This document shows, in pieces, positions 1 through 64,000 of a DNA stretch of 64,000 nt. The DNA is from Amyloporia xantha. Its lineage: Eukaryota; Basidiomycota; Agaricomycetes; Polyporales; Adustoporiaceae. The stretch lies in the NCBI GenBank assembly GCA_036971615.1, contig JAYKKR010000035.1:248001-312000 (forward strand), in the 5' to 3' direction. Each line of letters opens with the position of its first letter. Position 1 is the first letter of the stretch. The position numbers and the translations under genes were made by a program. The notes beneath the pieces were generated by a model. The model was not told the origin of the DNA. It made no database searches and saw only the letters and a list, made by a program, of their open reading frames with translations.

Positions 1-140
1 ATAAGATTGAAATAGGATTAAAATAACATCAAAAAAGGATTGAAACAAGATTGGAACAAGATCGATGACACTCACGTTTGTCTCTTCCAATCTTGTTTCA
101 ATCCTTTTTTGATGTTATTTTAATCCTATTTCAATCTTAT
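1..140. repeat. perfect 56-bp inverted repeat (hairpin)
   Basis: Bases 1-56 are the exact reverse complement of 85-140, with a 28-nt spacer (57-84). Because the left arm starts at base 1, the true inverted repeat may extend beyond the window. The arms are built from the same TTTCAATC-type words that fill the next 500 bases. It could be the centre of a palindromic element or a head-to-head junction of two copies of that AT-rich repeat. Confidence 0.95.
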
Positions 141-640
141 TTCAATTCTATTCCAGTCTTATTTCAGCTTTATTTTTCAATCCTTTTTCTGTTTCATTTC
201 AGTCTTTTTTTCATTCTTTTCTTCATCCTATGAGACTCAAGTCTGAATGGAAAGATTGAAAACATGTGGTCACATCTTATTTCTATCTTTCATGTCACAA
301 GATTTTGAAAATACTGTGACATAGCTATCACAATCCTTTTTCAGTCCTTTTTCAATATTTCCCATCAATCCTATTGCAATCTTATTTCAACCTCACTTTC
401 ATCTTTTTGCCTGTAATATTGGAAACAGATTGATAAAACAGATTGATACAAGACAGATAAGGTGGGTTTCAGTCTTTTCTTCAATCTTATTTCAATCTGT
501 TCATGATATCTTTTCAATATTCTTTTCTGTCTTTTAATCAATCTTATCTTGGTATTTTATCAGTGTTAAGGTGCTAAATATGGTAAACCCCTTTAAACTC
601 TTTTTTCAATCTTTCCCACAAAAAGATTAATACACGGGCA
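141..640. repeat. AT-rich TTTCAATCTTA-word repeat
   Basis: Low-complexity AT-rich stretch in which words such as TTTCAATC, TTTCAGTC and CAATCTTATTTCAA recur irregularly. No reading frame of interest. It continues the sequence of the hairpin arms at 1-140 and is probably a decayed simple-repeat derived region. Confidence 0.7.
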
Positions 641-1384
641 GGTCGCGCTATCAAACCTGGTTCAACCCCAGGAACTTTGTGCTGTTGATACGACCTATGA
701 AACCCTAACCCCTGCACAAGGTGCGAACAAAAGGGCAAAGGAATCGAGGAATCGTAATAAGAATGGTCTAGGTGTGAGGGAGTTTGTCACGAGTTGACAT
801 CGAGCGTTTCTTCCTTTCTATATACGGACAATTTTCTCCTTTTACTCATCGTTATTTTCCCCTCTTATTTGAACAGCCATTCTACTATACACGAACACAG
901 CGAGCTCCCTGTTCATGGACTTAGACGTGTCGACCATTACAGGTCACATGTCCCTTTCCCACGGACTCCGTCCCGCCTTCCCTTTACGGACGTTTACTTA
1001 AGCACGGTGCCGACCGACCTCGGGCCCCGACCGGGCTCCGCTAACGACATCACTTATGACTCATAGCCTGCTTACTCAGGCTGCGCACAGACCACCTGCG
1101 CACGGACCATGTACATAGCCTGCCCTGAACCTGTGTAGTATATAAGGTAGCACGCCTCTGCCTGGGGACTTCAGTTTTGACCTCTTGTCCCTAGGTAAGC
1201 CAAACCCTGCTTGTACTTACTTACCATTACTTACTTCTATTTATCTTGTCCCTAGCCTCTGATTCGAGCTTTGCTCATTGTCGCTTTGATAAGATCCTAG
1301 TCGAACGCCCTCAGCTCTTGTTAGGTTTGTCCGTCCTCTGTCGCTCGACTCATAGTCGCGACAGAGTTAGCAGGAAGGTGTCCT
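641..1384. other. no gene seen
   Basis: No convincing coding frame. Bases 655-671 form a 5-bp stem with a 7-base TTCAACC loop, like a tRNA T-arm, but no matching acceptor or anticodon arm was found. An imperfect inverted repeat (AGGTCG...TATCAA / TTGATA.CGACCT) surrounds it. Confidence 0.5.
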
Positions 1385-2180
1385 GTGTTTCGGCGAATGC
1401 GAAGCAGCATCTCGAAGGCGTACAGAGAATACTCGAAGGACTCGAAGTATGTCGAAGAATGGTCAAAGTGGCTCGAAGGATCATGGTGTCGGAGTGCAGT
1501 CGGAATATCAAAGAATCGAAGGAAATCGGGGCGAATATTGAAGCAAGTCGTAGAAGAATCGAAGAGTGTTGTGATAGAATCGGAGGATCATCGTAGGGAA
1601 TTGAAGCGAAGCGTGGGCATAGTAGAATCAAAGCGTAGTCGAACACTCAAGCGTAATCGAGGCTCTAGAGAGGAACTGACACAAACTCGACTTAAGAGCT
1701 CTGTACTGAGGGGGAAACTAGGTGGAATATAATGTATGGAAAGAGATAGCTAAGACAGGATTTTATACTACTACTCAGAACAATCTATGAATAATTGGGA
1801 GTGGCACACTAGTATGAGTGGCTTGCATTGTCTAATGATGACACTGATTTCTATATTAGGCTCGAAGATCGAATGGCCGAGGGACTCGGAGTGGCACAGA
1901 GTGATACATGTGTTCTCCTGCTGCTCTATTGTTCGCTCAAAATGGCTAGGCTTCTTCGAAGGAATGTCTCAAAATGTCGAAGCATCGGAGCATTGTGTCG
2001 AAGCATCGTAGGAACATCAAAGGTATCAGAGATCGAGTCGAAGAATCAGAATGATCGGAGATGATCGAAGCAATCAGAGAATGATCAGAGATGATCGAAG
2101 CAATCGGAGAATGATCAGAGAGTGTTGAAGGTGTTCGAGTGAACCGAGTGTCGAATCGAAGATGTAGAGCTGGCATAGTG
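1385..2180. repeat. degenerate TCGAAG(A/G) array with 30-bp tandem at its end
   Basis: The hexamer TCGAAG recurs every ten to thirty bases through 1410-1620 and again around 1975-2160, usually followed by GA or GG. At 2061-2120 two nearly identical 30-bp units lie in tandem (one G/A difference). Overlapping open frames exist on both strands but they are products of the biased repeat, with no recognisable domain. Similar TCGAAG/TTCGAA-rich sequence recurs near 36.98-37.06 kb and 44.3-44.9 kb. Confidence 0.65.
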
Positions 2181-3536
2181 AGCCGTTTCTGAGGACAGAA
2201 GGATCAAGTACCTATCACTGTGTTCAACCTAGGTTTAACCCTGGTGAAAAAAAAAGAGGGTCGGACCTCAGTACATCGGACTCTCGGGTTGAGCTAGGGA
2301 CATTCTCCGTTGGCCCCAGGACAAAATCGTCAGACCTGCACGTGATCCCAGCCTGCCTGTACCCGTTGGGCATCCAGCACCAGATACACGTCGCATACAA
2401 TTGCAACACACATAGATACAAAGGATAAAGGTAATATATTCATTGCAGAGCGTCACTACAATAGCATACAAGGTAGGGAAAGAATGACATCCCTCCCGCC
2501 GCTGTGTCTAACCAAGATCGGCCCGCACGCGGATGGGAAACTAGTCGACTACCAGTTGTGATTTCATATTCGCACTGCCGTAAAATAATACTATCCGTGT
2601 GTGAGTATACTGGTCAGGCATGTGGAGAAACGACTGCACCTAATCACACTGTGTGAGGGGTGGCAAACAACCTATCTGCGCCCTCAGTCCTCGGTCATTG
2701 TCACCGGGCCTGTGCTCAGACTCTGATGACCTGAGGTGGGCTACATCACCTCATTTTCCATCTTGCTTGATGAGCAATATCTGAAGCCAAAGCATGAAAT
2801 GCAATATGACGAAGAATGGCAGATGCACCGCTACTAGATCTGAACATGTGAGACCATCATCACGCCCAGTGGATCCTAGAATAAACTCACTGTCCGATAT
2901 AGGGATTGCGAGATGAGCCCGCTAGGCTCCTGCAACAATATTGTGCACCACGATAAGAGCTAGACCTGTTTTGAAAAACGGAAGTGTGTCAGTCAGATGT
3001 GATTACAAGCTCCTGATCATCATCTCCCAGATGATCAGGGTACTGGGGTACTGGTACATGCACCAGGAGCTGTGAAGCTCAGACCAGACGACAAAGTGAA
3101 CATGCAACAGGAATCATCCAAACAACAAATAAAATGACTCGCAACGAGTAAGAGTGCTCATTGAACAATCAAATGATACATGGAGATCCCAACAGATGGG
3201 TGTACATGCAATATGCATTCTTCAACAGACTGAACTGAATCAGATTTTTTCAACAGAATCAAGAACATGGAGACAACAGAGACAGAGGTGTGCACAAAGG
3301 ATGAAGAACTTGGAGAAACAAAATTTTGCGGACTCTTACGTATGTGTCACATGCAAGCCACATATAACCCCAGGTGAAGCTGTGGGCGGTCCCAACCTGG
3401 GCAGATATTTTTGGTGGTATCTGGGACAAAATCGCTCTACTTAGGTTTGGCGCAATTTAAATTGGACCTGGCACAAATTTCAGAATTGTCCCCGGTCCTT
3501 TCTGGTCAGGTTGGGACTCAGGCTATTCGAAGCTCT
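2181..3536. other. no gene seen
   Basis: Mixed-composition sequence without a convincing coding frame or domain. A short open frame near 3154-3444 has no recognisable motif and I do not call it a gene. Confidence 0.5.
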
Positions 3537-3560
3537 CATCAGGAAAACCCCTCCAGGTTA
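3537..3560 (+). repeat. transposon-end-like sequence (left)
   Basis: Begins CATCAGGAAAACCCCTCC. A similar word in the opposite orientation ends at 23292 (CATCAGGAAAAAACCCCC read on the minus strand). These could be the two ends of a larger, older element into which the others inserted, or unrelated solo ends. Confidence 0.4.
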
Positions 3561-4795
3561 ATGATATAGTAAAAGCCGTAATTAGACATCATTGGACTGT
3601 ATTATCCCATTATTAAAATTACACATCATTATAGCAAACTAGTGGTCCCCCCCGGCGTACGTGGTGTCATTCTGAGTAATTTATCATAATCCGAAGCTTT
3701 CTACGCCTTTTAGCTGTACTTGCTACAGATTACTCACACAATACGATGAGATGAACCATTGAACCATTTCATTGCTGCACATACTGCCTAATTACATAAA
3801 CAGTAGCTACACTAGTACCTAATACTAAAGACTACTACTACTAGTAGCATCTCATCCGTCAACTCAGGGCCAAGTTGGAGGATGCCGCGGAGCATCAGGA
3901 AAAACACTTTTTCCCTGAGACACTCTGGGATATATGAGATTTGTCAGGTTGTCTCAGGTAGTCCCAGAGCATCCCAGGTCATCTTTGATTGCTCTGAGTT
4001 GCTCTGAGATATTCAAATAATTTCAGAGCATCCCAGGCTATCCTTTATGTCTTTAAGGTGCTTTAGAATTTGGAAGATTATATTCAAGTTGTGATTGGAC
4101 AGTCTGACATGTATATAAATCAGTTTAAGTTTATAATACTTGGTAAATTGCTGATATTTCTTAGCTCTATCTTCCTGTATTGATTGAGTCACATTGATTA
4201 GATAGAGAGATAGAAATCAAATTAGTTCCATTTATGATATCTATGTTCACTTCTTTCTATGATATTCTACAGTATGCTCTTGTACTAGCACTGTGATTTA
4301 TAGGCTACATTGAGGAAAATTCAATAATGATCACATCATGATTTGATTTCTTATTGAGGTAGAGAGGTAGATGAGTGTCAGTGTTCTTGTATGCTTTAAA
4401 ATAGAGTTGTCAATATTAGATTATTGAACAGACAAATACTTATTCTCCAACTTGATTTAGAACTTTGCTTTGAGATGCTAGTGACATTATAAAATTATTC
4501 AAGTTTTCTCAGAGAAGTTCAGAGATAGCTTGAGTTTCCATTGTACAACACTCTGAGCCAATTAGTATATCAGTCATTCCAGCTCTCAATTAGGGTAAGT
4601 TATTCCTATATTTCTGAAGAGAATATTTTAATTCAGCAATAAAAATGACCTAAGAAGAGTGTAGGCCACTAATAGTAAGTGTGATGATAGCTATGTAAAA
4701 ATGCTTGAGAATGAGACATTAAAGTAGAAGGCAGACAGATATTAGAGTGAAAATGCCAATCTGAGTGAAGAAGGCCACCATTACCTTAAATGGTA

Positions 4796-4872
4796 TACAG
4801 GCTGTCACGACAGCCTGTACTGTTTGGATGTTTGGCCAATGTTTGGCTTATGTTTGGCCCATGTTTGACACG
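4796..4872. repeat. 11-bp palindrome plus ATGTTTGGC tandem units
   Basis: Bases 4796-4806 and 4809-4819 are perfect inverted 11-mers separated by two bases. They are followed at about 4828-4870 by four units of a roughly 12-bp motif containing ATGTTTGGC. Lies inside the 3893-5932 element and may be the end of a small element nested in it. Confidence 0.6.
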
Positions 4873-5826
4873 TCACAAAGCAGTGCACATTCTCTCCTTA
4901 TACCATCACCATCGTTGAAGTCAGCTCCTGCCTCTCCTCTGTGTACATCTCTAACTTGTGCCTATACTTACTACATTCTGATATACTCTTATTGAGACTA
5001 CAGCTGGCCTTTCTGTCTGTTCTCTGGTGTCTCTATGTGACTTCTGTTGTTCCTTTTGAATGCTGGTGAGTTCACTGTCTCCAACAGGCTTGGCCTATAC
5101 TTGGTGGACAATGGTTTATCTGAAGGCTTGTGAGACATGGTTTATGCGAGTCTGTACTAGATCACCTGCAAATTCTCTGTTCTCTCTTTCAGATAACCTC
5201 CACTGCTACAGTTGTAAAACTAGTCTCTAATCTGTTCTACCATTGTTATCAAAGTGAGTGTATTGTCTTGCTGGGTATACTAATGACATGTCATCCTAGA
5301 CTGTATTTAGACCTCCAGCACTGTCTGAGAATTTAAGGTGAGTTCATGCCACATCACACATACTGTCATCTTTTCATAAATTGGACAGTATCTAGACTTC
5401 TGCTCTTCATTCCAGATATGTACTAGGAGTCATGAATTTTGATGGTATGTTTTTTGCAGATGCAGAAATAATGTATTAGCTGACAGAAGTTTTCATAGTT
5501 ATTTTATTCTCCTTCAGTTTTATAGACTGTATATATGATATGGTTACAGTGAGTATTTGTATACTATTTGACAGACGTCAACTTACTATCCCTATTGATA
5601 GTTGCCTTCTGTAGTATTAGAATAATATACATTTGTTTTGATTTATAAATATATCTCATTTATTATGAAATAATCTGAGTGATTCTGTGTAATTCCAGTA
5701 ATTCTGAGACAATCTAAGAGCAATACATATATCTTTGAGTGTGCTTTCAGAGTAATTCAGATATACTCTGGAGGAACTCTGAGATGCTCTCAGAGATTTG
5801 ACCTAGAAGGAGTTTGTCTGAGGGCG

Positions 5827-5915
5827 ACCTGGGACACTCTGAGCACTCTGAGCACTCTGAGTGCTCTGAGTGCTCTAGGATGCTCTAGGACAGTCCTAGA
5901 GTGTCCTAGTACCAA
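5827..5915. repeat. decamer array (GCACTCTGAG / GTGCTCTGAG)
   Basis: Several back-to-back ten-base units differing by one or two bases, passing into GCTCTAGGAT and CTAGGAC-type units near the right end of the 3893-5932 element. Typical of CACTA-like subterminal repeats. Confidence 0.75.
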
Positions 5916-6656
5916 ATATGTTTTTCCTGATGGATAGGGGACGCAGGATTGGCTTAAACTCATTTGCTTTGGCATTGAGGGACTATGGAGACCCGATAGG
6001 TGACACAGGGAGACTGGTGGCGAACTGGGCATGGATGATCAGAGACATGCCGGTTGAAAGTGTCTGTGAATCACCATTGTGCACGCCACATGCTCCTCAC
6101 GCACCTTTGCAAGTACCTCGGGATTGTCAGTAAGATGGTGGAAGCCACAGATCATATCCTGACTCACAAATAGGACAGCTATCATCTTGAAGACACTGAG
6201 ATCACAGCAGGCCAAGCCATTGCCACTCAAGTATACACTCCGACTCTCCAACCACTACCGTCACCTTCTTGTGGTCATGCGCAGCACGCTCGAGTTAAGA
6301 CAGCCTTGTTAATGCAGTAGGCCGATTGTAGTCTACCTAAATGCATCCAGTGATTCTATAGATCTCTGTTGGATTGTGGATAGTTGATGTTGGAAAAACA
6401 ATGAGAAGAGCGGTCAGTAGTGTAAGTGCGCAACGTTTGAAGGACAAAGGCCATCCTACCAACCTCCTATTTGAGATAGCACAATCTTATCCTCCTTATA
6501 CACAGACGACAGAGTAGAGTGAACTGTCAACAACCTAGAGAACTGAAAGTGGTGAGTTTTGAGATGTGAAACAGCCTAAGGTAAAGGTGAAATGAACAAC
6601 AGAGTCAAGAGCGCGTTGTCTTGTCTTGACGTGGCAGTCATGCCACGTGCCACATG

Positions 6657-6877
6657 CATCAGCAAAATCAAAGTGTTTTATTATTTTCCTTTTTTGTCTT
6701 CTTGCGTCTTATTTTACCAGAAAAGGAAACTAAGGCATCAAAGGACTCAGAAAGAGTGTCGATCGCATTGGGGCAAGACACGCTCGCATTATAGATTGTC
6801 TTATTTTCCTTACACAAGACATCAAGTCCAAATAAGGAGAAAAAGGTAAACAATACAAATGTTTGATTTTGCTGATG
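6657..6877. mobile_element. 221-bp MITE with CATCAGCAAAATCAAA ends
   Basis: The left end begins CATCAGCAAAATCAAAG and the right end, read on the minus strand, begins CATCAGCAAAATCAAAC: 16 identical bases in inverted orientation, followed by similar T-rich sequence. Flanking bases TG on both sides could be a 2-bp target duplication. No coding capacity. Its first six bases match the Plavaka ends just downstream. Confidence 0.75.
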
Positions 6878-7166
6878 TGCTACCGGCCACTTCCGCTCAT
6901 CATGTGACACAAATGCGAGATTTTGACCAAGTCCGAAATCTTGCTCTAGGGAGCAATATGCCAGTTTGAAATTTCGGCCCACCTTTTGTTCTGTACATGT
7001 TATTTCATTTCATATGCTGTTCAGTAGATCAGTTTTCTGCCACATATGGAGCAGTTATGGTTCATCCGAGTCAACTGCTTTGAGCAATAATAGCCCAATA
7101 TTCTGATATATTATCTGTAGTTACTTAATTTCCGAAGGACACAATGTCAAGAAGATTTTCTTAAAA

Positions 7167-7196
7167 CATCAGCAAATGTCAAATTTGTCTTATTGT
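7167..7196 (+). repeat. left terminal inverted repeat of the Plavaka element
   Basis: Starts CATCAGCAAATGTCAAATTT and continues GTCTTATTGT. Pairs with inverted copies at 22802-22831 and 23369-23398. It lies 322 bases beyond the transposase stop codon. Confidence 0.75.
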
Positions 7197-7488
7197 GTCT
7201 TAATGTACTTAACAAATCCATTAAGACCAGAAAGACCAGAAAGACAATGTACGCCGCAGACTTAATTTACTTTTTGTCTTTACAACGTGCTGCTAATATA
7301 CTATCGAAGTATTTCAAGTAACTAAGTAAAATTTACAAGACAAAAAGCATGCTGCAAGTTCTAAAGTACCCATTCAAATCGGAACTAGTGTGAACTTGAA
7401 CTTGAAGTGGAAATCCGACAAAGCAGCCGAAGACAATCTGTGTAATATAATATGTGAAAGCCATCATAAACCACATAAGTACATTAAG

Positions 7489-10400
7489 CTACCCTAGGAT
7501 TTCGAACATGTGGTGATCAGCGAACCTGTTCACATAGAAAGTGCGGAAGGCATCCAAGGAATAAAAGTGGGTCATATCATACGGTACTTGTGTGGTTCCA
7601 TAGACTGGTATCAAATGCGCCGCTCGGACAATGCGGTTAAGAGGAATAACACAAATGTTTGGAGAACGATCAGCTTTGCGAGCTGGAGTGACAACCCACA
7701 TACCTGTATCCTCGTCCGGCTGGTTCCCTATACAGTCGAAGTGCCGGACTAATGCACACTTGTACTGTGTATTTTGATGACGGAATGAGAAAAGTAGAAG
7801 AATACGGACAATGTCAACACTGCCGTTAGGTGCGCTGTGATCGTCAAGATCGGGCTTGAGGATTGCGCAATCAAAACGAGGTGCACCCTTGAACCATCGT
7901 GGCGAAGCCCGAAGGTGTTCACGATGCATTCCACCAACACCGCTCGCATCGCTGGGGGCAAAATATGTGGCAGCGGCAGAGTAATGTATGTTGATCCTTT
8001 CCGAGTCGTTGAAATGTGGGCATTGATTCAGAGCTACGTCGGAGCCTGGGATACCAATGTCCGGCATGAGCTGGTCATATAGAAACCGCCGTATGAATTG
8101 CGGTAGTCTGGGCTGCTTGATTTCGGCAGCAACACCGCTAACTGATCGTGCATGGCGCCGCTCTACACATCACCAATAATCAGAGAGATAGCTCGGATAC
8201 TATGAAATGCGCTTACGGATGGTCACCGCCATAGTTACATATCCTTCAACTGTTGGCCCAGGTAAAGCCTCATCATCTCTGTCGTGATCTATTCCTGCCG
8301 CAGCATTTGCATTTGCGCTTGCGTTCGCATTTATGACGCAGTTCTGATCACCTTGTTGTGCATTGTCATTGTCCGGGTCTTGTTGAAAGACCCTAGGTAA
8401 GTATCTTTGTTAAAAGCTAAATAAGACTGATTTACCTAGAGCACGATTTGTCGCGACCAAGAGAGGTTCTCGCAGCATGCCACGACTCACAAAGTCTACG
8501 CGCGATGCTGCTAATTTGTCGAGTCGTTGGTTGGTCAGAAGCATCTGACCGAGAGCGTTATAACGACTTGAACGTCGCCAGGGCTCCTTGACAGCCTTGA
8601 TATGCTTGGATTCAGTAATAGATGAACACAGGCCATTCGGAGCTCCAAATTCCCAGATGAGAAATAGATAATGTAGCAGGGAATGTTGGCGAGGAAGAGA
8701 GAACCCGTTTACGCGAACCCCATGTAATGCAAAGACGGGACGGTATTGGTGAAAGTGTTTTAAAGCGTTGTCGAGATCTTCCAGACTTTTCATGGTGTGT
8801 ACATTCCGTCTTGCGATGTAGCAGAATTCAAGGAAAGCGCGAATTGCGCGTACCATGTCCCGCGGAACATGCCCAGCAATTGCGGGGAGGTAGACCTGCA
8901 TGAATGTAGAATAAGAGCTGCATATGCGACAGGGATGCGAGTACTATACCTTCATAAGTGCCTTGGAATCATCCCCGGTCCATTGCTTGAAGGCCCGGCC
9001 TTCGGGAAAGCGGCGCAAGCCAGAGAATGCAGGAACAACTGCAATCCTGTAGTGAACTAATCAGTAGTCCGGACGGCTCTTTTGTGATTACTAGACTTAC
9101 CGTCTGTCGATATCAGCCAAGATCTCTTGTGCTCGTGTATTGCCATGCTTCTGTGTAAGGTATTGTCCAACCCAATCTACTAAATGGTCCTTGAATGTTC
9201 CTTTGATGAGCTGATGTAGAATGTCGGGTGATAGCATTTGGTGGATGTCGGCGCGGGGGAAGTCATTAGTGAAAGGCTGTCAAGGACAAACAACAATCAG
9301 TACTTGTAACAATAGACTCGGACAGAAGATAACAAAACGACTGAAAACGAAAAGGTAAATTATAAATTGAACACGGCCATCTTGAGAAGCTGAAGTGTGC
9401 CAGGGAACAATGCTAGCACGAGGGTCAAGCCTTGAAATCATGGTTAGGCAGAACCGTAAGAGCCTGAACCCATTGAGGCATGTTCGCCGTCATCGGCTGC
9501 CAGTGGCGCCACTTCGCAGCCACACCGAGGGATCCACGGCTCTCGAGAAACTTCATCGTCTCCTCAGGGCGCGAATATTTGCGTCCTCCGCGTCAGCGCG
9601 TCCTCGTGAATGCTCGTTCGTTTTAGTCCTCCTGATCCATGAACTGAGTGTCGATGTCCGATGGAAGGACCTCATGAGTGGGCAGCACAGTGGAAGGGCT
9701 GTTGCTGATGTAGTCGGTAAGCTCATAGATAATACCGTTGTAAGCTCCTATGAATCTTCTAGAGCGGGCCATGTCCGACAGGTCCGAAATTGAGTAACTG
9801 GCCTCAGGCTAGTATGCGACGCGGTTGTTTCACCGCATCTGGACCATTGATTCAAAATACCAATCCAGACGGGGATCACTTGTCCGTGCTCGGACTCGTG
9901 ATATTGAGCATTGCGGTCTGTATTGTTGCAAGAATCCTGCAGAATGCAGTGGTTGACGGATCTGAGGGTCACAGAGCGTGCTTGCGCATGTCGTTCAAGT
10001 TCGCTTCCGTCAACTACGCTCCGTGCCGTCTGAATGTCCTGCAAAACGCTTCTTGTTGAAGGCTCAGTGGGCGCAATTTTCATCGAAGACATTGAGAACA
10101 CACTGTGCGTCCGGGTCCGGCTGCTTCTGGACGTCTTGGCTCCAACAGAGCTGAATGAGTGACCGACTGTTCGTCTTTCGCAGTTCTCCAATTCACGAGA
10201 CTCGTCATGACATCCCAGGACGACCACTTTAGGATGCGCTCCTGTAGTTTCGCGCACCATAGATACCCACTGTCGGACCGACGAGAGCAGGAAGAGGCAT
10301 CTTCCTCCCTCAGAACTACCGAGGTCCATGAGCTTCGACACCGAATCCTGGTTCGGGAATCAGCGAAAGCACGATGACGGCTACCTGCACAAGAGGTCTG

Positions 10401-13400
10401 ACCTTGTAAATGTGGATCTGTGCCACATCGGCGTGCAGCGCGTATACGCGAGGAAGAATGCATCAAGAACGAGGAAAGCTATGATACTATATCGGCTTGC
10501 GACTGAGAATATCCTGAATCTCAGCGATCGTACGCGTTGCTTCGATAGGTGGACCAGGCAGTATGCTGAGACGCTGTTTCGTCGTGTTCAGTATCTGCTG
10601 AACATTTGGCAGCACTCGCGTGATGTAGGGCGAAATGAGCGGGGTCCTGTAGATAATTTATGAGCGGCCACCACTTGATGCATAGACATTATAACATACC
10701 ACTGTATTGAGTGACGACGCAGCCCGCTGCAACCACCACATGGACACTTTGAAAGACTCGTCGAGAGGAGATGTCTCGCTAATGACACTTGACAACTATT
10801 AGCAAAAACCGTCAGATTCAGATGTCAACGTCATTTAACTGAATAGGCACGCACCCGGTGCATGAGAGTGAGCACAACAGCCGAGAAAGAGGGCTCTGCC
10901 CACTCAAGGGCATGATCACTTTGGGGTCCGATCACGCTAGCAGCTCGCGGAGCTGGCGAATATCCTGGGTACCAAGCACAGCAAGATACGTGTCATCCCA
11001 CTCCTCAGATTGGGCAGGAGGGGAGGAGCGCATCATCTGCTGGGGTGGTAGAGGCGGCGGCGCAGTCGGATGTGATGCCTGTGGCGCAGCAATGTTGGCA
11101 TTGAACCAATTTGGATGTATTGGCGGAGGTGTTACTGTTGTTGTTGCTGCTGCTGCTGGAAAGGCCCATGCATTGGAGGGTTGTACTAGTATTGATGCGA
11201 CTGAGTGTTGGGAGGCATATTCTGGTGTGTGTTAATTGCTGCCAGACGTACGCGGTGAATTCCGAGGTTGTATGGAGTGTGTAATGGTAGAGGCGTTGAG
11301 GGTAAGGAACTTCACTTGGTCGGACAGAAGCCTGACTGATCGCTCGAGTTCACGGATCAAGGACTGTGTATCTCATAAGAACAGAGACAACAGAAGCCAA
11401 AAGAAGACGCACCTCTTGTCCTCTCAGAGCTTCAGTCGGCCATGTTATCACCTCTTTCTTCAGACCCAGGGTCTCAGTGTGAATCTCTTGCGATAGCTCT
11501 TGGTGCATCGCAGACGACTGCTGCATGTATGCAGGAATGAGAGTTTTGGTGATCGCGCCTTTAACGTGCCTCTCGATGACAGGCGTCACCGTCCCGGAGA
11601 CAGGACGTGCGATGTGAGAAGAGATGTCCGGACGCAGGAGCATCCTCTCGATCTTGTTCGGGAGTGTCTAGGCGAATAACATGAATTTGAAGTCACAAGA
11701 AAAATGTGAAGCGTCATACCTGTTTCATAGAGTCTGACATCCCCTTAGAGATCTGATTGCTGAGCGCAGCCTTCACCTCGGTCTTTGTGATATTCTCGAG
11801 GGAAGGCAAAACCGAACTCTGCACTTCGGACTTGACTGCCATCTCGACGACGCGTGGTATTTTTCGTCAGTTCCGTGGATATTAACTTCAGGATCTTCTC
11901 TTGACGGACAAAGTCAGCTGCCTGCCCGTTGGCGCGAGCCTCCTCCAAACATTGATCTGAGAGCCCATATTCAGGAACAAAGCCCGGGTAAGCCAATGTT
12001 ATACTTACGTTGCTTGTCGAGCTCCTTGCCAATAAGGCGTCCAATACGCGTGTGGAGACTTTCTTCCACTTTCCTGATCTCCTTAGATAATGCAACACCT
12101 AGCGGAGATTCGTTGATGACTGCGGCGTCCCCTCCGCGGCCTCTCGCTTCATTCACCTTGCCATTGTCGTCCTTGTCTTTGTCCTTCCAGCCGACGTTCT
12201 TCCCTTTTGCATTCTTGCCCCTGGCCTCCTGGGTGCACCCGCTCTCGTCTCGACTATGCTTGCCTTCGACTTCTTCTGACGGTGGCGTCTTCAGCCTGGG
12301 TGGAGGCACACTGACCATTGGTACGGGCTGAGGAAGTTGAGCCATAGGACCACTTGCCAGGGCTGGTAGCAACATTTGTCTGGCAGGCATGACTTCGGCA
12401 GCCTGAGTCTGCTAGGGCGCGGGTAGTGGAAGGTACGAGGGGAACCTAGCGGGCACCGTATTCAAAGCTGAGTTGAACCATTCCTTCCGGATCAGGACTT
12501 GGTCAACGCCACTCGAATGTACAGCGAACGCAACCAGTGCCAGCTCGCCCGGAGGCACCTTCGCGGCAACACAGGCAGCGTGAGCCTCCTCGCCTGTAGG
12601 ATCGGCATCTGCAGTGAGAATGGCAAAATGAATGGTGGGCTTAGGTTCTCCGAATTCCAGAACCTGATCGATGTATGCTCCTCGGCCGACGTCTTCTCCA
12701 ACAGGAGAAGGTGTTGAGCCGTCGAAGTTGATTCTCGGCACGATTATACTATCTCTACGGTTGTTGGCCCCTTACAGAGTCTGGATCCTGGAGTCGTAGC
12801 TGACATGACCGAATCGCAGTTTAAACCTGCAACATGAAAGAGACGTCAGCGTAATGGCTCTGCTAATAGTGAATCCTGCGCTCTCACCAGAAGAACATCC
12901 CCGCCTCAGGTGTGTTCCATTCCGCCAGCCCTGGAAGGTGCCGCTTGAGCGCATTCTCAAACACGTCCCACTTCTCACGGTAGAACAGCGAGACGGTCTC
13001 GGTGTGCGTCTTGAACCCGTCGTAACCCCAGGCGCCCAGTAAGGAGTACGTGATCGCCTGCGTCAGGGACGACGTCTGTAGGTTCGCCACTGCCGTCTGC
13101 GGTGGTCGCAGCACGATGAGATGATAAGCGACGATGAGGGAGAGGAGGACGAACGTGCATGTCGATGGCTCGCATCAGAGGCTCGGGTCTGCACGCGAAG
13201 CCGATGCGGATGCCGGACGAGAGAATCTTCGACAGACTGTCGAAGCGCAGCACTCGTCCGACTTCGGGCTCCTGCAATTCTAGTGTGAAGTACGACGGAT
13301 AGCGGGGTGCATCTCCGTAGTAGAGGTAATAATATGGATCATCTGAAGGCGAGTGGATTTCAACAGATAGAGCACAGGACGGCAGGCGCGATTCCTTACC

Positions 13401-16400
13401 CTCTGTGATGATGAAATAGAACTCCCTTGAGAGAGCGAGAACATCCTTGCAGCGTTTCACTGTAGCGGTCATCCCTGTCGGATTACAGCCATACTGACGG
13501 ATCTCAATGGGTTAGAGGCAAACAAGAACAAGGCCAGTGAATAATAGGACTCACATGCACGGTGTAGAGTACTTTTGGTCTTGGCTTCGATGCAGGCCAG
13601 TTTTCAAGGATGGTACGGAGAGACTAACAGGGGAATCGCCCGTACGACGCTGCTGTCGGGGTTGCTGCTGAGGCTTCGGAGGAGATGCGCGAGGAGGCGA
13701 AGGAGCGTGGGACTCGGAGGGTTGAGGGGGTAACGGTCGAGACGTGCACGTTTGCGCAGGATCCACCTGCGAGGATGTATCCTCGCTAGCAGTATAGGGG
13801 TCGTACGGAGAGGTTAAAGGGGCAGATAATGATGGCTGTCCCCTAGAAAGCTGCTCCCTCCATCATATTCTCGACGGATCGGACAAAGCGACGGAGCGCT
13901 GACATGAATTCTGTATTGTCGTCGGTGAAGTAGGGATCCAGTACGACAAGTCACAGTCAACAGAGGGCGCAGAGAACAAAGAGGCGGAGAATCCTTCCGA
14001 GTACACTCCAGAGTCACAACTCCAGGAGAAAGTGAAGCAGAAGGAGGCGGAAGTCACTGACTTGACGGTACGCGCTTTCGCGCCTTCTCGCTGGCACCGA
14101 CTTATGATCTGACATTTGACTTCTTCATTCCTATCTGGCTAGGGCCGATTACGGTATCTGCAGGCAGACTACCTCAACCTCCAGCGTAATGCTGCGAGGG
14201 AAAAGGAGCAGACGAAAGACTTCGCCATCACCCGCTTCGCCTCCGACCTCCTGGAGACCGTCGACGTGCTCTCCATGGCTCTCAAGTCCGTTCCCGAATC
14301 CGTCCTTGAACGGGCTTCTGCCGCTTCATCGTCTGATTTGTCGCCATCCTCTTCAGCCCCGTCAAATCCCCCCGCATCCGAAAAGTCTCCCGAAGCTTAC
14401 CTGCACGAGCTTCGCCATGGCGTGGAGATGACTGATGAGGCAGGATGCAGGTAGCGTGATGAGGAGTGGTCCATTAGAGCATATAATGTCGCATTGATGT
14501 TGATACCTAATTAACGAATCTCGACCCCGAACTCTTCCTTCAGACGCGATACTACTTCGGCATGAAGTGTATTTGTTTCTTCGTTTGACAGTGATCTATG
14601 GGCCATGTATGGCATCAGTTATGAATCATATGAGACTTGAACATAGTACTCACCTATCCATCGACCTGTAGTTTATGCGATAGCACCGACTGGTCTTGTT
14701 TGTCTTCGGATGAACAAAGCTGTCGATCTGAAGGTATACAATATCAGCATGAGCGCGAGATAATTTCGCAGAATGACATACCATTTTGACATCCTCAGCG
14801 AGGTCGCCGACCGCGTCTCTTACAAGATCATAGACGTCATTGTCGTGCAAACCCCCATCTGGCACCCAGAAGCTGACATCTTTGTAGCGTGGTGGGTATT
14901 TTGAATACGGCTTGAAAGTGGTGATCTCGCCCGGCCTAAACTGTGAGAGGAACCGTGGGTCTTCTGACCAGAACAACCGTATGTCTGGGATAGAGAATAG
15001 AATCATGGCGATCGGCTCCAGACCAAGTCCGAAAGCCCAGCTGACGTTGTCCGGTACATCTGTCAGCGTGCACGTGAGATCGACACGGAGAAATAGGAGA
15101 GAGGTACTCACTTGCCCGGTCCAGTGTCCGCTGCTGCACCACGCCACATCCAAGGATCTCCAGCCATTTGCCGTGGAAGAATACCTCCACTTCATAGCTA
15201 GGGCTCGTGAATGGAAATAGGCTTCGATCCATCGCACGCGCAGCGGCTCCGCCAACCCTGCTCCAGTACGCCCGTCGCCCACCGAACAGCGCGAGCATCA
15301 AGCTATTCAGAGACAACTTCAGGTTAAGCGCAACAAGTTCGGCATGTCGAGGGTCGTGAGAGGGCTGAGCCGAGTTGGATTCCGACAGGTGTGGGATTTC
15401 CTCTATTATGATGTTTGACTTCGCGACATGCGCGCCGAGACGCATGTTGTCCTCCTCGAGCTCGGCCACACCGGCCGCAGACGCGGTGAAGGCACGCGCC
15501 CCCTCCGTCTGGTGGAACACGGGGTAGTGCGACGCGTCGATCTCGTCGCGGTGATAAACATCTGCGGAGAGTAGCCAGCGGCGCTCGTTACACGCGAAGA
15601 CCTCGACTTCGTGCGCCAACGTGTGTGTACGTAGCATGAGGTCGCGGTTAATATAATAGCTGTCCGTCAGTGCACGACCAGGGTGGTCTGGAGGGAAGCC
15701 GAGGTCGTCAAAGTTCTTCGCAGGTATCACGAGCGGTAACCAGCCGGACAGGGCGGGGAAGGTAGGGAAGTGAGACTCTGTGAGCGAGCAAAGAATGCCG
15801 AGAGGATGGAGATGGGCGGGCTGCAGATACAGGTTGTGCGTGAACTTCTGGGTAATGGCGGAGGTGATGTTCGTGCTAGAGTCGGTAGGATACTCGTGTC
15901 CGGAGAGCCACGCTCGGATGGCTTGCTTGTTCATTTTGCGGTTAGAGGAAACGTTATGGGGGGCTGCGGTGGTCTACAGTTATTCAAATGTTAACCAGCA
16001 AGCTGGCCGCCTAGGGAATGGGATATAATGAGAATCAGAGATTGAGAAGGTAGAGGGCGACGAGCTAGAATAACCTTATAACTGTTAATCGGGCTGCTCC
16101 AGGCAGAGTGGCGCAGTTCAAGACACTGGACAGCGCAAGTCGGGCATGGTGGACGTCTTTTGCACGTAGATGATAGATGATGTTTGCACGTAGATGATAG
16201 ATGATGGCGAATAAGAGGATAGTGGAGGCGCTTGTTGGTGCAAGAGGAACGGAAGAGAGAAAGGCTTGCGAACGTGATGATCGCATGAGACGTGCAGAGA
16301 GACAGACAATGATTAGAAAACTGCAGGGCCGAGATCTTCGTCGCCCTCGGCAAGAGTACAGATACTCTCCATAATGTCAGTGGAGAATTAAGAGAAGACA

Positions 16401-18602
16401 GAACAAGAAGAATAAAACAAAGACCAGAGTGAAAACTCTCACTTACGACGATATCACCGACGATGCCATATTCCTCCCATAGAACTCCCAGTTCATATTC
16501 TTCAACTAATACATCTGTATGTGTGCGAGAACGGCGCCCTGCATCAGACCCATCGAGGTCGTTGTTCCTAGCGGTGCATCTGAAATACAGCTTCTGTCAG
16601 TAGAGATCGAAAGCACGAGAATCTCAGAGATTGTAGCATACCTAGCACACCATCCTTGCACTATACATGCAAGGAGGGCTTGTTCGGGATAATCCGCTAT
16701 GTAAGGCCCCAATCCATACAGGACTCGACGAAAATAGCCGTCCGCACAGTATATGACTTCAGGTGTTGTCATGCCCCTTTTTAGAGACATCAAGATTCTT
16801 GATAAAGACGTGTGGAAAAGCTGGCGGCGGAACTTGCGGAATTTAGGATCGTTTTTGTAACGCCTATCCGCTACAAGTATGCGTGCTCGAGTCAGAGAAG
16901 TTCAGCAACACCAGTACATAATACTTACTTTTGGGTATTGCCAGAAATCCAAGCAAAGCGATCGCGTTGCGATGTGCTCGACGAACATTATTGTGCGTAT
17001 TCCCGATACCTATGTAGAGCGGATAGTATTCGGTCTGACCAGTGGCGACCGAGACAGTTGTCTTATCACTTCCTAATATGATAGGAACAAATGCCGACCC
17101 ATGCGTGCTGGGATCTTCGGCAATGATATCCTGTAAATGTATTGTAAATACTCGTCTCCATGGTTGAATATAAATGGAATCGTACCGCTTGCTTCCAGGC
17201 CCAGTCACCGCCCATGAAGTTCTTGAGTATTCGGTCGCCATCAACGAACTCACGCAGAGGACCAAAATCGATTTCATCTTTGAAGTCCGTATTACCGACC
17301 ATATTTCGCACAACGGAGAGTGGGTCTCGGTACCAGACGTCGAATTTTGCCGACATCCACGGAGGCGCATTAGAGTCGGGCATATCACCCTTGTAGCTCA
17401 GACTAAACGACTCCCACTTTACATCACCCAGTAATGTTGCGTCGATCGTTGAGTATAAATGGTCAGTGCTGGTGAACGGCGGCCCATCGTTGTGCTTGAG
17501 AAGTGTCGATGCCCAAAGGTCCATCAGGATATTAATGTTGCCGCCCGACATTTGGTCGCGCACATAAAGGAATTCAGCGGTTTCAAAGCCATTCTTGCTA
17601 TTGTAAGGACTCCAGTCATTTTGCGAAACGGTAGGTCGAGGAGGAGGAGGTGCATCGTCTGGTAAGAACTCGCCATGTTCATCGCAACGCTTGCCTGAAA
17701 TACAGGAGAATCCTTGAGTAAATGCCTAGCTATGCTGATGAGACGGTGATTCACATACCATTGATGTACGGGTGATACTCCCGTGTTATGCCTACAGGAT
17801 CCGGATCATACGGCTCATGATCATCAGGATCATGAGGAGGAACTTCCTCCTCATCCGAAGAACTGTCCTCCTCATCATCTTCTGCAGCTGTACTGCGTTC
17901 ATCGCTGAATAGCAGATCGTCATTGTCACTGGAGATGTGACCGCCGTCACTGTCTAGCGTCGAAGGGTCTTGTTCTCCGTTTTGCAATAGGTAGTCATTG
18001 AAATCGTCAAAATCTCCCTGTGGATCGTTGTTGTTGGCGAAGTCAAAGCCTTCTAGGTCTGAGGAAGCTGCATCTGCACGCAAAAGCAGGTGAGCTTATT
18101 TACCCGACGTAATTCTGTGACACTTACCTGTGCTCGCATGCATATCCTCCGGCATACTTTTGTATGCATGATCTTCGCTTGATGGGGACCGCCGGGTATC
18201 GAGCTGTGGCCCTCTATCATCATCAGACTGTAAATCCATCTCGTCATTGACCTCCTCGTCGACACTAATTGCATCCGGGCTGTTAGCTATATCACCGCTG
18301 CTTTCAGACTCGGAATCTGTCTGCTGCACATGCGAACGGTCAACTTGAGCACCACCACGGCGGTCATTTGAGCTGCTTGCTGCGGCTGGTAGGTGAAGCT
18401 GGGCAGCGCGAACGCGTGCTCCACGCGACTGGACAGGAATCGACCGCGGGCTGGTAGGTGCGAGCTGAGCAATAAGGTGCACATGCTGCGTTCGGATGTG
18501 CTTCTTGAGCCCGCTGGAGCTCTTGAACCAACGATTGCAGCGAGGAGCACTGCAAGGCCAGCGAATTTTCCTGCGCACGGGTGGAGGAGAAGGAGAAGCC
18601 AT
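7489..18602 (-). CDS. Plavaka-family transposase, 1143 aa, 11 exons
   Basis: Exons on the minus strand: 18128-18602, 17759-18073, 17186-17694, 16929-17130, 16642-16870, 16447-16579, 9101-9276, 8950-9046, 8436-8895, 8217-8378, 7489-8162. They join into 3432 nt without a stop. Introns are 54-64 nt except intron 6, which is 7170 nt. The start at 18602 gives an N-terminal C2H2 finger (C17, C22, H35, H40), then a Ser/Asp/Glu-rich stretch, then the conserved body. Family signatures I recognise include [67 protein letters not shown] and DEDTGMW. Plavaka proteins are nuclear cut-and-paste transposases of the CACTA group; I cannot point to the catalytic triad with certainty. Every splice junction keeps phase, including GTC|gtaagt joined to ttgacag|CCT across the large intron, so the gene may still be expressed. 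It shares a short upstream spacer with the accessory gene at 18927. The main doubt is whether intron 6 is really spliced. Confidence 0.85.
9360..10480 (-). other. unidentified part of the intron cargo
   Basis: Open stretches occur on the minus strand, for example one with [20 protein letters not shown] near 9660-9770 and one with [18 protein letters not shown] near 9430-9510, but I recognise no family and the frames are broken. It probably represents one more captured fragment or the 3' flank of the EDC4 piece. Confidence 0.35.
10487..12765 (-). pseudogene. EDC4: EDC4 (Ge-1) mRNA-decapping scaffold, C-terminal half, broken
   Basis: EDC4 proteins scaffold the DCP1/DCP2 decapping complex in P-bodies. 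The piece starts after the WD40 region, with [10 protein letters not shown] and [19 protein letters not shown] (about 12480-12735). It then shows a low-complexity linker, a coiled-coil region ([35 protein letters not shown]) and the C-terminal alpha-helical domain ([44 protein letters not shown]), ending at a TAG at 10487-10489. The WD40 half is missing because the fragment abuts the aminotransferase fragment. Lesions seen: a frameshift near 11848-11855, a CGA to TGA change at 10932-10934 in the LLARSDP motif, a one-base loss near 10880-10890 and an extra C near 10641-10645. Introns are still present, so this is a DNA-level copy, not a retrocopy. Confidence 0.85.
12772..13623 (-). pseudogene. 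PLP-dependent aminotransferase fragment (Aro8/aminoadipate type)
   Basis: Fold-type I aminotransferase resembling aromatic-amino-acid/2-aminoadipate transaminases. Visible in order: [20 protein letters not shown] (about 13556-13620), YGCNPTG (substrate and cofactor loop), [17 protein letters not shown], the PLP-lysine motif [16 protein letters not shown] near 13200-13260, [19 protein letters not shown] and [16 protein letters not shown]. Exon borders with GT/AG remain. Both ends are missing: upstream of 13623 the sequence is unrelated and Pro-rich, and translation stops at 12772 soon after FKLRFG, well before the normal C-terminal domain ends. It directly abuts the EDC4 fragment. Confidence 0.8.
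13951..14454 (+). pseudogene. MGE1: GrpE/Mge1 fragment (mitochondrial Hsp70 nucleotide-exchange factor)
   Basis: GrpE exchanges nucleotide on mitochondrial Hsp70. Two exons remain: one ending at 14067 with [16 protein letters not shown], then a 75-nt intron (14068-14142) and an exon with [41 protein letters not shown] and [11 protein letters not shown]. The C-terminal beta domain is missing, with a stop at 14452-14454, and no mitochondrial targeting segment or start codon is found upstream. This is the only cargo piece on the plus strand, which shows that the block was assembled from several sources. The end lies about 60 bases from the end of the PheRS copy. Confidence 0.85.
14511..15934 (-). 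CDS. MSF1: mitochondrial phenylalanyl-tRNA synthetase copy, motif-3 Arg lost
   Basis: Class II synthetase that charges mitochondrial tRNA-Phe. Exons 15112-15934, 14782-15059, 14654-14727 and 14511-14595 join to 1260 nt (419 aa) without a stop. Seen: motif-2 region [59 protein letters not shown], and the anticodon-binding domain with [13 protein letters not shown] and [17 protein letters not shown] near the C-terminus. Motif 3 reads GLGLEPIAM where the family has GLGLERIAM; the CCG codon is at 15013-15015. That Arg contacts ATP, so the enzyme is probably inactive. No mitochondrial presequence is present at this ATG; the frame stays open upstream to a possible acceptor at 15973, so a first exon may be missing. 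It lies wholly inside the transposase intron and is probably a captured copy; a separate functional gene is expected elsewhere. Confidence 0.8.
15990..16446 (-). other. intron sequence next to the capture junction
   Basis: From 16446 down to about 16375 the sequence resembles the start of the same intron in the second Plavaka copy (CT-rich, with TTCTGTCTTCTCTT). The remainder, up to the PheRS copy, shows no gene. It includes two copies of a 24-bp unit in tandem at 16159-16206. Confidence 0.6.
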
Positions 18603-18926
18603 CAGAGTCAGAGTATACACAGAGAGGCACCAGAGGAGTCTAAGTCCTTCCGTCGTCCGAGACTTGAAGTGGCTACTGGGGGCAGTTAAAATTGAGATAA
18701 ATTCCACCAAATATATTTAAATTTTGAGACATGATCCAAACAGGACTTGACAAACATTGCGATTGGTGAGGAATCTGAAAGCAAAGTTTCACCGTTTAGA
18801 CGCCTAGCTCCAATCGCGCTGGCAACAAATTGAACTTGAAACAAACCTCGCTTCGTACTTCCTCTTCAACCTCAACCACCTCACGCACCGCCGTCGCTAT
18901 ACGCCTCACCTTCTCATATCTCGACC
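18603..18926. promoter_or_regulatory. divergent promoter of the two Plavaka genes
   Basis: The 324-bp spacer between the two start codons. Near 18711-18725 an AT-rich ATATATTTAAATTTT block could serve as TATA for the transposase, about 110 bases from its ATG. A pyrimidine-rich run and GACC before ATGG precede the plus-strand start at 18927. The assignment rests on position and composition only. Confidence 0.5.
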
Positions 18927-21459
18927 ATGGCCTACAAGACTCGTGCCTCGAATGCGGACAAACATCCAGGCAAAGTCGACGCTCCTGGCACTCGACGGTC
19001 TAAAGCCCAAGTCAGCGCAGCAAAGCAGGAAGCCGAAGAAGAAAAAGAGAAAGCAGATGAAGAAAAGCGTTCCAAGACCCGTCGAATTGCAAAGCTAGAG
19101 GACAAGATGGCTCTTTCCGACGAGAAGACCGAGGCGCAGAGGGTGAAGAAGCCCTCTGCGCCTAAGAAGGCATCTGGTCAGCGTTCCCTGCCCCTGTATC
19201 GTACTTATGCGTCACTCAATGTTCTTGAAGACGATGCTGCAAAGCGCAAGCACAAGCGAGCTGTCTCCCAGAGCGAGGACGATGCCTTAGAGGATAACGC
19301 CGACTTTGGATCAGAACTCACTGAGATCGAACCGGAGGAGGAAGAGCCGCCAGCCAAGAAGAAAAAGCTGATTCCTAAGGCGCGACAGGCTATCATTGCG
19401 GCTCGTCAGCAGTCCTCAGCTGCCGGTGTCGAGGCCACAGACAAGGCGGAGGAGAGCCAAAGTGTGAAGAAGCATGGTGGGAAAGATGCGCCACGCGGTG
19501 CTGGGTGCGTGATCGTGTTGTTCTGTCAGCCACTGTACTGATCTTCGTCGATAACGTCCCGCCATGCTCCTGCTCAACGAAACCACTTTATACTACCACA
19601 CTTTCTGCACTAGGGACTCGGACGCGGCTGCGCAATCAGGTCTTATCAAACAGTGGAACTTAGCTGTTTCAGGCTGGGAGTCGCAGTCAAGGGGTCCAAA
19701 CAGTGCTCGTACCGCCACGTCAGCAACGGCTATCTCACAGCCCAAGAACAAGCCCAAGAACCAGCCGGCGAAAAGCAAAGGGAAAGGAAAACAGAAAGCA
19801 GCCCCGGTTATCCATGACCCTCCGTCTGATGACCCTCCGTCTGATGCAAGTCCTGATGAAGTACATGACAGCAATGAAAACTCCATTGCGGTCAAAGTGG
19901 GTGAATTCTTAAGTGACAACGAGGACACAGAGCGGGTGGCCGCGATGTCTAGTCCTATTAAAGGTCCCGGAAAACGTCTGACACACGACGTAAGTGTGAG
20001 ATCTTCCATTGTCCCCTAACTAATGCCGCCGCTTCATCCAGGACATCATCGATGTTGATATGACACCTGTGCCTAAGATGCAGCGCAAGACGACGCAGGT
20101 AAGGAGACATACTTTATTGATTTTGAACGGTTACATACTCTCGTTGCAGGGTGCGGTTGCTATTCAAGACATCAGCATGCTTGATGAAACGCCGAAGCCA
20201 AAGCGCAAGGCCTCCGCTGCATCGGTACGTACCCAGAATATGTTCTCCTTCAACGCTGATGTTTGTTTTGTGGTCTTCAATCTCATAGCGTGCTCCAAAG
20301 ACGGAGGAAGCGGACATCATTCTTGTCGAGGATGAGAAACTGCCGAAGGCTGCCAAGGAGCGCACGAAATTCAAAAATTCTGATCTGCCGGTCGGCTACG
20401 ACAACAACAAAAGGTGGAGGGGCGTTTTCATACCGACAGCCTTCGAATACACAGGCACTCTGAAGAATCCTTGGGTGTGGGATGAATCGAGCACCGTTCC
20501 GGTCACCCAGACCATGTGGAACGCGGCCTATGTCAAAGTTCCCAGGGGAGTGCTGGTCATCAAATACCGTGTCCTGTTACTCGAAGACCCGGTCATTCAT
20601 ATTGTAAGTGACACCGCTCAGTCCACATGTATGTGTTTAATGTTACGCAGATGTCCCAACGGGTTTGCGAGTGGCGATCGGGGTTCGGCTCTACCAGCCT
20701 CTCCATCTTGGAGAGCCTTTTCAAATTTCGGAAGTACACTGTAGACCAACGTATGGAGTTCGCAAAATACCTCCTGCGTGACAAACGTTTCTTGTGGAGG
20801 GACACATCGTCTGATGACCCCACTGTGCGTAACACTTTTTTCTTGTTGCTATTTATATAATTGGCATTCCAGGAGTGGCTCGGATTGTTCCAATCTGTCT
20901 TTATTCTTCGCACTCTTGCATGTCACTTCACGGCCATCAGAGGAGCGTTGAAAATCAAGGAGTTGTATCCGCAACCGGCCCGTGACTCAGATAACGAAGA
21001 TAATGAGGAGAGCGAGGAACTTCCGATTGTTCCTCCTCCATACGGTGCGATCGGATTGGCAGCTGCAGCTGTGAGTATCGTTTTAGTGTACACGCCATTG
21101 TCCGCTGATGTCTCATTCAGTTTGAACGCGCGCTGCGTCTCTGGGCCTTTGGTTGTATGTCACTCAATAACGAGGGTGAATATGTGATCGACAAGACTAT
21201 CAATGGCGACTCCGGTCAGTCCAGCAACAAGGCCAATGCTTTCGAGGAGAAACAGTGGGGCCAGAAGACTCGTGACTACATCAGATCTGCTGTCAGGTTA
21301 CCGGAGGTCAAGCTCAACAAGATCCTTGATGGTAGCCGTGCTTTTGCGAAGCAATCAGCTGGTGGTCGCAGAAGTGGCAGTAGCCACAAGGAAAGTAGGA
21401 TGTCTGATGACGAGGGTGATGATAGTCGTGCGCATCTAGTTGATCGCGAGGAGGACTAG
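18927..21459 (+). CDS. Plavaka accessory protein, 703 aa, 8 exons, function unknown
   Basis: Exons 18927-19504, 19614-19989, 20042-20098, 20150-20224, 20289-20603, 20651-20824, 20873-21070 and 21121-21459 join to 2112 nt in frame. The N-terminal third is highly charged (Lys, Glu, Ala) with coiled-coil character and basic runs such as PAKKKK that could be nuclear signals. The C-terminal half is more globular and better spaced, with WRGVFIPTAFEYTGTLKNPW, RVLLLEDPVIH, DQRMEFAKYLLRDKRFLW and CHFTAIRGALKIKE. I know this type of protein as a neighbour of Plavaka transposases in mushroom genomes but know of no assigned role. By analogy with TnpA of plant CACTA elements it might bind the subterminal repeats; that is inference. 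Confidence 0.85.
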
Positions 21460-22091
21460 GTGCAGAAGACAACGGTGGGTGACTGTTTCACAGCTTTTCT
21501 CAAATTCTCATCATGTTCTATAGGTCGCAATCACTGGTATATACACGGAACCAGTGTACACCATCGTCTATCTGCATGGACTCTTGTTTGATGTGTACAG
21601 TAGGTAACTGGTCTCGAACATGGCTGGCCCAGGGATGAACATTCATACATACTGCTGATCTTCGTGTTCTTCTCTCCATACATGCCAGTACTCTTTATCT
21701 ATGCTAGCTATCCTTCAGTTGGTTCCCTTGTTCTTGCTGACAAAACATGCTCTCCTGTTGCTTTGATTGCCACATACACGCGGTATTACTTTTTAGTGCT
21801 GATCTGCTTATGGACTTGTCTAGCTTCTTGTTATGTGCTTTGTCTAACACTTTGCTGATTACCTGCTCTACTTCTTGCTGCTTTTTTCACTTAATATTCC
21901 TACTTTGCTTATTGGACTTTAATGGTCATATATAGCTTTTGGTGTTGATCACCATAGGTACTGGCCAAGTTTTGCTTTACTATGGTATTGATGAACTTAC
22001 CTGCAATCTTATGGACACTTTGTGATGTTCTTAAACTGACTGAAGAATTGGACGAACATACTTTGAATGAGCTTTCAAGGCCTTTTTAAAT
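21460..22091. other. AT-rich 3' flank of the accessory gene, no gene seen
   Basis: Composition drops to AT-rich after the stop at 21459. Short open frames near 21664-21935 are rich in Cys, Leu and Phe and look like chance. Probably the subterminal part of the Plavaka element. Confidence 0.55.
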
Positions 22092-22398
22092 ACTTTATAT
22101 TACTTATGGATTCTTATAGACCTATTCAGATGCTTTAATGTTTAAATAAAAAATGCTTTGATGTTCTTAAAGGTCTTTGAGAATGCTTTAGTGTTCTTAC
22201 AGATCTACAAAAAATGTTTTAATATACTTAAAGTTCTTTAAAAACACTTTATATTACTTATGGATTCTTATAGACCTATTCAGATGCTTTAATGTTCAAA
22301 TAAAAAATGCTTTGATGTTCTTAAAGGTCTTTGAGAATGCTTTAGTGTTCTTACAGATCTACAAAAATGTTTTAATATACTTAAAGTTCTTTAAAAAC
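22092..22398. repeat. 154-bp tandem duplication
   Basis: Unit 22092-22245 is repeated at 22246-22398 with very few differences (one A shorter in a poly-A run, one T/C change). Within each unit, words like GTTCTTAAAGGTCTTTGAGAA recur in diverged form. Likely a subterminal repeat of the surrounding element. Confidence 0.9.
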
Positions 22399-22801
22399 AC
22401 TTTATTGTTCTTATAGTATTCTTATGAACAACTTACAAGCCAGGCTAGACCCATTGTTCTTAATCTGAGACTTTACTGATTCTTAAGAGTCACTTAAGGC
22501 TTCAATGGGGCCTAAGCACAGCTTCAGTTAGTGATAATCAAGCTTACTGTTATCCTACAAAACAGTTAGAAAAGCAAAGGTGTGAACTTAGCTGTCTTAT
22601 TGTCTTATATGCTCCTCAAATACTTCTTAATAGACCTTGATCAAATCCATAAGTCTGGGAAAGTGATATAATACAAGTTTAAGCACAACCAAAGTGAGGG
22701 GATCGTATTAATTAAGATCACTTGGCCTTAATTAAGTGTGTCATGTCTTATTATTATCTCAACCATTGGTGTACTTATGGACTTGCCCAAGACAAAAAAG
22801 A

Positions 22802-22831
22802 CAAAAAAGACAAAGTTGACATTTCCTGATG
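22802..22831 (-). repeat. inner right inverted end (Plavaka family)
   Basis: Read on the minus strand it starts CATCAGGAAATGTCAACTTT, matching 25 of 30 bases of the left end at 7167. The bases AA flank both this end and the left end at 7165-7166, so a 15.7-kb element ending here is possible. Confidence 0.6.
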
Positions 22832-23269
22832 AATCTTGATGGTCATGACTAGATATAAGTCAATCATGTTATGACAAGTTATTTTCAGTATGAGAAGGGT
22901 ACAAGAGGGTTTTGCACAGATTACTTATATTTTCTCACTATTATCCCAATTACTTCAGTGCACTGGATGCAGTTTAGGATATTTTCGACAACAATACTCT
23001 AAAGATATTCTAAAGACAGTCAGAATAACCTTGGCATTTTACAGTGAACAAAATCCTAACATTATTCAATTAAGATTCTAATCTTTTGACCACATTTACA
23101 ATATGTTCCAACCTACACAATATACTTACCACACTTTTAAAGTACTGAATAGTGGATTATGCTAAAGGTATTTTGACTAACTTTATAATATTTTCACCAT
23201 ATCGCACTCAACAATATTCTAAACCACATCCAGTGGTGCTACATAATTTTGTGTCATTATTACACATTA

Positions 23270-23292
23270 CCATGGGGGTTTTTTCCTGATGC
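23270..23292 (-). repeat. transposon-end-like sequence (right)
   Basis: Read on the minus strand it begins CATCAGGAAAAAACCCCC, similar to the plus-strand word at 3537. Possible partner end of an older element; pairing is uncertain. Confidence 0.4.
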
Positions 23293-23368
23293 TGGCTGTG
23301 TACCTACATCCAGTGATCGTCTTATTTTCAGCTTAGTTCACTTATTGCCTTATATAAGACAAATAAGT

Positions 23369-23398
23369 ACAATAAGACAGATTTGACATTTCCTGATG
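23369..23398 (-). repeat. outer right inverted end (Plavaka family)
   Basis: Read on the minus strand it starts CATCAGGAAATGTCAAATCT, matching 28 of 30 bases of the left end at 7167, and shares a following TGTACTTA word. Best match to the left end. Confidence 0.65.
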
Positions 23399-23730
23399 CT
23401 AACGGACCGTCATATAATCGTCTTAGTATGACCATCAGGCAAGCGCGCCCTAAGACGTTCACCACCTGGAGAATGCATGGCGAAAATCCGAAACACTTGA
23501 CTTAGCACATTAAAGTAAGTGTCAATGCTTCCATTAGCTGTCCATCTGAGCCTTTCTAACAGCTGTTTCCTACAGATCTTCTATATTAGACGGAGACTTA
23601 ATAATATAATACCATTATGTCAGTACCCACTGCTTTGTTCATAGAAATAAACGAGTAAACTTCCGAGCCGACATAGGAACTCTGATTGATTCATATGCTG
23701 ATGTGCTGCTCATTCTGACATTAGGAGCAG

Positions 23731-23768
23731 GTCTTCCGTCTTCCGTCTTCCGTCTTCCATCTTCCGTC
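23731..23768. repeat. heptamer microsatellite (GTCTTCC)n
   Basis: Four GTCTTCC units in a row followed by an ATCTTCC variant and a partial unit. Confidence 0.9.
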
Positions 23769-24439
23769 ACAATCTCCATTTGACTCTACATGTCTCTCGT
23801 CTCAGCCATGGGTGTCTACTACTCCAATCCTCTCGTCATTCGTAAGACTTTCAGCGTCAGCACTGATGCCGTGCCGAGTTACACAGACTGCGCGCCCAGC
23901 AAGACGCCCCGCCACTGTCAGAGTGTCACGACTTCCATCACCTGCAGGCGCCTCTCAATGCCGCCATGTGCGCGCAGATAATGTCCGGGACGCTGCAGAA
24001 CAGACGAAGCGCCCTGTCCACTTTGAACAGTATGCCAGCACAGATTCTCCGACTGCGTTCCCTGTCAGCCTACCTCGCCATCGCTAAGCCCGGGACCGCT
24101 ACCCAGCGCAAGAGACAGTCTTAAAAGTGAGCTCTCCGTGTTTGGACTAATTCGTACAAGACCATGGGCTAACTCACTTCGCTATTGAGATCCTCGAGGA
24201 TGTGCTCCGTCCTGCCCAGCCTCACGAACGTCGCCACTCAAAAATGCGCAACCGTCCATACCGGCTGAGACTGCGCTGCACACCGGTGGACGATCCTAAG
24301 TTTGGACGAATTCGATCTCGTACTGCTCTGGGCAGCTGTTGAGCGAAGGTCAGCATCCCTCCCTCTCTTGCCCTCGTCCTTCTCCTTCCTGTGTCTCTCT
24401 CGAGTGCCCCCGTTTCCTGCTTGCCGCATATTTTCTATC

Positions 24440-25255
24440 CGTGATTGGACTTGGAAGCAGGCAGTAGGTCATTCTCATCCGATAGCAGAGAAAGTGTTCC
24501 TAACATGGTCACAGGATATCATCGCCAAAGATCCAAGCACACATAGGGCAGCGTTCGTTCCGATCATTCTAGGAAGTGACAAGACAACGGTCTCCGTCGC
24601 AGCGGGTTAGACAGAGTACTATCCACTCTATATCGGCATAGGAAATACGCATAACAACGTCCGTCGGGCACATCGGAATGCAATTGCGTTACTTGGGTTT
24701 CTAGCAATACCGAAAAGTAAGTACCACGTTCATATCAAAACTCCTCTCTGACATAGCTATACAGCGGACAGACGTTACAAGAATGATCCCAAATTCCGTA
24801 AATTCCGCCGACAGCTCTTCCACTCATCGCTATCGAGGATTTTCATGTCTCTCAAGAAGGCAACGACGACACCTGAAGTTATTCGCTGCGCGGACGACTA
24901 CTTTCATCGCGTCTTGTACGGACTGGGACCTTATATCGCAGATGATCCTGAGCAAGTACTTCTCGTGTGGCAGGGGTGGTGTGCCTGGTATGTGTTAGGT
25001 TTATGTTCTTGGTTCTGCACTACTAATCAGATTGGTACTTTAGATGCATCGCTATAAATAACGATCTCGATGGACCTAACGCCGAGCGCCGCTCCCGTAC
25101 ACATACAGACATACTGGTTGAAGAACAGCAACTAGGAGACCTGTGGGAAGAGTATAGCATTGTCGGCGACATTGTGGTAAGTTTTCACTCTCGGGTCATG
25201 ATTTGTTTCCTGTTCTTTTTTCTGTTCTGTCTTCTCTTGATTCTTCGTACCGCTG
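24440..25255 (+). pseudogene. second Plavaka transposase copy, internal fragment
   Basis: Corresponds to the end of exon 3 through exon 6 of the transposase at 7.5-18.6 kb, on the opposite strand, with the same intron positions. Seen: [83 protein letters not shown] and LWEEYSIVGDIV. A CAG to TAG change at 24608-24610 breaks the frame. Similarity to the first copy starts near 24440 and stops about 75 bases into the intron that follows GDIV. The N-terminal finger region and the whole C-terminal half are not found in this window. Protein identity to the first copy is high by eye, so the two copies are related but not recent duplicates. Confidence 0.85.
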
Positions 25256-25349
25256 GCATGCTATCACACGAGTATTTGACCTCAAGGACGATCTAGATCT
25301 CAGCACTTCACACGCCTACCTTCGCCGGCCCCCTACCACACTCGCAACT

Positions 25350-26216
25350 TGAGCAGCGCTACATCAGAGTCACCAGTGGCTTCCAGATTTCAATTACTTC
25401 TGTACTTCTCCTGTCGCCGATATCTTTCTCCTCCATCAACGTCTCCACTTATTTGCGACATCACCCGATTACTGCGATCCCCGAATAGTGGTCGTCCAAG
25501 ACGAAGATTTTTCGAGCTCGTTTGTTCCTCTGGGTGGTCCCGTGCTCGAAGAATAGGATGAACGTCGTTGCAGGGAGAGTGAGAAAAGGGAGCGGAAGAG
25601 AATCAGATGGTTGCAGCGCGAGGAGCGGCTCAGGGCTTGTCAGCAGATATGGGAGACATTTGAGGTGTCGAGGGAGGGCAACAATGCGAAGGTGGCGAGG
25701 AGGAAGGGGGAGGAGGAGGCAAGACGAAAGCGGAGGATGGAGCAGGAGGCAAAGGAGCGAGAGAAGGAACGGGAGGCGAAAGAACGAGAGCTGGAGTTGC
25801 TGCGCCATACCCGACAGCTCCGGATCAGCGCTCTGACTCGACGTCCCCCACTATACTACAGTGCCCTTCCTTCCGAGCGACAGTCAAAGCGCCAGTTTCC
25901 TGCTCGTGCGGTCGAGGTCCATCCACTTCAGTATTCCATCATCCCCATGAACCCCAGTCGCTCGCCGTCCCCCTCCTACGGCATTTCACCCCCTTCAACG
26001 CCAGATGGACATACACTCACCATACCCAGGATACAGCACGAGCTGTCCCTCCAACATCTGCGGAGTCTCAACCGGATGGTCTATTTTGCTGACGTCGTCG
26101 TGAGCATGCAAGATCCTCTCTTTCCCAAGGATGGCAGACTCAGCTCTAGGGCAGTGGCAAGGCTCAGTCCAGCGCATAGGGATCTATTCGCGAGCTTGCT
26201 CGAGCCTGTTGATTGA
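25350..26216 (+). pseudogene. unidentified coding-like relic next to the second Plavaka copy
   Basis: One plus-strand frame is open from about 25350 to a stop at 26216 except for a TAG at 25554-25556. It reads through WLPDFNYFCTSPVADIFLL, PRIVVVQDEDFSSSFVPLGG, a long charged helix rich in Arg, Glu and Lys (about 25600-25800, likely coiled coil), then PPLYYSALPSERQ, a Ser/Pro linker and LSLQHLRSLNRMVYFADVV. The pattern (structured, charged helix, linker, structured) looks like a real protein but I do not recognise the family. It begins where the transposase intron homology ends, the position at which the first copy carries its host-gene block. Confidence 0.5.
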
Positions 26217-27164
26217 GCGAACGGCGAGCGCCCGATTGCCAAGGGGAAGGCTCGAGAAGGGTCGCATAACAAGCAGACCAGTGTACAGCAGAGTAAGACA
26301 AGGAAGTCGTGCATAAATTAATCACTGGCGTCCGCTTCACCGTGAACGTCGCTCAGCGCATCTGCAGTCTCTTTGTTAGTGTCCACTATCACCCGCTCTG
26401 ATTTTTGGTTCTCATTTGGCAGCTGCTCGTCGCGCTCAACCACATTGACGGCTCTCACCACGCCCTTGCCCTCCCTCTGTCGCTTGAATCGCCTTCCCAC
26501 TCGCATTCGTCCCTAGCCTGTGTCCCGTCATTGCCGGCGTCCTTCGCACCATTCACTGGCATGCAGCCAGCCTCCTTCTACGCCTGTCCCGCCATGTGAT
26601 AATCCGCTGCCTCCATCTTCTACCTTCCCTGTTTGTTCACAGAAGAAGTTATGTCCCTTCGACATTATCCGTGTCGTCTACGTACATGAGGGGATTTCTC
26701 ATTGAGAACGTCGTCGACGGAGGGTCAGGTGGAGATTCGGCGCGTAAGCCGCTCGGCGTCGACTTTGATGGACATGGCAGCTCAGTTCCGAAGAGCGTAC
26801 GTGAAAGCGACAGAGCGACACTATTCAGCATGGAAACAGACTCGTACTCTCGGTCCAGATCTGGTTCGCGCAGCCGCCGGGGCTCCCGCTCCCCTTCTAG
26901 GTTGCTTTGGCGGTCCCGCCGTACTGCCGTTTCGACCCTGCCTTCTAGGCGGCGTGGTAAGCCGATGTATCTTTACGATTTGAACATGGCAAACAACTGT
27001 CTACATGGGTAAGGGGCTCGTGTGTTTACATCTGGACAAAGCCCTGTATTACGAGTGTCAAAGTTGATGTATAGTAAGATGTCCATAAAGCGTGAGGCCC
27101 TGGTCCAAGTGAGAGTGGTGTAATGCCTCTCGGCGGCGCAGCGTGTCAACTCCAACACTCCCCC
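26217..27164. other. no gene seen
   Basis: Open frames occur on both strands (for example near 26600-27010 plus and 26318-26506 minus), but they are short, Ser/Arg/Pro-biased and without domains. Confidence 0.45.
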
Positions 27165-28661
27165 TTAAGCTAGCCGTGGTCGAATAGGACTCTGTCGACG
27201 TGGTGATCGCGAACGACGTCGATTCCAGGAGCCGTAACGACTAGAGCGTTGAGGAGCGTCACGATGTGGGGACCAGTGATGGTCAGCTCTTGAAGGAGAC
27301 CGACCTCGACGTCCAAAAGGAAAGGAGTGACGCGCTCGCTGAGCCCTCTCAGGTCGGTTCACCATCTCATTCCGATTTCTCGTGGGAGAAGGACGTCGGA
27401 AGGCTGAGACAGGATTGCGAGGAGTAAGGCTTCGGCCTCGCTGTTCAATTGTTGGTCTCGCGGGAGGATCCAACGCGGGCGGTGGGAGCGAGAGCAGTTC
27501 CGTTGCAGGGACCGACGTAAGATCATCAACCTTGGCAAGCTCCGCATTGGGGACCACTGCCATTCCGTTAGCAAAGACGAAAGCAGGAGGCAAAGAGAGG
27601 AGCAAAGGGGAAGGCCCTAAATCAATTCACTCACTGTTACGCCAGTCCTCGTTGGGTGGTTCCCAATCAGAAGGCACATCCTCCTCGTACAGTTCTTCCA
27701 TCTCTTTTTTCTTCCGCTCTGCTCGACGTAGGGCCTTGGACGATTTCAGGTAATTCGGGAGTACGTGGTGATCTCCTTCATCGTAGTATTCCCTTGACAG
27801 TCGTTCATCCAAAAGCCGTGGAGGGACGACACGCGCATGTCGAGGGGGCAAGGACTCATTGATGATGAACCAAACCGGGACACCGGTGAATACAAGACGC
27901 TTCAGGGTTTCGTTATCGGGTTCTGGCAGCCAGCACCCCACAGCAGGGTTGACGGAAAGTGGCTGCGCTAGGTGCCCCGAGTGATAGGCCCCCCAGACGT
28001 GCTGGAACCACGAAAAGGCGCGTAGTTCCACTATGAAACGCTGCAGCTGAGCTACGTTCTGACGGTGTTGCAGGAGGGACAGCGTCAGACAGCCCTCGTT
28101 CTTCAATCTCTCTACGTCTCGAGGCCTAGTGTCGATGAAGATTTTCTCGGCCGGTCGTATGGCGGCTACTGACGCGGCTTGTCGTTCCCCCTCGAGAAGA
28201 GTGATTAAAGCGTCCCAGAACGAACGCTCCGGACTCCCCTTGTGATTTGACCAATTGCCGGTACGAAAGGTGGCAGGCGTGCCCTTGTCGTTCTCTGGCT
28301 CAAGGGTGACGTAGGCAGGGTCGAGGAGGCCTTCGCTCGAGAGGCGTTCGTAGGCGTAGGCTCGATGCGGTGCTTTCCCGTCGAACCATCCGGGCTGGAA
28401 GGTCCATTCGTGGGGACCTTGCCGTCCGTCCGCGAAAGTCTGAGGATTTTCTCCAGCGCGCGGCGGGACAGGAGGAATATAATCTGCATTCGGCGAGACG
28501 GCATAGCATCCTTCCGAGAGGGCGAAATAAGAGCGCGTAACACAATGTCCTCGGTAAAGTCGCCAAGTACTGTCCCGTACGGACAGACGAGATGGCAAGG
28601 TGCTGACAATGTCGGTAGGGAACGTCGTCACCGTGTTGTAAGCTTGAGCAGAACGCTTCAT
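27165..28661 (-). CDS. conserved basidiomycete protein with RS-rich tail, 472 aa
   Basis: Two exons, 27635-28661 and 27165-27556, separated by a 78-nt GT-AG intron, give 1419 nt in frame. The N-terminal 340 residues look globular, with PHEWTFQPGWFDGKAPHRAY, GNWSNHKGSPERSFWDALI, IFIDTRPRD and a GVPVWFI motif near residue 265. I know that last motif from lineage-expanded hypothetical proteins of polypore-type fungi, without a known function. The C-terminal 100 residues are rich in Arg-Ser and Arg-Pro (RSPSRADHHW, RRRSRSPRRQSP), as in RNA-associated proteins. The start at 28661 is the first ATG of the frame. No lesion is seen, which contrasts with the broken genes downstream. Confidence 0.7.
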
Positions 28662-28919
28662 TTCGGTGATGGAGGCACGGTCCGGCTGTCAGACACGAAC
28701 CAAGAAGGAGATAGAGTGAAATGGACGCGAGTCGTGAGGAGAGAAGTAAAGTAAGGAGGTGAAGCGCTAGCGGAATGCGCGGACTGTCACGTGAGCGTAA
28801 CCTACCCATAGGCGGATTCAGTACCTGTTTCTATAGCCCCTACTCACATCAGCTGTGGAAGATTACAAACAAGTCGAACACAGTGCTGTACATTGCGTTA
28901 GTAGTCTCTCGCGCTACGC

Positions 28920-30763
28920 AGAAACCGGAGTTTGACACCGAGACCCATGCGGCTAGCGCTGCGGCAGGCATCTTCAGGTCGGCGGGCTCACCGCCACAGT
29001 ATCTCGAAGAGTGCGAATCAGACGAAATGGTCTCTGCCCTGAGCATCGATGGAGATTTCGAAGACCCAATTGAGATTGACGAGACGTTCACCCAAAGAAG
29101 CCGCTTCCTTGGAACAGTCAAGATCGTCGTCGAGTCGACCACCTTTTGGTGAGTTCTCCCTCCTCCAGGCCTGTGGGAGCACTGCCTGGACGCACTTTTC
29201 TTCTCCTACTTCTCGTGAACGAAGGGCGCACAAAGAGGTTCTATGCTATGCCTCGTCTTTCTTCCAGGCCGTACTCAGCGGTGAGTGGGCAGAGACTGGC
29301 AGACCGCAGTCTATGTCCTCCGTCATTGCTATTTCTCTGATCTCAGCTGCCATCCGTACCAGGAGGTCGCTCCAAGGTGGAAGACTCCAGAGATGACTTT
29401 TGCACCAGTTGACCCGGACCTGGATACCAATGAGGTCGATTTGGATGTCGATCAGGACTTAGACGAGCGAGGGTCAGACGAGGAGGCAATTGATAAAGCC
29501 AAAGCCAGGGAAAGCGGTCTACATAAATCGGGGAGCAGTTCTGCATCTCCTTCTACTAGTACAATGATGCTGAGCGAGAAGGGGAAGCAGAAGCCTTCTG
29601 AGCTGAAAGGTCTACGTCGTACGAAGGCGAAAAGTTCGGATGCGATCATCATTCTAAAGGAGAGAAGGTATGCAGCCTGTCCGTATTTTGGCACCTGAAG
29701 CTTCACGTATCCTGCAGGCGAACACGTTTCACGACTCCCTCAAATTCGTTTACCCACAGTAAGTCTGTGTTTGACCCTGTGGACCGCATGCACAAACCTA
29801 TTAACCTTTCTACCAGTCTCGTCTGCACTATTACCTGGAACAATGTTGAGGGACTCATGAACATCGCGCATAAGTCGCACGTGGCTGCGCTCGAACGCGA
29901 GTGCCTCACGTTTTTACTGATGCACGCGGCCGGACGCCCACCCAAGGCCATGCGCATCGCCGAGCTCTTTGGTGAGGAAGAGCTCTACTGCGAGTCAAGC
30001 CGCTTCTGTTCTCGACAACCCTGGTGGCTGGAGCAAGGAGGAACTCAGCACACTTAGTCAGGAGACACTGTTGAAGCTTGAGAAACGGTGGGAGTCATAT
30101 GCCTCTGGTGCGTGCGTAAGAAATTGAAGTAATGCCTTGTGAAATTTGCCGCAGGCGGACATGGTTCTTGGAGCGCGTGCTGAAGCTTGGATTGATCCAA
30201 GTTGCGAAGGAGTATCGATGTGTTTCAGCCTTACCCGCCGGCGGGGAACTCCTTCATATTTACTCTCTGTAGTGCGCAACGTGCCCTGATCCAGCTAATT
30301 GTGCCCGCCTCCTCGAGGAGAAATGGAGACAGGCGCATTATGCAATGTTTCGCTTCTGCAAGTGTCAGAGATCGATGTATGTTTTCTTGGCCTGGTCCTG
30401 ATCTCTCCGTGCACAGGTCCTTGCCAGCCATCGATGGTCTTCCGCTATTTATAGACATTAGAGTGCGTGAGTCCCCCGCTCTCCCTTATACACCTCAGCT
30501 GTCAGACTACGGCTAAAGCATTTATCGCAACACGTGAGTAATATCGGTTCTCTTTGAAATACTTACCGATGCTATATAACATGGCAGTTTTTGATCGTAT
30601 GTTTTCTCTGGGTGTGCGAGGCAGTGGAACAGACATTGCACGCGTTGCAACCGCTGCTGGCGCCTCGACCGGACCACGACGCCATTTCTTGTTCAGCACA
30701 TTGAAGGGCGAGCAGGCTACTCGTGGCAAACGGTCTGTCTTAGAGGATATTCACTATAGCTAG
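28920..30763 (+). pseudogene. BTB/POZ-domain protein, broken
   Basis: Fungal BTB protein of the type that carries an insert between two halves of the domain. Seen: EECESDEMVSALSIDGDFEDPIE, TVKIVVESTTF, then after an intron WAHKEVLCYASSFFQAVLSG (the BTB core), an acidic linker with PDLDTNEVDLDVDQDL, ANTFHDSLKFVYPH, ITWNNVEGLMNIAHKSHVAAL, TWFLERVLKLGLIQVAKEY and LFDRMFSLGVRGSG near the end. At least three frame breaks are visible: two between 29335 and 29400 and one near 30005 (the protein needs a shift to read VLDNPGGWSKEEL). GT-AG introns remain, so it is a DNA copy or a decayed resident gene. Confidence 0.75.
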
Positions 30764-30985
30764 CCCGGGTCTCATGAAGTATAGATGGATCCTACTCCGA
30801 ATACGTATAATAATTAGCCAGTGTGAGATGAATACATATTCATAAGAACTGGGCATATTTAAGACATTATATGAGCGTGCAAATGAGTCTGACAATACAA
30901 GTTGGTGGCAAAGGGGGCGGGGATATCCAACATGCGAATCCAACGCAACCACAGAAACCGAACGAAATAGAGGTGCTGGGTGCTA

Positions 30986-31840
30986 TCAGCTAATTGGAGG
31001 CGGATGCTCGAATACGAGGGGCGCGTTTTCTACGAGCCACTCCATGCAGCGCGTGGTGCCAGCCATGTCGCCGATATCGTTCATGAAGTTATCGAGATCG
31101 CATTAGTGTAGCTATGAGCGTTTTCATGTCAATACGTAAAGCAGATTCGCAACAAGAACACATACCCCCAAATACTACTCCGAGGTTTCTGGCGTTCATG
31201 CGATTCACGTCGCTGTGCTGGCTCACCCTGAACGGATTACGTTGTCAGACACTGCAGTCTTGGAGATGCTGGAGAACGCACCTGTGCAGATATAACATCA
31301 ACGCACGAGTCGTGTAGTAGTGTTTCTTCGGTAGCTCAGTCAGTCTCAGATAACGCCTTGCGTTTTGCAGCAGGATCACGAATGCCAGCAGCGCCAGTGA
31401 ATTTCGCATCCAATGCATACGTCAGGAGGGGATCGGGCAATGCCCTGAGATACGACTTCAGGACAGAAGTTACGTTGCAAATACCGTTGAACCGGTCGGT
31501 GTCTCGAAGATCGAACGTACGATAGTCGCCGCGTTCGAACAGCTGGGTGATCGTCTTGACTTGACTCGAGCCTCCAGTCTTCCGATATATGCCTTCGCAG
31601 TCTAGAGCTACGCAGAGAAATGCGATGAGTACTAATACCATGCAAGTGATAGAGACATACCAAGCGCATCCACGGCTTCTAAACATTTTTCGACAATGAT
31701 AGGGACAAGGCGCGGCTCACCTTCGGCCTTCGGCCTCCGCGCGTACTTGCTCGACTAAATCGCGCCCAAACATAGAAGGGGCTACAGGAACCATAGTCAA
31801 AATTTATGTCGTGGGACAGCGTACGAAGTGGCGCGAAAGC
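30986..31840 (-). pseudogene. RhoGAP-domain fragment
   Basis: RhoGAP domains stimulate GTP hydrolysis by Rho GTPases. On the minus strand: FGRDLVEQVRAEA (about 31730-31770), CEGIYRKTGG with the catalytic arginine finger, DLRDTDRFNGICNVTSVLKSY, LPDPLLTYALDAKF, SQHSDVNRMNARNLGVVFG near 31180-31235 and MEWLVENAPLVFEH before the stop at 30986. A 7-bp tandem duplication of GCCGAAG near 31720-31735 shifts the frame, and another break lies around 31250. The upstream part, to about 32280, may be more of the same gene but is too decayed to call. Confidence 0.75.
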
Positions 31841-32899
31841 TTGGGCAGTTTCTTCACGACTGGGCATCTGCTGTGAGCACGAGGTTTGGACATGATGGAC
31901 AAATCGTATATGCACAGCGACACTGCGATCTGCACCAATACATTAACGAGCATATTCATCTATACAAGCACAGAATTTCTCACTTGTACAGCGCAGCTGA
32001 GAGCCCCACATCTTATCGCCGCAGTGGTCGCGTCGTGCTACACGTAAAACACTGATCTGCTGGAAGACGGGCTCTTTGCGCCCCTTGGATCTGGCGGTAT
32101 CAGGTGAACATGTCCTAGCATACTGACCCATCTCAGGCGAATAAAGTCCACGTACTTCGGATCCTGCAGAAGCATCACACCTGTTTAGATTCACAACATC
32201 CCTGTTTGAACATTCCCCGATGTGCACTTTGCCTTGTGGGCTGTCGCGGGGTAGAAATTTACTCGTCGTACGAAGCAACCGATAGACATCTTTTGTCTGT
32301 GAGTGTTAATACTCTACAGAAAGCAGATTATCGAAATATCTCATACCTGTTCTGATACAGCGACTCGACTTGGAGGGCTTATCGAATCAGAAGTTGGATT
32401 GCTTTGTATTAACGACGTTCGAGGCTTTCAATGAAAATTAATTCCCCGGTGAAAGACCACTTTTACTTGAAATTACTGACGCTAGGAATTTGATCGAGAT
32501 GTGAAGTGGCATCCGTTGAATGGTTGAAGTAGATATGCTTGGTGGTATGAGGCGAACAAGGTCCGCCATATAGCACGCTGATCTCCTATGGAATGTCGCT
32601 GGCACAGGAGGTGTACACATCATCTTGAGAGCTCAGCCATGCCACTGAAAGAAGACACTAGCCTACGAAGAGCACGTGCAAGTTGAATATAGGCGGCCAG
32701 TGGGCGGCGACACCGAAGATGGGAGCAGTAGTGCATTTAATGAGATTGCAGTGCCAGGACATGGATAGTCAAAGTGAAGAAATGTCGTGTTGACGCTGTG
32801 CGGAGGAGCTGTCGTCGGTGACCAGCTTTGGAACTAGAACGGTACCAAACGGGACGGAGGGTCCACTCAGCCAGGCGCAACAGCATCCCTCTCCGAGTC

Positions 32900-33110
32900 A
32901 GACACCATGGTAGGACTCAAACATCCCAGCCTGAAATTCTTGATGCATTCCACGGGACTGACTTCTCGGTAAGAGGCAATACGCCCATGATCGTCTGGAA
33001 ATACTTGGTGAACTTATCTGTGCGAATAAAGATCGGGGCGTCTTGTTCGTACGATACGGGAACAGTGGGACCACAACATGATGCAATAAGATACGGACTC
33101 ATGGAAATGG
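32900..33110 (-). pseudogene. VPH1: V-ATPase subunit a, second piece
   Basis: Contains RTNKTP and RTDKFTKYFQTIMG, matching the RTNKTPPTFHRTNKFT...FQTIMDAYG region that follows the N-terminal domain of V-ATPase subunit a. Frames are broken. It continues the reading of the piece at 34595-35911, but about 1.5 kb of eIF2B-delta relic lies between. Confidence 0.65.
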
Positions 33111-33120
33111 TCACAGAAAC

Positions 33121-34500
33121 CTATCTAGCGAGAGGTATGGAATTGATGGAGTTGGGTGGAATAACGCCGACCTCGGTTACCACCACTGGCACGGTCATAC
33201 ACGAGGGCGGCGTTAAGTCGTAGAGAGGATTGAGAGTCTCGAGGTTCCGTTGATTCTTGAGTCTTAACAATTCCCGGGTATCGTCAGGGGAATGAAGAAA
33301 ACAAGTCCCCAATCGGAGCTAGCTCGTTCTTGGTAAAGCTGCACGTCTTCAGAAAATGTCCCGCAACACACGACTACCGGGGCTGAATGCCGTCTTATCA
33401 TCATTGCGACCAAAGCAGTTCCTGCCCGAGAGAACACAGCCCCGTTGAGGTGTATTGAATGCGCTCCAACGAGATTTGTCGATACTTCGGTAATGACTGA
33501 ATCCAGGGTTGGCAGGGGTAGATATGTACATTGGATACCGGGGAGGAAACGGTGGACAATAATCGTATGCCTTCAAGCATGGGCCTCGAGTCCACGACAA
33601 TTACCGAGAAATTTCGCCCTTCCTCAAGCGCACCGAACAAGGCCTTCTCAACCACTGATGATCTTGCATGGGTGAGTATCACATCGCCGTCTTTGATCTG
33701 ATTCTCCGCGGTATCTTAGATGACTTGGTCTGCCACGATAACCCGATCGCGAACGTCATGATCGGTCTTATTCTAGAGAGCATCCTTCGCGTCCTGTTCT
33801 GGCAGATCAATGTCCGACCAACTGATTTCACAACTTCAGCTGCCGGATGGAATTGCCCGTTGTCACAGACATAGACCGAGCCGCAGCTAAATGGCTAATC
33901 TGCGGTGACAAATGTGTCATTAGATGGCAGGAACGCGTGTTGTTTGGGGGTGTGGAGTGAGTAGTCTTGTACAACGGTTTTGAATGCAGTCAATGTGACT
34001 ATGTGGATTTGCACCTGTAATCTTGAACTCGGAGACCTGGAGCGCGATTGTCGGATGAATCTCGCCCTTGGCTATACTGACAGGTTTTGGAAGACCAAAA
34101 TGAGCGAATATACGCAGGCCGCGCGTCTTGTTTGCGGATGCGTCTGCAGTTGCAATGGGCACTGCTTTCGTATCTTTCGTAGTCCTAGCTGTCGACGGGG
34201 TCGTGACTCGAGCGGGTATAGCTTCTGCTGCCCGGCTTGCTCTCCGCGTAGCGGGAGTGTTTGAGGATGACGAAGTTGGTCCCTGCTTCCCATTCACTTG
34301 CTTGTCATTGATCCCGTTTGGTGCAGCGGGTACTTTAGCAGCTTTCGCCGCCCGTTGTCGCTGTTGCAGTTGGCGCCATGGTCATCTGTTTCTGAGATTT
34401 CTGCGGTGCGTGAGAGTGTTCCTCATTCTGGGGTTGGACCTGAGTGTCCAGAGTGGCTGCAGGAGCCATGGCTGGCAGTAGATGACAAAACCGAGCAGCG
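33121..34500 (-). pseudogene. GCD2: translation initiation factor eIF2B subunit delta, broken
   Basis: eIF2B is the guanine-nucleotide exchange factor of eIF2. On the minus strand: LQQRQRAAKAAKVPAAP and TPATRRASRAAEA in the N-terminal tail, LRIFAHFGLPKPVSIAKGEIH, ARSMSVTTGNSIRQLKL, VILTHARSSVVEKALFGALEEG (about 33640-33690), FSVIVVDSRPMLEG, LNPLYDLTPP and VTEVGVIPPNSINSIPL, ending at a TAG at 33121-33123. There are several stops and shifts, for example three stops in the exon at 33720-33850. It lies between the two pieces of the V-ATPase subunit a relic, in the same orientation. Confidence 0.8.
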
Positions 34501-34594
34501 TGTGTTGGGGCAGAACAGCTGCTCTCAGCACGTGGAGGACGGGGGGAGGGGGCCTGATGCCTCTAGACAAATCGAGGCTATCAGTGCATGAACG

Positions 34595-35911
34595 AGGCTA
34601 GACAGGTATTTTCACCAACCGTAGCATGCTTGAGCGCGGACTGAATCTCTGGAATGTCCCTTCTGGGACGCCATCCCTCTGCGAAAAGCGTCTTCCTGTG
34701 CGCACGTCGTAGGTGAATAGATTCAAGATCTCATAGAGAAGCTTCTCCTTCCGTACGACACCTACCCAGCTCGCTATACTCTCATCCATTTCGAGCAGCT
34801 CCGCTCGGCGATGAGCACCGGTACTGTAAGGGGCCATCTGTGAATGCTTCAAGCGTGCGGCAACTTTACGCATCGATTCGGCCCGCTTATCAATGTTCGC
34901 GTCGATCGAATATAGAGTGGCGCCCACGGATTCGGCGACCTTGCGATAGCCAGCAGCGTATCACCATGTGCGAAGATGATGAATACAATCTTGCGCGTCC
35001 CTTCTCCGGTGGCAGGGTTGACGAACGGCTCCACGATGTCGGTGTGGTTCTTATGGAGACTACCGCGAAAGGTTCACCATAGAAGTCGCTCAAACATAGG
35101 CAGGCGTGCGCGATCTATGGTGCCAGCCACAAATCTAGATTTAAGGTCAACAACATGAGACCGCTGATTTGAAGGAGGGACGAACTCGAGGTCATACTGA
35201 GTTCCACTTACATATTGAGCTTCCCGGTCACCATGCTGCAGTAATGGAGCAGAAATGTCATCCATGGAATTCCTGACTTCAGGCTGATAACCCATAGCAT
35301 GCGAAAGATATTGATGCTTTGTAAATGATGATGCCTGCGCCTGAGACTCGACCAAGGACGCACCCTCTCAAAAATATCGCTGTCTCTCGTAGCACATGAC
35401 AAGCCTCTCCGAGCTCCTTGGTACGTTCGCACAGAAATTGATGACTTTCGTGCACCTGTATCACTCTGGTCTCATACTCCTTAAGCTTGAGGTCCAGTTC
35501 GTCCATAGTTTGCGCAGCACAGTAAGAAGAGGCGCGGAATCGTACAGATGCCTAACAGGGATCTTGTCTTTTTCCTTCTCGATTTCGGTAGTGAACAATC
35601 TCACTCGGCGAGCCATCTCTTCGACGTGGCGAATCCGACCGACGAAAGAACGTTGGAAGGGATTGACATCGGGGCTCAACTGTAAAAAACGCTCGCTTAA
35701 ATATGTTCACGGATCGGGTAGGGAAACATGCGTCTTTGAACTGAACATTATCGGGTTCTCCTAGCTCTGCCACGGTATCACGGGATACTTCAGTTGGTAT
35801 GAGAAACTGCACCAAACTCATGTGCTCTGAGCCTGCAGATACATTCAGCACGCAGCTTAGATAAACATGATGAGTTTACTGACGAAACGCAGATGGATAG
35901 TCGTCCGCCAT
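34595..35911 (-). pseudogene. VPH1: V-ATPase subunit a, N-terminal piece
   Basis: Subunit a is the membrane stator of the vacuolar proton pump. On the minus strand: start codon at 35911 with MADDYPSAFR, an intron, [110 protein letters not shown] and DIPEIQSALKHATVGEN. Frame breaks occur in nearly every exon (for example near 34680-34700 and 35340-35400). The long C-terminal membrane domain is absent. Small introns are retained. Confidence 0.85.
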
Positions 35912-38457
35912 CCTGCCACGACAAGACGTACTGGACGATTAGAGGGCTGACAATGACCTCAATGACGAGAACTGAGCGCGCCGACCGCTCCTGATCAGGC
36001 TGCGTGCGGCCTACTGTTTGTGCCCTGCAAGCGAGGCTGAATCTGATGATAAAGTGCTGTTACTATGAGTGTATCTAGGATCGAATGTTAATGGACTGTT
36101 CAATTACGTGCGTTCAACAGACTGAACCCGATCTCACACGAAGCTTGCGGACGGACCTTTAGTGATTCTATCCCATTTGACCGATACAAGACACGTGTAC
36201 CAATTCCGTGTATTTGATCAAACCGAAGACATAGCACCGTCTGTTAGAGTTAATGTGAGATCTTACTCCCGTGCTTGCATCTCAAAATACACCACATGTT
36301 TGATCCATTCTGGCGCTTCGACCCTATCACGTGCTTTCCATCTGGCAAAGTTCGATCGAGCATAAACTTTGAGAAATCAAATAACCGACCTGGCTTCAGA
36401 CTCGCTGTCCTCGCTGTCTCGATATTTTCCTTGCTCTCGCCCTAATCTTGCATCAGCGTCTCTACTCTGATTATGCTGAATAACGCTCACTCATCCTGCT
36501 TTCCGCATTTTCGATAAGCGGCAGTCTCGTTGGGTCGTCGTACTTGTTCTATTCTTACCTATGCCTGTACTGGTTGATCATCACGGAATCCCCTTCAATC
36601 CCCTGCGAATAGTATGCAGCACCATACTTTGATTATCTGACCTCAAATGTTCAAACAGTGAAGCTACGTTTCTCAAAACATTTCCGGGAGGTCAGCATCT
36701 TTCCCCGTCGAATCCGAATCCGACCCCGAACCCGAACATCAAGCTGCGCTCCGAGAGAAGACTGGTCTGTCAGCATGGAAGGGTTTAATAATATTGAATA
36801 CACATAATTCTTTGCGATGCCTGCGCATGCGATCGGAAAGTCCTTCGGGAGGTGAGCTTCTGTTCTTACTTTAATCATTTGACCCGACGCAACGATTATA
36901 TTCTGATTGCACCGACAAGACAGTTGTTCTGCTCGTAAAGTTACAAGTTGCACCATTAAACAGACGGCATACAATATATTCTTGTTGATCGAACACGCGA
37001 ATCGTCTACGATCGAATGAATTCCATCTTGATTCGAATATTCGATCAAACATTCTTCGAGCTTCTTGTCCCGACGATGAATTTGACGCTTGGTCTTCAGG
37101 AGCATCTGAGCAAAACACTATCGCTCGCATCGTTCTAAATTCGAAGTCAAATGATTTTCCTATTACTTTGACTACTTTCGATCTCATAGTTGATTATTTG
37201 ACATGAGACATTCGATGCAGATCGTTTTCCACGTTCTTATCGCGTTGGCCCTTTCAGATGATTGAAAGGGATTACTGAAATTCCTCCATTCTCTTTTTAA
37301 TAGGACAGATCAATCCACCCCATGCTCAAGTTCGTTGACAAATACCCTTAGTGACCTAAAATGAGCCTGCGAACGCGCTTCTCGACATGCTCGAGGAGAT
37401 GTTCGTGAGCAGGTCCCATATTTCAGACATGATCGACGATATCAAGCTTGTTCATCATTCTGAGTTGTGAGATGCCTCCGCGACCCTCGTTGTCGTCTCA
37501 ATATCTTATATGTTGATACATAACTCGCCAGGCCCGGCCCGAGAGCCGCCATGTCAGCGAACATCCTCATTGAATCAAGCTGATGTGAGTGAGTTGCGAA
37601 GGATCTACAGGTTCGTCCCGCCTGCTAACGTCATGCTATGCATATACTCGTATCACAGCTTGACTCGTCTCTTGACATTGATTGGCTCTCAGCTCCATTA
37701 CGAGTGGTCATTATGCGTGCGCAATATTCTGAGCGGATGATGCTTGGTACCTCCTCTTTACCGATGGAAAGAATACCGCTTACTCCCTCACAACTCCATA
37801 GCCGTCAACTGCGAGGTCTACTATCGGGCAGCTTTCCTTTCAATGCTGCTGAGCTGGCGTAAATGTAGTTTTGGGACTCGATAAGCCTTTTGATCATTGT
37901 TTTTTCAATTGTGTTCCTTGTTCGCGTGAACAAGCTGATTGAAAGCCGAATCATGGCTTCGCTGGTGACTTATGTGTTCTCATCGACCACGAAGTGGGCA
38001 GTACGTCCATAGCAGTCTATTGCAAGGCTGCAGTCGTCACTAAGTACAGTTGATCCAGTTTGTAGAAAAGTAGCATATCCTTCCGATGCATTTGCGGACG
38101 TACGTAGTCATGTCATGCGTTGCCTTCACAGTGCGCTTGTGGCGAGTTCGACACGGATTTAGCTCAATTACTCACCTTCTCTGCCCTAGGTCCATCCTCC
38201 GTGATCTCTCGAATATTGTCCCATCTCAGCTCAATATTTAGAGTGTGCAAGAAATAGTCCTGGGTCTAGAAGTCGGTGGCAGGGTAACACTGCATGAATA
38301 CTGAAGCGGACAAAGCTGAGAATGGGCAACGTACGGTATGTAGGAATAAACTGAGTGTGATATCGTGCCGGTGTGCTCCGTCTGATATGCTAGTACCTGT
38401 ACCTGTACCAGAGCGGGACAGATGGAGTTCATGCGAATCTAACAGCGTGCGCCACAA
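35912..38457. other. no gene seen
   Basis: AT-leaning sequence with no recognisable coding frame. The part at 36900-37200 has recurring TTCGA/TCGAA words and short overlapping frames on both strands; it resembles the TCGAAG-rich arrays at 1.4-2.2 kb and 44.3-44.9 kb. Confidence 0.45.
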
Positions 38458-39290
38458 CTAACCTCCACGCCTGACTTCCGGCCGGCCAGTCTTCACAGGA
38501 ACAATTGCACATAAGGCCGAGACAAACGCGCCTGCAGGAGTATAGAGGGATGAATCAGCATACATAGAAGCAGAATGGCGACCAGAACCCTTGTCGCGCA
38601 TACCATAAATATCCACATCCGCCACATCCAAAGAGCGAGGGCACATGCGCCAGGGTTCACCTGAGGAGCGCTGAGTGTTTATCACGAAGCTGAGTGTAGC
38701 ATCAGATTGCGGCGTATGAATAGACTTGAAGACACAGAGTTCGCGCGCAAACCCATTCGGGGTTCGGCAGAAATGGGTAATGTGCGTGGTGGGTTCAGCG
38801 ACGAGGTGCGGAATGAACTGTGTCCTGTAATCCCAATTCAAATAATGATTTGTTAGTGGTGATAACATTGTCATGATTCATTCAATAGCGTGACCCACGC
38901 AGATGCTCCATTCCCAACCACTGCCACTCGCCATCGCGAAAATCCACCAAATGACACCATCAGGCCGAACGAAATAAGCTTTCCTTGAATATGCCCATTC
39001 CCTTGATGACCGAAACAAACCCGTCGGTCAGAATACAAACAGCGGAGACAACCGCCCGCGCAGACGTCGGTGACTGCCTACCCATGTGAACAGGATGTCG
39101 TATTGCTGTCGCAGTGGATTCCACTCAGCCGACACAATCTGCGTATCAGACGGTGGGTGTGTGCAGAACATACTTTGTAGCGAGTCCCTGCCAGAAAGCG
39201 AGTAGTTCAGGTTGCGGAGCCATCACAGCCCTCCAGTTGGGGTTCGATTCGGTCAAGAGGCTGTACCAGTGTCACATGCAGAGCCCTTTA
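38458..39290 (-). pseudogene. flavin-dependent monooxygenase fragment (Baeyer-Villiger type)
   Basis: FAD/NADPH monooxygenase relic. On the minus strand: NPNWRAVMAPQPELLAFWQGLATKY split by length here into NPNWRAV (ending at 39226) and MAPQPELLAFWQ (from 39223), then VSAEWNPLRQQYDILF near 39090-39140, VAVVGNGASA (the NADPH-binding GxGxxA segment, about 38895-38945) and QFIPHLVAEPTTHITHFCRTPN near 38750-38830. The order matches the family. Frames shift between these blocks and the catalytic C-terminal part after 38700 is not recognisable, so I read it as a relic. Confidence 0.65.
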
Positions 39291-40108
39291 TGCACAGCAA
39301 ACATCAGCGGCGAGCTTCTGAGCTACCAGAGACATTGATACCTGCCGGGTACGTATTACACTACATCGCGGCGATGGAAGATGGTCATCGGACTCAGAGT
39401 TTAATAGTGAGGCACTGAATGCACATGCCATGTTCCTCCGAAATCTAATGCTTTCTCGTGAGTCTTGAGAATGCATGAGTTGCTAGTATGCTAGCACAAA
39501 GCGTCTACGGGATGGACTGTTTGCCGTGCAATTGTGAAAGTCGAGCTGAGTCTTCAATGCGAGCGCGCAGCAGATCCCTCTGAGCCTGATATCATGATTA
39601 CAATCTGGAGGTCGTGAAACGAGTGGACGTAAGGTTTAGTTATGCTTACCTCCCGCAGACTATGATTACATGAGGCATGCAGAATTTCACTTGCGGTGCC
39701 ATGACGAGATTTTACTGACAGGTGCACAAGATGGACGTGGACGGTGCGAGGGGCTTCGGGGTGGGCGAACTCGGAGAGACGTAGATAGTCTGAGAATATA
39801 CCCACGGGATCCTTGCAGGTCCGCTCCGATGTATTGTAAAGCATTGGCTGGATTTATGGTAGTGGGAACGTGGACAGTGATAGCACTTAAACGCCCCGAC
39901 GCGTCTTCGCGATTGAAATGTGACATACACGATCAGTCACGCTGAACGGTCACGGTGCAGCGCCGAGGTCGAGGTCGACGTCCGACCTTAGCCAACGTCC
40001 TGCGTCCTGTCAGTGCGCAGTCCAGTCCTCGTAGCTTGAAGTTTGTTTGGCAAATTGACCAGGTTTCTTTCGCTGCGAGACTCTTCTGATATACGGTGAG
40101 TGGCTTGT

Positions 40109-40122
40109 GGTACCGCGGTACC
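40109..40122. promoter_or_regulatory. 14-bp perfect palindrome upstream of the JmjC gene
   Basis: GGTACCGCGGTACC, about 73 bases before the JmjC start codon. Perfect dyads of this kind can be binding sites for dimeric fungal regulators, but nothing else supports that here. Confidence 0.35.
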
Positions 40123-40194
40123 GCGTACGTCTGTGCTGATACATGCTGTCGCTGGCTTCACATAGTACCCGGACATCCTGACGAGACTTGCAAT

Positions 40195-42870
40195 ATGTCA
40201 GATGATACATATGTACAATTGCATAGATGCAAAGGACGTGGCACGGGAGCTGAACGCTTTCGTGGTTTGTCTAAATGTGCATATTGCACAGACGGGGAAA
40301 GGATAAAATGCGGCTTCATAGGTACTGTTCCTGTTGGTTTTCTATCTATCAATAGCTGAACCTCAGTAATTAGGCCGACGGGTGATCACATATTTAGATG
40401 GAGAACAGAAAGTTACGTTCATGTCGGCAGAGGAGACTCAGCCGGTTTATCGTCAAGTGTATAATCGGCCAATGGACATCATCACTTGGCAGTCACAGAT
40501 GGTAACTGTCTACATCATAAGAAGAAAATCACACACTGATAGTACAGCAACATCTAGAAATGCTGTGCAAGAGTCCTGCTGCCCAAGTTTGAGATTGAAC
40601 AAAGCAGGCTCAATGAGCTCCATGTCCTCAATTTCAAACGGGAAATAAAGATACGATCCAAGTGTGGTATAATCCTTTATGTTTTCTTGTTTCATCAGCA
40701 ATCTCACTGATATGTTGTAGATTGCTGCTCTGCCGAGTTGATCTGGCAGAGCTGGCTATGTTGTGAATGTGGCCAAGAAATATGTGACCAGTGTGCACAC
40801 CAACTGGACACTGTGAGTCATTCTTATTTTCAATTCTTGAGTGGATTTATCACCAATGTGGAATTTCAGTTGATTGTAAACAGGGCACTCCGAGGTGCCC
40901 GCTGTCGATTAGAGTCAACAAGTCCACACCTGCACAATAATCTTCTCCCTGTTTCTCGTTTCACACGTGAAGAAGTTGATGATACTGTTCAGGCCATGAG
41001 GCATATCTTGGAAGATCCTGTGCCTATGCCAGTCATATCCACTTCTCAGGCTACCATGGCCAGTACCCCATCTCATGATTTCTTGGCACAAAAGGCTCCT
41101 TCTTACTCTATTCGGAATGACCCATACAAAGCCTTCCAAAAAGACTGGTCAGAGGGACGACCTGTTGTGATCACGGATGTTCAAAGTCAATTCCAGGGTA
41201 GCTATGGACCCTCATATTTTGTGCAGAAATATGGGACAATCAAAGTGGAGCTCCAAGACTGTGTCACCGACAATATTGGTACAAAGAAAATCACAGTCTC
41301 TGAATTTTTCTCTGTCTTTGGAAAAAAGCGCAATGGAAAGGAAATCCTTAAACTGAAGGCAAATTTTATTATAACACTACATGCTAATATTAAAGCTCAT
41401 GTTTGCTTGTATAGGACTGGCCACCACAACAGCACTTCAGTGACATGTTTCAGGAATTGTTCAGTGCCTTCACACTGGGTGTACCATTTGGAGATCTCAC
41501 AAGACTGGATGGGGTTTTAAATCTGGCAGCTTATTGGCCAGAAGGCAGCATTGCACCTGATCTAGGTGAGTATTTCTTGATTTGCAGTTTGCTTCTGCTT
41601 GGACTTTGGACTAGCAACTAAATTAAGCAAAAAGGTCCTAAAATGTACAACGCTTATGCATCAATGCAAGGGCAACATCATCAAGGTTCTACAAAACTTC
41701 ATCTTGATGTCACGGATGCTGTCAACATCCTGCTCTGGTCTGCGGCTCATGATGATGATCAACCAGGTCTAGCACTCTGGCATATCTTTGATGCTAAAGA
41801 TGTTCAACCCCTTCGAGAGTATCTTATCACCAAACTTAACTTCAAAGGCCCAGGAGATCCCATTCAGGGTCACAACATTTACTTGACAGATGAGATGCTT
41901 GTTGATCTAGCCAAGACTTGTGGCATTCGCCCTTATGAAATACAGCAATATCCAGGTCATGCTGTTTTTATTCCTGCTGGCTTTCCTCATCAGGTATGTG
42001 ATTATAATGCACTTATGTGCCTATGGATCTCATATGTAATATGTGAGTCTACAGGTCAGCAATCAAGTTGATGCAATAAAAATTGCATGTGACTTTCTGT
42101 CATCAGAAAATCTCACCAGAACAGAAGCACTAATCCCTATCTTTCGTGAAAATCGACTTGCAACTAACTGGGGAGAAGATGTTCTCCAGTTGTATACAAC
42201 TTTGTGGCATGCATGGTGTTCACTCTCAAGTCTCAAAGCTCATGTTAAAGAGCAACATGAAATTGGTGGCCAGGATCAAAGAGGTGATGAAGACTTTGTC
42301 ATGTTGGACCATGTGAATAGCAAAGGCTCAGATATAATGGTTGGGGCAATTGATGGTATTGTTCCATTATTCATACCTTTTCTTTAAGATCTAATGGCTT
42401 GATGGTGTGTTGACTTTATAGCCCTGCTGCCTTCTGTAGATCCAGGTGACATCCCTTTGGCCAATGAGATGCCAGCACCTCCAAAGAAACACCGAAGGAT
42501 AAAGAATCGAGCATTGCAGCGGGGTCTTGTTGAACGGAGTCCTGAAAAAGGCTTCAAGTGGAGGTGTCATATTAATCATTGTCGCGTGGTTACAATATTC
42601 AAAAGAGATGGGCTCATAGAACATCTGTAAGACTCACTAGACTGTTTACTGGGAGACTATGCTAACTTATATATATTTATTAGGAGAATGTCACATAACG
42701 CTGACATTGACAAGAAGAAAAAGCGTGCAGCTTGTAATGAAGCCAAAATATCTGATGCTGAATTTAGTGCCACTATGTCTAAGATTGCTTGTGCCTGTAG
42801 TGCCTGTTCCCAAAGCAATCCTTCCAGTAGTCATGAAATTCCAATGGTAGAATCTGTAGAATCACAGTAG
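40195..42870 (+). CDS. KDM3-like JmjC histone demethylase with C-terminal C2H2 finger, 715 aa
   Basis: Exons 40195-40321, 40374-40501, 40558-40666, 40721-40812, 40870-41358, 41415-41565, 41635-41993, 42055-42355, 42422-42626 and 42684-42870 join to 2148 nt without a stop. The protein has a Cys cluster near residues 15-42, a second zinc cluster at about 115-150 (KCDCC, CCECGQEICDQC) as in KDM3/IBM1 proteins, and the JmjC domain from LKLKDWPPQ onward with NLAAYWPEGSIAPDLGPKMY. The Fe(II) ligands are visible: H388 and D390 in KLHLDVTDAV, and H484 in FIPAGFPHQV. KDM3 enzymes remove methyl groups from H3K9. Unusually, the C-terminus adds a Cx4C-x13-Hx4H finger (about 632-657) followed by KKKKR, a likely nuclear signal. 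The intron at 41359-41414 has a GC donor. There is no lesion, although it sits among relics. Confidence 0.9.
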
Positions 42871-43482
42871 AATACACAGCCATGTATTTTGAACAAGTGG
42901 AGTTCAAATCATTTTGATATTTCAAAAGTTTCAAATGTTCAAACACTCCTCTAAATTTAATTTTAGTGCTGATCACTACTTCTACAAATACTTCCTGATC
43001 AGGATTGTTCAGAAAGTCAGAAACATCAGGAGAAAAGTCATCAGATTCACTAGTACTCTATCTCAAGCTGACAATGAATGTTGGATGGTCAGATGCACCA
43101 GTAATTGCAAGTGTCATTTGACACTGCTTCAATGAAAATATGAAGCATTGATTGCAAAATTTGAATGGTAACAGTGGGCTACTTGAACCCTCCACCTGAC
43201 AGTCTCAGCAAGTATCAGAGGTACTTGCTTTCACATCAGAATTGCTTAACATATCGAGGAGCTCCAATGCCTTCTTAATAAGGATTTGAAAGAGATGAAT
43301 AAAATCTACTAAATTTACTACAAAATCTTAGTGGTGTCATCAGTAAATGCTGTGACATTTACTTTAACTTGTTGAAAATGGAGGACAGCTGTCATGTAGG
43401 TGATATGATCCCAGTATACTTTGCATGTGTCACAAATGTCCACTAGACATGCGGCTTTGTGAGGGCGACTGACAATGACTCG
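42871..43482. other. AT-rich flank of the JmjC gene, no gene seen
   Basis: AT-rich and similar in composition to the JmjC introns. On the minus strand, GGTTCAAGTAGCC near 43180 resembles a pol III B box, but no tRNA or A box could be folded. Confidence 0.4.
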
Positions 43483-44046
43483 TCAAGAAGCAAATATAAC
43501 GGAGTTCATTGTGCACCTTAGTATGAGAAAGGCATCAAAACGCTGCGCCACCTTGGGCGACGACCTCAAGCACAGACCTTTTGAGCATCGCACACTCAGC
43601 ATTTGTGCTGAATGTTGTTTAAATTTTGTGGTGATTGTATCATGACTCTGTTTGGCGAATTTGCGACGCCCGTCATAAACGGCCTGGCGAGCCTGATGTA
43701 TAGGTCCGTGAACATCGGTATTATATTCGCAATGGACATGGCGACTACTTACTATGCCATATCTACGATCCAATTTGCCCATGGTATAGTAGCGTCGACG
43801 GCATGCAAGGTCCACGGTCTCTTGCACAACATCAACAAAGAGCTTGGTCCCACCCTCGTTGTCATGATCGGAGTCCCAGGGATCGCTTTGCGTGCCATAT
43901 CTGGCAAGGACTGTGGGGACGACCTGCCCGTCCCAGTGCGGCTTCATCCAGTCAGGAAGAACACTGAATGACGGGGACTTTGCAGGGACAACTGATCTCC
44001 GTTGCGCAAGCGATGTCCGTGCATCGAAGAGTCCGCTCTTGCTCAA
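43483..44046 (-). pseudogene. possible relic of a basidiomycete hypothetical protein (DUF6532-like)
   Basis: A 187-codon open frame with LPDWMKPHWDGQVVPTVLARYG, which has the look of the start of DUF6532-type domains (LPxWxxxxWxxxFxPTxY), and spacing of later parts (FVDVVQETVDL) that also fits. No flanking exons are visible and the match is by memory of a loosely conserved family. The opposite strand is also open over much of it, so chance cannot be excluded. Confidence 0.35.
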
Positions 44047-44279
44047 TGTCGCTATCGCTCACATCCTCGAAGAGCTGTGGTAGATCAAGCGAAAGAAGCT
44101 ATTCATGCAGATGACTCTCACAGAGGCACGCCGCGAGGACATGTTCACAGTCACTCTATCGACTACGACATCGTCGTCGTGTTTGGGCTCTAGAACAAGA
44201 GATAAGTTGCAAACACGAGTTTGCTTCCATATCACAGAAGTGTACCCACGCTCACTTAGATGACTGCGCTGGTCGGACA

Positions 44280-44930
44280 TTCGTGCTGAGATCTTATCGA
44301 AAAACTGGGATTTATGAGGATGCTCAACTTACGTATCGATCAGAGCCTGAGATGAGCCTTCCTGTTAATCAAAGCTTCGCCTTAAGCTATAGATCGAGGC
44401 CCGTATCCTTTCAGTGCGGCTTGGGGTCAGAACGGATGCGAGCCTCTGTTTTATATCCATTACAGAGCATACTGGAAGCCAGAAAAAGGATCGAGCGTTA
44501 TTCTGGGGATTCTATCGAAGGGGCACCTTTGTAAGTGTTTCAATGCGCAACATGTGTTCGGATCAAAGACATGCCTCCGCGTTTCATCGAATCTTTCCCT
44601 TCGGTTGTGAACGAGTGCCCGTTTTTTATTTCTTTGGACACAAATCTTCGTCTTGGATCAAATGCAAGGTTTGGGATCGTTTTGAAGACTCACTCGGGCT
44701 TTCGATCTGGATCGAATATCTATTAACGCATCATATCGAAGAGGTAGTGAATACGAGCCTTGGGTTAGGTTGAACGCCGGGATTGGCATCCTATCGAAGG
44801 TACACTTCCCTGCATGGTCGAACATTGATCGTGGGATCCTATCGAAGCTGGATAGTACGCTCCGAGTCGAATGCTAATCCTAGTATACGCTTTTGACTAC
44901 TGGAATACTTCTGTCAAAACGCATGAGTCA
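44280..44930. repeat. dispersed ATCCTATCGAAG / TTCTATCGAAGG words
   Basis: The word CTATCGAAG preceded by GGATT or GGATC recurs at about 44510, 44795 and 44840, with TCGAAC/TCGAAT variants between. It resembles the TCGAAG arrays near 1.4-2.2 kb. No gene was identified. Confidence 0.45.
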
Positions 44931-45719
44931 GCTGCATAGGGTCTGAAGCTCGCTCGACACGGAGTTTTTATGAGTATATATTCAAGATAGAGTGCGATAG
45001 GTGGAAATATACGAGTGCTGACTTAGAGGAAAGACCAACGCGACTGAGTCACGTGATCACGTGTCTGTTGAATCCATCCGCGCTCCGGCTCCTTTGCCCG
45101 CTAAGCTCGCCTTCGTATCCTGTCTGCCTGATAGAATCGTCGAATGACCGTTTTCTACCAATTCTCCGGTGCGTGCTTCACGTAAGTGATAAAAATCGAA
45201 TTGCTGACCAACTGGAAAGCAGTGGACACCTGGAATACAATGTGCTGCTCCGCTTACATATCACACTCAAGAATTACACGTTATATCCATCCGGGTCAAT
45301 CTCCTACGGGCTAGGCTTTCTACCTGAAGTTGAATTTGCTTCAGTGAGTTGTCACGAATAACTGCCGCTCTGTCGGCTGATTATATATTCATCGTTGGTT
45401 TGCGACTGATAGAAATCACTTCCTTTGGATGCAAGTCCAACCTGGATACGCACGCTGGACCATCTACTTGCGCTGTCTCACCCTCACACAGTTTTCAGAC
45501 GCTTTGCAGGAGTGCTGTTTGCCTCGGTCGAATTTTGAATGTTCTGCCGCCGCTATTCTTCCATGGATTAGGTTATGCGGGCACGGGAGGGGTGCACAAG
45601 TAAGGTAAGCATAACAGTACCCAATTCGGGCTTGCTGGCATTCTATGTTGCAAGGAGCAGCTACAAAGTACTACCTAGTCTGCTTTCTTCGCTGCTTGTC
45701 ACCCGGGTGTTAACCTGGG

Positions 45720-46095
45720 ATTCAACCGGACGGCAGGGCGCACCCTCGAAACAACTGCGCTCCTGAAGAGCGCTGTCCGTTATTCCCGTATAGTGTCCGA
45801 GGATGCATCCAGCTTTTTCTTGCACAGTACTCAGTGTGTCCGTCATGCTTACGCATCCCTTCACAGCGAAGTAGATATCTCGAGCTCTGGCACAGTGGCA
45901 GTTCTACGGCGTTTGGCCTCGCCGACGCTAGGTGCATGATGGGGCGCTGATGATTCGTTGCTTGTCATATGGTTGGTAACCTGTGGTCCAATCGGACGGC
46001 AGGGCGCACCCTCAAAACAGCACGATGAAGCACTTTCTGACTGCGCCGAGTGTTTCGCCGACGCTAGGCGCATGATGGGGCGCCGATGAATATCC
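45720..46095. repeat. two interleaved direct repeats
   Basis: Repeat A (CGCCGACGCTAGGTGCATGA and following) occurs near 45922 and again near 46057. Repeat B (CGGACGGCAGGGCGCACCCT) occurs near 45728 and 45991. The order is B, A, B, A with different spacing, which suggests a partly deleted tandem duplication. Confidence 0.8.
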
Positions 46096-49000
46096 TTGGG
46101 TACATGTATAAGGTTGGTTTGAATCAATCGCTGTGACACAGGTGTGCTAATGCATCATTGTGTTGCGACAGGTTGGGATAAAGAAGGAGCCGAAGGGGAT
46201 TTATTCTGCGACTATCGCTTCAACACGAATTTGCGTAAGGATCCTGGCTGTAGTATCTAGGCACCGGGTTGGCCGCATGGGTTTTCTCTAGGGGGAGGGA
46301 GAAAGGGAGAAAGATCGTTCGGCTCCTCAAGTCATAGTAAGTTCACCTATGTTGCCAATCTACTTCGTATCAATTACTACTTCAGGGCCCATCAAGCAGA
46401 ATCTGTAATAAGGCTTTTCATTACCTTTCTGAGGCGTAATGCTGCTGGAAAGACCATGGTAAGTACCAGCGATGCAGATGAGTTCGTGTACACTGAGTTG
46501 CGCTCGAGTCCGTTGGCAGGTCATGGGTCCTGGGTATGCCTCTGCTGTGAGCAAGTTCTAAAGCTACATCAAGAGCAAGATTGATGCGCTGGCGGCGTTA
46601 CGTCGTACACTAAAGCTATGAGCGTTCCGGCGTGGGGCGATTGTGGTCAAGAATTTACCCAGCCATTTCACTCTCGTCTCTATCGCAAGGCTGAGCAGGA
46701 GAGCATGCACATTTCAAGGATGGCTCGCACGCTAGTGCACAGGAAACTGTCTCCGGGTACACGGCTACCAACTGCTCGCAGTTCCAGCTCCAGGTGATGA
46801 GCTACAAGCACGACGCCAACATCAAGTCGACCGTGCTGCCTTTCAAGAAATCAAAGGCAACCCATTCTGTCAAGGGTCGACTAAGGCAGCTGCTGTATGT
46901 TTCCCGGCAGCTTCATTATTCTGGCGAAAACACGCCCGCCGACTCCCTGGCTACGCCAACGCAAGATGCCCTCCGCTACGGGATGAATGGGCTCATGCGA
47001 GCGGCAGGGTTCGTTCGACGTATAAAGAAGGCTCCCAGCCGCATCGACACAAACACGCGTCATTGCCCGAACTTGCGAGCCCGACGGCGGAAGACTAGGT
47101 GCGAAGAAGAACTTAATAGAGAAGAGACAGGCTATCGGCTGAGAAAACACTCACGTCAAGTGGCGCGTGCAAACGGAAACAGACAGTACTGGCGCACACG
47201 CACAAGCAGCGACTGCGTAGAGTATTCGGCGAGCTATCCACGAGCGAAGAACGAACATAGTGATTGACGTCGATCCCGCTGATCAATGTCGCAATCCCCG
47301 GGCAGTACTCATGATCACCGGGGTCCTCGTCACGGGCATGAGCGTCACCCACAGCGACTGTCGCCCGTCGGCGCATTCTCGGGATCGCCCATCTATACGT
47401 ACCGTGGCATGATACCGGAGGTAGTAGTCGTCACGGTGCTGACGTGCGGATGAAGCACTTAGCAGACGGCGAACGGAGCAAAAGACGCGCGTTCCAGGAG
47501 AGCCTACCTGAGTATACGAGAGGGAACACCAACCAGGCTTCGCAACTGAGGATGAGTGATACGGCGTGGTGATTACGTGAGCGAGGGTGACGACGGAGGG
47601 TAGACAAACGCGGAGACAGAGCGCGGAGGCGGTTTCGATGACTGGGCGGGAGGAGGGCGGAGCGGAGAGACGGTGCGGTGAATGGATCCGAGTGCAGTGT
47701 GCGCTTGCAGAGACGAACTGGGAATGCAGCAGAAACGAATTGACAGTGGAGGACGGAGAGAAACGGAGAACGGAGCTCGGACACCGAACAGACGAGAGGA
47801 GGCGATGTGAGCATCGAGCGAATTCCACGCCGTTGAGGCTCTGCGAGAGCCAGACGACGATCGACGGGGTGGCGTGTTTCACGGGGCATGACTGTCGCTG
47901 GAGAGACGAGCAAACGTCGACGGCACAGACGATACTCGCACAGGCTGCACACGGCGCGTCTCTGATCACGTCGAACGTGCGTGCATACGTGCGGGCAAAC
48001 GAATCCCCTCAGCAACAGCAATGCAATGCGTACGTATGTACGCCGTTCGGACCCTCTCTGTCTTGTGTACCTCCGGACGTCTGTCCTGCATATGCTCGTC
48101 ACTCCTATCGCGTACGAACGCCAAGCCTGCTTCTAGACACAGATCACCGCAAGCCCAACACAGACACGACGCCCACCTTCCCCCCTTATCACTCTGTCTG
48201 ATCCGCCTTCCTACCGAGCTGCCACGCACCCCTTGAACCACCCTCTCAACCCTCTGACTCGCCGGCACCCCCCAGCCCGGCCTTCGCTTCCCGCTCCCCT
48301 GTCACGCTCCACGCTGCGTCGCGATACCTACACACATCGCCTTGCATCTGACGTCTGCCGCCATCCCTCTGTCGCCACCACCTACTTGAAGTATTGGATG
48401 CCGGTGGTCGAATTTGGCAACTGGATCTAGGTCTGCCGTGTGTCTCTGGTCGTCGTGGCATAGGTTAGTAATCGCGCCACCAAGGATCTCACTTGCTCAC
48501 TTGATACCGGGTCGTTTAAGTCCTATGCTTTGTTCAAGCTACGTCGATTTAGGGATATTCGTGCGACTATACGACACGTCTGCAGGGCTTACCGAGGCCG
48601 TGATTCATTTGCTTCCATTGCAGATGGGGTTGGTCGATCTATTAAGAAGTCTTCCTCGGTGTTTGGAGGCGCCGACTTTATATTTTCGGCTCTGATAGCT
48701 GCTCCATCCCGTTTCCTTGCTCAACAGCAACTATCCTTGGATCTTTGGTGCAACGCCTCGAGATTCTTTGCAGGCCTGGAGCGACACAATTAAGCTGATG
48801 TGCCCGCTTCCTCGTTGTCTGTACCGATGGGAAGCTTGCGAGGAATACTTCTCCGACGGTATCCTTGGAGCGAACAGAAATTCCTGACATTACATGGCTT
48901 GGCACATGGCTGACATTAACTCTCGTGACTACGGCTGTACTCATCTCATTGGCTGCATCGGACCACAACAGGGTCGAATCGGCAGGTCAAATGAGAAAGC

Positions 49001-52000
49001 CCCTTTGGCACGGCCTCTTGCTCATCTTGTATATGGCCATGCCGTCTATTAGTTATGTCTGATGGCAACATCGAGTCGAGCTGTATCTGGTAAGTTTCAA
49101 CGTCCAAATTCGTTCCTGCCACGCGCAATGCGCTCATCCCGTAAAGCCTTCAGCCATGAACTACGAGGAGCAGGTCTTCAGAGCAGTAGTTCTGTTGAAT
49201 GGTAATGTGTGGGATGATATCCATTCTTATAGGTTCGTTTATTCCATGACCATGCTACGCCTCGCTGCAACAGACTCGTGAATCGAAGCCGCAGGCTTCT
49301 CGCACGGGGGCATCAGGCGGAAGCTCTCGCGCCCCACATTCGTCACTACAAACGTCACGACGCAGGGTTACCGTCTAGGTCCTTGATATGCGCCTTCATC
49401 TTGAATCTGTCTCGCTGTCCATACATGCGCTCTGTGTCGCAGAAGTCGAGTAGGGCCGCAATCACGCAGTCACCTCTCCAAATCCATGCGTAGGACTGGC
49501 CATTCTATCGTTCTCATTCACCGCGGTGAAGCGCGGATAACTGAACTGAACTCGAAGTAGGAAGGCTTGACTTTTAAATATCTCAATAACTTTCCGAAGC
49601 CCATATCATTGACTATTCCGTGAGGAGCGTTGTCCTGCAGCATTTTCATTGGCTATCGGTGAGTCAACTATCTACTCAATCGCTGCCAGACGTGTTGCTG
49701 AAATATATTACGCCGTTGGCTAATATCAAAGGCGAGCTGGCGATGCTGATACGGGAAATACTTATGCCTAAACTTGGGCTGTTCCGGTTCGTCGCATTGT
49801 CCTGATTGTGTTGGTATGAAAACATTGATTATGATATTAGTGGTCACTCCGGAAATGTCCTTTCCTGCTTGCATGCACTAAGCACCACCGTAAGCTTCCG
49901 GAATGCCCCCGCTGCCAGACTTGGGCGTGACCAAGAATCAAAACACCTCTTGAATACTTCATAGAGCCCAGTAATGATCAATTCGCAGAAGACGCGCTAT
50001 GGCGAAGCGCGAGTCGGGTTTCGCTGACATGACCATAGCCGCACCAACCATCGCAGTGTCAGAAATGATAATGGCATTCATCTCTGGTCTATACCACACG
50101 CTATATCATGAAGCTGCTCTCGAAAACAAATCCATAATTCACATCGCTAATGCGAGTGCGGTCGCTTTCAACGATGAGATCTCTGTAAGAATCCAGCCCG
50201 TCGGATACTGTGGAGCAATGCTTAGCTTGCTGGTTCAGAGAGGTGTGACCGGCGGTACTTCAGGCGTACATGGTCTCTGCCCTTCGATGTCGAAGAACCA
50301 ACGCCTCTTCTCAACTTCGAGCTAGGGCTGATTATGAAGACACTATGAAACGCAAGTGGACCTGTGATCCCAAGTCGGTCGCCGACATTCCCCGTCAATT
50401 GGACGTCACATAAATATTGGTCCGTTTGCAGGTCATGGCAAACCTCTATCGACTAGGACGCACGCTCCTTCCGGTTCACGCGGAGACTTCGTCAATCCAT
50501 ATGGCCGATAGCAGGCCATTCCTCACCTGAAAGCATTGAAAATGGCCAGTGTTCCCAATGGTGAGTCGTTACAGAGATATAAATACAGCCAATGGTGATG
50601 ATTGGAATGATTTCAGCGTGATCAACAAGGTCATCTTCGGCAATTCGTACGGATGGAGTAGATCGGTTTCCCTTGTTTACGTAACCCATCATCGTGCTCG
50701 GTACACATACGTTCTTATACCCTGTCCGATACATATCTGAATGGATGACTTACATAGCCTTTCACTTCGACTCGCTCATCGACCCAGTCTGTGCAAGCTG
50801 TCTCACAACGACCCGATTTTTGTCCCCAACAATGCGGACGACAACTTCGAGCCAACAAACAAGGTAGAGCCAGCATAGGAAGATGTGCCCCTCTCGAACG
50901 ATATGATGACTCTGGTGGGCCCCAGAGCCCCGTAATCATCGTTCACCATACATGTACCGTGCTCGAGATATAAGTTTGTGATAAACTGGTATCTCCAAGC
51001 GTCTCTCCTCCCGGTGACGGCCGGCGTGTCTGTCGTACCAGAAGCTGCACGGGTATGAATTTATCAACGAGTTGAGGACACAGTTGGAAGAGGCTGTGCT
51101 GAAAGGAAGCTTTCCCGTTAGCCGGAGGCGACGAAATTCTTCCGGACGATGTGAATTGACTGGGTCGAAGCGCGGTTACAGGGTTGCAGGCAAGGGTATG
51201 ACATGCTTAACCTGCTCACTGGATGTAAAGTCATTTCAATTCCTCTAAGCAAAGCGTGGCTTCTTGACCTGTTTTCGGTTACAGATATTGACACGTCTCT
51301 CTGTGACTACAGCATTAACCTCGGGCTGGTGGAGACTTTGGCTACGACGGGGCATCAATTAGAAGCGCATACTATTTGTGTTGTTAGTTCTTGCGTCTAG
51401 CGAGGCTCGTCATTGATACCCACGGGCAGCACTGGCTTTTTCTTAGAGGCATTCTCCTGTTCTAGCTACGGTTTTATGCTCCCTCTTCCAGGCATGTTCA
51501 TCGGATAGTCAAATTGCTTCGACCATTACTGGATTGACCGGATTGTCTGGATGCTTCGATGTCACCTACTCTACTAAGTATGGTATGCGTAGCCTCGTGT
51601 ATTATGTGGTACGAGATCAAGACCGGTATGTTGTCACCTAGTTCTCATTCGTGAAAACTAAACATCGAGTATTTGTTCGGATTATATTTGTGCTATTGGT
51701 TCACCACCGACAGATCGTCCTTAACCTTTGCGTCATGTGTATGAATCACGTTGTCTGACATTCTCAAGATAACTTGGTTTGAGATGGCGCTGCTCCGCCC
51801 GCCCGAGCCCAAATGACCTCAAGCCATGATTGCATTAGGTCTCACATGAGGCCTTGAACACGGTCGACTCAGCTACACACTTTTGCCGATTAATTTCGAT
51901 TCCCGCGCATACAAAGTTCAACTCCGTAACGTATTTACGGCCTCACTATCTATGAATCGCCGCCGCACTGTCTTGCACACTCTTCCCCTGCTCGATTCGC

Positions 52001-52584
52001 TCCTGGAGCGAGTGATGCCGTGGTCGAGTTGCAGTCATGCGCGCCGCGATGAATGAGCTGATAAGCGCGGACATGCGTCATACCATAGGACGACGACACG
52101 CCCTCAAGGGATTCTCGACGCGAGTCCGTCACGTGGCACAGTCACATAGACAGCGAGCGCATCACGTGTTGTACTCCATGAAGAGGGCCCAGCCAATGAG
52201 AAGGCGGCGTGCACTCGCGTAGCCAATCACGAGCGGGCGCATGATCGGGTAAACATTGCGGATGCAGTGGAGTGGAGCTGATTGGTAAGCATCATACACC
52301 GTCTGCAAATTGATAACCAAATGACAGGTCATTTGGGATCTTCGAATCGGAGGCCAGCTTATTAGACCCGATGGACAAGTGTAGTCATCACTGCACTTGG
52401 CTTGAAACCAAAACACGATCATTCACTCGGTGATGACACGGGGACGTTGATTGTCGATGTACATTCGAGGATTCGGAGACGGGCGCTTTAATGTGATTTG
52501 TTGATTCTTGTAACCGCCGTTGCGCCGCGCCTTCACAAAACTTCTTTCTGAACATTGTCAAGCGCACCTCTCACTCGAATTCCG
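46096..52584. other. no gene seen with confidence
   Basis: Long stretch of mixed composition. The part at 46.8-48.3 kb is GC-richer and open on both strands, with Arg/Ser/Thr-rich translations typical of non-coding sequence. Nothing in 48.3-52.5 kb gave a recognisable domain or a consistent exon chain. Confidence 0.4.
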
Positions 52585-53169
52585 ATGTTTCAAACCTCGC
52601 ACGCAGTTGATGCAATTCTTCTTCCCTGCAACGGACAGCGACCGACGATCGTCCAGCTACACTGCAGTCCTCTTTCTCTCGCAACCTCAGGGTCCACCTC
52701 AGGAGAACCATTCCGAGCGGGATTTCTTCCTCATCCAGAAATGTATATGGACTGCATCGCACAAAATCTTGGACCGAAATCATGGAAATACCAGGTATTT
52801 TCAAGATACTTGACTTAGCTTGACTCGTGCTCTAACACAATTTTACACCTTCACCTTTATACCTATTTTTAGATTGTCGATCGGCTATTTGGCATGTCCA
52901 ACAAATTGCAGCGTCCTTTTATCATTTTTTACCCCATTGTGTCTCGGAGCGGAACACGCTTCAATAAAAACAGGTGCATATGTGAGATACAAGAGGGATC
53001 ATTCGATAGAGACCATCCCTGGCGAGGGGATGTGGTCGTGATCCAGTATCACGACTGCACATTTACGCACATGGCGGACATTTCAATGTCTTCGTTTCCA
53101 CTGTTGAAGAATTATTTCAAATTCTGCCCTGCGCCTCGTAAGTTGCTTCAGCATTATGTAAATGAGTGA
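52585..53169 (+). CDS. small two-exon gene, conserved basidiomycete hypothetical (partial?)
   Basis: Exon 52585-52794, a 78-nt GT-AG intron and exon 52873-53169 give about 168 codons in frame. Seen: HPEMYMDCIAQNLGPKSWKYQ across the first exon end, then IVDRLFGMSNKLQRPFIIFYP, RCICEIQEGSFDRDHPWRGD and ADISMSSFPLLKNYFKF. I recall similar proteins of unknown function in Agaricomycetes, with the same EIQG...AWRG and ASMADFPLLKN pattern. The ATG at 52585 is the first in frame, but upstream exons may be missing. No lesion seen. Confidence 0.55.
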
Positions 53170-54187
53170 ACATTCATTCGAGTCATGCATCTTACAGCGT
53201 CCTCGATGATTTCCCTGTGATGTTGATGGTTCATCTGGTTGTCACCTTTCCGTTTGTCGCTGAGTGTAGTGATACGGGCCGTATGTTCCTCGCTGAACCA
53301 CTATTATATTTGGAAAAGTCTGAATGTGGTGACGCATGCCACACAGCAAGAAGTCGAGAAGTATACTTGATCTTTTTGCCACCTGCATCTCTCGATTATT
53401 TTGTTGAAAGTGTGCAACAAGATATGTGTATGTACAGGAGTGGTAGGATAGTCAACATTCTATAGAGAGCCAAATAATGAAAGTTAGACCATCTCCGTAC
53501 ACAGTTTACTTCGTGTTGTTCATATCAAGCAGCGCCATTCTGAATGGTTACAGGCATGGTATTATCAATGTGACAGCTTGTCAATTACATCGACGACTTG
53601 ATTCAGTCGCATTCATCTATCCTCAAGTTTACCTTTTGTCTCACCGGTTGCAGGATGCTACAATCCCTCTTGATACAATGGAGAAAACACATTCCGTCGT
53701 CATATTCTGTCATCATCTTACTACGTGTTTCCAAAATACCTTTGATATGCAACCTTGGCCTAACAATAACATATCCGTTTTAAGGTCCATCGTACCCGTG
53801 TAGTAGTGGACGCAGACCTTGACACGTACAGTAGCAGCTGCCTATCAAGGTTATCTGAATCCCGTCACTCTGATCTGTCGTCGTTATGCTCCGTGTGAAA
53901 CCAGCTGCTGATGTGCGATGTGCAGTCTGCCATGGAATCACGCGACTACACCAACACTGAAGTGCAACGACGACGCCAAAGACGCATCGAGCCGGAAAGG
54001 AAAGCCGAAGACGGACGCGCTCACGCGTAGGGATCGTCAACGTAGGGGTAAGGGAAAGACATGACAGAAGGGTGGCGCCAGAGGCGTAGCCGGCACTGGA
54101 AGCGTAGAAGCAAAGGTGTCGACGGTGGACGCAGGCTGAAGCGTGGACAGGATAATATCGACTTCACGAGGGAAAGAAAGCTATTTG
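53170..54187. other. no gene seen with confidence
   Basis: Several plus-strand frames are open (53166-53465, 53477-53803) without known motifs. They could be further exons of the gene at 52585 but I found no consistent splice chain. Confidence 0.35.
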
Positions 54188-54672
54188 TCATACCATGTCA
54201 ATTTGAGCACTTAGGGTATGAAGATCAGATTCGTATATCTTGAGACCTTTCGACAGCATCTTGCTCACCTCCTGCTTGTTGAGATGGCCAGAACTGTATG
54301 CGGACTTTTCGGGAGGCCAGAGACGACATAGAGAGAAGCCAAAGGAAAAGTCGGCCCTTGCGCAGGCGGAAGCACCGTACTCGGCGGCGAGGCAGAGAGC
54401 GCAGAAGCGAAGGAAGTTCGGTTGGAGGCCGGAATGGGCTCCATCTCCTTGCAATGCCTGATACCAAGAACGCGAGCTGCCTTGTCGGGACGAGCGATGA
54501 CTGCAGTGAACTCTGGGCCAGGATGCTCGACGTTCACGTAGTCATTGTCATTGTAGTCATCGAGCAAGCTCGCAGAGCTCTCGCTTGTGGTAGACGGGCC
54601 AGCGCGATGCGTGGGACTAAGAGAGCAGAAAATCTTGCTCCTGTCGAGGATGTTTTGTTGTTTGAATTTCAC
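54188..54672 (-). pseudogene. coding-like relic of an unidentified protein
   Basis: The minus strand reads SLLDDYNDNDYVNVEHPGPE, FTAVIARPDKAARVLGIRHC, an Ala/Ser/Pro linker, PTFPLASLYVVSGLPKSPHT and, in another frame nearer 54220-54290, GHLNKQEVSKMLSKGLKI. The change of frame between these blocks suggests a broken C-terminal piece of a conserved protein. I do not recognise the family. Confidence 0.4.
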
Positions 54673-55475
54673 GCCGCGGAAATGGTAGTGATCGGGTCAG
54701 GCGCTAGGACAGGGCGGGGCGTGCGAACGGCGGCAGAACGCGGCACGGTCTGGTCTGTTCTGCTGAACGTGCTGGCGGCCGACCTGAGGTTGGTGTTGGA
54801 TTTTTGTATGGGTTTCCGAGAGAGAGAGGAAAACAGCAGACGGGAGCGCCGGCCGTGGTTGCCATCTTCATCTGACCAACGAGACTGCAATATTTTCTCG
54901 CCGATCAGGAGTGTTGCAGAGACGGCCAGCGGCTGGGGAGAGGGATTGGCACGAGAAAGGGGATAGCAGGCACAAAAGACGAGAAAAGAGGAAGGAGGGA
55001 GCGCAGAGTGGAAAGGAGAGTGGGCGGACATTTGAGTGCCGTGAAGGACGAGAGGAGGACGAAAGGTAGGGGACAGTGGCCACGCACAGCCCGGACATGA
55101 TTAGTGACGCTGAAACAGATTAGTTACGCGCATAAACAACAGTCTTCGCGCCCTCTAATTAACGGTGAGAATGCTCGGTTCGCGTGCTGTGACTCTCTGA
55201 TGTTGGTTCGCTAGTTCGAATATTTGCCTGCTCCTGAGCAGATATCGACGCGTCCAACATCCTTTGCACATCGGCGAAGTCGCTAGCTATTGAGGGTCTG
55301 ATAATGCGGGAAACATAGAATTAGCCAAGCTTCAAGTGATATTGTCAATTAGGACTGTCCTTTCAGATTGTTTGGTGCGAGAATTGGGCAAAAGGAAGCC
55401 CCCTTGGACTTGGGCTTGCACAAGAGTATATACAGTAGGTCAATTTCTATCTATCAGTTCGTTGGGAGGCCAGAA
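54673..55475. other. no gene seen
   Basis: GC-richer sequence open on both strands near 54.7-55.1 kb, Arg/Ser/Leu-biased, with no domain. Confidence 0.4.
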
Positions 55476-56095
55476 TCATTCACCATCTACACAAATTGTC
55501 AGCCAAAGTCCACGAACCTCGAACAATGATACTGCGACATACCATATCTCGCATGCTGCAGACGCAGCTGTAAGATCCGCTCGAAGTCGAGATCGAAGAA
55601 CGCGTCCAGACGGACCAGCTTATCCATTCCCGCCATCTCAAGGTCCCACTCATGGAACGCCCTATATGATACATACTCTCCGGGGCTCTTCGTCCATATA
55701 TAACATGGTTTGATTTTCATGATTTCGTCTTCCGGAGTGCGGACAAAAGGCAGCACGAACGGTGCAATGTTTGCAGACGGATGGAGGGGAACCGTAACTG
55801 ATGCGTCGCGGAAGTCTACCGGCGCCCAAGATCCCATTTTCATCTACTGTACTATCAGCGAATGGTAGGTCAAACGCGACGCTAAACTTACATTATTCCT
55901 GGGGCCATATACACCATCCGATAGCTCTCTGGCGCCGCAGAGGGGCGCAGCCCAGAAGCCTTGTCGATCGGTTTTGGTCACGAAACAAGGACGCGCCTTG
56001 CGTTGATACAACCCGCCCGATGCGGAAGCAAAGCGTTTGTTGCGAGGGATGAGCTCCAAAAAAACGAAGTTGAATGAGCCTGGAGTGATCGACAT
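55476..56095 (-). CDS. small three-exon gene of unknown function, 171 aa
   Basis: Exons 55892-56095, 55543-55843 and 55476-55486 join to 516 nt in frame, with normal GT-AG introns of 48 and 56 nt. The last exon is only 11 nt. The protein begins MSITPGSFNFVFLELIPRNK and contains KARPCFVTKTDRQGFWAAPL, VPLHPSANIAPFVLPF, KIKPCYIWTKSPGEYVSYR and a C-terminal helix rich in Leu, Glu and Arg. It has the look of a folded domain but I do not recognise it. The phase-consistent introns favour a real gene over chance. Confidence 0.5.
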
Positions 56096-59000
56096 GGTTA
56101 ACGACAAGATGACAAGATGGTGGCCGAGGAAAGAGGTGCTTGAGTTCCCGCGACGGGGATAAAGTTGCCAGAGATCAAAAAAAGTTGACGAACGAAAAAG
56201 ATGATGAGATGCGGGATCGCAGACGCGCCTTCAAGACCAAGTTATGGAAGCGTTGCAGCCGACCTGCCTGACCATGCTTCCGCCTCACACGTTGCCTCAG
56301 GAGTGTACATAGTGACTGCTTGAGTCCGCGAATGAACATGTCCTACTGGAGGCCGCACGCTGTGCCGTGGAGAGCAGTCATAGATCCCTCGTTGAGAGGC
56401 ATACCAGCCCCTTGATGACCGCCGTACCTGTAATTCTGGACTGTTTGCCTGTTCTTGTATTGGAGGCACTGGGCGTAGTTACTGTCTAAGGGAGAATGCA
56501 AAGTAGGGGGCAGCATTAATAGCACGCTCCCTCCCAAGAGATAGCATCACCTGCCTAGAGCTAGCAACGAGAACATGGCTGCGGAGAAATCGGGGGTGGG
56601 GGCCAGAGATAACATTCCAAACTTTCCGTGTTCGGCTTCGACAGCATATAGTTAGAAGCTCACAGGAGATGGGTTCAGCTCAATATATCAGAGCAGCTTG
56701 AAGAAAGCTGCGATAGGCTTACCACCGAATAGGAGCGCCCAGTGAAGTCGGCCTTTGTGGACGACTGGGCTGAGAACATTGTCGCAAGGGGTACTAATTA
56801 GAGATATCTCCCTAGTAGTTTGATCAGGGGTGGTGCGGCGTACTCTCAGCCAATGGCCCTGCAACAATAGCGCCGACATGATGTCCCTGGGACCAGAAGA
56901 AAGCGTAGGTCATTAGCCTTCAGGTGTCCAGTGATGTCCTTTTTTGCCCCAACGACGGTCATAGCGTGACAGCATCCCGTACGGTCTGATGGGGAGACTC
57001 ACAGATTTTCTGAGCGGGAAAAGGATCGCAAAGCAAGATGCGAAAGTGATGTACTAAGCGTCGAAGTCCCATGAGGATGTGCCCTATATAGTAATCTTAT
57101 ATTTCATGCCAGCCGGAAGATGAAAGATATGACATGCTGGGTGTCATGTTGCACATAAATCCGGCATGCTATTTGAAGCACCGAAGGGGGTTTCCTGTAA
57201 CGACACGATCAAAAACATTTAAACCTTTGACAGGCTCGCCTGAGACCGGGATTGCAAGGAATGATAAGCCTTCCCTAGTGGCATTCAAGCGCAGAAAGAA
57301 AACCACAAGATCTAATTCTTTTGCTTAGAAACGTCGGCGGAATGTAAGAAAGAATATTAGACTCAGAGGAACATATTCCCAGGCGCACTATGGACAGAGT
57401 AGTCAAAGTTTCCGCCCGTTTTGCCGACCGAAAACATCATGTGACTATAAGGGAAACATGCTGGCGACTCAGATTCGGCCGTGGACGGCAAATTCATCTA
57501 TATATATCCACATCGCAGCGGCGTCGGGGATCGTCCATGGTGTCGTTTCTCTTCGTCTTCCATGTTGGCTTTGAATGTGATTGCATTTGAACTGCTATTG
57601 ACGGACACGTCATTGTCGGCCTACGGCAAAGATGCTTACTGAAGCTGATGTTCGTGAGCACTACCCCTATGTCTGTAGTTTACGATAGACGACAATGATA
57701 CACTACTTTGAAGATTCAAGTTCGTGCTATCACTGATTCTTACAGCCCTTCCGGTGATAGACTTCATTTGCAGTGGAAGAGAACAGCGCACGTTGACTTG
57801 GGGCCCGGAATGAGCATCTTACTTGTGAGCGACCATCACGATATCGCTTCCTCCGATGTCGTAGACCGCATCGCATCAAGTTTGAACACGCGTCAAGCTT
57901 AGTGGTGTTCAGCTCACTTAGCATAGTGCAGCAGCCACATATCAAACTTTCAATTCGTTTTGCTGAACGGATCTCGAAGTGGCCTAGACAGGTACCCCTT
58001 CATGTACCTGGAACGATAGTGGACCGAATACTGACGGTACATGAATTACGAAGATTCCCAGATAGTTCTAAAGACGGAAAGGTTATTGCAAAGCCAACGT
58101 GTCTGGAACGACTGTCGTCTGGTAGGCTGTAACACAATAAAGTCCTTGAGCGCTGGCTTATCGAGCGCCTCCAATGTCGCGAGCACGTTCATCAAGTGAA
58201 AGGTAGTAAGGCTGTAAAGTTGTCGAGGCGAAACGCTGTAAGCTTAAATACAATCACCATTCGTTGTCTGGCTCTGAAACGCTTTACTTTGAGGTTTTGT
58301 TTTGTGCCACATATATTGCCGGATGTTCACCAAATAGAAACAGGAGCCGAAGTGCCGGCAAGGTCGCCGAATCGGTGCGTCTTTCATATACGTCAGCAAT
58401 GAGATGAGACAGAATCTAGAACTTTGATCCGCTGGCTTGATAGCTTCTCTTCTATATGAGGATGCGTCAACATTTTGTACCCCGACAAGCGATAACAAAC
58501 AGCCCGAGTGTATGTTCCTCTGCACCATCCGAGCAGGGCACAAAGCTGCAGTACATAAAGTGAAATGATCCTCTGGCATTTCAGCCTTCGTCTCACGGAA
58601 GTGTAGTGGACGTCCGTTCCAACTTTAATCTGTGAATTTCTATTGGCTAGAAACCCGCCACCATGAACGGACAGCCGTATGTGCATTTCCGGGCTATTCA
58701 AGTATATCCTGATTAGACTCTTGACTAAGACATCATGATGTTGATATGTCAAGGAAGTCTGCATGACTCATATGTCTCCTTTTTCAGCGCCGCCGTTGCT
58801 CTGGTAGACCAGTTCCAGGTGAGTTCATGGTCAGTGAATATATTGTACCTGACAGCAAAGCGACTGCACTTTTGAGGTGGGAGACTATGTGGGTTTCTAC
58901 GAACGCAACGCGTGTGTTTGTGGCGTTGTGCAGGAACTCCGATGGATAGAGGTAAATGATTTTCGATATGCATCATCGAAGTAGCTGTTGGTTGACAATA

Positions 59001-62000
59001 TCTGTAGCGGATGCGCACTGTCATAATAGAAGTGGACGAAAAAAGCGGTGGCGGGACTATTCACCTACCGTGCGTTCTTACACTAATCACTGGTGCACAC
59101 ACTCGCTGAAATTTTATTGTTTTTATTTTCAGGATCAGCTGTATCACGAAGCTACATAAGGAATCAGCCTGACAGTAGATGACGACTGTGACATGATCCA
59201 AGCTAGCCAGTCCTACGGAACATACATGCAGCAGCACCTGTTTCCTTTTACGTACGAGGTCGAGATGTATGTTCTGCGAACGTTCAATAGAATGAGCGGT
59301 TGAAGCCCAGAATATAAGCGGATGTTGATTCCACATGCGCGGCGCGGCAGATATGCTTTTCGAAAAGAGCGTATATTCAGCAGGAAGCTCGATCATCTGG
59401 CTGGTACCTGGGTAAGTCAGTCCGGTCCTGAGCGGTAGCCTATGGAGTAGTTGAAGACTGTCCGGATGCAGGGCAAGTTATAGGTGTCGACACAGTAAGT
59501 TGCTCCAGATTGAATTATACGGAGCGGTGCATGCCCTGAATGCACTTTTTGCTTTAGTCGAGGATTTAACGTCAAGACTTTCTGACGTGAACGAAACGTT
59601 CGGAACTTAAGTGACGAGGGCCCGAAAGGTCTTCACTTTCCACAGATCCGATACCACGCCGGCTCGCTGATTGGTCGTACATGTATGTTATACATGTGCT
59701 ATAGTCAACAAGTCAGTAATCACGCGTGTCACTCATCTTCTTCTGGCCAAGAAAATACGTGAACAATCTCCAAATACAGTAAAGAAAGCAGTGGACAGGT
59801 GGGGCCGATGCGCGATGCCAGGCACTCCGAAAGGTGGGATTATAACCCTGTCCCTTACCTTTGGCGGCCAGGGACAGCAGTTACGAGTCCGCCGCCCATG
59901 CGTACACTATTAATTTTTATCTCCATGTTTATCTCTTTCAATGCTCACGCCTCAATTCTTGTTGCAGGATTTCACTGCCAGTGGTCTCCCGGGCATTTTG
60001 GACAGGCAGTTTGATATTGCCTAATGTTTTTGTTTTGACTATATCACAAACAACCTGTAGTTATAACCGTACGCACTGTCTACATATGGCGCTGCCCTCG
60101 CGGACAATAAGGAGACAAAGAAAAGGGTGATGGGTATTATTTGCTTGTACTCTTTCCTGTGACAAGCATACGAACATCAATGCCCAAGATTCCGGTTCTG
60201 GTAGTAAACGGCGGATATGTTTGGAAAGAAACTCCGAGCAGACACTGTCCATGTCGAGAACATATAGGCTACACTCGCGCAAAATGAGCTGGCTAGAATA
60301 GGGTACTCAATCCGGCTTCACATGCCAAACGGTAGGACATGGAAGTATTAGCTTTGTCTTATGGAATGGATTAGGGGCACGCATCGCCGAACCGCCGCAT
60401 GGACTTCCGAGTCACCATTAGCCCTTCATGTGCGACGGTTGGAGTGAGACCGACAAAGTACTTCACCTTAAGACATGGAAACAATACATACCATAATTAT
60501 ATGTCATTTTTTGCTCACCTAATGTTGTCCAAGTTATGTGTGCCTTGGTTTTCAGATTTTCGCCTCGATTGCTACAGGTGGTAGGTCCAAAAGAGGCAGG
60601 TGATTACCTAAGCGCGTGCAGTCGGAAGCGCGCTCGAGCAGACATTGCAAGGGTTTTATCTGCCCTCGGATAAATTAATAAGGAAAACCAAATGCTAAAA
60701 TAGAAATATATACGATACTACTGATAGACTACCACATATTTGGCAAACTTTTCGGTGTTTTAACATGTTCCACCCACAGTGGTCCAGACTCGGAGTAGCA
60801 GCAGTGAGGTGGTCATGTGACCTTTCTGCGAGACGCCTGAACGCGTCGCGCGAAACCGACTCGCCTTTGCGGTTCCTTGTGCAATGTCCAGGGTATATCC
60901 AAGTACTCCCTGGTATGACACGACGAAAAAATCAGCATAACCCAACACGTAAGTAATTATCAAAGATCATGTAATCTAGCTCACTGTAATATCCAACAGA
61001 GCTGCGGACGTAGACGAATTCTCGCAAGCCGGTCTTGTTAAAAATTGTGTTCACACCACTGACCTGACACGTAGGTGTGGGTCAATTGCATTCATTCAGC
61101 AAATTAAAATATATTCTTCGAATTATAGGCTACGTTGTTCATTCAGTGCGAGTGATGGGCTGAAACAGCTACATACTGGCTTTAGATTGGTCAAACTAAC
61201 GAACGCTCTGCTACAGGTCACAATACAAACAAAGGTTTATTTGTCCTCGTATTTTCTTGTGATCAGACTGTGATTATGAACTTGCCAACCTAATTAGGAA
61301 TATTAATTAGAATTATATTATACATTAAAAATATCAATTGTTACCTGTCTGGGCCTGGCTGACATCAGTTTCGAACTTGCACTGCAGCTTTGTGGCAGAT
61401 AGTGGGATTGGAATTATTGCAGTCACCCATTCTGCTACGGAAGTCACACAATTGATGTCAGCTGATGTCAGCTAGCTTCGGGTCGGCTTCGGGGTCGGGT
61501 CGGCTTCGGGTTATCCTGAACTTGCCCAATATGGTCAAATGGTGTAATATGCCTTCTACTATTCGCTGTGCCAATGCCTAGCTGATTATATCATGCTAGA
61601 TCCTGCCGCAGTTCGGAAGTTCGTAAAGGGGTGATAGCTGTGTAGCCCCTGTTATGTGATGCCGCACCCACTCAATGGCCGGAAGATCCGGTGCAGCCCC
61701 AATTTATCTGCAATCACTATCTGTACGTACATCAAATTGAACGGCAAGTCTTCTCAGCCGCATTGCATGTGGTACCTACGTTGATGCCCCGGAACAGGTT
61801 TCCCAATTGTTCGCAACGTTCTTCGCTAACGTGACTTCTCCTACGTACTAGAGGGATATCACGATCTGGGCCTTACTGCCTCGTGTTTGGCGGCTGATTT
61901 ATTTGTTATTGACCCCTCGTGCGAGCGGCGGAGGCCTACCTCACTACCTCCGCAGACTGCGAATTCGAACAACCCCCGGGATGAGCACCATCCGTACTTT

Positions 62001-62462
62001 CGCGCAAGGGGTTAGAACATTGGAAACGGAAGCGTGCTTTAACCAGTAATGTACAGCGCCCCGTTCCTATGCCTGTGCTTTCACTCATCACCTCGAGTCT
62101 GTGCCTTAGGATGTTCGGATACTACAATAGCGAAGAGTCGCCGCCTTGTACATGGTTACCGTCCACCGAGCCTTCATCCTCGTTTGATTCAGCACAGTCC
62201 GACATGACCTTGGTACGTTTATCGCTAGCTGGAATGCTCATAATGGAGTGCATTGACAAGGTTCTGTAGACTGAACGTCCATCAATTGGAGGGCTTGGTT
62301 CGTGGATGTTGCTGAATGTCTGCCAACTTTCTTCTAATTACTAAGCGATCAGCGGCTCTGGCAGACTCTGCGCGCGTGTCCTACCATCTAACAGAGGGCG
62401 GCTCTGCATCCACTTAGTAAGTGTAAACTGAGCTCTTCTACATGCCATCTTCACTGACCTAG
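56096..62462. other. no gene seen with confidence
   Basis: About 6.4 kb with only short open frames on both strands and no domain. A short GC-rich repeat of CTTCGGGTCGG lies at about 61478-61512. A possible first exon for the gene at 62463 (containing MFGYYNSEESPP, near 62110-62214) has the right look but I could not join it in phase. Confidence 0.4.
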
Positions 62463-64000
62463 TCTGAATCCAGTTGTTTCGATATCGGTGGGTCAAGAAT
62501 CCCAATTGAACAGATAGGCCCCCGGTTTTATGTTAACAAGACAGATGCAGTCAGCCGCGATGGAAGTTATGAAGCAAGCTTTCCTTTTGATGTGAACCAA
62601 GATGTGCTTCATTCTGCAACCACCCAGGGCTCCTCACTACGTCTTCCTACAGCGGATTCCTCCAGGTACCTTTCTCAACCGTGTCTGTTCTAATCCGTGC
62701 TTATGTTTGTCGACAATTGCAGTGAGAATCATGTGTTAGAAATGTGTCCTCCCTCGTTACCGATGTCCGGAACAATTCATCCGGGACGAGGAGGCTCTCA
62801 AGGAACTGCGGACTCGTCGGAGAAGAGTGTCTACGAGTTGGCTACTGGACTCGGGGTGCACGATTTGGCTCTTTTGCTCAAACGTATTCTGACCTTTTGT
62901 CTCCACCAACGGAGATGTCTCCTCACTCGTTCCCGATGTCCGGGACTGTTCCTTTCGTACAGGATGGTTCTCAAGGAACTGCGGACGCGTTGGAGAAGAG
63001 TTTCTACGAGTTGGCTACTGGACTCGGGGTGCACGATTTGGCTCTTTTTGCTCAAACGTGTCCTGGCCGTTTGTCTCCACCGACGGAAATGTTTCACTCG
63101 TTCCCTATGTCTGGGACGATTCCTTTCGTACAGGATGGTTCGCAAGGAACTGCAGACTCGTCGGAGAAGAGTTTCTACGAGTTGGCTACTGGACTCGGGG
63201 TGCACGATTTGGCTCTTTTTGCTCAAACGTGTCCTGGCCGTTTGTCTCCACCGATGGAAATGTTTCACTCGTTCCCTATGTCTGGGACGATTCCTTTCGT
63301 ACAGGATGGTTCGCAAGGAACTGCAGACTCGTCGGAGAAGAGTTTCTACGAGTTGGCTACTGGACTTGGGGTGCACGATTTGGCTCTTTTTGCTCAAACG
63401 TGTCCTGGCCGTTTGTCTCCACCGACGGAAATGTCTCACTCGTTCCCTATGTCTGGGACGATTCCTTTCGTACAGGATGGTTCTCAAGGAAATGCGGACG
63501 CATCGGAGAAGAGTTTCGAGGAGTTGGCCCCAGGGCTCGATTCCGAGTTACATGGTTCGGCTTCTTTCGCCCAAACATATTCTGATGTTTTGTCTCCATC
63601 GGTGGTACAGAAGAATTCCAGGTGGCCTCGTGATTCTGGACAGAAATACTTCTATGCACTCAGTCAAAGTATCGGGTTCAACCAGACATATCCGTAAGCC
63701 TATATCTTCTTGCGCTTTTATTGCAATGCATGTATTGACACATGATCAATTAAGCGACAATATGACACACCATGATAAAACTCGATGCTATGTGGAGGCA
63801 CTGGAAGAGTATGTTCGCTGGCTTTGGTATGACTGCGGCCTCTCTGGCTTCATGCCTTTGTCATCGACGCGTGTTGCGAGCTATGCAAACCTTGACCCTT
63901 CATCCATGCGTGTTGAGTATCATCTGGTGATCATGTCCATGCAAGTCTCAATGTTGACGGTTTTTCCTCTAGGCTCTTTTGGTTCACATGGAAAATTCAG
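62463..64000 (+). CDS. repeat-containing gene, 3' part outside window, one frameshift
   Basis: Exons 62463-62665, 62723-63693, 63755-63911 and 63973 to beyond 64000, with introns of 57-61 nt. The second exon holds about five copies of a 57-residue unit (see repeat entry). Downstream comes CYVEALEEYVRWLWYDCGLS and VASYANLDPSSMR|ALLVHMENS, resembling the coiled-coil LHEQLRLVG...VSSYRGLSSRSIRTLLVHMEN motif I recall from basidiomycete hypothetical proteins. In the first repeat the run of T at 62872-62875 is one base shorter than in the other copies. It shifts the frame, so the gene is either a pseudogene or the base is a sequence error. The 5' end is unresolved. The opposite strand is also open through the repeat, a by-product of its composition. 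Confidence 0.6.
62751..63570 (+). repeat. 171-bp coding tandem repeat, about five copies
   Basis: The marker TTTCTACGAGTTGGCTACTG occurs at 63001, 63172 and 63343, exactly 171 bases apart, with a diverged copy at 62828 and a more diverged end copy near 63510. The middle copies are nearly identical. Each encodes a unit with FPMSGTIPFVQDGSQGTAD and EKSFYELATGLGVHDLALF. Confidence 0.95.

Follow-up and report, generated by a model that had tools for sequence, protein, structure and literature searches.

Host gene copies inside one transposase intron of a PlavakaB-type transposon lineage in Amyloporia xantha

In the usual picture, DNA transposons that capture pieces of host genes have lost their transposase in doing so. 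Helitrons are rolling-circle elements, and we know of no transposase intron that is involved in gene capture by fungal Helitrons. Fungal Helitrons capture genes (PMC4289320), and the element described here resembles them as a gene-capturing fungal transposon. The Pack-TYPE elements of plants, such as Pack-CACTA, are non-autonomous by definition (PMC8903248). The present element shares with them copied host gene pieces between the terminal inverted repeats (TIRs) of a cut-and-paste element but differs in not lacking a transposase, having an open 1143-codon frame with the cargo in its intron. The term "Pack-type", applied in an earlier sequence-only reading of this DNA, fits only loosely because that class is defined as non-autonomous (PMC8903248); captured host DNA does lie between TIRs, whereas the non-autonomy part of the definition does not apply. 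CACTA and other elements that have a transposase beside captured host fragments are known from Chenopodium (PMC8978399) and grapevine (PMC2528002), the grapevine fragments including exons and introns (PMC2528002). These come close both in arrangement and in the idea that fragments of important genes act as camouflage, but the fragments described there flank the transposase ORF on one side or the other and are not in an intron (PMC8978399, PMC2528002). Maize En/Spm and soybean Tgmt* have large introns, the TNPD-coding region of En/Spm lying inside intron 1, but the content of that intron is transposon coding sequence and not host cargo (PMC2613891). Gene capture by TIR elements and the idea that it protects against silencing are thus in print (PMC8903248, PMC8978399, PMC2528002, PMC13317346), with carriers that, in the available text, are non-autonomous or hold the pieces outside the transposase gene; the word "intron" occurs 0 times in the main text, as available, of the 2026 plant review (PMC13317346). 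PlavakaB, of the CMCT clade (Kojima 2025), has CATCA..TGATG termini, 2-3 bp target site duplications and the motifs C(2)C and H(3-4)H, and some of its families carry a TET/JBP gene (PMC12730594); unlike the element reported here, PlavakaB is not associated with long introns or with gene fragments in a transposase intron in the available text of that paper. Our literature search, incomplete for subscription papers, turned up no account of a transposon that keeps host cargo within an intron of its transposase. A gene-capturing cut-and-paste transposon is therefore known, and cargo in one transposase intron is the new aspect.

The window, the whole 64,000-nt stretch of A. xantha DNA analysed, contains the following element (other copies and loci are given by handles such as C12):

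7167..22831, minus strand: complete PlavakaB-type transposon, 15,665 bp, 8,495 bp without intron 6
22816..22831, minus strand: 5' terminal inverted repeat, 16 bp, one mismatch against the opposite end
7167..7182, minus strand: 3' terminal inverted repeat
22832..22833, unstranded: target site duplication TT, 5' side
7165..7166, unstranded: target site duplication TT, 3' side
22056..22414, unstranded: subterminal tandem repeats, unit of ~155 nt, common to close copies
18840..21459, plus strand: divergent second gene region with several open frames, inside the 5' stretch (16098-22831) common to close copies

The TIRs are CATCAGGAAATGTCAA and TTGACATTTGCTGATG, the termini read CATCAG..CTGATG and the homology among copies breaks off at each end. 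An outer boundary had been placed at 23398; this was wrong, the element stopping at 22831. By its termini, duplication, transposase family and motifs, the element is best classed as PlavakaB. For example, PF18759 matches residues 337-657 over profile positions 1-325 of 325 (E 5.6e-133, in a scan of the first 860 residues of the predicted spliced protein), all eight elements with both ends have CATCA..TGATG termini, seven of these eight are flanked by a 2-bp duplication (C17 has none), and a D, D, E set is present with C(2)C and H(3-4)H between the second D and the E. The likeness to described PlavakaB elements thus covers the PF18759-type transposase, the termini, the duplication size and the motifs (PMC12730594). 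A RAG1-like catalytic core, with a RAG1/Transib-like fold as in the CMCT clade, was found in a single fold comparison. A Pfam scan of two pieces of the second gene region gave no match, including none to TET/JBP. Several related sequences lie nearby: a second Plavaka TIR-like copy at 23333-23398, 567 bp outside the element and oriented like its 5' end, which could in principle be an alternative outer end; a 221-bp MITE-like palindrome at 6657-6877, set off from the element by ~290 bp, whose ends are of Plavaka type (CATCAGCAAAATC..TTTTGCTGATG) and whose flanks are CA/CA; and, at 24511-25182 on the plus strand, a decayed remnant of a related transposase (87% amino acid identity over exons 4-5, with two stops), of which C5:899454 has a like copy.

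The transposase gene of the element is laid out as follows:

18128..18602, minus strand: exon 1; C2H2-like match below the Pfam cut-off
17759..18073, minus strand: exon 2
17186..17694, minus strand: exon 3; the PF18759 Plavaka domain begins here
16929..17130, minus strand: exon 4; putative first catalytic D, D455
16642..16870, minus strand: exon 5; putative second catalytic D, D560 (alternative D544), and first C of C(2)C
16447..16579, minus strand: exon 6; last residue 621 (GDIV)
9277..16446, minus strand: intron 6, the cargo intron, 7170 nt
9101..9276, minus strand: exon 7
8950..9046, minus strand: exon 8
8436..8895, minus strand: exon 9; H(3)H motif and putative catalytic E807
8217..8378, minus strand: exon 10
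7489..8162, minus strand: exon 11 and stop codon; BAH-like fold in a modelled homologue

The eleven exons, which the sequence-only reading had joined in frame as a Plavaka transposase of 1143 codons, were joined again exon by exon and gave 3432 nt, 1143 amino acids plus the stop, and 0 internal stops. The growth of intron 6 to 7170 nt against a usual 54-64 nt was upheld in both figures: the other nine introns measure 54-64 nt when exon 10 is begun at 8378, an AAG acceptor, the alternative TAG 14 nt upstream disrupting the frame. The splice sites of the long intron are, as had been claimed, normal and in phase (donor 16447|gtaagt, acceptor cag|9276, phase 0). That GDIV and PFTND adjoin in the family also held, the junction being spanned by all 120 homologues listed, out of 2299 found, and being ungapped within ~5 residues in 117 of these 120. 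PF18759 crosses the exon 6/7 junction at residue 621. Residues D455, D560, C575/C578, H783/H787 and E807 are invariant or nearly invariant columns in 30 homologues; with the triad assigned by motif order and the strands of a predicted model, the putative D455 and D560 lie 5' and the putative E807 3' of intron 6.

Within this intron, the window holds the following pieces:

16098..16446, minus strand: 5' part of intron 6, common to close copies
14434..15901, minus strand: captured copy of C12:2154961-2156414, mitochondrial PheRS gene, sense, 93%; PF01409
13943..14432, minus strand: captured copy of C12:2156696-2157189, neighbouring GrpE gene, antisense to the transposase, 96%; PF01025
13626..13879, minus strand: captured piece of an EDC4-like WD40 gene locus, C12:3039410-3039653, 91%
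12808..13625, minus strand: captured piece of an aminotransferase gene, C17:494120-494928, sense, 89%; donor matches KAT/AADAT
10450..12813, minus strand: captured 2.4 kb of the EDC4-like gene, C12:3035838-3038225, sense, 91%; donor ORF matches WD40 chains
9277..9461, minus strand: 3' part of intron 6 with the acceptor, common to close copies

The cargo had been read as EDC4, an aminotransferase, GrpE and mitochondrial PheRS. Profile matches bear out PheRS (PF01409, 4e-23; the donor ORF matches TIGR00469 pheS_mito below the cut-off of that model) and GrpE (PF01025, 3e-10), the two coming from adjoining genes at C12:2154961-2157189 with 281 bp missing between them, and the aminotransferase is borne out by matches of its source to kynurenine/alpha-aminoadipate aminotransferase. 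The name EDC4 was not: a Pfam scan of these pieces gave nothing and the one match, to solved structures, is to WD40, so we call them EDC4-like.

Intron lengths were compared within this single genome in 21 copies, window included, distant relatives being measured exon by exon; the set is without C4:1142-1150k (no 5' half matched), C13:98k, C34:2.07M and more distant matches. Intron 6 is long in 13 of the 21 (1989-9459 nt) and short in the other eight (49-74 nt), which answers in the affirmative the earlier question of whether a short-intron form exists; the other measured introns of the distant long-intron copies are of ~48-69 nt. All 13 long introns keep GT..AG and phase 0, with a weaker donor (GTTAGT) in C17. 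The question of whether the loaded unit occurs at other loci was likewise settled by DNA search, which returned six further full-length relatives with the same order of halves, linked across introns of 4.5-9.5 kb (C23 9459, C55a 6884, C55b 6887, C25 6886, C17 6366 and C16 4533 nt). The eight elements with both ends total 12.2-18.0 kb, or 8,398-8,874 bp without intron 6. Three of the six relatives, C55a, C55b and C25, are ~99.85% identical over 15.37 kb, cargo included, and sit in different flanks with duplications AG, TA and AT, respectively. Near-identical cargo-bearing copies at different sites with their own 2-bp duplications mean that the loaded element has moved as a unit. Over the 5.6 kb compared, C41 matches C3 at 99.5% identity, and the match stops 2 nt past the terminal repeat. 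For the window copy itself, mobility is known solely from its TIR and TT duplication.

The long introns carry DNA-level copies of host loci, with nine like loci at 85-97% identity, or ten if a bromodomain locus is included. In addition to the loci of the window, C55 and C17 share clathrin heavy chain DNA (C8:262032-266275), colinear in C17 except for a 495-nt insert and rearranged in C55; C23 also carries C34:332603-336060 (93-97%), peroxidase-like by two sub-threshold Pfam matches; C12 and C22 carry C12:1288530-1291185, a gene with many homologues and no useful name, and C22 in addition C1:3029584-3031002 and high-copy repeats of 0.78 kb and 1.6 kb; C10 and C42b carry a plasma-membrane proton ATPase (C11:670043-672554); C41 and C3 carry Rpb1 (C1:4110080-4111392) flanked by two pieces of a 0.4-kb repeat; and C16 carries a bromodomain gene like C1:3441629-3443454 (86-88%). 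Whether this last locus is a source is unsure: its neighbouring stretch (positions 1948-2095 of the extracted sequence) resembles the 3' part of the window intron (9475-9634, intron positions 6813-6972) and of the C17 intron at 72%, so that the locus could be a relic of an older element or a capture shared from long ago. As the like loci persist elsewhere, and tblastn of the eight fetched loci detected no Plavaka exon (C34:332603-336060 and C1:3029584-3031002 are represented by DNA search matches only), they are taken as sources and the cargo as copied DNA. The sixteen fragment junctions listed have overlaps of at most 6 nt or filler of at most 4 nt, as would be expected from template switching or end joining rather than from site-specific recombination. 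Processed (cDNA) capture was rejected for the longer pieces, as their alignments to the sources continue without large gaps across frame shifts; for example, clathrin source positions 1381-4021 align with 5 gap positions through stretches where the source frame shifts, and introns therefore came along with the captured DNA. Copies that share a capture have since lost, inverted or reordered pieces. In C17, intron positions 2673-3169 are a later insertion of ~495 nt in the clathrin piece, with a 6-bp overlap; the high-copy repeats of C22 were likewise inserted into the cargo later. Pairwise blastn found no fill common to the window clade, C16, C12/C22, C10/C42b and C41/C3, which therefore represent five largely separate capture sets in the same one of ten introns, the 72% match beside the bromodomain locus being the single hint to the contrary.

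Two trees were built from 15 copies, namely eleven with a long intron, C58 and three short-intron outgroups, leaving out C18 and C34:2164k (5' part only). The eleven long-intron copies and C58 form one group with 100% support on both trees. C58, whose intron 6 has 56 nt, is placed in the part of this group without the window clade and C16 (support 97 and 99), the support for its sister placement being low (46 and 70). A clade of long-intron copies without C58 was rejected (AU p 0.027 for protein and 0.007 for codon positions 1+2). Because C58 lies inside the long-intron group, the long intron was either lost in C58 or gained independently at least twice. Among the measured copies, neither the window clade nor C16 is accompanied by a short-intron member.

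Together, these data make it probable that a PlavakaB (RAG1/EnSpm-like) cut-and-paste lineage has repeatedly acquired host DNA and, in the copies examined, stored this DNA within its transposase gene, in intron 6. Host DNA would be copied into the element during the repair of a break or an excision gap, by template switching or end joining, a step of which we are less certain. Insertions in exons or termini would kill the element whereas those in an intron could leave it autonomous; captures elsewhere would thus destroy it, and survivors would lie in an intron. Once grown, this intron would be a larger target and the main site of later gains, losses and shuffling. Splicing would join exon 6 to exon 7 across 2-9 kb. 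The loaded element, cargo included, moves by its ends, as its copies and duplications show, with transposase that may come from itself or from another copy. The lineage thus seems to do both, holding a transposase and host pieces by confining the latter to one intron, which would be a route for an autonomous element to copy, shuffle and spread host gene pieces. It would also allow two natural tests, one of whether introns of 2-9 kb can be spliced from a fungal gene whose other introns measure ~55 nt, the other of the published proposal that transposons are protected from silencing by the fragments of important genes that they capture. Annotation pipelines are likely to report such an element as a pair of truncated transposases with some pseudogenes, and the class may therefore be overlooked.

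An unlikely explanation that nevertheless deserves serious weight is ordinary drift, in which intron 6 tolerates insertions and the host pieces are by-products of nested transposable element insertion and repair without any habit of capture. The repeats in the same intron of C22 would fit this, as would the shuffling, inversion and loss of fragments, but a good part of the fill comes from single loci, nine or ten in all, which form five largely unrelated sets, every one of them in the same one of ten introns. Drift and repeated acquisition differ chiefly on one point, namely whether survival bias alone would suffice. A further and more speculative reading, to which we give only a modest chance, is that intron 6 is a maintained cargo bay and that selection has led the lineage to hold the bodies of constitutive host genes there in sense orientation. 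This would be supported by the direction of the main piece, which is that of the transposase in all eight single-gene captures with a readable strand (EDC4-like, aminotransferase, clathrin, ATPase, bromodomain, Rpb1, the C12:1.289M gene and peroxidase-like; two-sided sign test 0.008), the strand being read from protein matches, in the peroxidase-like case from a sub-threshold Pfam match. The PheRS/GrpE capture is mixed, with PheRS sense and GrpE antisense, three further donors lie outside the strand count and there are small secondary inversions in the C23 and C55 cargo. A plausible candidate reason for the bias is that sense gene bodies are transcribed through without premature ends. If so, and if carrying such DNA makes silencing the element expensive for the host, an autonomous transposon would gain host-like sequence with its enzyme untouched.

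Comparison of loaded copies shows purifying selection on both transposase halves. Among close copies with a long intron (six pairs), dN/dS is 0.017-0.078 over exons 3-6 and 0.094-0.148 over exons 7-9 and 11; the 5' and 3' halves give 0.032 and 0.077 for C10/C42b and 0.085 and 0.113 for C12/C22, the window/C16 and C17/C16 comparisons give 0.057-0.097, and C41/C3 differ by four changes in all (17 pairs compared, with synonymous sites saturated in six and gapped and stop codons dropped). The frame joins across the cargo intron in the window and C17 copies, which differ in most of their intron fill and are the only two of the seven full-length copies open throughout in transferred models. From the frame, the splice signals and this selection, we infer that the long intron is spliced out whole, giving a complete transposase. 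Likewise, the open frames of the window and C17, the constraint on both halves and the presence of putative catalytic residues on both sides of the intron suggest that the loaded element stays autonomous. It is on the other hand conceivable, and in our view distinctly unlikely, that the loaded elements splice the long intron poorly and are non-autonomous passengers moved in trans by the transposase of short-intron relatives. Such relatives are present in the genome, and the models of C23, C55a, C55b, C25 and C16 show apparent frame breaks, the recently moved trio being among them; the first two exons of C16 are also poorly mapped, and C42b has an extra base ~19 nt into exon 7. The breaks in the trio may partly be assembly error because private indel columns (23) outnumber private substitutions (12). 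The selection on both halves between loaded copies, the two open frames, the splice signals and phase kept in 13 of 13 long introns and, among measured copies, the lack of a short-intron member in the window clade or with C16 argue against passengers of this kind.

Far less probable is that the cargo split the gene in two, the halves being two proteins that meet in trans. Constraint on both halves would also be expected from a two-gene arrangement, but a split at this point would separate the putative catalytic D, D from E and cut through PF18759, and all 13 long introns have retained donor, acceptor and phase. In addition, the 13 codons of exon 7 before the first Met mostly keep their amino acids and are therefore read as continued translation across the junction: compared with the window, synonymous/nonsynonymous changes are 0/0 in C23, 2/0 in C55b, 2/0 in C17, 4/1 in C16, 6/1 in C10, 7/1 in C12 and 6/2 in C41, with 3/1 for C10/C42b (12 codons) and 3/0 for C12/C22. 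An assembly join of two loci, like chance, is untenable because the seven full-length elements, on six contigs and in different flanks, share the same exon order with five different intron contents.

The cargo itself has low dN/dS against its sources (0.06-0.30 in nine comparisons), which at first sight points to capture from a diverged relative. Where two cargo copies share a difference from the source, however, the change is mostly synonymous (synonymous:nonsynonymous 16:1 for CHC, 43:1 for PMA, 9:0 for PheRS in the window and C23, and 3:0 for EDC4-like), less so for C12/C22 (12:6) and for PheRS in the window and C55b (4:5), which fits a resident gene still constrained after capture; horizontal transfer of cargo from such a relative is thus unneeded, though it may have occurred. 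Full neutrality of the cargo was not borne out, the mutation-corrected ratio of private changes being 0.24-0.62 in all eight branches tested (coding pieces in C17, C55b, C42b, C10, C12, C22, window and C23), below that expected of freely decaying copies. Gene conversion, capture of a diverged allele or some constraint are possible reasons. Cargo copies also carry stops and indels. As regards the EDC4-like cargo, three more copies (86%) of a 558-nt piece lie within 80 kb at C34:1498150, 1521637 and 1575671.
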